DNA from: Callipepla californica brunnescens
Lineage: Eukaryota; Chordata; Aves; Galliformes; Odontophoridae
NCBI GenBank assembly: GCA_023055505.1
Contig: JALIRH010000124.1
Coordinates: 621,501 to 685,500, forward strand
Reading direction: 5' to 3'
Length of the DNA stretch: 64,000 bases
This document shows positions 1-64,000 of this stretch, one piece after another. The notes below the pieces were generated by a model that was given only the letters and a program-made list of their open reading frames with translations, was not told the origin of the DNA and searched no databases. Position numbers and translations under genes: made by a program. Each line of letters begins with the position of its first letter. Positions within the stretch are counted from its first letter, which is position 1.

Positions 1-645
1 CTGACCATTAGCCTCATTGTGACTCTAAGTCTGCCTTCAATCGAAATCTGACCCTAAAACCAACCCCAACTCAAAGCCCAACCCTAAACCTAAAGCTAAG
101 CATCAGATTACTGCAGATCTCACCTAACCTATCCCTACTTCTAACCCCAAACCCAATCCAAACGCCAAACCTATTCCTAACCTAACACTAAGCCAGAACC
201 CAACCCAAGGCCTACCCCTTCTCTCAGCCTAACACTCAAACTAACCTAGACCCAAAACCAACCCTAAATCAAATCCTAACCCTCCCCCTTACTCTATCCT
301 GTACCCAAGCAAGGCGTAACCCTTCTCTGATCCTAAAACTAAAGAGAGCTCTACCCCATACTCTAAACCTTCATCTACACCAAAACCTAACCCTATCCCT
401 AATCCAAAACCTAACCCTAAACCTAACCCGAACTCTAACCTTAATCCTAAACCTAAACCTTACCCTAACCCTAAGCCTAACCTTAACCCTAAGCCTTCTC
501 TGAACCTCAAACTAAAGAGAACCCTAGCCCTTGCACTAAACCTTCAGCTACACAAAAAAATAACCCTAACCTAATCCTAAAACAAACCCTCAACCTAACC
601 CAAAGCATCAGATTACCACAACCCTAACCTGACACCTACACTCAA
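1..645. repeat. Degenerate telomere-like repeat, C-strand (CCCTAA) on plus
   Basis: The stretch is built from CCCTAA and close variants (CCTAAC, CCAAAC, CCCTAT) with few perfect runs, so it is diverged interstitial or subtelomeric telomere-type DNA rather than a living chromosome end. It resembles the block after 6307, which suggests one block interrupted by the retrovirus between them. No gene is visible. Confidence 0.85.
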
Positions 646-797
646 ATGCATCCTTCCCCTTATTTGAAGCAAAGTGAAATCCTAAATGGAATTCATAGGA
701 AGAGCGAATTCACCAATCTTCATCGTATACAATGCACAATACATATACAATATACATACAAAGCGTACAAGGAAATGACTGAGTTTTCTCGTCTGTT

Positions 798-828
<31 letters not shown>

Positions 829-831
829 GTT
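646..831. other. AT-rich spacer between pol 3' end and telomere-like DNA
   Basis: About 190 bases with no telomere-type repeat and no recognised coding similarity. It contains an A-rich AAAAC run (about 797-828). It sits where a gammaretrovirus would carry env and the 3' LTR, so it may be the remnant of a deletion junction. Nothing else can be supported. Confidence 0.5.
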
Positions 832-1900
832 TTACATTTTTCTTAGAGTGGTTTGTAGATCGTCCGAAGTCTTGGACACCTCCCACTGGGGTCCTGTGTC
901 ACGGATTGGTCCTTTCACATGGCTTGCATGGATCCATCTGCGCTCAGCTGTCCGGATGGCTGTTTCTGTTGCTAATAAAACAAGAAAAGGTCCTTCCCAG
1001 CGGGGAGTTAGAGATGACTCTTTCCACGTTTTAATTTAAACCTTGTCTCCTGGACTGATTCCATGTATTGCCATATCTAGCGGAGGCCGTTGGACCACCA
1101 GTCCTTCCATTCTTCATTCATTCCTTCTCTTATTCATTTCAATTCAATATTCCTGTATTTTCTTCTACCTTGGGATGTTCCGATGGGAGTTCTAAATCAT
1201 ATGGCATTCCATATCCCATTTCAAAAGGTGATATTCCAGTCTCTCTTCTTCGTTCTGTTCTTCAGTTAAGTAGTGCCAGTGGCAAACACTTCATCCAAGA
1301 CATCTTGGTTTCAATCATTCCTTTAGTAAGCCGCTTTGGAAGTTCCCCATTCGACCTTTCTACTTTTCCAGAGCTCTGTGGGTGCCATGGGGTGCGATAT
1401 TCCCATTTGGTCCCCATTGGAGCTAAAGCCTCTTACACTGCCTTTAATACAAAGTGAGGGTCTCTAGCTGAATCTGCAACTTCCATGTTCCCATATCTGG
1501 GGATAATATGTTCGAACAATGTCTTGATTACTGTCTGGGCTGTTGCCCTAGCGGTGGGGTAGGCCTCCAGAAAATGTGTTCAATGGGCGATTCTTCCTAA
1601 GAAGTACTTCTATCTTCCAACCCTGGGGAGATCTGTGAAGTCTATCTGCATTTGAGCAAAAGGTCTGACAGCCCATTCCCTTCCTCCCTGTATTTTTTCC
1701 CTCAGTTGTTGTTTCTTTCCTTTCCTCCAAATCATCCAATGATCTACAATTCCTTTGGCTATGCTAGAAATGCCTATACACATCTATTTCATTGTGAATT
1801 GGTCCACCAAGGCCTGAAGCCCGCAATGAGTCTGCTTAGGAAATTCTCATCTTCTCCAAGCTTTAGGGATTACCTCTCTTCCATCAGCTAATAACCATTT
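832..1900 (-). pseudogene. ERV integrase, degraded, with intact 3' end
   Basis: The C-terminal domain is clear on the minus strand (about 848-1040): [15 protein letters not shown], then [11 protein letters not shown], as in gammaretroviral integrases. The frame ends with ATG TAA at 832-837. The core region (about 1070-1740) is broken among frames, with a THFLEAYP-like piece near 1560. Integrase would join viral DNA to host DNA; this copy is not intact. The pol stop is the last retroviral feature on this side. Confidence 0.72.
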
Positions 1901-1977
1901 TCCCTCCTTTTCCTCAACCTCCATTTGTCGGAGCCGCTCTTTTCGCTTCTTCATCAGCAAAATTAGTTCCCCTTATT

Positions 1978-3800
1978 TCAGCCGACATCGCCCTCTGGTG
2001 CCTTTCCGTGTACTACTGCGCTTTTCTCTGGTTCTCTTCTTGCCCTCAGAGTTTGTCTTCTTAACGACTGGTGAATTAACCCTTTCCCGGGTGAGTTTAC
2101 CAATCCTCTTTCCTCCCATCTTTTTCCCAAGGTATGGACTACCCCATACGCATACCTAGAATCTGTAGAGATAGTCCCAATGCTTCCTTTCAACATTTGA
2201 AGGGCTGGAAGGATTGTATAGAATTTCACAGCCTGAGCTGACCACGTTCTGTCCAATGCTCCCGATTCAATTACTGGAAATGTTTTCCCGTTTAGTAGAG
2301 CATCCCCTGATTTTCCTTTTCCTTCTACCACCCGGGAGGAGCCATCTACAAATCATTTGCCCCCTTCTAATAACTTCTCCTCTTCTAAGTCCTCCCCTCT
2401 TTTAGCCTGATACTCTATACACTGAATGCAATCATGGCTTAAATCTTCATCTGGTTCCCCATAGAAAAATTGAGCAGGATTTGGCAAACTTGGAGTTTCT
2501 ATTTCTAATTGAGGAGAATGGATTAGGATTCCTTCCTATTTCAATAGTCTAGCATCTGTAATCCACTTCTCTGCTTTTTCTTGGAGTACTCCCCTTATTG
2601 TCATGTGGACTATACACTTGTAATTCACCCCTGAAAGTCATCTTCCCTGCTTCTTCTACTAACAGAGCTACAGCAACTATTGCTCGTAGACAGGTAGGCC
2701 ACCCACGGCTAACGGGATCCAAGAGTTTTGAAAAGTATCCTGCTGGCTTCTTCTTCCCGGCCCATTCCTGGCTCACTACTCCAAAAGCGATCCCTTCGTC
2801 TGTATTTACAAAAAGGTCAAATGGGCTTTTTAGATCAGGTAAGCTTAACGCTGGTGCATGAAGAAGATCTACCTTGAAGTCTTCTAATCTTTGCTCATCC
2901 TCCTGGCTCCACTTTCTTCAGCCATCTTGTACTAGTTTCTGCTATAAAAGCTTTACCTTACTGCTATCATTCTCAATCCATTGTCGACAGCATCCTAGCA
3001 GCCCTAACATCTGCCTCACCTGCCTCTTGCCTCTTGGGGCTTTTCAAGATCAAATCCCATTTGCCCGTTCTGGATCTAATGTCTTATTTCCCTTGCTTAA
3101 CCAATGTCCCAAATATTTCACTTCCTCTTCTGTAAATTGGCATTTTGCCTTTGAAACTTGGAACCCCTTTGAACCAAAGAAATGCAATAGTTTAATGCTC
3201 TTCTGTCTAACTGTCTCCTCGCCTGCTCCAGCTAATAGTAAGTCATCTACATATTGCACTAAGGTTGCCTGTGGGTTTAGTTCATCAGTTTTTAGTACTT
3301 GCTCAAGGGCTTGCCCAAACAAGTTAGGGATTCTGTGAATCCCTGTGGGAGCACTGTCCCTCTGAGTTGTTGTTTTCTATGGGGGTTTGGATCTTCCCAC
3401 TCGAAGACAAAGTAGTCTCTGCATTCTGCCGTCAGGGGGCAGGTCCAAAAAGCATCCTTGAAATCAATTCCACTATACTACTGAGATTCTGGCTTCAATT
3501 GACCGAGCAGCATATAGGGGTTTGCCACTACTGGGAAGCGGGGAATTGTTCTCTCCTTAATTTCCCTTGAGTCGTGGACCAATCTGTATGTGCCATAAGG
3601 TTTTTTTTTTTTACATGGAGTATGGGAGTATTCTAGGGAGACATACAAGGCTCTAATAGTTCTTTAGATATTAATCTCTCCATTTCAGGTTGTAGCCCTG
3701 ATTTACCTTCCTGTGAAACGGGATATTGTTTCACCCTAATTGGAATGCCTGGGTCCTTTAGAATCACTTCAAAGGGTTCTATGTCTAACTTCCCTACTGA
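1978..3800 (-). pseudogene. ERV reverse transcriptase and RNase H, broken
   Basis: The RT part (3050-3322) holds the polymerase motif YVDD (3242-3253) followed by LLLAGAGEET, and further on VKYLGHWLSKG, typical of gammaretroviral RT. The connection region (2549-2776) has PAGYFSKLLDPVSRGWP. RNase H (1978-2331) shows TDSRYAYGVVHTLGKRWEER, containing one acidic active-site residue. The parts sit in different frames, so several indels or stops break the gene. Upstream RT motifs (about 3330-3800) are present only as scattered similarity. Confidence 0.8.
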
Positions 3801-3938
3801 TTCTGGACTCTACCAAACTTCTGGGTTAATTCTAGCCTCATCTTCTATCGTTAGAGTACGTTGCTGAACAGTTAATTCTCTATCTTTTACTTCCAAATTT
3901 ATTCCTAACTCCACAATTCAATCTCTCCCTAGCAAATT

Positions 3939-4205
3939 CTATTCTGCTTCAGGTACCAATAAAAAAGACTCAGTTCCATAGGTGCTAGGTGATTCTATTT
4001 CTACCTGCTTTACAACAGGTACCATAAAAGGTTCCCCTTTTGTTCCAATTACTTGTAGCTCTTCCGAGGATAAAGAACATCCTCGAGGTAAATATTGAAC
4101 AGTCGATCTTTCTGCCCCAGACTCTACCAAAAATTCCATTTCCTGACGCTGAGAACCCAATTTCAATTTTATCAAGGGCTTGTTTCTTTCCCAGGTCCCC
4201 AGCAC
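3939..4205 (-). pseudogene. ERV protease fragment, altered active site
   Basis: An 88-residue frame resembles a retroviral aspartic protease, which would cut Gag and Gag-Pol. The active-site loop reads LVESGAERST, so the catalytic Asp of the usual D-S/T-G-A motif is Glu (codon 4122-4124). This is seen directly and predicts loss of activity. It follows the nucleocapsid knuckle and precedes RT, in the expected pol order. Confidence 0.75.
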
Positions 4206-4209
4206 ATAG

Positions 4210-5690
4210 AGTCCCTGACCCCCTCAGTCCTCCTGAAACATTTGCTCGTCCCAGATTCTCTTTCTACAGTCTTTCTTCATGTGTCCCTTTTTCTGACAGT
4301 AGAAGCATTCAACTGTTCTCATATCTCTGGGTCTGTTCTGCTTGGGTTGAAGCGCATTTTCTGCCCGAGGAATATTCCCTCTTCTCCTTGCCTGGAACGC
4401 CCCCTTCTGTCCTTCTCTTACCGCGGCTATCAGACTTCCAGCTTGCCTCTTCTGAGTCTCCTCCTCTCTCCTTAACGTATACTTTCTGAGCCTCTCTCAG
4501 CAATTCATCTAATCCTCTCTCCTGCCAGTCCTCCAGCTTCTCTAGTTTCCTTCCAATATCTGTCCAGGACCTAGCTTCAAACCGCGTTTTCAGGAGAGCT
4601 CGCCCCACGGGGTAGCAGGATCTAATCCTGAATAGAACTGTACATTTCTGCATAGTCTCTCTAACCACTCAGTAGGAGTTTCATCTTTTTTCCGTTGCTT
4701 GCCTTATTTGCCTTATTGATATTCTGTCCCCGAGGGACAGATTCTCTAATCCCTTGAATAATAAGAACTCGCAAATCTGCCATGTGAGTACCATGTTCCT
4801 GGCTCTGATTATCCCAATTGGGCCGCTGTAAGGGTCACTTTAGATCTGCTCCTGGGCCAGCCGGGTGTTGCTGATCCCAGATTCACGTACCTGCCCTCCT
4901 GATCATATCCCTTTCTTCTGCTCTAAATAGTATGCCCAAAATTGCCTGTGTTTCATCCCAAGTTTAATGGTTGGGACCTGAAGTTTGATCTAGCCTCTCG
5001 GAGACCCCTCAAGGATCCTCCAGCAAATTCCCCATCTCCTTCTGAAATTCCCTTATGTATCTCCTGAGTTGAAGGGAACTGAAACATAGCCAGCTCCTGG
5101 CTTTGATCCTCCGGTAGCTACAGGTATTTCTCTTCAAGGGAGAACGTTTCCTCCTTGACCTCTCTCCTGCCTAGCTTGCCTTCTAGTGATCCTTCTCCTA
5201 GGGAAGTCTAGGGGTTCACATTCAGGTTCATCTCCCAAGTCAGATTCAGCTTGCTCCGGCGGAGCCGCTGGATTCTGTTCGGGGGGAGCGTAAGGCGGGG
5301 GGATAGTGTATGATGTCCTCCTCTGTTGTATTCCTTTTTTTAATTAGGGGGAACAGAAAGGTTCCAATATCAGATTCTACACATCATTTGCATACTCACC
5401 ATCTTCCAGATTCAAAGGCTGTTTTTCATTTGCATAAGCGTTTAGAGCCTGGCAGATCCGGTCCTCAAAGGACCCAAATACTGGCCAGAACAGCTGATCT
5501 GCCCTTCTCTGCTTTCCTCCCCATACCTCCATACAGTCATGTACCATCTTCACCTCACTCTTTCCTCGTCTAGAGGGAGAATCACCCCAATGTTTTAACA
5601 TTAAACCTAGGGGACTTTCTAGTGGTATGTCCGGTAGCTTTACCTGCGAGCTGTACCTAGAGTTCGGAGCTACAGGTCTCTGCACAGAAG
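4210..5690 (-). pseudogene. ERV gag (matrix, capsid, nucleocapsid), broken
   Basis: Gag makes the virion core. The upstream part (5377-5685) has a matrix-like segment with PLGLMLKHW. The downstream part (4309-4668) resembles a gammaretroviral capsid C-terminus, with the LDELLREAQKVYVKERGG type segment rich in charged residues. A single zinc knuckle C-x2-C-x4-H-x4-C lies at 4266-4307. The middle (about 4690-5370) has no long open frame, so gag is interrupted by stops or frameshifts. The true start codon is uncertain; I used the matrix-containing frame only as a guide. It cannot make a full Gag as read. Confidence 0.75.
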
Positions 5691-5762
5691 TTCCCCAGCC
5701 CAGGGGCCGTCCGAAGACGGGGTGCTCCCCTGGAGTGGGAATTCCACAGCAGAGTCGCCTGG

Positions 5763-5780
5763 ATCCGAGTCACGGCACCA
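5763..5780 (-). other. Primer-binding site, tRNA-His
   Basis: On the minus strand the 18 bases starting TGGTGCCGTGACTCGGAT match the complement of the 3' end of vertebrate tRNA-His (CCA included). The site lies three bases from the LTR edge, as expected for initiation of minus-strand DNA synthesis. Confidence 0.85.
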
Positions 5781-5783
5781 AAT

Positions 5784-6306
5784 TGTTAGAGGTGTGAAGA
5801 GAACGATACGCACCAACTGTTGCCAACAGTAAGGAATTTATTGAGCAAGCAAGAAATGAGCGGAACAGCGCTGGGCGGCTGGGAGTCTCCTCTGCACCAG
5901 AGGTGCTCAACAGGGCCCCCCAACCCCTCTTTTCATTGTCCCTTATCTCTGCATTCATGTCTTATCTTTCTCTTCCTGGGCTGCGCTGGCTGTTATCTGG
6001 GGGTCGTTCTCTGCCTCCTGGCGATCGAGATGATGAAGGCCATAGTTTTCCTCAGCTTCGATCACGCGCGCTCAAGAGGAGATTTTCACTTCTTTTTCTT
6101 TTGCAGTTTCTCCAAAGGTCACTGCTATCTGTTGTTCATTGTCCAGGTGTTAGAACTAAGCGCTGTGGCTCCAACTTGCACAAACTACAGTTTTTAGACA
6201 AAACATCGATATATCTCTTTTGAGACTTCTACAAACTACATAGTTCTCAGAAAAAAAACACGCTGAAAAACACGGACACATCTGTCTCGAGTCGGTTTGA
6301 TTAACA
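5784..6306 (-). repeat. 5' LTR of gammaretrovirus-like ERV
   Basis: The plus strand begins TGTTAG directly outside the primer-binding site and ends TTAACA at 6306, giving a TGTTA/TAACA terminal inverted repeat of about 523 bp. On the minus strand AATAAA (5837-5842 complement) is a plausible poly(A) signal near the U5 side. The inner boundary is firm because of the adjacent primer site; the outer boundary is inferred from the inverted repeat, with telomere-like DNA starting soon after. Confidence 0.72.
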
Positions 6307-7700
6307 AGTAGAGAACTCATTTTTACCACAATCCTTACCCTAAGCCTAACACTCACCTTAAACCTAACCCTAACCCTGTACCTAGCCTGAACCCTAAGCA
6401 TAACCCTAAACCTATCCCTATTCCTATCCTCAACAGTAACCCAAACCCTAATCCTAACACTGACACTCAACCTAGTTCTAATGCTGTATCTAACCTTAGA
6501 ACTCAAACAAACCCTATCCCTAAGCCTAATCCTAAATCGAATTCTAACCCTTACCTATACACTATCCCTATCCCCAAAACCCTTTTCCTACACCTAACCC
6601 TAACCACAAGACTTACCTTAACCTAACCCTAACAGCAATCCCAGGCCTAACCCTAACACTAACCTGAAACCTAATCCTATTCCTAACCTTAACCCTAACC
6701 AGAGGCCTAACCCTAATCTGACCCTTACACTCAAACTGACCCTGCCCCTAACCCTAAACACAGATCGCATCCTAAACCTAAACCTAAACCTAAAACTTCC
6801 CCTAATGCTAACATGAACACTCAACCTAATCCTAGCTCTAAACACAATCATAAAACTGAGAAAAACTTTTTCCCTAACCCTAATCCTAAACCTAATCCAA
6901 AACCTAAAACAATCCCAAACCCTTTCCCTATCTCTAACCCTAACCCAGAATCTAAACCTAACCCTATTACTAAACCCAATCTTACACCTAACCCTATTCC
7001 ATAACCTAAACTTACCCTAACACTGTATCACTAAATCTTTCCCTAATCGTAACCCTAACCCTAAACATAACCTTACCCTAGTACTAAAACAAACTTACCC
7101 ATAACCCTAACCCAAAACCTAACAGAACCCTAGTCCTAACCATAATCCTAACCCTAACTCAAACCCTAAATCTAACACTAATCCTTACCCTAAACAGAAC
7201 TCGAAGCATTTCCCAAATCCTAATTCTAACTCTACCCTAACCCTAACCCAAACTCAGACCCTACCACAAAACCCAAGTGGAAGCCCAACCCTAAACCTAA
7301 CCAAAAGCATCAGATCACCACAACCCTCACCTAAATCTATCCCAAAACATGTTCCTAATATTAAACCAAATCCTAATCCAAACACTAACCCTACAACTAT
7401 TCCTAAACCTTTACTTAACACAAAGCCAAACCCGAGGCCTACCCCTTACCTCACCCTGACACTCAAACTAACCCTACCCCTAACCCTACATACAAATCCA
7501 ATCCTAAGTCTAACCCTAAACTTAACCCTAATGCTACTCCTAACATGAACACTTCACCTACTTCTGTCCCTGACGCTAACACTCAAATTATCCCTAACCC
7601 TTACCCTAAACCGAAATCTACACCAAAACCTAACCCTTGCCCTAACCCTGACCCTGAAGCTGACCCTAACCCTAGCCTAAACCCTAACCCTAACCAGTCG
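6307..7700. repeat. Degenerate telomere-like repeat, C-strand on plus
   Basis: About 1.4 kb of CCCTAA variants, including short perfect runs. Open frames reading Asn-Pro-Lys-Pro or Val-Arg-Val-Arg strings on the two strands are repeat by-products. No gene or promoter is visible. Confidence 0.88.
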
Positions 7701-8440
7701 CAGAAAAGGCCTGAATCCATACAGCCTTTTCACTGTGAAAATCTGGGAGAGAAAATCTGGCTTACCATGGAGATCTCAGCTTTAAGGAAATCTAAAAACA
7801 AAACAAAGCATGCAGTTCCCAGATTCCCAGCAACATTTTTCCCCATACTTTCACCACCATAGATTGAGAAGACCATTTGCTGGACTTACACAGTGTCAGC
7901 AGGGTGAACCACATTTGGTCAGTGCACAACATTAATTACCACTTGCTCCACAGGCACAGGACAGACGGCCTCAGCGGTTAAGCACCCAGCCACTACAGGG
8001 ATACACTTTCTGATTCACACTGCTGCAAAACGGCACCCATCTATTGTGCAAGTACCTGCTGTAAACCGTAACACAGAAACTCTAGCAGCTACGGAAATCA
8101 GGAAAGAAATACTTCAAGAACTAATCAATACTTCTACTCAAAGGACGTATGAATATACTTCAAGTAGACTTCAGCTTCCAGGACCACGACATCCCAAGGT
8201 CCTGGAACAGAAAAACAACTCCGAATTTAATTCCAGAACTGGATCAAGAAATTAAGTCAGTGAGATCAAGACATTCACCCAGACAGCCACAGCTCATCAA
8301 CCTCACCTTCATTTCCACCCAACAGAATAATGCTATGTAAACTACATAGCATAACACGCCCTGCCCCCTTTCTTGCAATATCCTGAATATAAAATCCCTT
8401 TTCTTTTTTTTTCCGTTATCCAAAATTTACATAGGAATAC
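7701..8440. other. Unique-looking sequence, probably intron/flank of XPO1-like block
   Basis: Mixed-composition sequence between telomere-like repeat and the last visible XPO1-like exon. I looked for the following XPO1 exon on the minus strand and did not find it. Short open frames (for example 8046-8255 plus) match nothing I recognise. Most likely intronic or flanking DNA carried with the duplicated gene piece. Confidence 0.5.
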
Positions 8441-8635
8441 CTTCTTGATCATATTTAACGTGCACTCAAAAACAGCATCAAAGATCTGAGGTATTTCAGC
8501 AGCGATGTGCCCACCCAGCTTCTTTACAGCCACAGCCACAGCACCCAGTACTGCAGGCTCTCTAGCAGCTGGAACATTTCTCTGGTAGTCAATGAGAGCG
8601 GCACCCAACAAGGGAGGAACAAAGTTTTCAGCAAC
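8441..8635 (-). CDS. XPO1: XPO1-like exon 4 of 4 visible
   Basis: Acceptor CTCTTGATGTAG and donor GTATTC enclose 195 bases, 65 codons in phase 0. It reads VAENFVPPLLGAALIDYQRN, then KLGGHIAAEIPQIFDAVFE and CTLNMIKK. The substitutions around REPAVLGAVAVAVKK are unusual for so conserved a protein. Confidence 0.85.
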
Positions 8636-9013
8636 CTACATCAAGAGCAAGACATGCTTAGAGCAGTGCAGTTACCCAACAAAGCCTCACACAGCAGTTC
8701 GGAAAGAAGCTAAAAATGAACTTACACGCCCACATGCTTCCCACACACTGTGTTCATCCAGCAGTGCTTGCCTGAGGGCTCTCCTACACCTTCCTGCTTC
8801 CCCTTAGGACTGCTCTCAGCTGACACTACCTGAAGCACTCAAAACACAGCTCAGGCCTACCCCTGTATGGTCACAGCTTATCATCCTTCCTGCAGATATT
8901 GCAGTTCTGAAGCCAGTTCTTGTGAACAGAACAGTGTTAACTGCACTGCAGCAAAAGAGCAGAGTTCCTCCTGAATGTGTCCTATCAACTCTTTGGATGC
9001 CATATTTACTTAC

Positions 9014-9120
9014 CATCTGAGGATCGTTGGACCTGCTCACCCAGCCAGAAATCAGTTCTAAACTTTCCCTTTTTACAGTCCTCATCCTTCTAACCAAGGG
9101 CTGCTTGGTTTCCACTTCGC
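9014..9120 (-). CDS. XPO1: XPO1-like exon 3 of 4 visible
   Basis: Acceptor GCTACCTTTCAG and donor GTAAGT enclose 107 bases. It reads EVETKQPLVRRMRTVKRE, then LISGWVSRSNDPQM, the most XPO1-like stretch here. It starts with the two bases that complete the split Gly codon and ends in phase 0. Confidence 0.85.
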
Positions 9121-10518
9121 CTGAAAGGTAGCAAAGCTGCACTGAATCTGGGTTAAGATGCGTCAACAAACAGATTCCCCTCAACTCCTTCCAGAAGATT
9201 GAGAATGTTTCATTTTTATACCCAAATGACAAAGAAGGAAGATCTCTCGTTCATATTATGCAGATTAAAACCATTTTCCCATTACTTCAGCTCCATGGAT
9301 CCAAGTTGCAATTTAGTATTCCAGTGCTACTGCTGACAGCACACTCTGCCAGTACAACTCAGAAACAATGCTGCAGCTTCTTTTTCAAGGAAGGGAATGT
9401 TCCTTCAGCTCTCAGGATCATGCTTACCTCTGGCTCTCACTGCGTGATGAGAAGAACCAACCTATACAGTGTTCTAAAGCACGCTCCTGATTTGGTCACA
9501 AACAGAATTGTTCCAACTTGTCTTTACTACAAGGAGCCTAATTCTTACTTCATTTTCTCACGTCCAAGTCCATGCAAGTCTCGTCAGTAGAACTTGCCCT
9601 AACTGAGTGCACAGACACACACTCATAACAGTACATCCAAGGAAAACCTCACCAGACTGCAGCCAGGGAAACAAAGGCAGAACTGCTCCTGCTGCCATCA
9701 GAGATAACAACTGTGAGAACACACTCTGAGCCGAGTGCCATCTCAATAGCTGTTGCTCGAGTAAAATCTCACCACTACAAGTCCTAGCAACTGCTTCCTA
9801 TTTCTCTCGTTGTGTTTTCTTTTTGTTTTAAGCACCTTCTGGCAATTAGAGCTGCAGAATCAAAAGAATGCATTAAGTTCTGAGAAGCTACGTCAAGGTG
9901 TATTCATTGCATGGGTAAGAAAGTCTGTCAGAACACAGCTCCAATAACCGAGTCACTTCATTCCTCAAGGGATGCTCCAGCAGCACATTCTACTTGGATA
10001 TCACAGACCCAATTTTTTCCAGGTAACAGTGGTTAGGTAACTCGAGTAGCTCCTAATTCCTCCTCAGTGATTACCAGTCTAGTTTGTGACAAATCTGAGG
10101 CGCCTTCACTGAAGTTACACTTCTGCAATGAAGCTGTTTCAGTAGTAGAATATCACCAAACCAAAACTCTGCCAACGTCCTAGGGTCTTTTCTTATCTAA
10201 AACGATGAAGTCAGAACTTACAACTGTGTCTCCACAAGACTGCTATTAGTCAGCAGTCTCCGGTACCCTTCCTAAACTCACACTTGAAGAGCTTTCCTCC
10301 TTCCGCAATCAGAGTTTCTTTGAACAAAACATCTGGCTAACAAAAACAAGAACCTAAGCAAGCACATTTTCAGGCATTCTCTTGCCCAAACGCACACACA
10401 AAGAAGCAACAAAAACCACCACCACCAACAGACACGCAATGAGATAAGCCCAGCAAATTCACAACCTGATCACGTGCACTGCCCATCCCGCTGTTAGGAA
10501 GGACGTGCAATTTCTTAC

Positions 10519-10702
10519 CGTCAGCCTCAAGAGCTGCAGACATGTTTTCACTTGGGCACTTGGACATATTCAGCATATCTAAATCAATTCTTCCCAGCTG
10601 AATCACAAAGGGGCGGCCAGCTGCTTTCCATGCCCTTACGCTGCTTTTCAGAATGCTACCAAGCTGCGTAACGGCTTCAGGATCCTTCAGAACATCAACA
10701 TT
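10519..10702 (-). CDS. XPO1: XPO1-like exon 2 of 4 visible
   Basis: Acceptor TTCTTTTCCACAG and donor GTAAGA enclose 184 bases (61 codons plus one base). It reads NVDVLKDPEAVTQLGS, then PFVIQLGRIDLDMLN and SENMSAALEADG, collinear with XPO1. The one-base overhang completes a Gly codon with the next exon. Confidence 0.83.
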
Positions 10703-11018
10703 CTGTGGAAAAGAACTGAGCTAACTCCATTCAGTCAATGAAAACGCCATTTATCTTCTAATACAAAAACGGTCACTTTCACGTTTAGGGTTATCTTACA
10801 CGCTGTGTTAAAGCATGTTCTGTCAAGTTCTTCAACTGGATTTAAACCAGTCTCAGTTGTTTAGGTCTCCTTCAACACTTCTACTGCCAGATCAACCATT
10901 GCTTTATAAAAGTTCAGCACAGCCAAGTTCACTTCATTCCACAGATGAAAAAAAATGGAATAACAACAAACATTCAGCACTTTTACTTTAGTTGAATACA
11001 CAAAATGTACCGTCTGAC

Positions 11019-11117
11019 TTTTGTTGCCTGCATGTGTTTTTCTATCAGATGCTCCTGTACAGTCCGGTCTGTCTGCGCCCCAACCACGTATCCTACTGCT
11101 CCACAGAACGGATGCAC
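11019..11117 (-). CDS. XPO1: XPO1-like exon 1 of 4 visible
   Basis: Acceptor TTTTTCAATCAG precedes VHPFCGAVGYVVGAQTD. The exon runs 33 codons in phase 0 to QATK. The donor would be GTCAGA, which is weak. Compared with XPO1, about 12 residues are missing in frame between HLIEKHM and QATK. Confidence 0.75.
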
Positions 11118-11309
11118 CTGATTGAAAAACAAGAAGTCCAACAGAAAGTTAAGGAAGACTAACCCAAAATGTACAGCGTTCAGGTAGTAAAAGTTCAAAA
11201 TGGCTTTCCAATGACTAAATACCCACTTCCCACCTCAGTTCACAAGATCCTTCTCCATCCTTTCCTTCCTTACTCCACATTTAAAGCAAGCCTCTGCTCC
11301 CCTCCAATA
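11118..11309. other. Flank of XPO1-like block, no feature seen
   Basis: About 190 bases upstream of the first visible XPO1-like exon, with no recognisable preceding exon and no repeat signature. Confidence 0.4.
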
Positions 11310-11811
11310 CAGGCAGGAAATTAGAAATGCAAAAGCCCAGCTCCAACTTAGACTGGCTACTGCAGTAAAGCAGAGCAAAAAATCCTTTTACAAATATATG
11401 AACAGTAAAAGATCTAAGGAGAATTTCTCTCCTTTACTTGATGCGGCAGGGAATGGAACCACAGAGGATAAGGAAAAGGCTGAGGTTCTCAATGCCTTCT
11501 TCACGTCTCTCTTCAATAGACAGATCAGTTAACTCAGGATACTTTTTGCCCTGACCTGGAAGTCTGGGACGAAGCGCATCATACACCCCCTGTGATCCTA
11601 GCAGAGACAGTCAGAGACCTGCTCCTCCATCTGAACTGCCGCAAGTCCATGGGACCAGATGGGATCCAACCAAGGGTGCTGAGGGAGCTGGCAGAGGTGA
11701 TTGCCAAGCCGCTTTCTGTCATCTATCAGCATTCCTGGTCATCTGGAGAGGTCCCACAAGATTGGAGGCTTGCCGATGTGACTCCCATCTACAAAAAAGA
11801 CCGTAAGGAAG
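11310..11811 (+). mobile_element. CR1 LINE fragment (ORF2 reverse transcriptase start)
   Basis: The plus strand encodes the CR1 ORF2 region: FYKYMNSKRSKENFSPLLD, AEVLNAFFTSLF and then MGPDGIQPRVLRELAEV with WRLADVTPIYKKDRKE, the start of the RT domain. Stops near 11530-11580 break it. CR1 is the dominant LINE of birds. The fragment is cut at 11811 by insertion of the ERV-L LTR; the rest of the RT is not seen downstream. Confidence 0.85.
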
Positions 11812-12072
11812 TGTCATGGTTTTATGATTTTTTGGTACTGGTATTCCACATCATGGCATCATGTGGTGCATTGGGAGTCAGGGAGAAAACTACATTCCCC
11901 AGAGGACTTGGCAATGCTTTGTATTTTTTCACGTGTTTTCCGCTCAGAGGGAACAGATAAAAACTCTCTGCGGTCACGGGACATTCTCTCTTTCCTCTAG
12001 GATCACTTAGGAGTGGGTGCTCGCTGCCGTCCGCCTTCAGCGTTAGCGCAAGGCCTTCGGTTTATCAGGCAC

Positions 12073-12109
<37 letters not shown>

Positions 12110-12352
12110 TACTCGTTTTGTTTGATTCATTGGGCTTAATTCCAAATTGTATTGCATTATACTGTGTTATTTACTTCCTGATGTCTTATTTAGTAAATTA
12201 GCTTTTCCCCCTCAGATCGTTGCCGCTGTTTTGTTTTGGGGCTTATCTCCCTTTTTCCCTTTCCCCCTTCCCCTTGTCCGGGGTGTGGGCCTGTGGGTCT
12301 CCTTCCTCGGTTGTCGCAGGGCCGGGCTGAACCGGCTCACAAACCCCTGACA
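11812..12352 (+). repeat. 5' LTR of ERV-L-like element
   Basis: Starts TGTCATGG and ends CCCCTGACA, 541 bp, immediately before the primer site. It contains GATAAAAAC as a TATA-like box (about 11957) and a CT dinucleotide run (about 12074-12105). The solo LTR at 41164 aligns over most of its length but has a shorter CT run and an extra stretch of about 70 bases near its start. Confidence 0.88.
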
Positions 12353-12356
12353 TTTT

Positions 12357-12374
12357 TGGCGCCCAACGTGGGAC
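12357..12374 (+). other. Primer-binding site, tRNA-Lys(1,2) type
   Basis: TGGCGCCCAACGTGGGAC matches the complement of the 3' end of tRNA-Lys(1,2) at all but about one of 18 positions. It starts four bases after the LTR end. Confidence 0.75.
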
Positions 12375-12479
12375 ACAACCAGCTGCCTTAGCCAGACAGA
12401 GACAAACTTTTAGAGTACATCTCTGTCTGTTGTTAACAAGCTTATCTGTACTGCAAGTGCTGTACAGCAAAACACGACC

Positions 12480-13001
12480 TTGAAGTCCGGGCGTACTGTC
12501 AGTTGTTTTGGGATATCTGTAAACTTCTTTTGGGTACTGCCAGATTGTTTTAGTACAAGAAAAAAAAATAATAATAATAAAAAGATGTCTTTTCTGTTTC
12601 TGTTAAAACTGCCCTTACAGGGATTGTACTTCACCGCTTTTTCCCTCTTAATGCTCAAAACGTACTGGAACTTGGTTAAGTTTGCCATTCTGTTCCATTG
12701 GGTCTGGTCCCTGTATGATAAATTAAAAGCAATGATAGAGGAACCTGCCAGATCCCAGGGCACCCCAGCTAATGGAACAAAGGATAACATGTTAACGAAC
12801 CATGTGATGTTTGAATGGGTATCCAGGTTCCCCTCTCAGTTTTTTATGAATTTTCAAGATCACAGCTTAGGGATGGTGTTAATAATTGGGATATTAGTCC
12901 TCCTGCATGTAGTAGCACTTTACATCATGTGCAGGAAGCTTCTCCCAGAAACAGAGAATGTTGAATGGCAGGGAGAGTGGAGAGTTTTAGGAAAGAAATG
13001 A
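12480..13001 (+). CDS. ERV-L pre-gag open frame with membrane segment(s), unknown function
   Basis: The open frame is 173 codons; the more likely start is the ATG at 12585, with A at -3, giving 138 residues. It lies between the primer site and gag. Near the N-terminus is a hydrophobic region (LLKLPLQGLYFTAFSLLML). Near the C-terminus is a clear membrane helix (GMVLIIGILVLLHVVALYIM) followed by CRKLLPE. This suggests a small one- or two-pass membrane protein. I do not recognise the family. It has no retroviral Gag or Env motif, and a run of AAT/AAA codons precedes the second start. It could be an accessory gene or chance retention in a leader. Confidence 0.5.
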   Translation: MKSGRTVSCFGISVNFFWVLPDCFSTRKKNNNNKKMSFLFLLKLPLQGLYFTAFSLLMLKTYWNLVKFAILFHWVWSLYDKLKAMIEEPARSQGTPANGTKDNMLTNHVMFEWVSRFPSQFFMNFQDHSLGMVLIIGILVLLHVVALYIMCRKLLPETENVEWQGEWRVLGKK

Positions 13002-13165
13002 GAAGGATGGGGACACCCGGTGTCATGGGATCTTTCTCCTGAACAATTGCAGGATCCTGAGGAGCTAGGCCTGTATCTGAGTAAAGGGTGCTGCGGCTCA
13101 GAAAGATCTGAGGTGGAACACTTATCTGGGGCTTGGCCTATGCTTACTGAGGTTTATATACTATT

Positions 13166-14242
13166 ATGAAGAGAGAGAGTGTCCAAACTGAGGCCCAAAC
13201 CAAAGAGGAAAACCTCCCGGTCACACCTGACCAGCCAAAGGAAGCACCAGTATCAAAGTCAGTTGCCCCTGTGGAAGGCAAGAAATGGAAACGTGTGTCC
13301 TCGCGCCTAGAACGCAAAGAAGAGGTGCCGAAAGAAGAGGAAGATATAGGTGAGGGGGTGGCCACAACCCCATCACCATCGAGAAAGGCAACAAAGAAAA
13401 GTGAGAGACATGGAGAAGAAAGTGATGATGAAGGTGAAGAGAAAGTTAAAGTTACGACGTTTCGTTGGCCCGTGAAAATGTCTGAGATCCAAGGCTCAAG
13501 AAAGGAGTTTATTCGACGTCCAGATGAGAGTATTGTCACTTGGTTGCTTCGGTGTTGGGACAACCGGGCCAACAGTGTGTCCCTTGATAGTAACGAAGCT
13601 CGCCAACTAGGAAACATTGCCCGAGATCCGGCTGTCGACAGAGGAATCAGCAGGTATATGGATGGAATCGCCAGCCTCTGGCAACGAATGCTAGTAGCTG
13701 TGAGGGAAAGATATCCCTACAAGAGTGACCTGGCACCTAAAGTGAAAAGGTGGAAAACTATTGAGGAAGGCATCCAGTATTTGAGAGAAACAGCTGTGGC
13801 GGAAATGCTGTATGATCCCACCTTTGATCCTGACGATCGGGACCATGATCCGGAGAAAGTAAGGAGTACACCCGAAATATGTCAGAAGCTTTCAAAGTCA
13901 GCACCAGAAAGGTACGCCGGTACACTAGTGACAACGTTCAACAGATATGAGGACCAAGACAGAAAACCCCCAGTTTTTGAACTAATTCTTACACTTCAAA
14001 ACTTCAAACAAAAATTTCCGCCGCCATACACGTCCATTTCAGCCATATCAAAGTTAGAAGGACAAATGGAAGATATACTGGGAAAATTATCCCAACTGAT
14101 TGATAGGGTTGAATCGGTTGCAGCTATCAGAAGCAAACGCCATCCTGCTCGAGCAAATGACAGCACTAACTTCACTAACTTCATGTCGCGTGCGGCTTTG
14201 TGGAGTTACTTACGTGCAAATGGAGAAGATATGAAGGAATGA
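13166..14242 (+). CDS. ERV-L-like gag, apparently intact
   Basis: A 358-codon uninterrupted frame begins at ATG 13166, directly after an in-frame stop. The first about 95 residues are Lys/Glu-rich and low complexity. A capsid-like region follows, including FIRRPDESIVTWLLRCWDN and NEARQLGNIARDPAVD, a pattern of ERV-L-type Gag proteins. Near the end is a predicted helical heptad region (LEGQMEDILGKLSQLIDRVE). No CCHC knuckle is visible, as is usual for ERV-L. Gag would form the capsid. This is the best preserved viral gene here; ERV-L gag domains have been reused by hosts elsewhere, but nothing here shows that. Confidence 0.82.
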   Translation: MKRESVQTEAQTKEENLPVTPDQPKEAPVSKSVAPVEGKKWKRVSSRLERKEEVPKEEEDIGEGVATTPSPSRKATKKSERHGEESDDEGEEKVKVTTFRWPVKMSEIQGSRKEFIRRPDESIVTWLLRCWDNRANSVSLDSNEARQLGNIARDPAVDRGISRYMDGIASLWQRMLVAVRERYPYKSDLAPKVKRWKTIEEGIQYLRETAVAEMLYDPTFDPDDRDHDPEKVRSTPEICQKLSKSAPERYAGTLVTTFNRYEDQDRKPPVFELILTLQNFKQKFPPPYTSISAISKLEGQMEDILGKLSQLIDRVESVAAIRSKRHPARANDSTNFTNFMSRAALWSYLRANGEDMKE

Positions 14243-14446
14243 CATCAAAAACCCACCCCTGCACTGCGAGTACGGGTGAGAGAATTACAACACAGACCAA
14301 CTACCAGCGAAGTTGTTCCCGTCACTACAGGTAATGAATAGAGGGGCCCTGCCCTCAGCCAGAGGAGGGAGAGGGATAATAGAGTGTATTGGACTGTGTG
14401 GATTCGGTGGCCTGGCACATCAAACCCACAGAAATAGGAGGCACTG

Positions 14447-14677
14447 GTGGATACTGGTGCACAATGTACTCTAACGCCTTCAAGTTATAAAGGGGCAGAA
14501 TTGATTCATCTCTCTGGAGTGACTGGCGGCTTTCAGGAATTGTCTGTGCTGGAGGCAGAAATAAGCCTCACGGGTAAAGACTGGCAGAAGCATCTTATAG
14601 TGATTGGACAGGGGGCCCCACGCATACTTGGTATAGACTATCTCAGAAGGGGGCACTTTAAGGATCCCAAGGGGTAG
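14447..14677 (+). pseudogene. ERV-L-like protease, ends at premature TAG
   Basis: The protease active site is present as VDTGAQCTL just around the frame start, with catalytic Asp kept, and the flap-like end has APRILGIDYLRRG. A TAG at 14675-14677 interrupts a frame that continues unchanged into RT, and another TAG lies upstream near 14427. The 14243-14446 interval between gag and protease has no open frame of its own. Confidence 0.78.
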
Positions 14678-14701
14678 CGATGGGCTTTTGGAATAGCTAC
14701 T

Positions 14702-15655
14702 GTGGACACAGATAGCATTAAGCAACTATCTGTTTTACCTGGCCTGTCAGAAGATCCATCTGTTGTGGGGTTGCTACAAGTGGAGGAGCAACAGGTACCA
14801 ATTGCTACAAAAACGGTGCACAGACGGCAGTACCACACCAACAGGGATTCCTTGCTCCCCATTCATCATCTGATTCGTCAGCTAGAGAGCCAGGGAGTGA
14901 TCAGCAAAACTCACTCCCCGTTTAACAGCCCCATATGGCCAGTGCGTAAAGCCAACGGAGAATGGAGGTTGACGGTAGATTACCGTGGCCTGAACGAAGT
15001 CACACCTCCACTGAGTGCTGCTGTGCCAGACATGCTTCAACTCCAGTATGAACTGGAGTCAAAAGCAGCCAAGTGGTATGCCACCATTGACATTGCTAAC
15101 GCCTTCTTTTCAATTCCCTTGGCCACAGAATGCAGGCCACAGTTTGCCTTCACCTGGAGAGGCGTTCAGTACACCTGGAACCGTTTGCCCCAGGGGTGGA
15201 AGCACAGCCCAACCATTTGCCATGGGTTGATCCAAACTGCATTGGAACAGGGTGCTGCTCCTGAGCATCTGCAGTACATCGATGATATTGCTGTATGGGG
15301 CAATACAGCAGAGGAAGTTTTTAAGAAAGGAGAGACAATAATACAGATCCTCCTGCGAGCTGGCTTCGCTATTAAGCGAAGCAAAGTGAAAGGACCTGCA
15401 CAAGAAATTCAGTTCCTAGGCATAAAGTGGCAAGATGGACGTCGTCACATCCCAACAGATGGGATTGACAAAATTACTGCCATGTCTCCACCCACCAGTA
15501 AGACAGAGAGCCAAGCTTTTCTGGGTGTAGTGGGATTTTGGAGACTGCATGTTCCAAACTACAGCCTCATTGTGAGCCCCCTTTATCAGGTGACCTCTGG
15601 AAGAAGAATGATTTTGTGTGGGGCCCTGAGCAGCAGCAGGCTTTTGAGCAAATGA
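14702..15655 (+). pseudogene. ERV-L-like reverse transcriptase, frameshifted at the end
   Basis: The RT fingers and palm are well preserved: LRQLESQGVIS-like entry, WPVRKANGEWRLTVDYRGLN, WYATIDIANAFFSIPL (first catalytic Asp), LPQGWKHSPTICHGLIQ and YIDD (15275-15286) with the second and third Asp. The frame is the same as the protease before the TAG at 14675. After PLYQVT (about 15590) the proper sequence continues in another frame (from about 15596), so a one-base indel breaks the gene there; the last about 20 residues of this frame are not RT. Confidence 0.85.
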
Positions 15656-16231
15656 AGCAGGAGATAGCCCGTGCCGTGGCCCTGGGGCCAGTGCGGACGG
15701 GACAGGATGTAAAGAACATCCTCTACACTGCTGCTGGAAAGGAAGGTCCCACTTGGAGTTTGTGGCAAAGAGCTTCTGGAGAGACCCGAGGCCGACCCCT
15801 TGGTTTCTGGAGTCGAGCATACAGGGGGTCTGAGGAGCGCTACACTCCAACTGAGAAGGAGATCTTAGCCGCATATCAGGGGGTTCGAGCTGCTTCTGAA
15901 GTAATCGGTACTGAAACGCAGCTCCTTCTGGCACCTCGACTGCCAGTACTGAACTGGATGTTTAAAGGAACAGTTCCCTCTACCCATCATGCTACTGATG
16001 CCACTTGGAGTAAGTGGATTGCGCTGATTACACAGCGAGCTCGGATGGGGAACCCCAACCGTTCAGGAATCCTGGAGGTGATCATGGACTGGCCTGAAGG
16101 TAAAAAGTTTGGAACAACACCAGCAGAGGAGGTGTCACGTGCTAAAGAAGCCTCACCATATAATGAACTAACAGAAGATGAAAAGAGATACGCCCTGTTC
16201 ACAGATGGATTGTGTCGCTTTGTGGGAAAGC
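15590..16231 (+). pseudogene. ERV-L-like RT connection and start of RNase H, truncated
   Basis: Continuing in the shifted frame: NDFVWGPEQQQAFEQMKQE, then PLGFWSRAYRGSEERYTPTE and a long connection region, up to YALFTDG at about 16189-16209, the opening of RNase H with its first acidic residue. Then CRFVGKPD runs into satellite DNA at about 16232. The rest of RNase H and all of integrase are missing. Confidence 0.8.
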
Positions 16232-19200
16232 CCGATTGCTGCCCCATAGCTGCCCCATAGCCTCGCCATAGCTTCCTCTTAGATGCCCCACTGCAGCCCC
16301 ATAGCTGCCTCACTGCTGCCCCATCGCTGACCCACTACTGCCTCACTGCTGCCCCATAGCTTCCCAATAGCTGCCTCACCGTTGCCGCATATCTGCCCCA
16401 TAGCCTCCCCACAGCCTCCTCACAGCTACCCAATAGCTGCCTCACTGGTGCACCATAGCTGCCCCAGAGCCTCGCCATAGCCTCATCATAGCTGCCCCAC
16501 TGCTGCCCCATTGCTACCTCCCTGCTGCCCCATAGCCGCCCCATGGCTGTCTAATACCCGCCCCATAACTGCCCTATAGCCTCCCCGTAGCCTCCTCATA
16601 GCTGTCTCACTGCTACCCCATAGCTGCCTCATAGCCGCCCCATAGCCACCCCATAGCTTCCTCACTGCTGCCCCATAGCTGCTCCATAGCCTCCCCATAG
16701 CCTCCTCAGAGCTGCCCCATAGCTGCCCTATAGCCTCCTCATAGCTGTCCCACTGCTGCCCCATAGCTGCCCCGTGGCTGCCTCATAGCTGTCAAACTGC
16801 TGCCCCATTGACGCCCCATAGCTTCCTCACTGATGCACCATAGCTGCCCCATAGCCTCCCCATAGCCTCTTTATAGCTGCCCCACTGCTGCCCCTTAGAT
16901 GCCCAATGGCTGCCTCATAGCCGCCCCGTAGCTGCCCCACTGCTGCCCCATAGCCTCCCCATAGCCTCTTCATAGCTGCCTCACTGCTGCCCCACAGCCG
17001 CCCCATGGCTGCCTCATACCTGCCCCATAGCTGCCTCATAGCCGCTCCATAGCTGCTGCATAGGCTCCTCGGAGCTGCCCCATAGCTTCCTCAATGCGGC
17101 CCCAGAGATGCCCAACTGCAGCCCCATGGTTGCCTCATAGCTTTTCCATAGCTGCCCCATAGCCTCCCCATAGCCGCCCCATAGCTGCCTCACTGCAGCT
17201 TCATAGCTGCCCCGTAGTCTCCCCATAGCCTCCTCATACCTGTCCCATCGCTGCCTCTCTGCTGCCCCATAGTTGCCCCGTAGCCTCCTCAGAGCTACCC
17301 CACTACTGCCCCATACCTGCCCCACTGCTGCTACATATCCACCCCATAGATGTCTCACTGGTGTCCCATTGCCACCCCATGGCTGCCTAATAGCCGCCCC
17401 ATTGCTGCCCCACTGCTGCCCCATAGCTGCACCATGGCTGCCTCATAGCTGTCCAATACCTGCCCTATAGCCTACCCATAGCCTCCTCATAGCTCTCTCA
17501 CTGCTTCCCCATAGTTGCCCCATGGCTGCCTTGTAGCCGCCCCATAGCTGGTCCATAGCCTCCTCTTAGCTGCCCCACTGCTGCCCCATAGCCGTTTGAT
17601 GGCTGCCCCATGGCTACCCCATAGCTGCCCCACTTCTGCCCCATAGCCTCCCCATAGTCTCCTCATAGCTGCCTCACTGCTGCCCCATAGCTGCCTCATA
17701 ACTGCAAAACTGCTGCCCCATTGCCGCCTCGTAGCTTCCTCACTGATGCACAATAGCTGCCCCATAGCCTCCCCATAGCTTCCTCTTAGCTGCCCCACTG
17801 CAGCCCCATAGCTGCAGCACTTATGCCCCATAGCTGACCCACTACTGCCTCACTGCTGCCCCATAGCCTCCCCATAGCTGCCTCACTGCTGCCCCTAGCT
17901 GCCTCACTGGTGCCCCAGACGTACCCCATGGCTGCCCCATAGCCTCCCCATAGCTGCCTCACTGGTGCCCCAGACGTACCCCATGGCTGCCTCATAGCCG
18001 CCCCATAGCTGCCCCATTACTGCCCCATAGCCTCCCCATACTTGCCCCATAGCTGTCTCACTGCTGCCCCATAGCCACCCCATAGCTGCCTCCCTGCTCC
18101 ACCATAGCTTCCCTATGTCTGCCTCATCGCCACCCCATAGCTGCCTCATAACCTCTCGATATCTGCTCCATAGCTGCCCCACTGCTGCCCCATACCTGCC
18201 CCATAGCCTCCCCATAGCCGTCCCATAGCTGCCTCACTGCTGCCCCATGGTGCCCAATACCTGCCCAATAGCTGCCCCACTACTGCCCCATAGCCGCTCT
18301 ATAGCTGCCTCATCGGCTTCCCATAGCCTCCTCATAGCTGCCTCATTGCTGCCTCACTGCTGCCCAATAGCTGCCCCATAGCCTCCCCATAGTCTCCTCA
18401 TAGTTGCCCCACTGCTGCCCCATAGACGCCCCATAGCTGCCTCACTGCTGCTTCATAGCTGCCCCATAGCCTCCCAATTGCCTCCTCTTAGCTGCCACAC
18501 CGCTGCCCCAGAGCTGCTTGATAAGTGCCTCATACCTGTCCCATAACTGCCTCACTGCTGCCCCATAGCCTCCTCATAGCCTCCTCATATCTGCCCCACT
18601 GCTGCTCCATATCCGCCCCATAGCTGCCCGACTGCTGCCCCGTAGCCTCCCCATAGCTGCCTCACTGGTGCCCCAAAACTGCCTCACTGCTGCCCCATAG
18701 CCTCCCCATAGCCTCCTCATAGCTGCCCAACTGCTGCCCCATAGCTGCCTCACTGCTTCCCCACTACTGCCCCATAGCCTCCTCATAGCTACCTCATATC
18801 TGCCCCACTGCTGCTCCATATCCGCCCCATAGCTGCCCGACTGCTGCCCCGTAGCCTCCCCATAGCTGCCTCACTGGTGCCCCAAAACTGCCTCACTGCT
18901 GCCCCATAGCCTCCCCATAGCCTCCTCATAGCTGCCCAACTGCTGCCCCATAGCTGCCTCACTGCTTCCCCACTACTGCCCCATAGCCTCCTCATAGCTA
19001 CCTCATAGCTGCCTCACTTCTGCCCCTTACCTGCCCCACTACTTCCCCATAGCTGCCCCACTAATGCCCCATAGCTGCCCCATAGCCTCTCCTGAGCCGC
19101 CACATAGCTGCCTCACTACTGCCCCATAGCTGCCCAACTGCTGCCTCATAGCTGCCAAACTACTGCCCCATAGCCGCCCCAAAGCTGTTTCAAATCTGCT

Positions 19201-21943
19201 CCATAGCTGCCCCATAGCCTCCTCATAGCTGTTCTATAGCTAGCTCACTGCTGCCCCATAGCTGCCCCATAGCCTCCCTATAGCTTCCTCTTAGATGCCC
19301 CACTGCGGCCCCATAGCTGCAGCACTAATGCCCCATAGCTGACCCACTACTGCCTCACTGCTGCCCCATAGCTTCTCAATAGCTACCTCAACGTTGCCAC
19401 ATATCTGCCCCATAGCCTCCCCACAGCCTCTTCATAGCTACCCAATAGCTGCCTCACTGGTGCACCATAGCTGCCCCAGAGCCTCGCCATAGCCTCATCA
19501 TAGCTGCTCCACTGCTGCCCCATTGCTACCTCCCTGCTGCCCCATAGCCGCCCCATGGCTGCCTAATAGCCGCCCAATAGCTGCCCCACTGCTGCCCCAT
19601 TGATGCCTTATATCTTCCCAACTACTGCCACATAGCCACTATATACCTGCCCCATAGCCTCCCCATAGCCTCCTCAGAGCTGCCCCATAGCTGCCCTCTA
19701 GCCTCCTCATAGCTGTCCCACTGCTGTCCCATAGCTGCCCCGTGACTGCCTCATAGCTGTCAAACTGCTGCCCTAAAGACGCCCCATAGCTTCCTCACTG
19801 ATGCACCATAGCTGCCGCACAGCCTCTCCATAGCCTCTTTATAGCTGCCCAACTGCTGCCCCATAGCTGCCTCACTGCTTCCCCACTACTGCCCAATAGC
19901 TACCCCATAGCTGCCTCACTGCTGCCCCATATCTGCCCCACTACTTCCCCATAGCTGCCCCACTAATGCCCCATAGCTGCCCCATAGCCTCTCCTGAGCT
20001 GCCACATAGCTGCCTCACTACTGCCCCAACTGCTGCCCAACTGCTGCCTCATAGCTGCCAAACTACTGCCCCACAGCCGCCCCAAAGCTGTTTCAAATCT
20101 GCTCCATAGCTGCCCCATAGCCTCCTCATAGCTGCCCAACTGCTGCCCCATAGCTGACTCACTGCTAACCCATAGCTGCCCCATGGCTGCCTTATAGCCG
20201 CACCATAGCTGCTTCACTGCTGCCACATATCTGCCCCATAGCCGCCTCATAACTGCCTCACTGCTGCTTCATAGCCGCCCCATAGCCTCCTCATAGCCTC
20301 CTCATATCTGCCCCACTGCTGCCACATAGCTGTCTTACTACTGCCCCATACCTGCCCCACTGCTGCTCCATATCCGCCCCATAGCTGCCCGACTGCTGCC
20401 CCATATCTGCCCCATAGCCTCCTCATAGCTGTTCTAAAGCTAGCTCAATGCTGTCCGATAGCTGCCCCATAGCCTCCCCATAGCCTCCTCTTAACTGCCC
20501 CACTCGGCCCCATAGCTGCAGCACTAATGCCCCATAGCTGACCGACTACTCCCTCATTGCTGCCCCATAGCTTCCCCATAGCTACCTCACCGTTGCCACA
20601 TATCTACCCCATATCCTCCCCACAGCCTCCTCAAAGCTACCCCATAGCTGCCTCACTGTTGCACCATAGCTGCCCCATAGCCTCTCCATACCCTCCTCAT
20701 TGCTGCCCCATAGCTGCCCCATAGCTTCCCCACAGCCTCCTCATAACTGTCCCATTGGTGCCCCATAGCTGCCCCATGGCTGCCTCACTGGTGTACCATA
20801 GCTGCCCCATGGCTGCCTCACTGGTGTACCATAGCTGCCCCGTAGACTCACCATAGCCTCATCATAGCTTCCCAACTGCTGCCCCATTGCTACCTCCCTG
20901 CTGCCCTATAGCTGCCCCATAGCTGCTCCATAGCCTCCCCATAGCCTCCTCATAACTGCCCCACTAATGCCCCATAGCTGCCGCACTAATGCCCCATATT
21001 GGACTCTCTACTCCCTCACTGCTGCCCCGTAGCCTCCCTATAGCTGCCTCACTGGTGCCCCATATCTGCCTCACTGGTGCCCCATAGCTGCCCCATAGCT
21101 TCCCCACAGCCTTCTCATAGCTGCCTCACTACTTCCTCACTGCTGCCCCATAGCTTTCTCATAGCTACCCCATAGCTGCCTCACTGCTGCCCCATATCTG
21201 CCCCACTACTTCCCCATAGCTGCCCCACTAATGCCCCATAGCTGCCACATAGCCTCTTAATAACCGTCCCATATCTGCCCCACTGCTGCTCCATTGCCTC
21301 CCCATAACCTCCTCATAGCTGACCCATAGCTGCCCCATAGCTACCTCACTGCTGCCCCATACGTGCCCCATGGCTGCCTAATTCCCGCCCCATAGCTGCC
21401 CCACTGCTGCCTTATATCTGCCCAACTACTGCCACATAGGCGCTCTATAGCTGCCCCATAGCCTCCCCTTAGCCTCCTCATAGCTGCCCCATAGCTAGCT
21501 CTCTGCTGCCACATAGCTTCCCCATAGCCTCCTCATAGCTGTCCCACTGCTGCCCCATAGCTGCCAAAATGCTGCCCCAAAGCCGCCCCATAGCTTCCTC
21601 ACTGATGCACCATAGCTGCCCCATAGCCTCCCATAGCCTCCTTATAGCTGCCTCACTGCTACTCCATAGCTCCATCACTGCTGCCTCATAGCTGCCCCAC
21701 TACTGCCTCATAGCTGCTTGATGGCTGCCTAATAGCCGCCCCATACCTGCCCCACTGTTGCCCCATAACTGCCCCATGGCTACCCTTAGAGCTGCCCCAC
21801 TTCTGTCCCATAGCTGCCCCATAGCTGCCCCACTGCTGCCCCGTGGCTGCCTCATTTCTGCCCCATACCTGCCTTACTGCAGCCCCATAGCCGCCCCATA
21901 GCCACCCCATAGCTGCCTCATATCCTCCCCATAGCCTCCTCAT
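16232..21943. repeat. 11-bp minisatellite/satellite block 1 (TGCCCCATAGC)
   Basis: About 5.7 kb of tandem 11-bp units. The main variants are TGCCCCATAGC, CTCCCCATAGC, CTCCTCATAGC, TGCCTCACTGC and TGCCCCACTGC. Eleven bases is not a multiple of three, so every minus-strand frame reads the same 11-residue cycle (of the type GQLWGSYGAAM), and many stop-free minus-strand frames arise; they are repeat by-products unless expression is shown. Longer-range copies exist (209 bp and 902 bp periods). No unique gene lies inside. Confidence 0.93.
18587..19004. repeat. Higher-order duplication, 209-bp period (19 x 11 bp)
   Basis: The segment holding CTGCTCCATATCCGCCCC near 18602 recurs at 18811, and nearly every base between agrees, giving two adjacent copies of 209 bp. 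The period is exactly 19 basic units, so the copy was made in register with the 11-bp array. End points are approximate to a few units. Confidence 0.8.
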
Positions 21944-22105
21944 AGATGTTACAAGTGCTAGGGGAAAAAAGAGAGCGCCGCGCGGCCCCGGAATCCTGCC
22001 CCGCCCCTCCCCCGCTGCCGCTGCCGCTGCCGCTGCCCCTGCCCAGCCCCACCCCTAAAGCTCACAGTGCCTCCCGTACAGCCGCCGCCGCCGCTCCAAC
22101 GTGCG

Positions 22106-22119
22106 GTTTCCGCGGCAAC
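22106..22119. promoter_or_regulatory. RFX X-box-like site
   Basis: GTTTCCGCGGCAAC fits the imperfect palindrome GTTNCC-N2-GGCAAC bound by RFX factors. Prediction from motif only. Confidence 0.4.
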
Positions 22120-22180
22120 GGAGCCGCCGCCGCCGCCGCCGCTCCAACGCGCGGTTTCCGCAGTTTCCGCAGTTTCCGCG

Positions 22181-22194
22181 GTTCCCACGGCAAC
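22181..22194. promoter_or_regulatory. RFX X-box-like site, better match
   Basis: GTTCCCACGGCAAC differs little from the palindromic X-box GTTGCCATGGCAAC. It sits in a related repeat copy of the same CpG island, about 200 bases before the SGF29 start. Confidence 0.45.
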
Positions 22195-22387
22195 GGAGCC
22201 GCCGCCGCCGCCGCCGCTCCAACGCGCGGTTTCCGCGGTTTCCGCGGCGCCGCCACCGCCGCCGCCATAGTACTCCACCGCTCCGTTCATCTGCGGGGGG
22301 GGGGACTTCCGTTTCCGGCTTCCGGGACCGGCGCACGCGTAGTGCTATTCCCAGAGCCGCGCGCAGTGGGGGTGGGGCTGTTCGGCC

Positions 22388-22461
22388 ATGGCGTTGGCGG
22401 GGGGGGAGGTCGCGCAACGTGGAGCTCCTGGGGGAGCTACAGCGGCTGCTCGCGCACACGC
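22388..22461 (+). pseudogene. SGF29: SGF29 first coding exon, with one-base G-run disturbance
   Basis: SGF29 (CCDC101) is the SAGA/ATAC subunit whose tandem Tudor domain reads H3K4me2/3. ATG GCG TTG (MAL) opens the exon. After a run of eight G (22399-22406) the frame that matches the SGF29 N-terminal coiled coil (SRNVELLGELQRLLAHTQ) is one base out of phase with the ATG. The exon ends at CAG before donor GTGGGA, at the same point after TQ as I recall for the vertebrate gene. One G fewer in the run would put both parts in one frame, so this is either a sequencing error in a homopolymer or a true break. The next exons are not seen. Confidence 0.68.
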
Positions 22462-22800
22462 AGGTGGGAAAGGGGAGGGGGGGAGGAGTGGGGTGGCGGA
22501 GGGAGAAGGGGGGAATAGGGTGTGGGTGGGGTGGGGCGGAGTTGGGTGAGGGACGGGGATGTGGGGCTGGGGTTGGGGCTAATGGGGCTCGATGCTCGGT
22601 TCTAAGTCCGGGTGCTCAGTTAGGGGTCTGAAGGCTCTGTTATGGGGCTGGGGCTGCAGATGTGGGGTCGGGGTTATGGGGCTGGGGTCGGGGTTGTGGG
22701 TCCGGGGCCGTCGATGTGGGGGAGGGATCAGCCAGTCCTCATTGGTGGGCAACCATGGAAGGGGCGAGGACTCCAACAAAAGAAGCGGGGGGAAACCAGC
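22462..22800 (+). other. G-rich start of SGF29 intron 1
   Basis: G-rich sequence with repeated GGGGTTATGGGGCTGGGGTC-like units (22640-22700), able in principle to form G-quadruplexes, then about 100 bases of unique sequence before the second satellite block. No exon 2 of SGF29 is seen here. Confidence 0.55.
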
Positions 22801-25800
22801 AGCCTCACTGCTGCCCCATAGCCTCCTCATAGCTGCCCCACTGCAGCCCCATAGCTGCCCCACTGCTGCCCCGCTGCCACCCCATAGCCACCCCACTGCT
22901 GCCCCATAGCTGCCCCACTACTGCCTCATAGTGGCCCCATAGCCTCCTCAGAGCTGCCCGATAGCTGCCTCATAGCCACCAGATAGCCGCCCCATAGCTG
23001 CTCCATAGCCTCCCCATAGCCTCCTCATAGCTGCAACACTGCTGCACCATAGCTGCTCCATGGCTGTATAATAGCCGCCCGATAGCTGCCCCACGGCTTC
23101 CCAATAGCTGCCCAATAGCTGCCCGACTACTGCCACATAGCCGCTCTATACCTGCCCAATAGCCTCCTCATAGCTGTCCCACTGCAGCCCCATACCTGCC
23201 CCATGGCTGCCCCATTGCTGCCACATAGCCACCCCACTGCTGCCCCATAGCTGCCCCACTACTGCCTCATAGCGGCCTCATAGCCTCCTCAGAGCTGCCC
23301 GATATCTGCATCACTGCTGCCTTAGAGCCGCCCCATAGCTGCCCCACTGCTGCCCCATTGCTGCCTCACTGCAGCCCCATAGCTGCCAATGGCTGCCCCA
23401 TAACCTCCTCATAGCTGCCCCACTGCTGCCCCATAGCCGCCCCATAGCTGCCCCACTGCTAACTTATAGTTGCCCCACTACTGCCCCATAGCTTCCCCAC
23501 TGCTGCTCCACAGCCGCCCCAAAGCCTGCTCATAGCTGCCCCACTGCTGCCCCATATCTGCCTCATGGCTGCCTCATAGCCGCACCATAGCTGCCCCACT
23601 GCTGCCCCGTGTCTGCCTCATGGCTGCCTCATAGCCGCACCATAGCTGCCCCACTGCTGTCCCATAGCTGCCCTATAGCTTCCTCGTAGCTGCCCCACTG
23701 CTGCCCCATAGATGCAAAATGGCTGCCTCATAGCCGCTCCGTAGCTGCCCCACTGCTGCCCTATAGCATTTCCATAGCCTCTTCATAGCTGCCTCACTGC
23801 TGCCCCACAGCCACCCCATGGCTGCCTCATACCTGCCCCATAGCTGCCTCCTAGCCGCTCCATACATGCCCCATAGTCTCCCTATAGCGTCCTCATTGCT
23901 GCCCCACTACTGCCCCATAGCTGCCCCACTACTGCGTTATTGCTGCCCCACTGCTGCCCCATAGCTGCCCCATAACGTCCTCATAGCTGCCCCATAGCTG
24001 CCCCATACCTGCCTCACTGCTGCCCAATAGGTGCCCAAAGGCTGCCTAATAGCCGCCCCATAGCTGCCCCACTGCTTCCCAATAGCTGCCTTATATCTGC
24101 CCGACTGCTGCCCCATAGCTGCCTCATAGCCTCCCCATAGTCTCCTCATAGTTGCCCACACTGCTGCCCCATAGCCTTCCCATAGCTGCCTTAGCTGCCC
24201 CACTGCTGCCCCATATCTGCCCCATAGCCTCCTCAAGGCCTCCTCATAGCTAACCCATAGCTGCCTCACTCGTGCCCCATAGCTGCCTCTCTGCTGCCCC
24301 ATAGCTGCCCCATAGCCTCCTCATAGCTGCCTCACTGCTGCCCCATATCTGCCCAACTTCTGCCTAATTGCTGCCTCACTGCTGCACCATAGCTGCCCTA
24401 CGGCTGCCTCATAGTTGCCCCATAGCTGTCTCATAGCCACCCGATAGCTGCCTCCATAGCCTTCTCGTAGCTTCCTTACTGCTGCCCCATAGCTGCACCG
24501 TGGCTGCCCCATAACTGCACCGTGGCTGCCTCATAGCCGTTACATATCTGCCCCATAGCCTCCCCATAGCCTCCCCATAGCTTCCTCATAGCTGCCTCAC
24601 TGCTACCCCATAGCTCCCTCGCTGCTTCCCCATAGGTGCCCCATGGCTACCTCATAGCTGCCCCACTGCTGTCCCATAGCTGCCCCATGGCTGCCTCATA
24701 GCCACCCCATAGCTGACCCACTGCTGCCTCATAGCCACCCCATAGCTGACCCACCGCTGCCTCATAGCTGCTCCACTACTGCCCCATAGCTGCCTCACTG
24801 GTTTCTCATACCTACCCCATGGCTGCCTCATAACCTCACCATAGCTGCCCCACTACTGCCCCATAGCCACCCCGTCGCTGCCCCATAGCCTCCCCATACT
24901 TGCCCCATAGCTGTCTCACTGCTGCCCCATAGCTGCCCCATGGCTGCCCCATAGCCGCCCCGTAGCCTCAAAGCTGCCCCACTGCTGCCCCATGGCTGCC
25001 TCTTTGTTGCCCCATACCTGCCCCACTGCTGCCCTATAGCCACCCCATAGCTGCCTCACTTCTGCCCCATAACTGCCTCATATCCTCCCCATAGCCTCCT
25101 CATAGATGCCTCACTGCTACACAATAGCTGCCCCACAGCTGCCCCATAGCTGCCTCACTGCAGCCCCACAGCTACTTTTTGTCTGCCTCAAAGATGCCCC
25201 ATAGCTTCCTCATGGCCTTCCCATAGTCTCATCATAGCTGCCCCACTGCTGCCCCATAGCTGCCTTACTACTGCCCCTTGCTGCCCCAAGGCTCGCTTAT
25301 AGCTACACCATAGCTGTTTCACTACTGCCACATAGCTGCCCCATGGCTGCCCCATAGCTGCTCAACTGCTGCCCCATAGTCGCCCCATAGCTGCCCCACT
25401 GCTGCCCCATACCTGCTTCATAGCCTCCCCATAGTCTCCTCCTGCTACCCCACTGCTGCCCCATAGCTGCTCCATAGCCTCTCAAGAGACTCCTCATAGC
25501 TGCCCCACTTCAGCCCCATAGCCGCCCCATAGCTGCCTCACTGCTGCCCCATTGCCACCCCATGGCTGCCTAATAGCCGCCCCATAGCTGTCCCACTGCT
25601 GCCCCATAGCTGCCTTATAGGTGCCCCACTACTGCCACATTGCCGCTCTATAGCTGCCCCATAGCCACCCCATAGCTGCCCCCATAGCCTTCTCAATAGC
25701 TTCCTTACTGCTGCCCATAGCTGCCCCACTGCTGCCCCATAGCTGCACCGTGGCTGCCCCATAGCCTCCCCATAGCCTCATCATAGCTGCCTCACTGCTA

Positions 25801-26390
25801 CCCCATAGCTCCCTCGCTGCTTCCCCATAGCTGCCCCATGGCTACCTCATAGCTGCCCCATAGCTGCCCCACTACTGCCCCATAGCCACCCCATAGCTGC
25901 CTCACTGCTCCCCCATAGCTACATTTTGTCTGCCTCAGAGCTGCCCCATCGCTTCCCCATGGCCTTCCCATAGCCTCGTCATAGCTGCCAAACTACTGAC
26001 CCATAGCTGCTTCACTACTGCCCCATAGCTGCCCAATGGCTTCCCCATAGCCGCCCTATAGCTGCCCAACTACTGCCCCATAGCCTCCCCATAGCTGCCT
26101 CACTGCTCCCCCATAGCTGCCCCATGTCTGCTTCATCGCCGCCCCATAGCTGCCCCATAGCCTCTCGATAGCTGACCCATAGCTGCCCCATAGCCTCCTC
26201 ATAGCTGCCTCACTGCTGCCTGATTGCTGCCTCACTTCTGCCCCATAGCTGCCCAATGGCTTCCTCATAGCCGCCCCATAGCTGCCCCACTGCTGCCCCA
26301 TAGCTGCCTTATAGCTGCCCTACTACTGCCCCATAGCTGCCCCACTGCTGCCCAATAGCTGCCCCATAGCTTCCCCATAGCCTCCTCATA
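22801..26390. repeat. 11-bp satellite block 2 (TGCCCCATAGC)
   Basis: About 3.6 kb of the same 11-bp family as block 1, in the same orientation, so the CpG island with the SGF29 exon is embedded in one satellite field. It ends at CCTCATACC near 26390, where the 8-bp satellite begins within about 15 bases. Confidence 0.92.
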
Positions 26391-28710
26391 CCTTTCTTTT
26401 CTCTTATTCTGGCATTCTGACATTCTGACATTGTGACATTCTGAGATACTCTCATTGTCACATTGCAACATTGTTACATTCTAATATTCTCCCATTCTGA
26501 ACTTCTGGAATTATGACAACCTGCCGTTGTGACATTCTCCCATTCTGACATTATGACATTCTAATATTCTCACATTCTGAAGTTCTGGCATTATGACAAC
26601 CTGCCCTTGTGCTATTTTCACATTCTGACATTCTGACATTCTAGCATTGTGACATAGTGACATTCTGGAATTGTGACAACCTGTCATTCTGACATTCTGT
26701 CATTGTGATACTCTCACATTCTGCTATTGTGACATTCAGATATTTGGACATTCTGAAATTCTGGAATTGTGACATTCTGAAATTCTGGAAATGTGACAAT
26801 CTGTCATTCTCACATTGTGACAATGCAAAATTCTGATACTGTGAAATTCTGACTCTCTCTCATTGTGACATTGTGAGATTCTCACATCGTGGCATTGTGG
26901 CATTCTCACTTTCTCACATTCTGACATGTTAACATTGTGACATTCTAACATTCTCTCATTGTGATTTTCGGCCATATTTATCATCTGACATTGTGACGTT
27001 CTGTCACAGTCATATGTTGTCATTGTGACATTCTATCTTCATGACATACTGATATTGTGACTTTGTGGCATTGTGATACACTGACATTCTGAAATTGTGG
27101 CAATCTGTCATTGTGACTCTGTGACATTCTCCAATTCTGACATTCTCACATTCTAACGTTCTCACATTGTGTCATTCGGTCATTGTCATATTCTCACTTT
27201 CTGATATTCTCTCATTGTGATATCGTGACGTTGTGACAATTTGACATTCTGACATTAAGACATTCCGACATCATGAGATTCTCTCTTTCTCTCATTCTGA
27301 CATTTTGACATTGTGACATTCTCACTTTCTCATATTCTGCCATTCTGATATTCTGGCATTGTGACATTCTGAGATACTCACATTGTAACATTGTGACATT
27401 GTGACATTCTAATATTCTCACCTTCTGAAGTTCTGGCATTATGACGATCTGCCATTGTGATATTCTCACTTTCTGATATTATGACATTCTAGCGTTGTGA
27501 CATAGTGAAATTGTGACATTGTGACATTCAGACATGTTGACATTCTGAAATTCTGGAATTGTGACAACCTGTCATTCTCACATTGTGACAATGCAACATT
27601 CTGATATTGTGACATGATGACATTGTGACACTGTGACATTCTGAAATTCTAACTCTCCCTCATTCTGACGTTCAGACATTCTCACATTGTGACATTGTAA
27701 AACTCTGACTCTCTCTCATGGTGACATTCAGACATTCTGACATTCTGGCATTCTGACATTCTGACATTCTGGCATTCTGACATTCTCACAATGTGTCATT
27801 CGGTCATTGTCATATTCTCACTTTCTGATATTCTCTCATTGTGATATTGTGACGTTGTGACAATTTGACATTCTGACGTTAAGACATTCTGACATCATGA
27901 CATTCTCTCTTTCCCTCATTCTGACATTTTGACATTGTGACATTCTGAGATACTCTCATGGTGACATTGTGACATTGTGGCATTCTAATATTCTCACCTT
28001 CTGATGTTCTGGCATTATGACAATCTGCCATTGTGATGTTCTCACCTTGTGACATTGTGACATTCTAGCATTTTGACAATGCGTCATTCTGACGTTGTGA
28101 CATAGTGACATTCTGGAATTTGGAAAATCTTTCATTCTGACATTCTGTCATTGTGACATTCTCAGAATCTGACATTGTGACATTCTGATATTTTCACATT
28201 CTGAAATTCTGTAATCGTGACAATCTGTCATTCTCCCATTGTGGTATTTGTGACGTTCTTACACTGTTACATATTGATATTCTGACCTTGAGACATTGCG
28301 ACATTGTGACATAGTGATATTCTGTCATTCTGACATTTTGACATTCTCACATTCTCACTTTCTTACATTGTGACACTCGGTCATTGTGATATTCTCTCTT
28401 TTTCATCTCCTCTTATTGTGACTTTCTGACACAGTCATATTCCCTAATCTTGTAGTTGTGACACAGTGAAGATTTGACATTCTGACATTAAGACACTCTG
28501 ACATCATGACATTCTCACTTTCTCCCATTCTGACATGTTGACATTGTTGCATTCTAACATTCTCTCATTGCTATATTCTGACATATTTCTATTCTGTCAT
28601 TGTGGCATTCTCTCACAGACACATGCTGCCATTTTGACATTCTATCATTGTGACATTCTGACATTGTGACATTCTGAGATACTCTCATGGTGACATTCTG
28701 ACATTCTAAT

Positions 28711-29043
28711 TGTATGGGAACTGTTGAATCATGGCCTGAACCACTGATTGATCACCTGAGGCAAGCCCTGAGTCAGCTGCAGGGGCACAAGTGAGTGTGA
28801 TTGGAAGGGGTGGAGTTTGACTCCACCTCTGCCAAGACCCCATTTAAGGGCTGACCTCCAGCAGGGAAGGTTCTCTTGTTAGAGATCCCTCCCTTTTGGA
28901 GTTATTAGCGAGCCTCGACCATCATCAAGGTGAGCTCCTCTCTTTTCTTCTTGTTTGTATACCATTTTCTTAAGCCTACCTAAAATATACCGCCTTTCGC
29001 ACAATTTCCATGGAGTGCTTTTTTGGGGGTTATTTGCCCTATA
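28711..29043. mobile_element. LTR-like insertion, 333 bp, CTAAT target duplication
   Basis: Unique sequence inside the 8-bp satellite, flanked by CTAAT at 28706-28710 and 29044-29048. It starts TGTATGGGAAC and ends TTGCCCTATA, so the ends are near-inverted though not a perfect TG...CA. It has a CCAAT-like GTGATTGG and CATTTAAGG as a TATA-like box on plus, compatible with a solo LTR in plus orientation. I do not recognise the family. No coding sequence. Confidence 0.65.
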
Positions 29044-30225
29044 CTAATATTCTGACTTTCTCACATCGTGACATTCAGTCACTGTCATAATTCTCACTTT
29101 CTGATATTCTCTTACTGTGCTATTGTGGCATTGTGACAAGTTGACATTCTGACTTCATGACATTCTCTCTTTCCCTCATTCTGACATTGTGACATTGTCA
29201 CGTTCTGACATTCGGTCGTTGTGATATTCTCACTTTTTCATATTCTCTCTTTGTGACATTGTGACACAGTCATATTCCCTGATTTTGTAATTCTGATATT
29301 CTGACGTTCTGACATTCTGACATTCTCACAATGTGTCATTCATTCACTGGCATATTCTCACTTTCTGATATTCTCTCATTGTGATATTGTGACTTTGTGA
29401 CAATTTGACATTCTGGCATCATGACATTCTCTCTTTCCCTCATTCTGATATTCTGACATTGGGACATTCTCACTTTCTCGTATTCTGACATTCTGATATA
29501 TCAATAATCTGTAATTGCGACATTCTCTCATTGTGGCATTGTGACATTCTCTCATTCTGACACTGAAATTCTGAGATTTGTGATATTGTGACGTTCTCAT
29601 ACTGTGACATTCAGGCACTCTCACATTGGTTCATTCTGACATTCTGACGTTATGACATTTTGATGTTGTGACATTCACTCACTCCCATTCTGGCGTTTTC
29701 ACATTCTGACATTCTCACAATCTGGCATTCTAAAATTGTGGCCATCTCTCATTGTGACATTCACTCATTCTCACATTCTGATAGTTTGACAGTCTCTCTT
29801 GGTGACATTTTGAGGTTCTCTCGTTGTGACATTGTGATATTCTGACCTTCTGATGTTCTGACATTTTGACATTATAGCATTGTGACACTCTGACATTCTC
29901 TCCTTGTGACATTCTGACATTCCGATATTTTGACTTTCTCTCATTACCACATTCTGACATTCTGAAACTGTGGGAATCTGTCATTCTGACATTCTGTCAT
30001 TGTGATATTTGGACTTTGTGACATTTTGACATTTTGAAGTTCTGACATTCTGAGATCCTCTCATTGTGACACTGTGACATTGTCATTCACTTGGTGTTAT
30101 TATCTCTCATTGTGACGTTGTGACATTTTGATATTCCCCCGATTTTCTAATTGCGACATTCTGACATTCGGTCATTGTGATGTTCTCACTTTTTCATATT
30201 CTCTCATTGTGACGTTTTGACACAG

Positions 30226-31148
30226 TGTCACGCTCCAAAATAAAGGAGGGAGATGAGGTTCTTTATATGTATGTGTATACCCGATGGTGAGATTAAAAGG
30301 CAATGGTTCAAATTTTAGCCCAACCAGTTTATTACAATAAGTAGTTTTTTAGGGATATGGGGAAGGGAAGATGGGTGATAGAAAAGAGATGAAAAGCGAA
30401 GAGACTTGGCAGAAAGCAAGAAAGAGAAAGAGAGAGCATCAGCACCGTGGATCTGGCGAGGTCCGTAGTCCGTTGGTCTCAGGAATTCGTCTGGTCTCCG
30501 CGGGGGATGGGAGAAAGCCGGGAAGTTTTGCAGCAAGCAGGCGCTGTGCAGGGGGGTTCTTCCAAAGAGGTTTTTCCCTCAGGAAAGTCTCTTCTTCAAA
30601 GTCTTTGGTTTAGTGGTGTCGAGAAAACCAACTGAGCAACTCGACACACCAATGAGTTCTGTCAAGCGGCGCGCTGGGTACATGGGGGATTGCTTCACCA
30701 AACATGCGCACGTAAGAGAGAAATGAATAGCTATTTAAAGGTATAGCACATGCATATTCATCACATTCCAGACTCTGGTTATCGAGGGGATTAAACCTAA
30801 AGGTCAGTTTTGCTTTAAATTTTCAAACCTTGAAGGAGGAAAGCTCCTCACCATTCATGTGGGTGTTTTGTTTTAAGAGAGGCTTGTCTTGTAGGGACAA
30901 CAGGGTGTCTATCCTGCTTTCTTTAGCTGCCTCCGTGTTCTGGCATTAGTTTGATTTGTGCCCACCCAACACATCTGGCCCAACAGATAAATCAACAGGA
31001 GTAGTACTTTCGGTGCCATACAAGTATTATTGTCCTTTGTGATGATCAGCTTCTCCAAGCAGTTGTCAATTAGAGTCTTCTAGCCAGAAAGACCTCATGA
31101 AGCAAGCTTTGAGACAACAAAAGTAAAAAACAGTTGCTGTCTTTCACA
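30226..31148 (-). mobile_element. Solo LTR, 923 bp, CACAG target duplication
   Basis: Unique sequence in the 8-bp satellite with CACAG on both sides (30221-30225 and 31149-31153). The element begins TGTCACGC and ends TTTCACA on plus, so it has TG...CA ends. AATAAA lies on the minus strand (about 30328-30333) and a TATTTAAA-like box near 30730, giving the minus strand as transcription sense. Small open frames inside (about 30315-30635) look non-coding. The family is not identified. Confidence 0.68.
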
Positions 31149-32128
31149 CACAGTCATATTCCCTGAATTTTAATTGGGAGGTTGTGACGATTTGACATTC
31201 TGACATTAAGACATTCTGACATCATGACATTCTCCCTTTCTCACATTCTGACATGTTGACATTGTGACACTCTAATATTCTCTCATTGTGACATTCTGAC
31301 ATTCTGACATTCTTATATTCTCACCTTCTGATGTTCTGGCATTCTGACAATCTGCCATAGTGACATTCTGACATTGTGATATTGTGATATTATGACATTG
31401 TGGCTTTGTGACTTTGTGATATTCTCGCAGTGTCAAATTCTGTGATTCTGACATTCTGAGATTGTGACATCGTGGCATTTTGGGAATCTGGCATAGTGAT
31501 ATTGTGATATTCTCACATTTTGTCATTCTGGCATTCTGACAATCTGATATTGTGACATTCTCAGATTGTTACATTGCTGCGTTCTGAAATTCTCTCATTG
31601 TGACATTGTGAAGTTGTGAAATTCTGACATTCTGACATTATGATGTGATGTCTTTGTTACATTCTGAGATTGTGCCAATGTTACATTCTTCTATTCAGAT
31701 ACATTGTGACATTCTCAACTTAGGACATTCTGATATTCTTGCATTCTGACGTTGTGACATTCTGACATTCTGAAATTCGGACATTCTCACATAATCACAT
31801 TCTGACATCATTTCGTTCTCACATTCTGACATTCTGTTATTCTGACATTCTCATATTCTCACTTTGTGACATTGTGACGTTCTGACATCCTCACGTACTG
31901 ACATTCTGAAAATGCGACCTTCTGACATTGTGACACTAATATTCTGACTGTGAAATTTTTACATTCTGGTATTGTGACAGTCTTTTATTTTTGCATTGTG
32001 ACATTCTGACACTGTGACATTTTTAGATTCTCACATTGTGATATTTTGGCATTGTGAAATTCTAACCTTGTGACACTGACATTCTAACATTGTGATACTT
32101 TGATATTGTGACTGTCACATTCTGACAC

Positions 32129-35100
32129 CGTTAGGGTAGGGTTAGGGTTAGGTTTAAGGGGTAGGGTAGGGATGGGGTAGGGTTAGGGTTAGATAATGGT
32201 TAGGGTAAGTATTAGGGTCAGGGTTAAGGGTAGGGTGTGAGGTAGGGTTAGGGTTTTAGGGTTAGGGTAGGGTTAGGGTTAGGTTAGGGTAGGGTGTTGG
32301 GTTAGGGTAAGGGTAGGGTTAGGGTTAGGGGTTAAGGTTAGGGGTTAGGGTCAGGGGTTAGGTTTAGGGATAGGGTCAGGGTTAGGGTTAGAATTAGGGT
32401 AGGGTTAGGTTTAGGGTAAGGGTTAGGGTTAGGGTAGGGTAAGGGTTAGGGTTAGGGTTGGGTAAGGGTTAGGGGTAGGATTACGGGTAGGGTTAGTGTT
32501 ACAGTTAGGGTCCATCAATAGGGTTAGCAAAGGGTTAGGTGTTAGGGTTAGGGGTTAGGGTTAGGGTAGAACTAGGGTCCATCAATAGGGTTATGGTAGG
32601 GTTAGGGTTTAGGGTTAGGGTAGGGTTAGGGTTAGAGTAGAATTAGGGTTAGATTGGAGGGTTAGGGTAGGGTTAGGGTTAAGGGTTAGGGTTAAGGGTT
32701 AGGGTAAGGGTTAGGGTTAGGGATAGGGTAAGGGTTAGGGTAGGGCTAGGGTTAGGGATAGGTAAGGGTTAGGGTAAGGGTTAGTGTAGGGTTAGGGGTA
32801 GGGGTATGGGTAGGGTTAGGGTAGGGTTAGGGTTAGGGTTGGATTAGAATTTTCGGTAAGGGTTAGGGTTAGGAGTTAGGGTCAGTGTCAGGGTTAGGGC
32901 TTAGCGTTAGGGATAGGGTAAGAGTTAGGGTAGGGTTAGTGTTAGGGTTAGAGTTAGGGTAAGGGTAGGGTTAGGGTAGGTTTAGGGTAAGGTTAGGGTT
33001 TGGGTTAGGGGTTAGGGGTTAGGGCTAGGGTAGGGTTAGGTCTAGGGTAGGGCTAGGGTAGGGTTAGGGGTTTGTGTTAGGGTTAGGGGCAGGGTTAGGG
33101 TTAGGATTAGGGTAGGGTTTGGGTTAGGTAAGGGTTTGGTGTTAGGGCTTATGGGTTGGGGTTAGGGGTTAGGGTCACGGTTAGGGTAGGGTAAGGTTAG
33201 GGTTAGGGTTAGTGTTAGGGTTATGGTTAGGGGTTAGGGTAAATGTTAGGGTAGGGTTAGGGTTAAGGGTTAGGGTAGGGTTAGGGTTAGGTAAGGGTTA
33301 GGGTAGGGTTAAGGAGGGTTAAGGGTAGGGTTTGAGTCAGGGGTAGGGTAGGGTTAGGGATAGGGTTAGGGGTTAGGGGTTAGTGTTAGGGTAGAATTAG
33401 GGTTAGATTTGAGGGTTAGTGTAGGGTTAGGGTTAGGTAAGGGATAGGGTTAGGGTTAGGGTTAGGTGTTAGGGTAGGGTTAGGGATAGGTAAGGGTTAG
33501 GGTCAGGGATAGTGTTAGGGTCACTGTTAGGGTTAGGGTATGGTTAGGGTTAGGGTAGGGTTGGGGTTAGGGGCAGGGTTAGGGTTAGGGCTTAGGGGTT
33601 GGGGTTAGGGGTTAGGGTCACGGTTAGTGCAGGGTTAGGGTTAGTGTTAGGGTAAGGGTTAGGGTAGGGTTAGTTTTAGTGTTAGTGTTATGGTTAGGTA
33701 AGGGTTAGGGGTTAGGGTAAATGTTAGGGTAGTGTTAGGGTTAGGGTAGGGTTAGGGTTAGGTAAGGGTTAGGGTAGGGTTAGGGTCAGGGTTAAGTGTA
33801 GGGTTTGAGTCAGGGTTAGGTTTAGGGTGGGGTTAGGGTTAGGGTAGAATTAGGGTTAGATTTGAGGGTTAGTGTAGGGATAGGGTTAGGTAAGGGATAG
33901 GGTTAGGGTTAGGGGTTAGGGTAAGTGTTAGAGTAGGGTTAGGGTTAAGGGTTAGGGTAGGGTTAGGGATAGGTAAGGGTTAGGGTCAGGGATAGGGTTA
34001 GGGTCAGTGTTAGGGTTAGGGCAGGGTTAGGGTAGGGCTAGGGTTAAGGGTTAGGGTTAAAATTAGGGGTTAGGGGTTAGGGCTAGGGTAGGGTTAGGGG
34101 TTAGTGTTAGGGTTAGGGGCAGGGTTAGGGTTAGGGTAGGGTTGGGGTTAGGGGCAGGGTTAGGGTTAGGGCTTAGGGGTTGGGGTTGGGGGTTAGGGTC
34201 ACGGTTAGTGCAGGGTTAGGGTTAGTGTTAGGGAAAGGGTTAGGGTAGGGTTAGGGGTTAGGGTAGGGTTAGTTTTAGTATTAGTGTTATGGTTAGGTAA
34301 GGTTTAAAGGTTAGGGTAAATGTTAGGGTAGTGTCAGGGTAAGGGTTAGGGTAGGGCTAGGGTCGGGGTTAAGGGTAGGGTTTGAGTCAGGGTTAGGGTT
34401 AGGGTAGGGTTAGGGGTTAGGGTTAGGGTAGAATTAGGGTTAGATTTGAGGGTTAGTGTAGGGTTAGGGTTAGGGGTTAGGGTAAGGTTTAGGGTAGGGT
34501 TCGGGTTAAGGGTTAGGGTAGGGTTAGGGATAGGTAAGGGTTAGAGTAAGGGTTAGGGTCAGGGATAGGGGTAGGGTCAGTGTTAGGGTTAGGGTATGGT
34601 TAGGGTTAGGGGCAGGGTTAGGGTTAGGGTAGGGTTAGGGTTAGGGGTTAGGGTTAAAATTAGGGGTTAGGGCTAGGGTAGGGTTAGGGCGAGGATAGGG
34701 CTAGGGTAGGGTTAGGTGTTAGGGGCAGGGTTAGGTTTAGGGTGGGGTTAGGGCTTAGGAGTTAGGGTTAGGGCTTAGGGGTTGGGGTTACGGGTTAGGG
34801 TTAGGTTTAGTGTTAGGGTTATGGTCAGGTAAGGGTTAGGGTAAGGGTTAGGGGTTAGGGTAAATGTTAGGGTAGTGTTAGGGTGAGGGTTAGGGTAGGG
34901 TTAGGGTTAGGGTACGGTTAGGGTAAGTGTTATGGTTAGGGTAGGGTTAGGGTTAGGTTTTGGGTCCATCAATAGGGTTAGGGTTAGTTTAGATTAGGGT
35001 TAGTGTAGGGTTAGTGTTAGGGTTAGGGGTTAGGGTTAAGGTAGAATTAGGGTCGATCAACAGGGTTATGGTAGGATTAGGGTTTAGGGTTAGGGTAGGT

Positions 35101-35412
35101 TTAGGGTTAGGGGTTAGGGTTAGAGTAGAATTAGGGTTAGATTGGAGGGTTAGGGTAGGGTTAGGGTAGGGTTAGGGTTAGGGTTAGAGTAGGGTTAGAG
35201 ATAGGTAAGGGTTAGGGTAGGGTTAGGGTCAGGGTCAGGGTTAAGGGTAGGGTTTGAGTGAGGGTTAGGGTAGGGTTAGGGTCAGGGTTAAGGGTTGGGT
35301 TTGAGTCAGGGTTAGGGTCAGGGTTAGGGTCAGGGTTAGGGTTAGGGTAAGTGTTAGGGTTAGGTTTTGGGTCCATCAATAGGGTTAGGGTTAGTTTAGA
35401 TTAGGGTTAGTG

Positions 35413-35446
<34 letters not shown>

Positions 35447-38400
35447 TTTAGATTAGGGTTGGTGTAGGGCTAGTGTTAGGGTTAGGGTTTAGGGTTAGGG
35501 GTTACGGTAAGGGTTAGGGTTAGGGGTTAGGGTCAGGGATAGTGTCAATGTTAGGGTTAGGGTAAGGGTTAGGGTTAGGGGTTAAGTTTAGGGTAGGGTT
35601 AGGGTTAGGGTAGGGTTATGGTAAGGAATCAGTAGGGTTAGGGTTAGAGTTAGGGTTAGGGATCTGGTGGGTTGGGGTTAGGGTTTAAGGTTAGGGTTAG
35701 GTTTAGGGTAGGGTTAGGGTAGGGTTAAGGTTTAGGGTTAGGGTTAGGGATAGCTAAGGGTTAGGGTAAGGGATAGCGTTAGGGTGAGGGGTAGGGTTAG
35801 GGTAGGGCTACGGTTAGGGGTTAGGGTTAGGGGTTAGGTTTAGGGTAGTGTTAGGGTTAGGGTGAGGGGTAGGGTTAGGGTAGGGCTACGGTTAGGGGTT
35901 AGGGTTAGGGGTTAGGGTTAGGGTAGTGTTAGGGTTAGGTTAGGGTTAGGGGTAGGGGTATGGGTAGGGTTAGGGTAGGGTTAGGGTTAGGGTTGGATTA
36001 GAATTTACGGTAAGGGTTAGGTTTAGTGGTTAGGGTCAGTGTCAGGGTTAGGGGTTAGGGTTAGGGATAGGGTAAGAGTTAGGGTTAGGGTTAGAGTTAG
36101 GGTAGGGTTATAGTTAGGTTTAGGGTAGGGTTAGGGTAAGGGTAGAGTTAGAGTAGGTTTAGGGTAAGGGTAGGGTAGTGTTAGGGTAGGGTATGGGTTA
36201 GGGATTAGGGCTAGGGTAGGGTTAGGGGTTAGTGTTAGGTTTAGGGTTAGGGTAGGGTTGTGGTTAGGGTTAGGGTAGGGTTGGGGTTAGGGACAGGGTT
36301 AGGGTTTGGGCTTACGGGTTGGGGATAGGGGTTAGGGTCACGGTTAGGGTAGGGTTAGGTTAGGTTTAGGGTTAGTGTTAGGGTTATGGTTAGGTAAGGG
36401 TTAGGGTAAATGTTAGGGTAGGGTTAGGGTTATGGGTTAGGGTTATGGGTTAGGGGTAGGTAAGGTTTAGGGTAGGGTTAGGGTCAGGGTCAGGGTTAAG
36501 GGTAGGGTTTGAGTCAGGGTTAGGGTAGGGTTAGGGGTAGGGTTAGGGTAGGGTTAGGGATAGGTAAGGGTTAGGGTAAGGGTTAGGGTTAGGGATAGGG
36601 TAGGGTTAGGGTTAGGGTAGGGCTAGATGTAGGGGTTAGGGGTAGGGGTATGGTTAGGGTTAGGGTAGGGTTAGGGATAGGTAAGGGTTAGGGTAAGGGT
36701 TAGGGATAGGGTAGGGTTAGGCTTAGGGTAGGGCTAGATGTAGGGGTTAGGGGTAGGGGTATGGGTAAGGGTTAGGGTAGGGTTAGGGTTAGGTAAGGGT
36801 TAGGGTAAGGGTTAGGGTTAGGGTCAGGGATGGTGTAGGGTCAGTTTTAGGTTTAGGGTATGGTTAGTGTAAGGGGTAGGGTTAGGGTTAGGGTAGGGCT
36901 AGGGTTAGTGTTAGGGTTAAAATTAGGGGTTAGGAGTTAGGGCTAGGGTAGTGTTAGGGGTTAGTGTTAGGGTTAGGGTAGGGTTGGGGTTAGGGTTAGG
37001 GTTGGGTTGGGGTTAGGGGCAGGGTTAGGGTTAGGGCTTTGGGGTTGGGGTTAGGGGTTAGGGTCACGGTTAGGGTAGGTTTAGGGTTAGTGTTAGGGTT
37101 AGGGTAGGGTTAGGGGTTAGAGTAGGGTTAGTTTTAGTGTTAGGGTTATGGTTAGGTAAGGGTTAGGGGTTAGGGTAAATGTTAGGGTAGTGTTAGGGTT
37201 AGGGTAGGGTTAGGGTTAGGTAAGGGTTAGGGTAGGGTTAGGGTCAGGGTTAAGGGTAGGGTTTGAGTCAGGGTTAGGGTCAGGGTTAGGGTTAGGGTAC
37301 GGTTAGGTTAAGTGTTATGGTTAGGGTAGGGTTAGGGTTAGGTTTTGGGTCCATCAATAGGGTTAGGGTTAGTTTAGATTAGGGTTAGTGTAGGGTTAGG
37401 GGTTAAGGTTAGGGGTTAGGGTTAGGGTAGGGTTAGGGGTTAGGGTCAGGGTAAGGGTTAGGGTTAGAGTTAGGGTAGGGTTTGGTTTAGGGTAAGGGTT
37501 AGGGTAGGGTTAGGGTTGGGTTAGGGTTAGGGTAGGGTTAGGGTTAGGGGTTAGGGTAGCGTCAGGGGTTAAGGTTAGGATAAGGGTTAGGGGTTAGGGT
37601 TAAGGTTAGGGTAAGGGTAGGGTTAGGGATAGGGTTGGGGTTAGGGTTAGGGTAGGGTTAGGGCAGGGTTAGTGTTAGGGTTGGGTTGGGATTAGGGTAG
37701 GGTTAGGGTTAGGGGTTAGGGTAGAGTCAGGGGTTACGGTTAAGGGTTAGGGTTAGGGTAGGGTTAAAGTTGGGGTTAGGAATAGGGTTAGGGTTAGGTT
37801 AGAGTTAGGGTAGGGTTAGGGTAAGGAATCAGTAGGGTTAGGGTTAGAGTTAGGGTTAGGGATCTGGTGGGTTAGGGTTAGGGTTTAAGGTTAGGGTTAG
37901 GTTTAGGGTAGGGTTAGGGTAGGGTTAAGGTTTAGGGTTAGGGTTAGGTTTAGGGGTTAGGGTAGGGCTAGGGTTAGGGGTTGGGTTAGTGTAGGGGTAG
38001 GGGTATGGGTAGGGTTAGGGGTTAGGGTATGGTCAGGGGTTACGGTTAGGTTAAGGTTTAGGGTTAGAGTAGGGTTAGGAGTTAGGGTTAGGGTTAGGGT
38101 TAAGGATAGGGTTGGGGTTAGGGTTAGGGTAGGGCTAGTGTTAGGTTAGGGTTAGGTGTTTGGGTCAGGGTTAGTGTAGGGTTAATGTTAGGGTAGGGGT
38201 TAGGATTAGGTTTATGGTAAGGGTTAGGGTAGGGTTAGGGTAAGAGTTAGGGAAAGGTAAGGGTTAGGGTAAGGGTTAGGGTTAGGGTCAGTGTTAGGGT
38301 CAGGGTTAGGCTTATAGTATGGTTAGGGTAGGGTTAGGGTAGGGGTAGGGGTAAGGGTAGGGGTATGGGTAGGGTTAAGGTAAGGGTAGGGTTAGGGTTA

Positions 38401-41163
38401 GGTTTGGATTAGAGGTTACGGTAAGGGTTAGGGTTAGGGGTTAGGGTCAGTGTCAGGGTTAGGGTTAGGGTAGGGTTAGTGTTAGGGTAAGGTTTAGGGT
38501 TAGGGTTATGGTAAGCGTTAGGGTTAGAGTTAGGGTAGGGGTAGGGTTTGGGTTAGTGGTTAGGGTTAAGGTTAGGGGTTAGGGCTGGGGTAGGTTTAGG
38601 GCTAGGGTAGGGTTGGGTTTAGGGTTAGGGTGGGGTAAGGGTTAGGGGCAGGATAAGGGCTTAGGGGTTGGGGTTAGGGGTTAGGATTAGGGTAGGGTTA
38701 GGGTAAGGGTTAGGGTAGGGTTAAGGGTTAGGGTTTACGGTAGGGTTAGGGTTAGTGTTAGGGTAGGGTTATGGTTAAGTAAGGGTTAGGGTTAAGGTAA
38801 AGGTTAGGGTAGGGTTAGGGTTAGGTTTAAGGGGTAGGGTTTGGGTTAGATAATGGTTATGGTAAGTATTAGGGTCAGGGTTACGGGTAGGGTGTGAGTC
38901 AGGGTTAGGGTTTTAGGGTTAGGGTAGTGTTAGGGTTAGGTTTTGGGTCGATCAATAGGGTTAGGGTTAGATTAGGGTAGGGTTAGGATAGGGTTAGGGT
39001 AGGGTTTGTGTTAGGGTTAGGGTGTAGGGTTAGGGTTAGGGTAGGGTTAGGGTTAGGGGTTAAGGTTAGGGGTTAGTGTTAGGGTAGGGTAGGGGTAGGG
39101 TTAGGGTAGGGTAAGGGTTAGGGGTTAGGATTAGGGTTAAGGTGTTAGGAGTTAGGGTTAGGGTAGGGTTAGGGTTAGGGTTAGGGTTAGGGTTAGAATA
39201 GGGTAAGGGTTAGGGGTAGGGTTACGGGTAGGGTTAGGGTAAAGTTAGGGTTAGGGTTCCGGTTACGGTTAGGGTCCATCAATAGGGTTAGGGTTTAGGG
39301 TTAGGGGTTAGGGTTAGGTGTATGGGTAGGGGTAGGGTTAGGGTTAGGGTTAGGTTGGATTAGGGTTAGGGTTAGGGTTGGGTAAGGGTTAGGGGTAGGA
39401 TTACGGGTAGGGTTAGTGTTATGGTTAGGGTCCATCAATAGGGTTAGGCAAGGTTTAGGGTTAGGGTTAGGTGTTAGGGTAAGGGGTTAGGGTTAGTGTA
39501 GGGTTAGGGTCCATCAATAGGGTTATGGTAGGGTTAGGGTTATGGATAGGGTTAGAGTTAGGGTAGGGTTAGAGTTAGGGTTAGGGTAGGGTTAGGGTAA
39601 GGGTAGAGTTAGGGTAGGTTTATGGTAAGGGTAGGGTAGTGTTAGGGTAGGGTATGGGTTAGGGGTTAGGGTTAAGGTTAGGGGTTAGGGCTCGGGTAGG
39701 GTTAGGGGTTAGTGTTAGGGTTAGGGGCAGGGTTAGGGTTAGGGTAGGGTTGGGGTTAGGGTTAGGGTAGGGTTGGGGTTAGGGACAGGGTTAGGGTTTG
39801 GGCTTACGGGTTGGGGATAGGGGTTAGGGTCACGGTTAGGGTAGGGTTAGGTTAGGTTAGGTTTAGGGTTAGTGTTAGGGTTATGGTTAGGTAAGGGTTA
39901 GGGGTTAGGGTAAATGTTAGGGTAGGGTTAGGGTTAGGTTAGGGTTAGTGTTAGGGTTAGGGTTATGGCTTAGGGGTAGGTAAGGGTTAGGGTAGAGTTA
40001 GGGTCAGGGTCAGGGTTAAGGGTAGGGTTTGAGTCAGGGTCAGGGTCAGGGTTAGGGTTAGCACAGGGTTAGGGTAGGGTTAGGTGTTAGGGTAGGGTTA
40101 GGGTTAGTGTTAGAGTTATGGTTAGGTAGGGGTTAGGGTAAGGGTTAGGGGTTAGGGTAAATGTTAGGGTAGGTTTAGGGTTAAGGATTAGGGTAGAGGT
40201 AGGGTTAGGTAAGGGTTAGGGTATGGTTAGGGTAAGGGTTAGGGTTGGATTAGAATTTACGGTAAGGGTTAGGGTTAGGGGTTAGGGTCAGTATTAGGGT
40301 TAGGGGTTAGGGATAGGGTAAGAGTTAGGGTAGGGTTAGGGTAGGGTTAGAGTTAGGGTAGGGTTAGTGTTAGGGTTAGGGTACGTTTAGGGTTTGGGTA
40401 AGGGTTAGGGTGAGGGTTGGTGTTAGGGTAGGATTAGGGTTAGGTTCAGGGTTAGAGTAGTGTTAGGGTTTAGGGTTAGGGTTAGGGTATGGTTAGGGGT
40501 TAGGGTTGGGGTAAGGGTTAGGTTAGGGTTAGGGTTAGGGGGTTAGGGTTAGGGGATTAGTGTTAGGGTTAGGGGTTAGGGTTAGGGTGAGGGTTGGTGT
40601 TAGGGTAGGATTAGGGTTAGGTTCAAGGTTAGGGTAGTGTTAGGGTTCAGGGTTAGGGTTGTGGTAAGGTTTAGGGGACTGGTGTTAGGGGTTAGGGTAG
40701 GGTTAGGGTTAGGATTGGGATTAGGTTTAGGTTAGGGTTATGGTTAGGGTTAGGATAGGGTTAATGTAGGGTTAGGGTTAGTGATAGAGTAAGACTTAGG
40801 GTTAGGGTTATGGTAAGAGTTAGGGATTGGGATACGGTTAGATTTAGGGTTAAGAATAGGGTTCGGGTTTGATTAGGGTTAGGGTTAGTGTTAGGAATCA
40901 ATTTGGAGGAAGGAAAAGGTTTAGGAATTGGTTCATTGTTAGGGTTAGTCTTCAAGTTAGTAATAGAGTAAGGGTTAGTGTTCGGGTTAGGAATAGGGTT
41001 CTGAATAGGGCGAGGTTTGGGAATAGGATGAAGTTTAGGGTTAGGGTTCGGGTCAGATTTAGCACTATGTTTCAGGTTCCTTTTAGGTTTAGTGATAAGG
41101 ATTAGGGGTACGTTTAGGTATTGTACAATGCTAAGTGTTAGCTTCTGGGTGGGGGTTGGGGTT
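32129..41163. repeat. Degenerate telomere-like array, G-strand (TTAGGG) on plus, 9 kb
   Basis: TTAGGG variants (GGGTTA, AGGGTAGGG, TTAGGGG, TTTAGGG) without long perfect runs. Marker sequences recur, showing amplification of longer blocks: GGGTCCATCAATAGGGTTA near 32510, 32578, 34966, 35370, 37348, 39275, 39431 and 39511, and GGGTTTGAGTCAGGGTTAG near 33328, 34379, 35290, 36508, 37260 and 40027. The last part (about 40700-41163) is closer to the 4814-bp unit described below. No gene visible. Confidence 0.92.
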
Positions 41164-41737
41164 TGTCATGGTTTTATGATTTTTTGGTACTGGTATTCCA
41201 CATCATAACATCATGTATTGCATTAGGAGTTGAAGAGCTAATACTCCAGCTCCATAGATCATTGATAATTCCAGGTATACCTGTCTGAGAAGAGAAGAAG
41301 CACTACATTCCCCAGAGGACTTTGCGATGCTTTGTATTTTTACGTGTTTTCCGCTCAGAGGGAACAGATAAAAACCCTCAGCGGTCACGGGACACTCTCT
41401 TTCCTTCGGGATCGACTCAGCAGTGGGTGCTCGCTGCCGTATCGCCTTCAGCGTTAGCGTAAGGCCTTCGGTTTATCGGACACTCTCTCTTGCTCATTTT
41501 GTTTGATTCATTAGCCTCAATTCCAATTACATTGTATTATATTGTGTTATTTTGCTTTCTAATATCTTATTTAGTAAATTAGCTTTCCTCCTCAGATCGT
41601 TGCCGCTGTTTTGTTTCTAGGCCCATCTCCCTTTTCCCTTTTCCCTTTTTCCTTGCCCTTTCCTGGGGCGTGGGTCCGTGGGTCCCCGCAGCAATCGTCA
41701 CGGAACCGGGCCGATCCAGCCCGGTAAACCGTTGACA
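41164..41737 (+). mobile_element. Solo LTR of the ERV-L-like family, GGGTT target duplication
   Basis: TGTCATGG start, GTTGACA end, 574 bp, the same family as the LTR at 11812-12352. GGGTT flanks it on both sides (41159-41163 and 41738-41742). The paralogous empty site is intact in the 4814-bp units (GGGTT at about 54088-54092), so the insertion came after this sequence was duplicated, or hit only this copy. Recombination between LTRs would leave such a solo copy. Confidence 0.92.
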
Positions 41738-42350
41738 GGGTTAGATTAAGGGTGAGGGTTAGGATTAGGACTAGATTTAGGATTAGGTTTAGGAATAGGT
41801 TTTCTTTGATTGTTAGAGTGAGAGAAAGGTTAGGCCTTGGGTTTGTTTTTGGAATAGTTTTGGGTTTCAGAATAGGAATTGGGTTAGTATTTGGAATCTG
41901 TTTTGGTTTAGTATTAGTGTTAGGGTCAGGGTTAGAAGTTAGGTGATGGCTGTGGTAATCTAATGCTTTGTGTTAGGCTTAGGGTTGGGCTTAAATTTGG
42001 GGTTGGTTTTAAGGTCCCATTTAGATTTCAGGTAGAATTGGAGTTAAATTAAGGTAACGGTTAGGATTAGATTTAGGGTTCTGATAAGGGTTAGGTTAGG
42101 GTTAGGGTTTGGTTCCAAGTTGTTTTTAGGGTTAGGGTTAACGTTAGGTTTCAGGATAGGGTTAGGAATATAGCTAGGTGTTAGGTAAGGTTTAATCCTA
42201 GGGTTTCAGTTCGGGTTAGGTGAAGCATTAGTTTTACAGTTAGAAGACATGTTAGGGTTAGGGTTAGGTTTTGGTGTAGATTTAGGTTTAGGGTAAGGGT
42301 TAGGGATGTAGATGAAGGTTTAGTGGAAGGGGTAGGGTTCTCTTTAGTTT
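41738..42350. repeat. Diverged telomere-like repeat, paralogous to the 4814-bp units
   Basis: Resumes the sequence interrupted by the LTR (TTAGATTAAGGGTGAGGG) and runs parallel to about 54093-54980, with differences such as missing segments. It ends in GGACCCACAGCACAGAACCC, where C-rich minisatellite takes over. Confidence 0.8.
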
Positions 42351-42937
42351 TAGGACCCACAGCACAGAACCCGGCCCCAAAAGGGCACGAACGGACCCCA
42401 TAACCCAGCCCTATAATGTCGATATCTGACCCCAAAACTCAGCACCAAAATCCTGCAATTCCACCCCAAAATCTCCATTATCAGCCCCAGAATCCGATTA
42501 TTTCCCCCAAATGTCAGCCCCAAATCCCATTAGTTCCCCCCTGACCCCACAATTTTCCCCCGACCCCATAATTCCCCCCCATGACCCTATAATTTCCCCC
42601 CCAACCCCATCAATTCCCCCCTGTGACCCCATTACTTCACCTCCTGACCCTGTTACTTCCCCTATTCCCCCCGACCCTATAATTGCCCTAGAACAGCCGC
42701 AGGACGATTCCTCGGTGCTGTTTGAGGTCACATCAGCCCAACCCCATTACTTTCCCCGCGTCCCCATAATTCACCTGTTCCCCCCGTGACCCCATTAATT
42801 TCCCCTCTGACCCTATTAGTTCCCCTGTTCCCCCTCCAACCCTTTAAATTCCCCCTGACCCCATAATTCCCCCTGACCCCATTGCTTTCCTCCCGACCCC
42901 ATAAATTCCCCCTGACCCCATAATTGCTCTATAACAG
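42351..42937. repeat. C-rich minisatellite (GACCCCATAATTCCCC), SGF29 intron
   Basis: Irregular units of about 17-20 bases built on TGACCCCATAATTCCCCCC. C-runs of four or more at short spacing give the minus strand G-quadruplex potential. It includes a duplicated exon start at 42697-42726 and abuts the last SGF29 exon. Confidence 0.8.
42697..42726 (+). pseudogene. SGF29: Duplicated start of the last SGF29 exon
   Basis: AACAG acceptor followed by PQDDSSVLFE codons, then GTCACATC, which diverges. It repeats the first 30 bases of the exon at 42938 with one synonymous change (GAC for GAT), 241 bp upstream. A tandem duplication with the minisatellite unit is the simplest source. Confidence 0.75.
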
Positions 42938-43195
42938 CCGCAGGATGATTCCTCGGTGCTGTTTGAGGACACGTTGTACGCTGACGGATATTCATCGCCA
43001 CTCAACGTCGCACAGCGCTACGTTGTGGCCTGCAGGGACACCAAGAAGAAGCGACCCCGTGTGGCCGTTTTGGGGCCGTTCCAGGATTTGGGTTTTTTGG
43101 GGTCATTAGGGCCGATTTACAGTCACTTTGGGGTCACTCTGGAGCACTTTGGGGTGCAGTGCTGCATCGTGGCCTGCAGAGACACCAAGAAGTGA
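42938..43195 (+). CDS. SGF29: SGF29 last coding exon, with extended reading frame
   Basis: After acceptor ATAACAG it reads PQDDSSVLFEDTLYADGY, SSPLNVAQRYVVACRDTKKK: the C-terminal end of the SGF29 second Tudor domain, nearly identical to the vertebrate protein. SGF29 normally stops right after the final lysines. Here the next codon is CGA and the frame runs on for about 43 residues to TGA 43193-43195, ending in a second copy of VACRDTKK. A T-to-C change of an original TGA would explain this. Middle exons are missing from the window. Confidence 0.72.
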   Translation, partial: PQDDSSVLFEDTLYADGYSSPLNVAQRYVVACRDTKKKRPRVAVLGPFQDLGFLGSLGPIYSHFGVTLEHFGVQCCIVACRDTKK

Positions 43196-43375
43196 CCCCA
43201 TAGGGGATTTGATATGGTCCTTATGGGGTCGTTATAGGGTTTTGGGGTCACTTTGGGGTCATTTTGGGGCCCTTTGGGGCGCAGCGCTTCCAAGAAGTGT
43301 TGGAAGTAATCTGGGATATTTGGGGTCATTTTGTGTCACATCGGGGTCACTTCGGGTCATTGCACGTTGGGGCGT
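43056..43375. repeat. G-rich minisatellite (TTTGGGGTCAC) around the SGF29 3' end
   Basis: Units of about 11-13 bases built on TTTTGGGGTCA or CTTTGGGGTC. The array overlaps the extended SGF29 frame, which explains the low-complexity tail of that frame. A copy of the exon end (43164-43195) is embedded in it. Confidence 0.7.
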
Positions 43376-43641
43376 GGCTCGAATGCGAGGCTTAACGTTG
43401 GCCATGCCCACTCGCTTCCCACTGGCTTCCGGTTTCCCACTTCCAGGCGTGCTTCCGCCTCCTTACCCACAATGCCCCGCTCGCTGCCGGAAATCCGCGC
43501 TCCCAGAAGTTTCAGTCATTTCCGGTCATCGTGCCTCGTTCCAGTGGCACTGTTCCGCCTCGCTACCCCACACCCCGCCCTTTCCGCTGCCGATCTGTGC
43601 TGTGATTGGCCGAGCTGTGCCGTGGGGCCGGAAGCGGCCGC
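43376..43641 (+). promoter_or_regulatory. CpG-rich promoter-like region
   Basis: Unique GC-rich DNA with several CTTCCGG/TTTCCGG ETS-type motifs (about 43428-43535), GATTGGC, an inverted CCAAT box, at about 43604, CCGGAAGCGG at about 43629, and ACCCACAATGCCCC, resembling part of a ZNF143 site. No TATA box. It precedes an ATG at 43642, as in compact housekeeping promoters. Confidence 0.6.
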
Positions 43642-43674
43642 ATGGTGGAAGCGGAGCTGGAAGCAGAGCACGTG
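43642..43674 (+). CDS. Candidate first coding exon of an unidentified gene
   Basis: ATG GTG GAA GCG GAG (MVEAELEAEHV) follows the promoter-like region with a G-rich Kozak side and ends at a possible donor GTCAGT. The Glu-rich start is plausible for a real protein, but I do not recognise it. A candidate next exon is at 44534-44574. Confidence 0.4.
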
Positions 43675-43689
43675 GTCAGTGGCAGGGCG

Positions 43690-44510
43690 GGAGGGGCGGT
43701 TATGGGGCCGGGGTCAGGTTATGGGGTTATGGGGCAGGGATTTGGGGCTGGGGTCGTGGGTGTGGGGTCCAGGCTTGGGGCAGAGCTGTGGGGCAGAGTT
43801 GTGGGTCCAGGTGCACTGATTGGGGCAGAGCTGTTGGATGCGGGGCTGAGCTGTGGGGTGGATCTGTGGGGCAGAGCTGTGGCGGTTGGGGGGCGGAGGT
43901 GTGGTGCAGGTATGAGCAGATGTGGGGCTCAGATGCGGGGCTGAGCTGCGGGATGTGAGGCTGATCCATGGGGCAGAGCTGTGGAATGTGGGGCTGATCT
44001 GTGGGGCAGGTAGGTATGTGGGGCAGAGCTGTGGGATGTGGGGCAGGTATGTGCAGATTGGGGTTGAGCCGTGGGGCTGAGGTGTGGGATATGGGGCAGC
44101 ACTATGGGGCTGAGTTGTGGGGTTGAGCCGTGGGGCAGAGGTGTGGGATGTGGGGCAGATCTGTGGGTCCAGGTGTGGGGTTTGGGGCAGATGTGTGGGG
44201 CAGAGCCACAGGGCTGAGCTCTGGGGCCAGGTGTGGGGTGAGGGGCTGAGCTGTGGTGCAGAGCTGAGGGATGTGGGGCTGAGCTGTGGGTCCAGGTGTG
44301 GGGTTTGGGGCAGATGTGTGGGGCAGAGCCACAGGGCTGAGCTCTGGGGCCAGGTGTGGGATGAGGGGCTGAGCTGTGGGATGTGGGGCTGAGCTGTGTG
44401 GCCAGGGGATGAGGGGCAGAGATGTGGGGCAAATGTGTGGGATGTGGGGCAGCGCTGTGGGGCTGAGCTGTGGTGTGGATGTTTGGGGTGAAGGTGTGGG
44501 GCAGAGTTCT
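43690..44510. repeat. G-rich minisatellite (CTGTGGGGCAGAG), 12-bp style units
   Basis: Repeats of CTGTGGGGCAGAG / CTGAGCTGTGGGGC. A block containing CTGTGGGTCCAGGTGTGGGG at 44161 recurs at 44284, a 123-bp period with almost no differences. Long open frames on both strands come from the repeat. It would be an intron of the candidate gene starting at 43642. Confidence 0.82.
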
Positions 44511-44533
44511 GCCCCACAGAGGTGCTCCCGCAG

Positions 44534-44574
44534 GAGGTGGAGGAGATGCAGTGGCGGCATTCTGAGGGGAATAG
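44534..44574 (+). CDS. Candidate internal exon, unidentified gene
   Basis: Acceptor GGTGCTCCCGCAG (or an earlier one, TTCTGCCCCACAG, ending at 44519), codons EVEEMQWRHSEGN and a GTCAGT donor. Its phase fits the exon at 43642-43674. It is unique sequence inside minisatellite DNA, which is the main reason to call it. Function unknown. Confidence 0.35.
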
Positions 44575-45226
44575 GTCAGTGCCCCATTGCTGCCCCACAG
44601 CTGCCCCATAGCCACCCCATTGAGATCCACTGAGATCAGTGGAGACCCCATTGAGATCCGTAGGGACCCCATGGAGATCCATGGTGACCCATGGCTGCCC
44701 CGTAGCTGCCCCACATCCGCCCCATAGCTGGGCGTGGCTTCGCTCTGGGCACACCGCCTTCTGCGGGACCCACAGCGACCCACACTGACCCACAGTGACC
44801 CACACTGACCCATAGAGACCCACAGCGACCCATAGAGACTCACAGCGACCCAACCGACCCACAGCAACCTATAGGGGGAACCACAGCAACCCACAGAGAC
44901 CGATAGCTCACACAGCGACCCACAGTGACCCACAGCGGGACCCACAGCGACCCATAGAGACCCACAGCGACCCATAGAAACACATAGAGACTCATAGTTA
45001 CCCACAGCGATTTATAGAGACCCACAGCGACTCACTGAGACCCACAGTGACCTATAGCTGGACCCACAGACACCCACAGCAACCCAAAGTGACCCACAGC
45101 TTGACCCATAGCGACCCATGCCAGGAACCACAGCGATCCATTGGGACCCATAGCGATCCACAGCGACCCATGGAAAACCACAGGGAGCAAGAGGGAGCCA
45201 CAGAGACACAGCGACATCACGTGAGA

Positions 45227-45241
45227 GCGCCGCCTGGTGTC
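45227..45241. promoter_or_regulatory. CTCF-like motif, copy 1 (imperfect)
   Basis: AGCGCCGCCTGGTGTC carries changes in the core relative to copy 2. Same cassette: ACATCACGTGAG before it and AACTGCAGCTCCTTAGG after it. Confidence 0.35.
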
Positions 45242-46012
45242 GTGGAGGGGGAACTGCAGCTCCTTAGGAATCTCCTGGGGCACATAGAGACCAACAGCGC
45301 CTCATAGCAGGACCCACACTGACCCACAGCGAACCATATTGGGACCCACAGCGTAACCCACAGCGACCCGTAACAGACCACATTGACCCATTGCGACGCA
45401 CTGCAACCCATAGCGACTCATAGAGGCACAGCGACACACAGCCATCCACAGCAACCCATAGCGACCCAGCCGACCCACAGCAACCTATAGGGGGGCCCAC
45501 AGCGACTCACAGCAACCCACAGAGACCGATTACAACCAATAGTGACCGATAGCGACCCACCGCGACACACAGCGACCCACACCGACCCATAGCAACCCAC
45601 AGTGACCCACAGAGACCCACTGAGACCCATAGAGACCCAAAGCGACCCACAGCGACCCATAGCAGGACCTAGAGTGACCCATAGCGTCCCGAAGAGACCC
45701 GTAGCGACTCACTGCGACCCACAATGACCCATAGCTGGACCCACAGACACCCACAGCATGACCCACAGCGACCCATTGCAACCCTTAGCAACATGTAGAG
45801 ACTTATAGCGATCCACATCGACCCATAGCGACCCATGGATACACATAGCAAGACCCACAGTGACCCATAGCGTCCCATAGAGACCCGCAGCAAAACGTAG
45901 CATCCCACAGAGATCGATAGCGACGCATAGTGACCCACAGCGACCCATAGCGCCCAATAGGAAACCACTGATAGCAATAAGGAGCCCTAGAGACCCAGCG
46001 ACATTACGTGAG

Positions 46013-46027
46013 AGCGCCCCCTGGTGG
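46013..46027. promoter_or_regulatory. CTCF-like motif, copy 2 (best match)
   Basis: AGCGCCCCCTGGTGG is the reverse complement of CCACCAGGGGGCGCT, the vertebrate CTCF core consensus. It is preceded by ACATTACGTGAG and followed by CGTGGAGGGGAACTGCAG, the shared cassette. Confidence 0.65.
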
Positions 46028-46259
46028 CGTGGAGGGGAACTGCAGCCCCTTAGGGATCCATTGGGAACCTTAGAGACCCACAGAGACCCATAGCAGGACC
46101 CACAGCAAACCAAAGCGATCCATAGCAACCCATAGCGATCCACAGTGACCCACAGTAACCCACAGCGAAGCATATTGGGACCCATAGCGACACATAGCGC
46201 CCAATAGGAAAACACAGAGAGCAATAGGAAGCCGTAGAGACACAGCGACATCATGTGAG

Positions 46260-46274
46260 AGCTCCCTCTGGTGG
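46260..46274. promoter_or_regulatory. CTCF-like motif, copy 3 (imperfect)
   Basis: AGCTCCCTCTGGTGG keeps most of the core. It lies 247 bp after copy 2, with the same flanks. Confidence 0.5.
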
Positions 46275-46566
46275 CGTGAAGGGGAACTGCAGCCCCTTAG
46301 GGATCTCCTGGGGCACGTAGAGACCCATAGCAGGACCCACACCGACCCACAGCGAACCCTATTGGGACCCATAGCGTGACCCACAGCGACCCACAGCAAC
46401 CCATAGAGACTCATAGCAAACCACAGCAACCCACAGTGACCCATAGCGAGACCCACAGCGACCCACAGTGACCCACAGCTTGACCCAAAGCAACCCATGC
46501 CGGGACCCACAGCGACCCATAGAAAACCTCAGAGAGCAATAGGAAGGCACAGAGACATCACGTGAG

Positions 46567-46586
46567 AGCGCCCCCTCCCCTGGTGG
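46567..46586. promoter_or_regulatory. CTCF-like motif, copy 4 (with 5-base insertion)
   Basis: The core AGCGCCCCCT and CTGGTGG are separated by extra bases (CCC duplicated), 307 bp after copy 3. Cassette flanks are kept. Confidence 0.4.
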
Positions 46587-46720
46587 CGTGGAGGGGAACT
46601 GCAGCCCCTTAGGGATCTCCTGGGGCATATAGAGACCCACAGCGACCCATAGCAGGACCCACAGTGACCCACAGCAAACCATATTGGGACCCATAGCGGG
46701 ACCCAGAGAGACCCACAGAC

Positions 46721-47087
46721 TGTTACAATGAAGGGTCGGGAACCCAGCTTGATGCTAGCTAATGTTCCATTTATTAAGCAACAACTCAAAGCTTAGATAG
46801 ACAGAGAAGCAGTGTGTGTTAGGATCTAACTGGGGGAAGCTGCAAGGATCTAATTGAGGGAATTTACACTCCTCAGTGTTAACAGGTCAAGAATATAAAA
46901 CACTCCTAGTCATCTAAACAAACAGTTTCTTATTGCTATCCATTACTGTCTTCTGTTTCTTTTCACTCCTTAGACATGGTTGTCTCAAGCTTATCAGCTT
47001 ATCTTTACACAGCCTACGTCCAAGGTTTATGGCCTGATTCCTGCTTAGCTAACAGTTCCGTCTGACTCCCACTTTTGCCATCACCCA
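46721..47087 (-). repeat. 3' LTR of class II ERV
   Basis: Bounded by the polypurine tract on the inside; the minus-strand start is TGGGTGATGG and the end GTAACA, 367 bp. AATAAA is at about 46770 (minus). The outer edge lies in the 10-bp satellite, so the element inserted into that satellite or was placed there by rearrangement. Confidence 0.75.
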
Positions 47088-47102
47088 CTTCTCCCCCTTT
47101 CT
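47088..47102 (-). other. Polypurine tract
   Basis: AGAAAGGGGGAGAAG on the minus strand, directly before the LTR, as needed to prime plus-strand DNA synthesis. Confidence 0.75.
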
Positions 47103-48300
47103 GTTATGAATATTTTCTTTGTAGCATTGTCAATCATCTTTTTGCGCACATTGTAAAATGCAAGGAAGTAACAGCAAAAGCGTTACAACGATCATCGCAA
47201 TGTAGCACATCATTTTTAAGATACTGTGGAGCCATCCGGTGAGACCCCCATCCCGAGAATAATTTGTCCAACCAGTCCCAATCCCTCTGTTCCTGCAGTT
47301 TCTTCACTCCATCCCATATGGTCTTGATACTTGCTTGAATTGAAACGGAATGTTCTGACAGGTTCATGCAGCACATTCCTTCGAAATCCTCCCAGCCATG
47401 GCCTTGCGCCAGAAGTAGGAAATCAGTAGCAGCGCAATTTTGTGGCGCAGCATGTCTGACACTGTCCGCATCAAGTAAAAGACCTGTTAAAGCTAAACTA
47501 GTGGCATTTCCTTGTTTTGCTAAGCAAGAACCCAGTTTGTTCAGTGTTGCCAAAGCTTTAGCAACAGCAACCTGCGGTGTGAAAAAGGAAACGGCTCCTA
47601 TGGTCTCCCTGTTCCAAAACTTCATGTTATCATCACAATCTGATCTGAAGGTGTGGGTCATTCTCCTAAAACGGTGATGAGAATATTTCTTTCTCCATTG
47701 CAAGACAGTTGTCTCATTTCGGGTAAGGATGGTTAAACGCCCGAGACTACATGGCCCACCTCTAATGTAAGAAGGAATGGCAGGCCATGCCCGGTCAGCG
47801 CAACTACGGAAAACTCCATCTGGTAACTGTAAAGGAGCATTTACTGATTTTGAAAGGCTGGGTGAGGTGTAATTACACCACAGAGTTTGGTTATTGATGG
47901 CTGTGTCTACGGGACTGACATCCCATAGTTTGGTTTTATTTTTTCCAGTAGAATGGAATCTCAGGCAGAAGTCCATTTTTATAGATCCTAAGAAATCTAT
48001 TTCTTGTGGCTCTAATTTGGCAGACGGAAGATATGGAACCCATCCATCCCAATTATCTACCGAATTTGTGCCAGTAAAGATTGCTCGTGAGGGACCAGGG
48101 ATTGGCCACTCGTCTATGGGAAAGCCCACCAAGCGGGTAGAGAAGGGATTTTGCGCAGTTGCAGTGGCTAAGCAAAGTGTTTCCTGATGAGTAATATTAG
48201 CAAGTGTAAGCCACACATTCGTTTTTGGGAGGGTAATAAAACCAGTAGAGAGTCCTGACATTTCAAGAAGTCAAGTCCATACAGTAGCTGGTCTCATCCT
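47100..48300 (-). pseudogene. Class II ERV env, near full length but broken
   Basis: A 375-codon frame (47134-48261) covers most of the surface subunit, with several N-x-S/T sites, and the transmembrane ectodomain including EGMCCMNLSEHSVSIQ. A basic stretch HHRFRR could be the cleavage site. Three breaks are visible. A TGA lies upstream, between an ATG near 48298 and the ATG at 48261. The first Cys expected in the CX6CC motif reads Trp. After KLFSGWG (about 47245) the frame shifts, so the hydrophobic anchor (IAMIVVTLLLLLPCILQ, about 47130-47200) is in another frame. Env would mediate receptor binding and fusion; this copy lacks an in-frame anchor. Confidence 0.8.
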
Positions 48301-49120
48301 TCCTTGGTTGTGTTTTCATCTGTTGTCGACCAAGTCTGTTCCTCGCGGTATGGTTTCACGTTCTTCGCAGGAATCCACCTGGGGCCTTTTCCTGTGGAGA
48401 CACAAGCATAACCTCTCCCCCATGTGACAAGAGGATATGGCCCCATTATCATACCTGTTTCTGGGTGGCGAATCAACACCGGAGCCTTGATTCTTCTTTC
48501 CAATGTGATATTCGAACTAAAATGTCGGACTATCGGGGGATTGGTATCTAGCAGAGAAGAATTCAAAAAGTGAAAACATAAAGAGCTTTATGTAGTCGCT
48601 CCTCAGGAGGGGAAGCTCCCATTCCCCCTTTCTGTTGTGCTAATAGACGCTTTAAAGATTGGTGTGACCGCTCAATTGACCTGGAGGGGAATGAGGGATC
48701 GCGGTGATGTGCATAATGCCCCAAGAATCCAGGAAGGCTTTTGTCGCAGCAGAGGTATATGCAGGACCATGATCTGTTTTTAATTGGGAAGGGATACCTA
48801 ATGTAGCAAAAGCACGCAGCAAACGCTTGCGAACATCTCGTGCCTTTTCTCCTGTATGACAAGAGGAAAATAAAGCTCCGGAAAAAGTATCAATCGAGGA
48901 ATGTGTATATTTCAGCTTACCAAACCATGGGTAATGTGTGACATCCATTTGCCATAGCTGGAGGCTCTGCAGATCTCTGGGGTTAACCCCCCCTGCTATT
49001 GATGGGAAAGAATGCCTCTGGCAGTCGGGACATACCGCTGTAATGTTTGATGCTTGTTGGGAGGTAAGCCCAGACTGTCGTTTAAGACCTCCAGCATTCT
49101 GATGAAAGAAGGAGTGGCTA
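48294..49120 (-). pseudogene. Class II ERV integrase, frameshifted
   Basis: The HHCC zinc-binding part is readable at about 49010-49120 (HSFFHQNAGGLKR, then VCPDCQRH). The core 48652-48948 opens MDVTHYPWFGKL with the first catalytic Asp and has KTDHGPAYTS with the second. The Glu motif IERSHQSLKRLL lies in a different frame (48563-48862), so a frameshift falls near 48690. The C-terminal domain with YPLVTWGRGYACVSTGKG and WIPAKNVKP is in 48294-48566. Confidence 0.82.
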
Positions 49121-49418
49121 AGTTTAGCTTGCGCTATTCGGTCTGGTAAAACACGGACATATCAGCTTGAGATTCCCTTCTGCCGTGAAACCAGGTAAAG
49201 ATGTGTGTGAGCGGATGTGCATTACAAAATAAGGATGAGTGTGGGAGTCTAAAAAAAAAAAAGTTCCTGGAACAAAATAAACAATGAAGAGTGAGAAATA
49301 TTGCGTAATATGGATGCTTCTGCTCGCTGAACAATTCCTGCAACAGAAGCTGAGTCGGTAATAGGATTGAAAGGTGTGGACCATTTCCAAAAAACTCGGA
49401 CAACAGCAGCTGGTTCCA

Positions 49419-50920
49419 CTATTTGTGGAGAACCAGGAACAATTTCAATATCCGAATCCCATTGCTTCTGTTGATTATCCCACCATCAAATAACTGATTT
49501 GTGTGATCTTCCAGACCCATCCGTAATCTGGTAAGGGCCTGCAGCAGCTGATCACTTCTTTTTGGTGTGGATGTGAAGTGAACATTGAGGTTCAATAGCT
49601 TGTGTGACGGTGCGTGGGAAGTAAGGCTGCCTGTATAGCTTGCCAATGCCATGCTAAAGGCATCTGCTTGCTGATCAAGCCATTGTAAATACACATTTGT
49701 CACAGGTAAACAACTAGAGGAAAAGTCTACCCCTGATAACATCAGCAAGCGCTGCCTAGCTTTGATTCTCAGGGAAGCAAACATCTCATGCTGTGTCAGG
49801 ATTGTCTTTGTCAACTGGTTTGGCAAAAAAATCCATTCAATAATGAATAGTGGGTCTGGCCTTTGAAAATCCCACTGAAAAATTAGCGCATGAGGTTGTC
49901 GAGCAGGGTTGAGGATCATTAGAAAAAAAGGTAACTCCGGGGCACACCGATGAGCTTGTCTGTTAGTGCTAGCTGCAGCAACTTTTTGCAAGGCACTAGC
50001 CACTTCAGAGCCAAGACGGCAGGGAGAGTGTAAATCAGAATCCCCTTTCAGTAGTTCCAAAAGAGGATACAAGTCTGCATTAGAGATACCCAAGAGCGCT
50101 CAGACCCAGTTAATTGATCCCAACCATTTTTGTACATCGTGTCAATTTTTCACATCAGTTTGTCTTTGGAAGGGCTAGGGAATGATAGTCTGGGCTCTGA
50201 TGCACCAGCCTAAATATTTCCATGGTGATATTTTCTGCATTTTTTCAGGCGCAATACAGAAACCTGCCGAATTAACAGCAGTTGTAAGGAGGGCTACTGC
50301 TTCCTCCATGATCTCGTGATGTTGCGCGGTTACTAAGATGTCGTCCATCTAATGATACAATAAAACATTTGGCATTGTGTCTGGAATGGGGCTAAGCACT
50401 TTAGCTACATACCACTGACAAATGGTGGGGCTATTTTTCATTCCTTGTGGCAGCACAACCCACTGGTATCTCTGCAACGGGGCTTGCATGTTGATGCTTG
50501 GAACTGAAAAAGCAAATGGAGGGGCATCCTCAGGGTGTAATGGACTATTAAAAAAGCAGTCTTGAAGATCAGTGCCAGTCAAATGCCAGTCTCGGGGAAT
50601 CATAGTGGGTGACAGGAGGCCTGGTTGAAGGGCTCCCATATTTTCCAGAGCATCATTCATTTTTCTGAGGTCATGGAACAAGCGCCATTGACCAGTTTGT
50701 TTCTTAATGACAAATCCAGGTGAGTTCCAAGGATTAGTGGAGGTACAGTATGTCCTTTTGCTAATTGTTCCGCTACCAAGTCTTGGAGGGCGCCAAGTTT
50801 TTCTAGCGGAAGGGGCCATTGATCCACCCATCTCGGGGTATCTGTTTTCCATATTAGCTTAAGGGCGTCGCACCTCTCAATGGCCCCTCCCGAAAATCTG
50901 ACTTGATAGTGACTCCCCAC
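49419..50920 (-). pseudogene. Class II ERV reverse transcriptase, stop at the YMDD tyrosine
   Basis: Palm motifs are readable: WRLFHDLRKMND, GTDLQDCFFNSPLHP (first Asp) and LPQGMKNSPTICQWYV. The next motif reads Y-H-stop-M-D-D: TAG (50349-50351) replaces the tyrosine of YMDD. Downstream, 49419-50093 covers thumb and connection (LLELLKGDSDLHSP, YTGSLTSHAPSHKLL). RNase H proper is degraded between 49120 and 49420, where FVMHIRSHTSLPGF is recognisable. The upstream start (50657-50920) is in another frame. Confidence 0.82.
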
Positions 50921-53900
50921 TGAACCATAACATCAGGGCCCCATAAATATCATCGGAATTGGCAACACAAACGGTTTGATAGTAGCTACCCGATCTTCAG
51001 GTCCTCTGATTGGAATGAACTCAGCACTTTGCTGGCTGTTCCTTGCACCTCCCACCCCAGCTAATGTATGGGATGATTTGTATGATGTAACCCAAAACCA
51101 AACCCCAGGCCTACCCCTTCTCTCACCCTGACACTCGAACCAAACCTCCGCCTAAACCTAACCCTAATATCTAAGCCTAAGCCTAACCCTTCCAATTGCC
51201 CTAGCCCTAACACTAACCCTTTTCCTATACCTAACCCTGACCTCAACCCTGATCCTAACCTTTCCCTAACCCTAACACCAACCCGTAACATCATTTGAAT
51301 CCTAATCCTATTCCAAACCTTAACCCTATCCCAAGGCCTAACCCTACTCTGACCTTTACACTCCAACTAACCCAACCTCGATCAAGAAATACAAATGGAA
51401 TCCTAAACCTAAACCTAAACCTAAACCTACTGCTAACACCACAAGTCAGCCTACTGTTCTCCCTAAATCTAATCATAAATCTCAAAAAATCTTTGTCCCT
51501 AACCCTAGTCATAAATCCAGTCCAAACTCTGAAACTTTCCCAAAACCTATGCCTATTCCTAACACTTACCTTAAGTCTATCCCTAACACTAACCCTTCTC
51601 CCAGACACAACCCTAAAGCCAACACTAATCCTAACCTAATCTTTATCCTAATCCTAAACCTAATCCTAACTCTTACCCTAATTCTAACTCTACCCTAACC
51701 CTAACTCTGACCCTCAAACCAAACCCACATTTAAGCACAACCCTAATCCCGACACCTAGCATCAGATTACCACAACCCTAACGGAACCCTAACCCTAACA
51801 CTAATGCTATGACTATCCCAAACCCTAACCCAAGTACTAGACCAAACCATACCCCTATCCCTCACTCTAAAACTAACAACCCTAACTAAACTCTAACCGT
51901 AACCCTATCCCTAATACTAACACTAATCATCTTTTAAACACCAATGTTATTCCTATTCCTAAACCTTACCCAATCTCCAAATGAAATCCAAGGCCGGTGC
52001 CTTCTCACACCCTAACGATCAAACCAAACCTACATCTAAACCTAACCCTAAATCCAATCTTTACCCTAAACCATACACTTGCCCTGGCCTTAACACTAAC
52101 CCTTTCCCTATACCTAACCCTAACCCTAACCTTAACACTAATTTGAGGCCTATCCCTAGTAGGAACCCAAAACCTAATTGGAATCTGAATCCTGTTCTTA
52201 ACCTTAACCCTAACACGACTTAACTCTACTCTGACCCTAAAAGTCAAATTAACCCTACTCCTTACCCTAAACCTCAATCTAAACCTAAACCTAACCCTAA
52301 ACCTAAACTTCACAAGAACACTCAACCTAATCCTAGCACTAACCTAAACTAAAACTAAAACAACTTTTTTGCTAACCCTAATCCTAAATCTAACCCTAAC
52401 CCCAAAACTCCCCCAAACCTGACCCTAAACCTAATCCACTCCAAAATCCTTACCCTAACCCTAACCCCAAACACCCTAATACTAGAACTAAAGCAATCCT
52501 TCACCCTAACCCTAAAACTAACAATTTAACTTTGACCCTAAAACTCAAATTCACCCTACATACACTTTATGCTACCTAGGTTAGGGTCAGGCTCAATCTG
52601 GGTTTTGTGTTGGGGTCAAAGGGATAGGGTTAGGGTAGAGTTCGAGTTAGGATGAAGGTAATGCTTACAGATATGTTTAGAGAATGGAACAGGGTTAGGG
52701 TTAAGGTTAGGGTAAGGTTGAAGGTTAGGCTCAGGGACAGATTTAGGGTTAGAGTTTGGGTTCCTTTTAGGTTTAGGGATAGGGTTAGGGTACGGTTAGG
52801 TATTGTACAACGCTAAGTGTTAGCTTCTGGGTAAGGGATAGGGTTAGGGTAAGGGTTAGATTCAGGGTTAGGGTTAGCATTAGCATCAGGGTTAGGGTTA
52901 TGGTAAGAGTTAGGATAGGGAATGGGATACAGTTAGGGTAAGGGTTAGGAATAGGGTTAGGGTTACATTAAGGTTAGGGTTAGTGTTTGGATCAGGGGTA
53001 GGGTTAGGAATAAAGTTAGAGTAAGGGCTAGGATTAGGGTTAGGGTTAGGGTAGGGATACGGTTAGGGTAGAGTTAAGGTTAGGGTAGGGTTAGGGTTAG
53101 GGTAGGGGTTAGGGATAGGGTTAGGGTTAGGGTTAGGGTTAGGTTAGGGTTTGGGTTATGGTAAGAGTTAGGATAGGGATTGTGATACGGTTAGGGTAAG
53201 GGTTAGGAATAGGGATAGGGTTTGATTAGGGTAAGGGTTATTGTTTGGATTAGGGGTAGGGTTACGAATAAAGTTAGAGTTAGGGCTAGGATTAGGGTTA
53301 CGGTTCGGGATTGGATTAGTGTTAGGGTAAGGAATAAAGTTAGAGTTAGTGTTAGGATTAGGGTTAGGGTAAAGTAGGGTTAGGGGTAGGGTTAGGGTTA
53401 GGGTTAGGGTTAGGGTTAGGGTTAGGGTTAGGGTTAGGGTTAGGGTTAGGGTTAGGGTTAGGCTAGGGTTAGGGTAAGGGTTAGGGTTAGGATAAGAATT
53501 AGGATAGGGATTGTGATACAGTTAAGGTAAGGGTTAGGAATTAGGGTTAGGGTTAGGGTTAGGATTAGGGTTAGGGTTAGGGTTAGGATTAGGGTTAGGG
53601 TTAAGGTTAGAGTTAGGATTAGGGTTAGGGTTAGGGTTAGGGTTAGGGTTAGGGTTAGGGTTAGGGTTAGGGTTAGGGTTAGGGTTAGGGTTAGGGTTAG
53701 GGTTAGGTAAGGGTTAGGGTTAGGGTAAGAATTAGGATAGGGATTGTGATACAGTTAAGGTAAGGGTTAGGAATTAGGGTTAGGGTTAGGGTTAGGTTTA
53801 GGTTTAGGTTTAGGGTTAGGGTTAGGGTTAGGGTTAGGGTTAATGTAGTTTAGGGCTAGGGTTATGGTTAGGGTTAGGATAGGGTTAATGTAGGGTTAGG

Positions 53901-55713
53901 GTTAGTGCTAGGAATCAATTTGGAGGAAGGAAAAGGTATAGGAATTGGTTCATTGTTAGCGTTAGTCTTCAGGGTTAGGGTTCGGATTTAGCACTATGTT
54001 TCAGGTTCCTTTTAGGTTTAGTGATAAGGATTAGGGGTACGTTTAGGTATTGTACAATGCTAAGTGTTAGCTTCTGGGTGGGGGTTGGGGTTAGATTAAG
54101 GGTGAGGGTTAGGGTTAGGACTAGATTTAGGATTAGGTTTAGGAATAGGTTTTCTTTGATTGTTAGGGTGAGAGAAAGGTTAGGCCTTGGGTTTGTTTTT
54201 GGAATAGTTTTGGGTTTCAGAATAGGAATTGGGTTAGTATTTGGAATCTGATTGCTTTAGTATTAGTGTTAGGGTGGGGGTTAGAAGTTAGGTGAGCGTT
54301 GTGGTAATCTAATGCTTTGTGTTAGGCTTAGGGTTGGGCTTTTACTTGAGGTTGGTGTTAGGGTCAGCTTTAGTTTGAAGGTAGATTTAGAGTTTAAATT
54401 GTGGTCATGCTTGGGATTAGTTTTAGAGTTAGGGTAAGATTTAGGTTTCCTTTCAGTGTTAGGCTGTGAGAATTGTAGGCTTTGTGTTTTTGGGTTTGTG
54501 TTGGGTTTAGGAATTGGAATAGTGTTTGGGATAGTATTAGCGTTAAGGCTGGGGTTAGAGTTAGGTGATGGCTGTGGTAATCTAATGCTTTGTGTTAGGT
54601 TTAGGGTTGGGCTTCCATCTGGGGTTGGTTTTAAGGTCCCATTTAGATTTCAGGAAGAATTGGAGTTCAATTGAGGTAACGGTTAGGATTAGATTTAGGG
54701 TTCTGATAAGGGTTAGGTTAGGGTTAGGGTTTGGTTCCAAGTTGTTTTTAGGGTTAGGGTTAACGTTAGGTTTCAGGATAGGGTTAGGAATATAGCTAGG
54801 TGTTTGTTAGGTAAGGTTTAGTCCTGGGGTTTCAGTTCGGGTTAGGTGAAGCGTTAGTTTTACAGTTAGAAGACATGTTAGGGTTAGGGTTAGGTTTTGG
54901 TGTAGATTTAGGTTTAGGGTAAGGGTTAGGGATGTAGATGAAGTGGAAGGGGTAGGGTTCTCTTTAGTTTTAGGACCAGGGAAGGGTCCTAAAAGGGCCT
55001 TGGCTAAGGGTGAGTTTTAGTATTTGATTTAGCGTTGCGTTCAGATCTAGGTTAGTTTGAGTGTCAGGCTGAGAGAAGGGGTAGGCCTTGGGTTTGGTTC
55101 TGGCTTAGTGTTAGGTTTAGGAATAGGAATAGTTTTGGTGTTTGGATTGGGTTTGGGGTTAGTAGTAGGGATTGGATTGGGGTTAGTGTTAGGTGAGATC
55201 TGCGGTAATCTGATGCTTTCTTTGAGGCTTGAGGTTTGAGCTTAAACGTGGTGTTGGTTTTAGGGTAGGATTTAGGGCTAGGGTTTGGTTGAGGGTAGCA
55301 TTAGGTTTAGGTTTAGGGGAAGGGTTTTGGTTAGGGTAGAGGTTAGAATTCTGGTTTGGGTTAGGAATAGGGTTCTGGACAAGGTAAGGATTTAGTCCTA
55401 GGTTTCCAGTTAGGGTAAGGTGAAGTGCTGGTGTTCTAGTTAGGAGAAGAGTTAGGTTGAGGTTTCGGGTTAGGTTTTTTTGTCGATTTAGGTTTTAGGT
55501 AAGGGGTAGATTTTAGACAACATGAGCTTTCTGGTCAGAGTAGGGTTAGGCCTTAGAATATGGATAAGATTAGGATAAATGTAGGGTTAGTTTCGGGTTT
55601 AGGTTAGTTTGAGTGTTAGGCTGAGAGAAGGGGAGGGCCTTGGGTTTGGGTTTGGTTTAGGGTTAAGATAAGGTTTAGGAATAGGAGTAGGTTTGGGGTT
55701 TGGATTGGGTTTG
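50900..55713. repeat. 4814-bp tandem unit 1
   Basis: Begins GACTTGATAGTGACTCCCC inside the retroviral protease/RT boundary, then C-strand telomere-like DNA (51074-52570), a polarity switch at about 52570-52590, and G-strand telomere-like DNA with perfect TTAGGG runs (for example 53390-53460 and 53620-53705). It ends at GGGTTTGG, where unit 2 starts with the same GACTTGATAG. Open frames inside read VRVRV or NPNPK strings and are by-products. Confidence 0.93.
50921..51073 (-). pseudogene. Class II ERV protease C-terminal scrap
   Basis: On the minus strand a short protease-end sequence (IFMGP, stop, then SVGSHYQVRF in a neighbouring frame) leads into RT. The PR active site is missing. The scrap and a little more (50900-51073) is repeated at 55714 and 60528 in the tandem units. 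Confidence 0.55.
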
Positions 55714-58700
55714 GACTTGATAGTGACTCCCCACTGAACCATAACATCAGGGCCCCATAAATATCATCGGAATTGGCAACACAAACGGTTTGATAGTAGC
55801 TACCCGATCTTCAGGTCCTCTGATTGGAATGAACTCAGCACTTTGCTGGCTGTTCCTTGCACCTCCCACCCCAGCTAATGTATGGGATGATTTGTATGAT
55901 GTAACCCAAAACCAAACCCCAGGCCTACCCCTTCTCTCACCCTGACACTCGAACCAAACCTCCGCCTAAACCTAACCCTAATATCTAAGCCTAAGCCTAA
56001 CCCTTCCAATTGCCCTAGCCCTAACACTAACCCTTTTCCTATACCTAACCCTGACCTCAACCCTGATCCTAACCTTTCCCTAACCCTAACACCAACCCGT
56101 AACATCATTTGAATCCTAATCCTATTCCAAACCTTAACCCTATCCCAAGGCCTAACCCTACTCTGACCTTTACACTCCAACTAACCCAACCTCGATCAAT
56201 AAATACAAATGGAATCCTAAACCTAAACCTAAACCTAAACCTACTGCTAACACCACAAGTCAGCCTACTTTTCTCCCTAAATCTAATCATAAATCTCAAA
56301 AAATCTTTGTCCCTAACCCTAATCATAAATCCAGTCCAAACTCTGAAACTTTCCCAAAACCTATGCCTATTCCTAACACTTACTCTTACCCTAAGTCTAT
56401 CCCTAACACTAACCCTTCTCCCAGACACAACCCTAAAGCCAACACTAATCCTAACCTAATCTTTATCCTAATCCTAAACCTAATCCTAACTCTTACCCTA
56501 ATTCTAACTCTACCCTAACCCTAACTCTGACCCTCAAACCAAACCCACATTTAAGCACAACCCTAATCCCGACACCTAGCATCAGATTACCACAACCCTA
56601 ACGGAACCCTAACCCTAACACTAATGCTATGACTATCCCAAACCCTAACCCAAGTACTAGACCAAACCATACCCCTATCCCTCACTCTAAAACTAACAAC
56701 CCTAACTAAACTCTAACCGTAACCCTATCCCTAATACTAACACTAATCATCTTTTAAACACCAATGTTATTCCTATTCCTAAACCTTACCCAATCTCCAA
56801 ATGAAATCCAAGGCCGGTGCCTTCTCACACCCTAACGATCAAACCAAACCTACATCTAAACCTAACCCTAAATCCAATCTTTACCCTAAACCATACACTT
56901 GCCCTGGCCTTAACACTAACCCTTTCCCTATACCTAACCCTAACCCTAACCTTAACACTAATTTGAGGCCTATCCCTAGTAGGAACCCAAAACCTAATTG
57001 GAATCTGAATCCTGTTCTTAACCTTAACCCTAACACGACTTAACTCTACTCTGACCCTAAAAGTCAAATTAACCCTACTCCTTACCCTAAACCTCAATCT
57101 AAACCTAAACCTAACCCTAAACCTAAACTTCACAAGAACACTCAACCTAATCCTAGCACTAACCTAAACTAAAACTAAAACAACTTTTTTGCTAACCCTA
57201 ATCCTAAATCTAACCCTAACCCCAAAACTCCCCCAAACCTGACCCTAAACCTAATCCACTCCAAAATCCTTACCCTAACCCTAACCCCAAACACCCTAAT
57301 ACTAGAACTAAAGCAATCCTTCACCCTAACCCTAAAACTAACAATTTAACTTTGACCCTAAAACTCAAATTCACCCTACATACACTTTATGCTACCTAGG
57401 TTAGGGTCAGGCTCAATCTGGGTTTTGTGTTGGGGTCAAAGGGATAGGGTTAGGGTAGAGTTCGAGTTAGGATGAAGGTAATGCTTACAGATATGTTTAG
57501 AGAATGGAACAGGGTTAGGGTTAAGGTTAGGGTAAGGTTGAAGGTTAGGCTCAGGGACAGATTTAGGGTTAGAGTTTGGGTTCCTTTTAGGTTTAGGGAT
57601 AGGGTTAGGGTACGGTTAGGTATTGTACAACGCTAAGTGTTAGCTTCTGGGTAAGGGATAGGGTTAGGGTAAGGGTTAGATTCAGGGTTAGGGTTAGCAT
57701 TAGCATCAGGGTTAGGGTTATGGTAAGAGTTAGGATAGGGAATGGGATACAGTTAGGGTAAGGGTTAGGAATAGGGTTAGGGTTACATTAAGGTTAGGGT
57801 TAGTGTTTGGATCAGGGGTAGGGTTAGGAATAAAGTTAGAGTAAGGGCTAGGATTAGGGTTAGGGTTAGGGTAGGGATACGGTTAGGGTAGAGTTAAGGT
57901 TAGGGTAGGGTTAGGGTTAGGGTAGGGGTTAGGGATAGGGTTAGGGTTAGGGTTAGGGTTAGGTTAGGGTTTGGGTTATGGTAAGAGTTAGGATAGGGAT
58001 TGTGATACGGTTAGGGTAAGGGTTAGGAATAGGGATAGGGTTTGATTAGGGTAAGGGTTATTGTTTGGATTAGGGGTAGGGTTACGAATAAAGTTAGAGT
58101 TAGGGCTAGGATTAGGGTTAGGGTTCGGGATTGGATTAGTGTTAGGGTAAGGAATAAAGTTAGAGTTAGTGTTAGGATTAGGGTTAGGGTAAAGTAGGGT
58201 TAGGGGTAGGGTTAGGGTTAGGGTTAGGGTTAGGGTTAGGGTTAGGGTTAGGGTTAGGGTTAGGGTTAGGGTTAGGGTTAGGCTAGGGTTAGGGTAAGGG
58301 TTAGGGTTAGGATAAGAATTAGGATAGGGATTGTGATACAGTTAAGGTAAGGGTTAGGAATTAGGGTTAGGGTTAGGGTTAGGATTAGGGTTAGGGTTAG
58401 GGTTAGGATTAGGGTTAGGGTTAAGGTTAGAGTTAGGATTAGGGTTAGGGTTAGGGTTAGGGTTAGGGTTAGGGTTAGGGTTAGGGTTAGGGTTAGGGTT
58501 AGGGTTAGGGTTAGGGTTAGGTAAGGGTTAGGGTTAGGGTAAGAATTAGGATAGGGATTGTGATACAGTTAAGGTAAGGGTTAGGAATTAGGGTTAGGGT
58601 TTGGGTTAGGTTTAGGTTTAGGTTTAGGGTTAGGGTTAGGGTTAGGGTTAGGGTTAATGTAGTTTAGGGCTAGGGTTATGGTTAGGGTTAGGATAGGGTT

Positions 58701-60527
58701 AATGTAGCGTTAGGGTTAGTGCTAGGAATCAATTTGGAGGAAGGAAAAGGTATAGGAATTGGTTCATTGTTAGCGTTAGTCTTCAGGGTTAGGGTTCGGA
58801 TTTAGCACTATGTTTCAGGTTCCTTTTAGGTTTAGTGATAAGGATTAGGGGTACGTTTAGGTATTGTACAATGCTAAGTGTTAGCTTCTGGGTGGGGGTT
58901 GGGGTTAGATTAAGGGTGAGGGTTAGGGTTAGGACTAGATTTAGGATTAGGTTTAGGAATAGGTTTTCTTTGATTGTTAGGGTGAGAGAAAGGTTAGGCC
59001 TTGGGTTTGTTTTTGGAATAGTTTTGGGTTTCAGAATAGGAATTGGGTTAGTATTTGGAATCTGATTGCTTTAGTATTAGTGTTAGGGTGGGGGTTAGAA
59101 GTTAGGTGAGCGTTGTGGTAATCTAATGCTTTGTGTTAGGCTTAGGGTTGGGCTTTTACTTGAGGTTGGTGTTAGGGTCAGCTTTAGTTTGAAGGTAGAT
59201 TTAGAGTTTAAATTGTGGTCATGCTTGGGATTAGTTTTAGAGTTAGGGTAAGATTTAGGTTTCCTTTCAGTGTTAGGCTGTGAGAATTGTAGGCTTTGTG
59301 TTTTTGGGTTTGTGTTGGGTTTAGGAATTGGAATAGTGTTTGGGATAGTATTAGCGTTAAGGCTGGGGTTAGAGTTAGGTGATGGCTGTGGTAATCTAAT
59401 GCTTTGTGTTAGGTTTAGGGTTGGGCTTCCATCTGGGGTTGGTTTTAAGGTCCCATTTAGATTTCAGGAAGAATTGGAGTTCAATTGAGGTAACGGTTAG
59501 GATTAGATTTAGGGTTCTGATAAGGGTTAGGTTAGGGTTAGGGTTTGGTTCCAAGTTGTTTTTAGGGTTAGGGTTAACGTTAGGTTTCAGGATAGGGTTA
59601 GGAATATAGCTAGGTGTTTGTTAGGTAAGGTTTAGTCCTGGGGTTTCAGTTCGGGTTAGGTGAAGCGTTAGTTTTACAGTTAGAAGACATGTTAGGGTTA
59701 GGGTTAGGTTTTGGTGTAGATTTAGGTTTAGGGTAAGGGTTAGGGATGTAGATGAAGTGGAAGGGGTAGGGTTCTCTTTAGTTTTAGGACCAGGGAAGGG
59801 TCCTAAAAGGGCCTTGGCTAAGGGTGAGTTTTAGTATTTGATTTAGCGTTGCGTTCAGATCTAGGTTAGTTTGAGTGTCAGGCTGAGAGAAGGGGTAGGC
59901 CTTGGGTTTGGTTCTGGCTTAGTGTTAGGTTTAGGAATAGGAATAGTTTTGGTGTTTGGATTGGGTTTGGGGTTAGTAGTAGGGATTGGATTGGGGTTAG
60001 TGTTAGGTGAGATCTGCGGTAATCTGATGCTTTCTTTGAGGCTTGAGGTTTGAGCTTAAACGTGGTGTTGGTTTTAGGGTAGGATTTAGGGCTAGGGTTT
60101 GGTTGAGGGTAGCATTAGGTTTAGGTTTAGGGGAAGGGTTTTGGTTAGGGTAGAGGTTAGAATTCTGGTTTGGGTTAGGAATAGGGTTCTGGACAAGGTA
60201 AGGATTTAGTCCTAGGTTTCCAGTTAGGGTAAGGTGAAGTGCTGGTGTTCTAGTTAGGAGAAGAGTTAGGTTGAGGTTTCGGGTTAGGTTTTTTTGTCGA
60301 TTTAGGTTTTAGGTAAGGGGTAGATTTTAGACAACATGAGCTTTCTGGTCAGAGTAGGGTTAGGCCTTAGAATATGGATAAGATTAGGATAAATGTAGGG
60401 TTAGTTTCGGGTTTAGGTTAGTTTGAGTGTTAGGCTGAGAGAAGGGGAGGGCCTTGGGTTTGGGTTTGGTTTAGGGTTAAGATAAGGTTTAGGAATAGGA
60501 GTAGGTTTGGGGTTTGGATTGGGTTTG
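55714..60527. repeat. 4814-bp tandem unit 2
   Basis: Same content as unit 1 at exactly +4814. Differences are few: an extra six bases near 56380 (TACTCTTACCC against TACCTT), balanced later in a perfect-repeat run, and isolated substitutions. It includes the retroviral scrap 55714-55887. Confidence 0.93.
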
Positions 60528-63500
60528 GACTTGATAGTGACTCCCCACTGAACCATAACATCAGGGCCCCATAAATATCATCGGAATTGGCAACACAAAC
60601 GGTTTGATAGTAGCTACCCGATCTTCAGGTCCTCTGATTGGAATGAACTCAGCACTTTGCTGGCTGTTCCTTGCACCTCCCACCCCAGCTAATGTATGGG
60701 ATGATTTGTATGATGTAACCCAAAACCAAACCCCAGGCCTACCCCTTCTCTCACCCTGACACTCGAACCAAACCTCCGCCTAAACCTAACCCTAATATCT
60801 AAGCCTAAGCCTAACCCTTCCAATTGCCCTAGCCCTAACACTAACCCTTTTCCTATACCTAACCCTGACCTCAACCCTGATCCTAACCTTTCCCTAACCC
60901 TAACACCAACCCGTAACATCATTTGAATCCTAATCCTATTCCAAACCTTAACCCTATCCCAAGGCCTAACCCTACTCTGACCTTTACACTCCAACTAACC
61001 CAACCTCGATCAATAAATACAAATGGAATCCTAAACCTAAACCTAAACCTAAACCTACTGCTAACACCACAAGTCAGCCTACTTTTCTCCCTAAATCTAA
61101 TCATAAATCTCAAAAAATCTTTGTCCCTAACCCTAATCATAAATCCAGTCCAAACTCTGAAACTTTCCCAAAACCTATGCCTATTCCTAACACTTACTCT
61201 TACCCTAAGTCTATCCCTAACACTAACCCTTCTCCCAGACACAACCCTAAAGCCAACACTAATCCTAACCTAATCTTTATCCTAATCCTAAACCTAATCC
61301 TAACTCTTACCCTAATTCTAACTCTACCCTAACCCTAACTCTGACCCTCAAACCAAACCCACATTTAAGCACAACCCTAATCCCGACACCTAGCATCAGA
61401 TTACCACAACCCTAACGGAACCCTAACCCTAACACTAATGCTATGACTATCCCAAACCCTAACCCAAGTACTAGACCAAACCATACCCCTATCCCTCACT
61501 CTAAAACTAACAACCCTAACTAAACTCTAACCGTAACCCTATCCCTAATACTAACACTAATCATCTTTTAAACACCAATGTTATTCCTATTCCTAAACCT
61601 TACCCAATCTCCAAATGAAATCCAAGGCCGGTGCCTTCTCACACCCTAACGATCAAACCAAACCTACATCTAAACCTAACCCTAAATCCAATCTTTACCC
61701 TAAACCATACACTTGCCCTGGCCTTAACACTAACCCTTTCCCTATACCTAACCCTAACCCTAACCTTAACACTAATTTGAGGCCTATCCCTAGTAGGAAC
61801 CCAAAACCTAATTGGAATCTGAATCCTGTTCTTAACCTTAACCCTAACACGACTTAACTCTACTCTGACCCTAAAAGTCAAATTAACCCTACTCCTTACC
61901 CTAAACCTCAATCTAAACCTAAACCTAACCCTAAACCTAAACTTCACAAGAACACTCAACCTAATCCTAGCACTAACCTAAACTAAAACTAAAACAACTT
62001 TTTTGCTAACCCTAATCCTAAATCTAACCCTAACCCCAAAACTCCCCCAAACCTGACCCTAAACCTAATCCACTCCAAAATCCTTACCCTAACCCTAACC
62101 CCAAACACCCTAATACTAGAACTAAAGCAATCCTTCACCCTAACCCTAAAACTAACAATTTAACTTTGACCCTAAAACTCAAATTCACCCTACATACACT
62201 TTATGCTACCTAGGTTAGGGTCAGGCTCAATCTGGGTTTTGTGTTGGGGTCAAAGGGATAGGGTTAGGGTAGAGTTCGAGTTAGGATGAAGGTAATGCTT
62301 ACAGATATGTTTAGAGAATGGAACAGGGTTAGGGTTAAGGTTAGGGTAAGGTTGAAGGTTAGGATCAGGGACAGATTTAGGGTTAGAGTTTGGGTTCCTT
62401 TTAGGTTTAGGGATAGGGTTAGGGTACGGTTAGGTATTGTACAACGCTAAGTGTTAGCTTCTGGGTAAGGGATAGGGTTAGGGTAAGGGTTAGATTCAGG
62501 GTTAGGGTTAGCATTAGCATCAGGGTTAGGGTTATGGTAAGAGTTAGGATAGGGAATGGGATACAGTTAGGGTAAGGGTTAGGAATAGGGTTAGGGTTAC
62601 ATTAAGGTTAGGGTTAGTGTTTGGATCAGGGGTAGGGTTAGGAATAAAGTTAGAGTAAGGGCTAGGATTAGGGTTAGGGTTAGGGTAGGGATACGGTTAG
62701 GGTAGAGTTAAGGTTAGGGTAGGGTTAGGGTTAGGGTAGAAGTTAGGGATAGGGTTAGGGTTAGGGTTAGGGTTAGGTTAGGGTTTGGGTTATGGTAAGA
62801 GTTAGGATAGGGATTGTGATACGGTTAGGGTAAGGGTTAGGAATAGGGATAGGGTTTGATTAGGGTAAGGGTTATTGTTTGGATTAGGGGTAGGGTTACG
62901 AATAAAGTTAGAGTTAGGGCTAGGATTAGGGTTACGGTTCGGGATTGGATTAGTGTTAGGGTAAGGAATAAAGTTAGAGTTAGTGTTAGGATTAGGGTTA
63001 GGGTAAAGTAGGGTTAGGGGTAGGGTTAGGGTTAGGGTTAGGGTTAGGGTTAGGGTTTGGGTTAGGCTAGGGTTAGGGTAAGGGTTAGGGTTAGGATAAG
63101 AATTAGGATAGGGATTGTGATACAGTTAAGGTAAGGGTTAGGAATTAGGGTTAGGGTTAGGGTTAGGATTAGGGTTAGGGTTAGGGTTAGGATTAGGGTT
63201 AGGGTTAAGGTTAGAGTTAGGGTTAGGGTTAGGGTTAGGGTTAGGGTTAGGGTTAGGGTTAGGGTTAGGGTTAGGGTTAGGGTTAGGTAAGGGTTAGGGT
63301 TAGGGTAAGAATTAGGATAGGGATTGTGATACAGTTAAGGTAAGGGTTAGGAATTAGGGTTAGGGTTAGGGTTAGGTTTAGGTTTAGGTTTAGGGTTAGG
63401 GTTAGGGTTAGGGTTAGGGTTAGGGTTAATGTAGTTTAGGGCTAGGGTTATGGTTAGGGTTAGGATAGGGTTAATGTAGGGTTAGGGTTAGTGCTAGGAA

Positions 63501-64000
63501 TCAATTTGGAGGAAGGAAAAGGTATAGGAATTGGTTCATTGTTAGCGTTAGTCTTCAGGGTTAGGGTTCGGATTTAGCACTATGTTTCAGGTTCCTTTTA
63601 GGTTTAGTGATAAGGATTAGGGGTACGTTTAGGTATTGTACAATGCTAAGTGTTAGCTTCTGGGTGGGGGTTGGGGTTAGATTAAGGGTGAGGGTTAGGG
63701 TTAGGACTAGATTTAGGATTAGGTTTAGGAATAGGTTTTCTTTGATTGTTAGGGTGAGAGAAAGGTTAGGCCTTGGGTTTGTTTTTGGAATAGTTTTGGG
63801 TTTCAGAATAGGAATTGGGTGAGTATTTGGAATCTGATTGCTTTAGTATTAGTGTTAGGGTGGGGGTTAGAAGTTAGGTGAGCGTTGTGGTAATCTAATG
63901 CTTTGTGTTAGGCTTAGGGTTGGGCTTTTACTTGAGGTTGGTGTTAGGGTCAGCTTTAGTTTGAAGGTAGATTTAGAGTTTAAATTGTGGTCATGCTTGG
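60528..64000. repeat. 4814-bp tandem unit 3, cut by window end
   Basis: Same start and order at +4814 from unit 2. After the perfect TTAGGG runs near 63020-63060 it is 42 bases shorter (offset 4772), which equals seven TTAGGG units. The window ends before the unit does, so the array may continue. Confidence 0.92.

What the first reader, a model, noticed from the sequence alone, without database searches (positions are those of the whole stretch)
22388..43195. SGF29 reduced to first and last exons, separated by about 20 kb of satellite, telomere-like DNA and LTRs
Exon 1 (22388-22461) sits in a CpG-island promoter and the last exon (42938-43195) has an acceptor and strongly conserved sequence, both on plus and in the right order. 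No middle exon (coiled-coil remainder, first Tudor) is visible between them. Either satellite expansion replaced the gene body, the exons were lost in assembly, or this is a decayed copy of SGF29. If the gene is alive, it would be a chromatin-reader gene with a huge satellite intron.
Basis: partly seen in the sequence, partly recalled or inferred. Interest (0 to 1): 0.8.

Follow-up and report, generated by a model that had tools for sequence, protein, structure and literature searches.

The report
Amplified SGF29 relic in satellite DNA
This is not a living gene with a giant intron but one of about 500 nearly identical copies of a broken chromatin-reader gene, spread with its overgrown intron repeat through satellite-rich DNA of a gamebird genome, while an apparently intact gene sits elsewhere.

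Summary
In detail: window 22388-22463 is SGF29 exon 1 and 42938-43054 its last exon (exon 9), with no middle exon found and satellite, TTAGGG-like DNA and an LTR-like insert between them. Searching the whole genome changes the reading. An apparently intact SGF29 (nine coding exons in 4.2 kb) lies on contig C43. The window copy cannot make SGF29: exon 1 has an extra base, exons 2-8 are absent, the TGA stop is CGA, and joining exon 1 to exon 9 gives 28 residues and a stop. It is one unit of a homogenised amplicon: exact exon 1 with its splice donor occurs 516 times, the exact exon-9 end with the lost stop 487 times. On ten contigs 79 of 92 exon-1 places have exon 9 downstream on the same strand, 16-32 kb away. 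Median unit spacing is 82 kb, roughly 40 Mb of 1,085 Mb. The 11-bp satellite matches the living gene's 235-bp intron 3 in motif, period and strand, and in an older copy it abuts exon 4; it most likely grew out of that intron. Promoter CpGs are better preserved than the rest, so germline activity of the promoter remains open.

The parts
21949..22721 (+). SGF29 promoter / exon 1 / intron 1 island
   Evidence: Aligns to the living locus L033 4235-4900 at 77%. CpG observed/expected 1.08 in 21970-22480 against 0.19-0.20 in the flanking satellite. DNA search: 642 candidates, 40 scored, all 40 at 98-100% identity, the window included.
22388..22463 (+). Exon 1, frameshifted (76 nt against 75 in the living gene), GT donor kept at 22464
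   Evidence: Other copies have 76, 77 or 78 nt because the G run varies. Exact 64-bp exon-1 end plus donor: 516 places.
22719..22798 (+). Probable remnant of intron 2; exons 2 and 3 are missing on either side of it
   Evidence: Aligns to L033 5118-5190, between exon 2 (ends 5000) and exon 3. Short alignment, score 58, no control made.
16230..21945 (+). 11-bp satellite (CCCCATAGCTG-like), left array
   Evidence: Same motif, strand and 11-bp period as intron 3 of the living gene.
22798..26381 (+). 11-bp satellite, right array, where intron 3 should lie
   Evidence: CCATAGC 26 per kb, against 34 per kb in the living intron 3 and 0.8 per kb in the rest of the living gene.
26406..32127 (+). 8-bp satellite (TGACATTC-like), interrupted
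   Evidence: Matched in place in one other unit.
32130..40895 (+). Degenerate TTAGGG-like array
   Evidence: its first 3 kb matched in place in one other unit.
41165..41741 (+). LTR-like insert inside TTAGGG-like DNA
   Evidence: Read by eye; a relative (79%) lies at 11889-12302. Limits uncertain.
42355..42356 (.). Junction: TTAGGG-like flank joined to SGF29 intron 8; in the C97 copy this flank lies about 4.6 kb upstream of the intron-8 join point, with satellite and exons 4-8 in between
   Evidence: Window 42301-42355 = L034 1516-1570 (98%); window 42355-44800 = L034 6148-8423 (86.6%). Sequences at the join share about 1 base, by eye.
42691..42756 (+). Partial copy of exon 9 with its splice acceptor, in intron 8 (exon stuttering)
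   Evidence: Block 42533-42731 repeats 42777-42972 at 77%; tblastn match 42691-42756.
42938..43054 (+). Exon 9 with intact acceptor; TGA stop replaced by CGA (43052-43054)
   Evidence: Exact stop-loss end found at 487 places.
43157..43195 (+). Partial copy of the 3' end of exon 9, carrying the TGA at which the read-through frame ends
   Evidence: Block 43013-43163 repeats 43157-43288 at 68%.
43371..43750 (+). Downstream CpG island copied together with SGF29
   Evidence: 91% identical to L033 9026-9415.

Best explanation
The locus is one unit of a large, probably heterochromatic amplicon built round a decayed, unprocessed duplicate of SGF29 in a galliform bird. Shown: an apparently intact parent gene on another contig; disabling lesions in the window copy; about 500 units with identical exon-1 and exon-9 ends, mostly paired at 16-32 kb; and a satellite with the motif, period and strand of the parent's intron 3. 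Inferred course: a whole-gene copy left its locus and at some point lost constraint. Its short intron-3 repeat, no longer bounded by exons that had to be kept, grew into a kilobase satellite. Exons 2 and 3 were lost in small deletions. A deletion with about 1 base of microhomology joined TTAGGG-like DNA to intron 8 and removed exons 4-8. The product, about 80 kb with ERVs, satellites and a 4.8-kb TTAGGG-like higher-order repeat, then spread and was homogenised in satellite-rich arrays. It makes no SGF29 protein.
For: Living gene: L033 holds all nine coding exons, with exon 8 identical to chicken at the protein level, and GT-AG at all eight introns (read by eye). Lesions. Copies: exact 43-bp exon-9 end with lost stop at 223 + 264 = 487 places; exact 64-bp exon-1 end with donor at 240 + 276 = 516 places; reversed controls 0 in both. 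Median of 71 spacings on 7 of the 11 contigs listed: 82 kb. Nineteen exon-9 loci besides the window (3.4 kb each) match it at 96.8-99.9% in the longest piece; nine exon-1 loci besides the window (3.8 kb each) at 94.6-99.97%. Pairing: of 92 exon-1 places on ten contigs listed in both pattern searches, 79 have an exact exon-9 end downstream on the same strand within 35 kb (15.9-32.3 kb, median 22.3; 76 of them at 18-30 kb), 13 do not. DNA between the exons kept in place in the one C95 unit tested, 93.7% over 7.1 kb. Satellite source; in the C97 copy the satellite ends at L034 3485 and exon 4 begins at 3522.
Against: Signs of constraint: pooled pairwise pN/pS among distinct copies is 0.36 for both exon 8 and exon 9, and exon 8 against the parent has Ks 0.11-0.42 and Ka 0.02-0.07. 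Counted as single events the picture is weaker: 25:19 and 22:15 nonsynonymous to synonymous against neutral expectations of 2.1-2.2 and 1.6-2.5, one-sided p 0.06-0.09 and 0.08-0.50. So the founder may have been a working paralog for a time, or some copies may be constrained. The left-hand satellite (16230-21945), upstream of the promoter, is not explained by a single collinear gene copy. The 11-bp motif could be common in genes of such chromosomes and not peculiar to SGF29 (not tested). 'Heterochromatic' is inferred from sequence; no chromatin data were used. Thirteen of 92 exon-1 places and 12 of 91 exon-9 places lack an exact partner.
Confidence: 0.88

Rival explanations
1. A living SGF29 gene with a 20-kb satellite intron, spliced exon 1 to exon 9 or with unseen exons.
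For: Donor and acceptor are both intact and the promoter island is preserved.
Against: The ATG frame is +1, no exon 2-8 was found, the stop is lost, and direct splicing gives 28 residues and a stop. A complete gene exists elsewhere. In the exon-9 protein search the best of 27 hits covers 45% of the query at 87% identity and none covers more than 48%, so the read-through tail was not matched.
Confidence: 0.03
2. A non-coding but active amplicon: the copied SGF29 promoters stay unmethylated in the germline and transcribe satellite RNA, as testis-expressed amplicons do in chicken dot-chromosome heterochromatin.
For: Promoter and upstream island changed 5 of 51 parental CpGs to TpG/CpA, against 24 of 69 in exon 9 with its 3' flank, intron 8 and the downstream island (Fisher p 0.002; with intron 1 added to the promoter side 6 of 60, p 0.0009), at similar overall identity (0.90 against 0.90-0.92). 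Huang 2023 reports testis-biased amplicons on seven of ten dot chromosomes.
Against: No expression or methylation data were available. The signal reflects the founder lineage before homogenisation and could come from a time when the copy was still a gene. Only TpG/CpA changes were counted: in promoter plus exon 1, 20 of 28 CpGs are kept, 4 became TpG/CpA and 4 changed otherwise. Regions were chosen after looking.
Confidence: 0.25
3. Exon 1 and exon 9 come from two different decayed SGF29 copies that now lie side by side, not from one copy.
For: Satellite lies on both sides of the exon-1 island, and TTAGGG-like DNA sits between satellite and exon 9. In the C97 copy the same TTAGGG-like flank lies upstream of the satellite.
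Against: Promoter, intron 1, intron-2 remnant, intron-3-like satellite and intron 8/exon 9 are in parental order and orientation.
Confidence: 0.3
4. Assembly error: middle exons collapsed or joined wrongly.
For: Arrays of this kind are hard to assemble.
Against: The same arrangement recurs on many contigs, on both strands, with unit-specific differences and a shared junction.
Confidence: 0.03

Closest known systems
[quoted passage not shown] 2023, PMC9974502; one section in full and 12 passages seen)
   Same: Hundreds of near-identical gene-derived units in satellite- and ERV-rich DNA of a galliform genome.
   Different: Here the seed is a decayed fragment of a conserved chromatin-reader gene, with a satellite resembling its own intron; the genome's species is not identified. 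The paper's main text does not name SGF29 (0 occurrences); its supplement was not seen. Expression and chromosome were not tested.
Sequence stuttering of dot-chromosome genes (Hron et al. 2026, PMC12954441; abstract, one Results section whole, first parts of another Results section and of the Discussion seen)
   Same: Short imperfect repeats within introns; partial exon copies with splice sites in the neighbouring intron, seen here at exon 9 and, as a partial exon-5 copy, in the living gene.
   Different: They report repeats isolated inside introns with coding regions intact, and state that they met no pseudogenes left after lost genes. Here the repeat has outgrown a gene copy whose exons were not kept; SGF29 itself is not lost.
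SGF29 (SAGA-associated factor 29)
   Same: Exon 1 and exon 9 sequence, exon boundaries, promoter.
   Different: No exons 2-8 found: the rest of the coiled coil and nearly all of the tandem Tudor (domain layout recalled).

Membership tests
SGF29 gene (functional) | Open reading frame from the start ATG through exon 1 | tested here: not met
   76 nt, +1 frameshift
SGF29 gene (functional) | Exons for coiled coil and tandem Tudor (PF07039) | tested here: not met
   No exon 2-8 found in the window
SGF29 gene (functional) | Conserved C-terminus and stop | tested here: not met
   Y5S, S13L, P20S at positions where 130, 129 and 129 of 130 homologs agree (17 of 147 with more than 15 differences had been dropped); TGA to CGA. 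R33 and D34 also occur in the species' living gene, so they are not decay.
Unprocessed pseudogene | Introns or promoter retained, disabling lesions, intact parent elsewhere | tested here: met
Dot-chromosome heterochromatic amplicon (Huang 2023) | Multicopy near-identical units in satellite-rich arrays | tested here: met
Dot-chromosome heterochromatic amplicon (Huang 2023) | Location in pericentromeric heterochromatin of dot chromosomes | not testable with these tools
   Contigs are unnamed. Exact exon-1 copies also lie near the ends of larger contigs: C6 (42.11 of 42.15 Mb), C53 (3.43 of 3.62 Mb), two on C28 (9.84 and 9.91 of 10.31 Mb).
Dot-chromosome heterochromatic amplicon (Huang 2023) | Testis-biased expression | not testable with these tools
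   No RNA data
Sequence stuttering (Hron 2026) | Partial exon copies with splice site in the adjacent intron | tested here: met
   42533-42731 repeats 42777-42972; acceptor and first part of exon 9 copied
Sequence stuttering (Hron 2026) | Repeats confined between intact exons | tested here: not met
   Exons 2-8 not present
Sequence stuttering (Hron 2026) | Length variation between individuals | not testable with these tools
   One genome only; between its units the exon 1 to exon 9 distance is 15.9-32.3 kb

The most novel reading that the evidence does not exclude
About 500 copies of the SGF29 promoter, kept unmethylated in the germline, drive long transcripts through a satellite that grew out of SGF29's own intron. 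A housekeeping chromatin-reader gene would then have given rise to a new, actively transcribed satellite amplicon that is still spreading between chromosomes.
Probability: 0.2. Interest if true: 0.82.

Novelty: new variant of a known kind. Interest (0 to 1): 0.6.

Why it matters
It gives a traceable case of satellite birth: the living 235-bp intron repeat, an older copy with the satellite beside exon 4, and the homogenised arrays lie in one genome. It suggests that conserved exons keep intron 'stuttering' in check, and that once a gene copy is free the repeat can run away and seed, by estimate, about 4% of a genome. It also warns annotators: one-exon matches to a conserved gene can occur hundreds of times.

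Tried and rejected
Rejected: coding gene with a giant intron; assembly loss; a processed copy (introns and promoter are present). Left open: constraint on the copy family (disagree in strength). First taken as decay and then dropped: K33R and E34D in exon 9, which also occur in the species' living gene. No tRNA or Rfam match. Pfam found no domain in the two claimed exons. Paper searches for SGF29 with chicken, avian, galliform or amplification terms showed no title on SGF29 amplification among those listed (20 of 46, 15 of 6,889, 15 of 4,878); only open-licence papers are searched. Species not identified: the five hits that bear an organism name among 23 of the ERV gag search are galliforms, and exon 1 scores higher with turkey (64) than with stork (50). 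A first pairing count (12 of 12 exon-1 places of the 40 scored, plus 4 of 4 on C95) rested on capped lists and is replaced by 79 of 92, which has misses. Dropped before counts: L019 (indel copy) and, by a 13% distance limit, apparently L031; the two listed C87 places (listing cut) and six exon-1 places on C6, C28, C37, C53, C59 (no exact exon-9 end listed there); four of eleven contigs.
Full report
OBSERVATION. Both claimed exons are real. Exon 9 (42938-43051) matches SGF29 at E 1.7e-14 in solved structures and 1.8e-16 by tblastn with chicken SGF29. Exon 1 (22388-22463) is weak by tblastn alone (E 0.16-0.20) but scores 64 against turkey exon 1, while the best of 1000 shuffled queries reached 48, and it aligns to the species' own exon 1 at 85.5%. 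No middle exon was found. Satellite, TTAGGG-like DNA and an LTR-like insert lie between the two.

LIVING GENE. The window is C124:621501-685500 of a 1.085-Gb genome in 321 contigs. A protein search of that genome (126 places scored of 857 candidates, a lower bound) has its best match on C43. In L033 (C43:4645001-4655000) all nine coding exons lie within 4.2 kb, from MALVSADSRIAELLAELQRLLAHTQ to VVACRDTKKK and TGA, and GT-AG borders can be read by eye at all eight introns. Exon 8 is identical to chicken SGF29 at the protein level. A partial copy of the exon-5 end lies in the next intron (E 1.4e-4), like the exon stuttering described for chicken dot-chromosome genes (PMC12954441).

LESIONS. Against that gene the window's exon 1 has one extra base (76 against 75 nt) and the ATG frame is lost. 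Exon 9 carries Y5S, S13L and P20S, and its TGA is CGA. Position 5 is Y in 130 of 130 homologs, position 13 is S in 129 and position 20 is P in 129 (17 of 147 with more than 15 differences were dropped first). Joining exon 1 to exon 9 gives 28 residues and a stop. The R and D near the end, which looked like decay at first, are also in the living gene.

AMPLICON. The 371-bp exon-9 block has 596 candidate places; the 40 scored are all given as 100% identical. The exact 43-bp end with the lost stop occurs 487 times and the exact 64-bp exon-1 end with donor 516 times, reversed controls 0. Only the first 100 places of each are listed, in contig order: exon-9 ends from C47 on, exon-1 ends also on C6, C28 (2) and C37. 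The median of 71 spacings on seven contigs is 82 kb, so about 40 Mb in all by estimate. The exon-1 island by DNA search has 642 candidates; the 40 scored are 98-100% identical. Of 92 exon-1 places on ten contigs listed in both pattern searches, 79 have an exact exon-9 end downstream on the same strand within 35 kb (15.9-32.3 kb, median 22.3 kb) and 13 do not; 12 of 91 exon-9 ends are left without a partner. The DNA between the exons is kept in place in the one C95 unit tested (93.7% over 7.1 kb). Of 19 exon-9 loci besides the window, 18 align in one piece of at least 2.95 kb across the 42355 junction, and the other (L050) aligns in two pieces, one of which (41704-42918) crosses it.

SOURCE OF THE SATELLITE. 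Intron 3 of the living gene is a 235-bp array with an 11-bp period (identity at lag 11: 0.67) and CCATAGC 34 per kb, on the same strand as the window's satellite (0.65-0.66 and 26-27 per kb); the rest of the living gene has 0.8 per kb. In the C97 copy (L034) the satellite ends at 3485 and exon 4 begins at 3522. I infer that the satellite is the overgrown intron. Similar motifs may occur in other genes of such chromosomes, which was not tested.

HOW THE MIDDLE WENT. Window 22719-22798 aligns, shortly, to intron 2 of the living gene, so exons 2 and 3 seem to have gone in separate small losses. Window 42301-42355 matches the TTAGGG-like flank upstream of the satellite in the C97 copy (98%), while 42355-44800 matches that copy from intron 8 onward (86.6%). 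One deletion with about one shared base at the join would remove satellite and exons 4-8. Whether exon 1 and exon 9 come from one copy is not settled: a second satellite array lies upstream of the promoter.

SELECTION AND PROMOTER. Signs are mixed. Pooled pairwise pN/pS among 19 distinct copies is 0.36 for exon 8 and 0.36 for exon 9, which points to constraint at some time. Counted as single events, nonsynonymous to synonymous changes are 25:19 in 19 distinct exon-8 copies and 22:15 in 17 exon-9 copies (L019 and apparently L031 left out), against neutral expectations of 2.1-2.2 and 1.6-2.5; one-sided p 0.06-0.09 and 0.08-0.50. The founder may have been a working paralog for a time; the window unit is not. 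The promoter and upstream island kept their CpGs better than the rest (5 of 51 turned TpG/CpA against 24 of 69, Fisher p 0.002; transitions to transversions 14:27 against 58:41, p 0.01). This fits germline hypomethylation of the founder's promoter, but the comparison was framed after looking and no methylation data exist here.

COMPARISON. Huang et al. 2023 (PMC9974502; one section in full and passages seen) describe hundreds of gene copies, often testis-biased, in pericentromeric heterochromatin of chicken dot chromosomes. Hron et al. 2026 (PMC12954441; abstract, one Results section whole, first parts of another and of the Discussion seen) describe sequence stuttering and state that they met no pseudogenes left after lost genes. 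The present case seems to join the two: a decayed copy of a stuttering gene became the core of an amplicon. It looks like such amplicons; membership in the dot-chromosome class is untested, because contigs are unnamed.

Noticed in passing
window 9005-9130 (-), within ORF 8819-9250: A 42-residue fragment matching exportin-1 (XPO1/CRM1), E 2e-14 against solved structures: a second gene fragment in the same unit.
   Followed up: partly
window 50900-64000, continuing in L068 (C124:685501-695500): A 4.8-kb higher-order repeat built of TTAGGG-like DNA, copies 97-99% identical, nearly five units in tandem over 23 kb.
   Followed up: partly
window 13100-16230 (+) and 46720-51000 (-); also 1981-2917 (-): Broken endogenous retroviral genes (RT, RNase H, integrase, avian gp85-like envelope); the left element ends where the 11-bp satellite begins. 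Described only.
   Followed up: no
Loci on C134, C40, C97, C57, C63, C89, C122, C197: Older SGF29 copy groups that still hold exon 8 (63 PF07039 places in the genome, the living gene included); in the one C134 copy fetched at length (L035) only exons 7-9 were found, and in the C97 copy (L034) exons 4-9 with stops.
   Followed up: partly
C28, C53 and C112 copies (L036, L037, L030): A separate subfamily with exon 1 and exons 8-9 close together (C28 also exon 2) and GGA in place of the stop; in C112 exon 1 has 78 nt, a multiple of three.
   Followed up: partly
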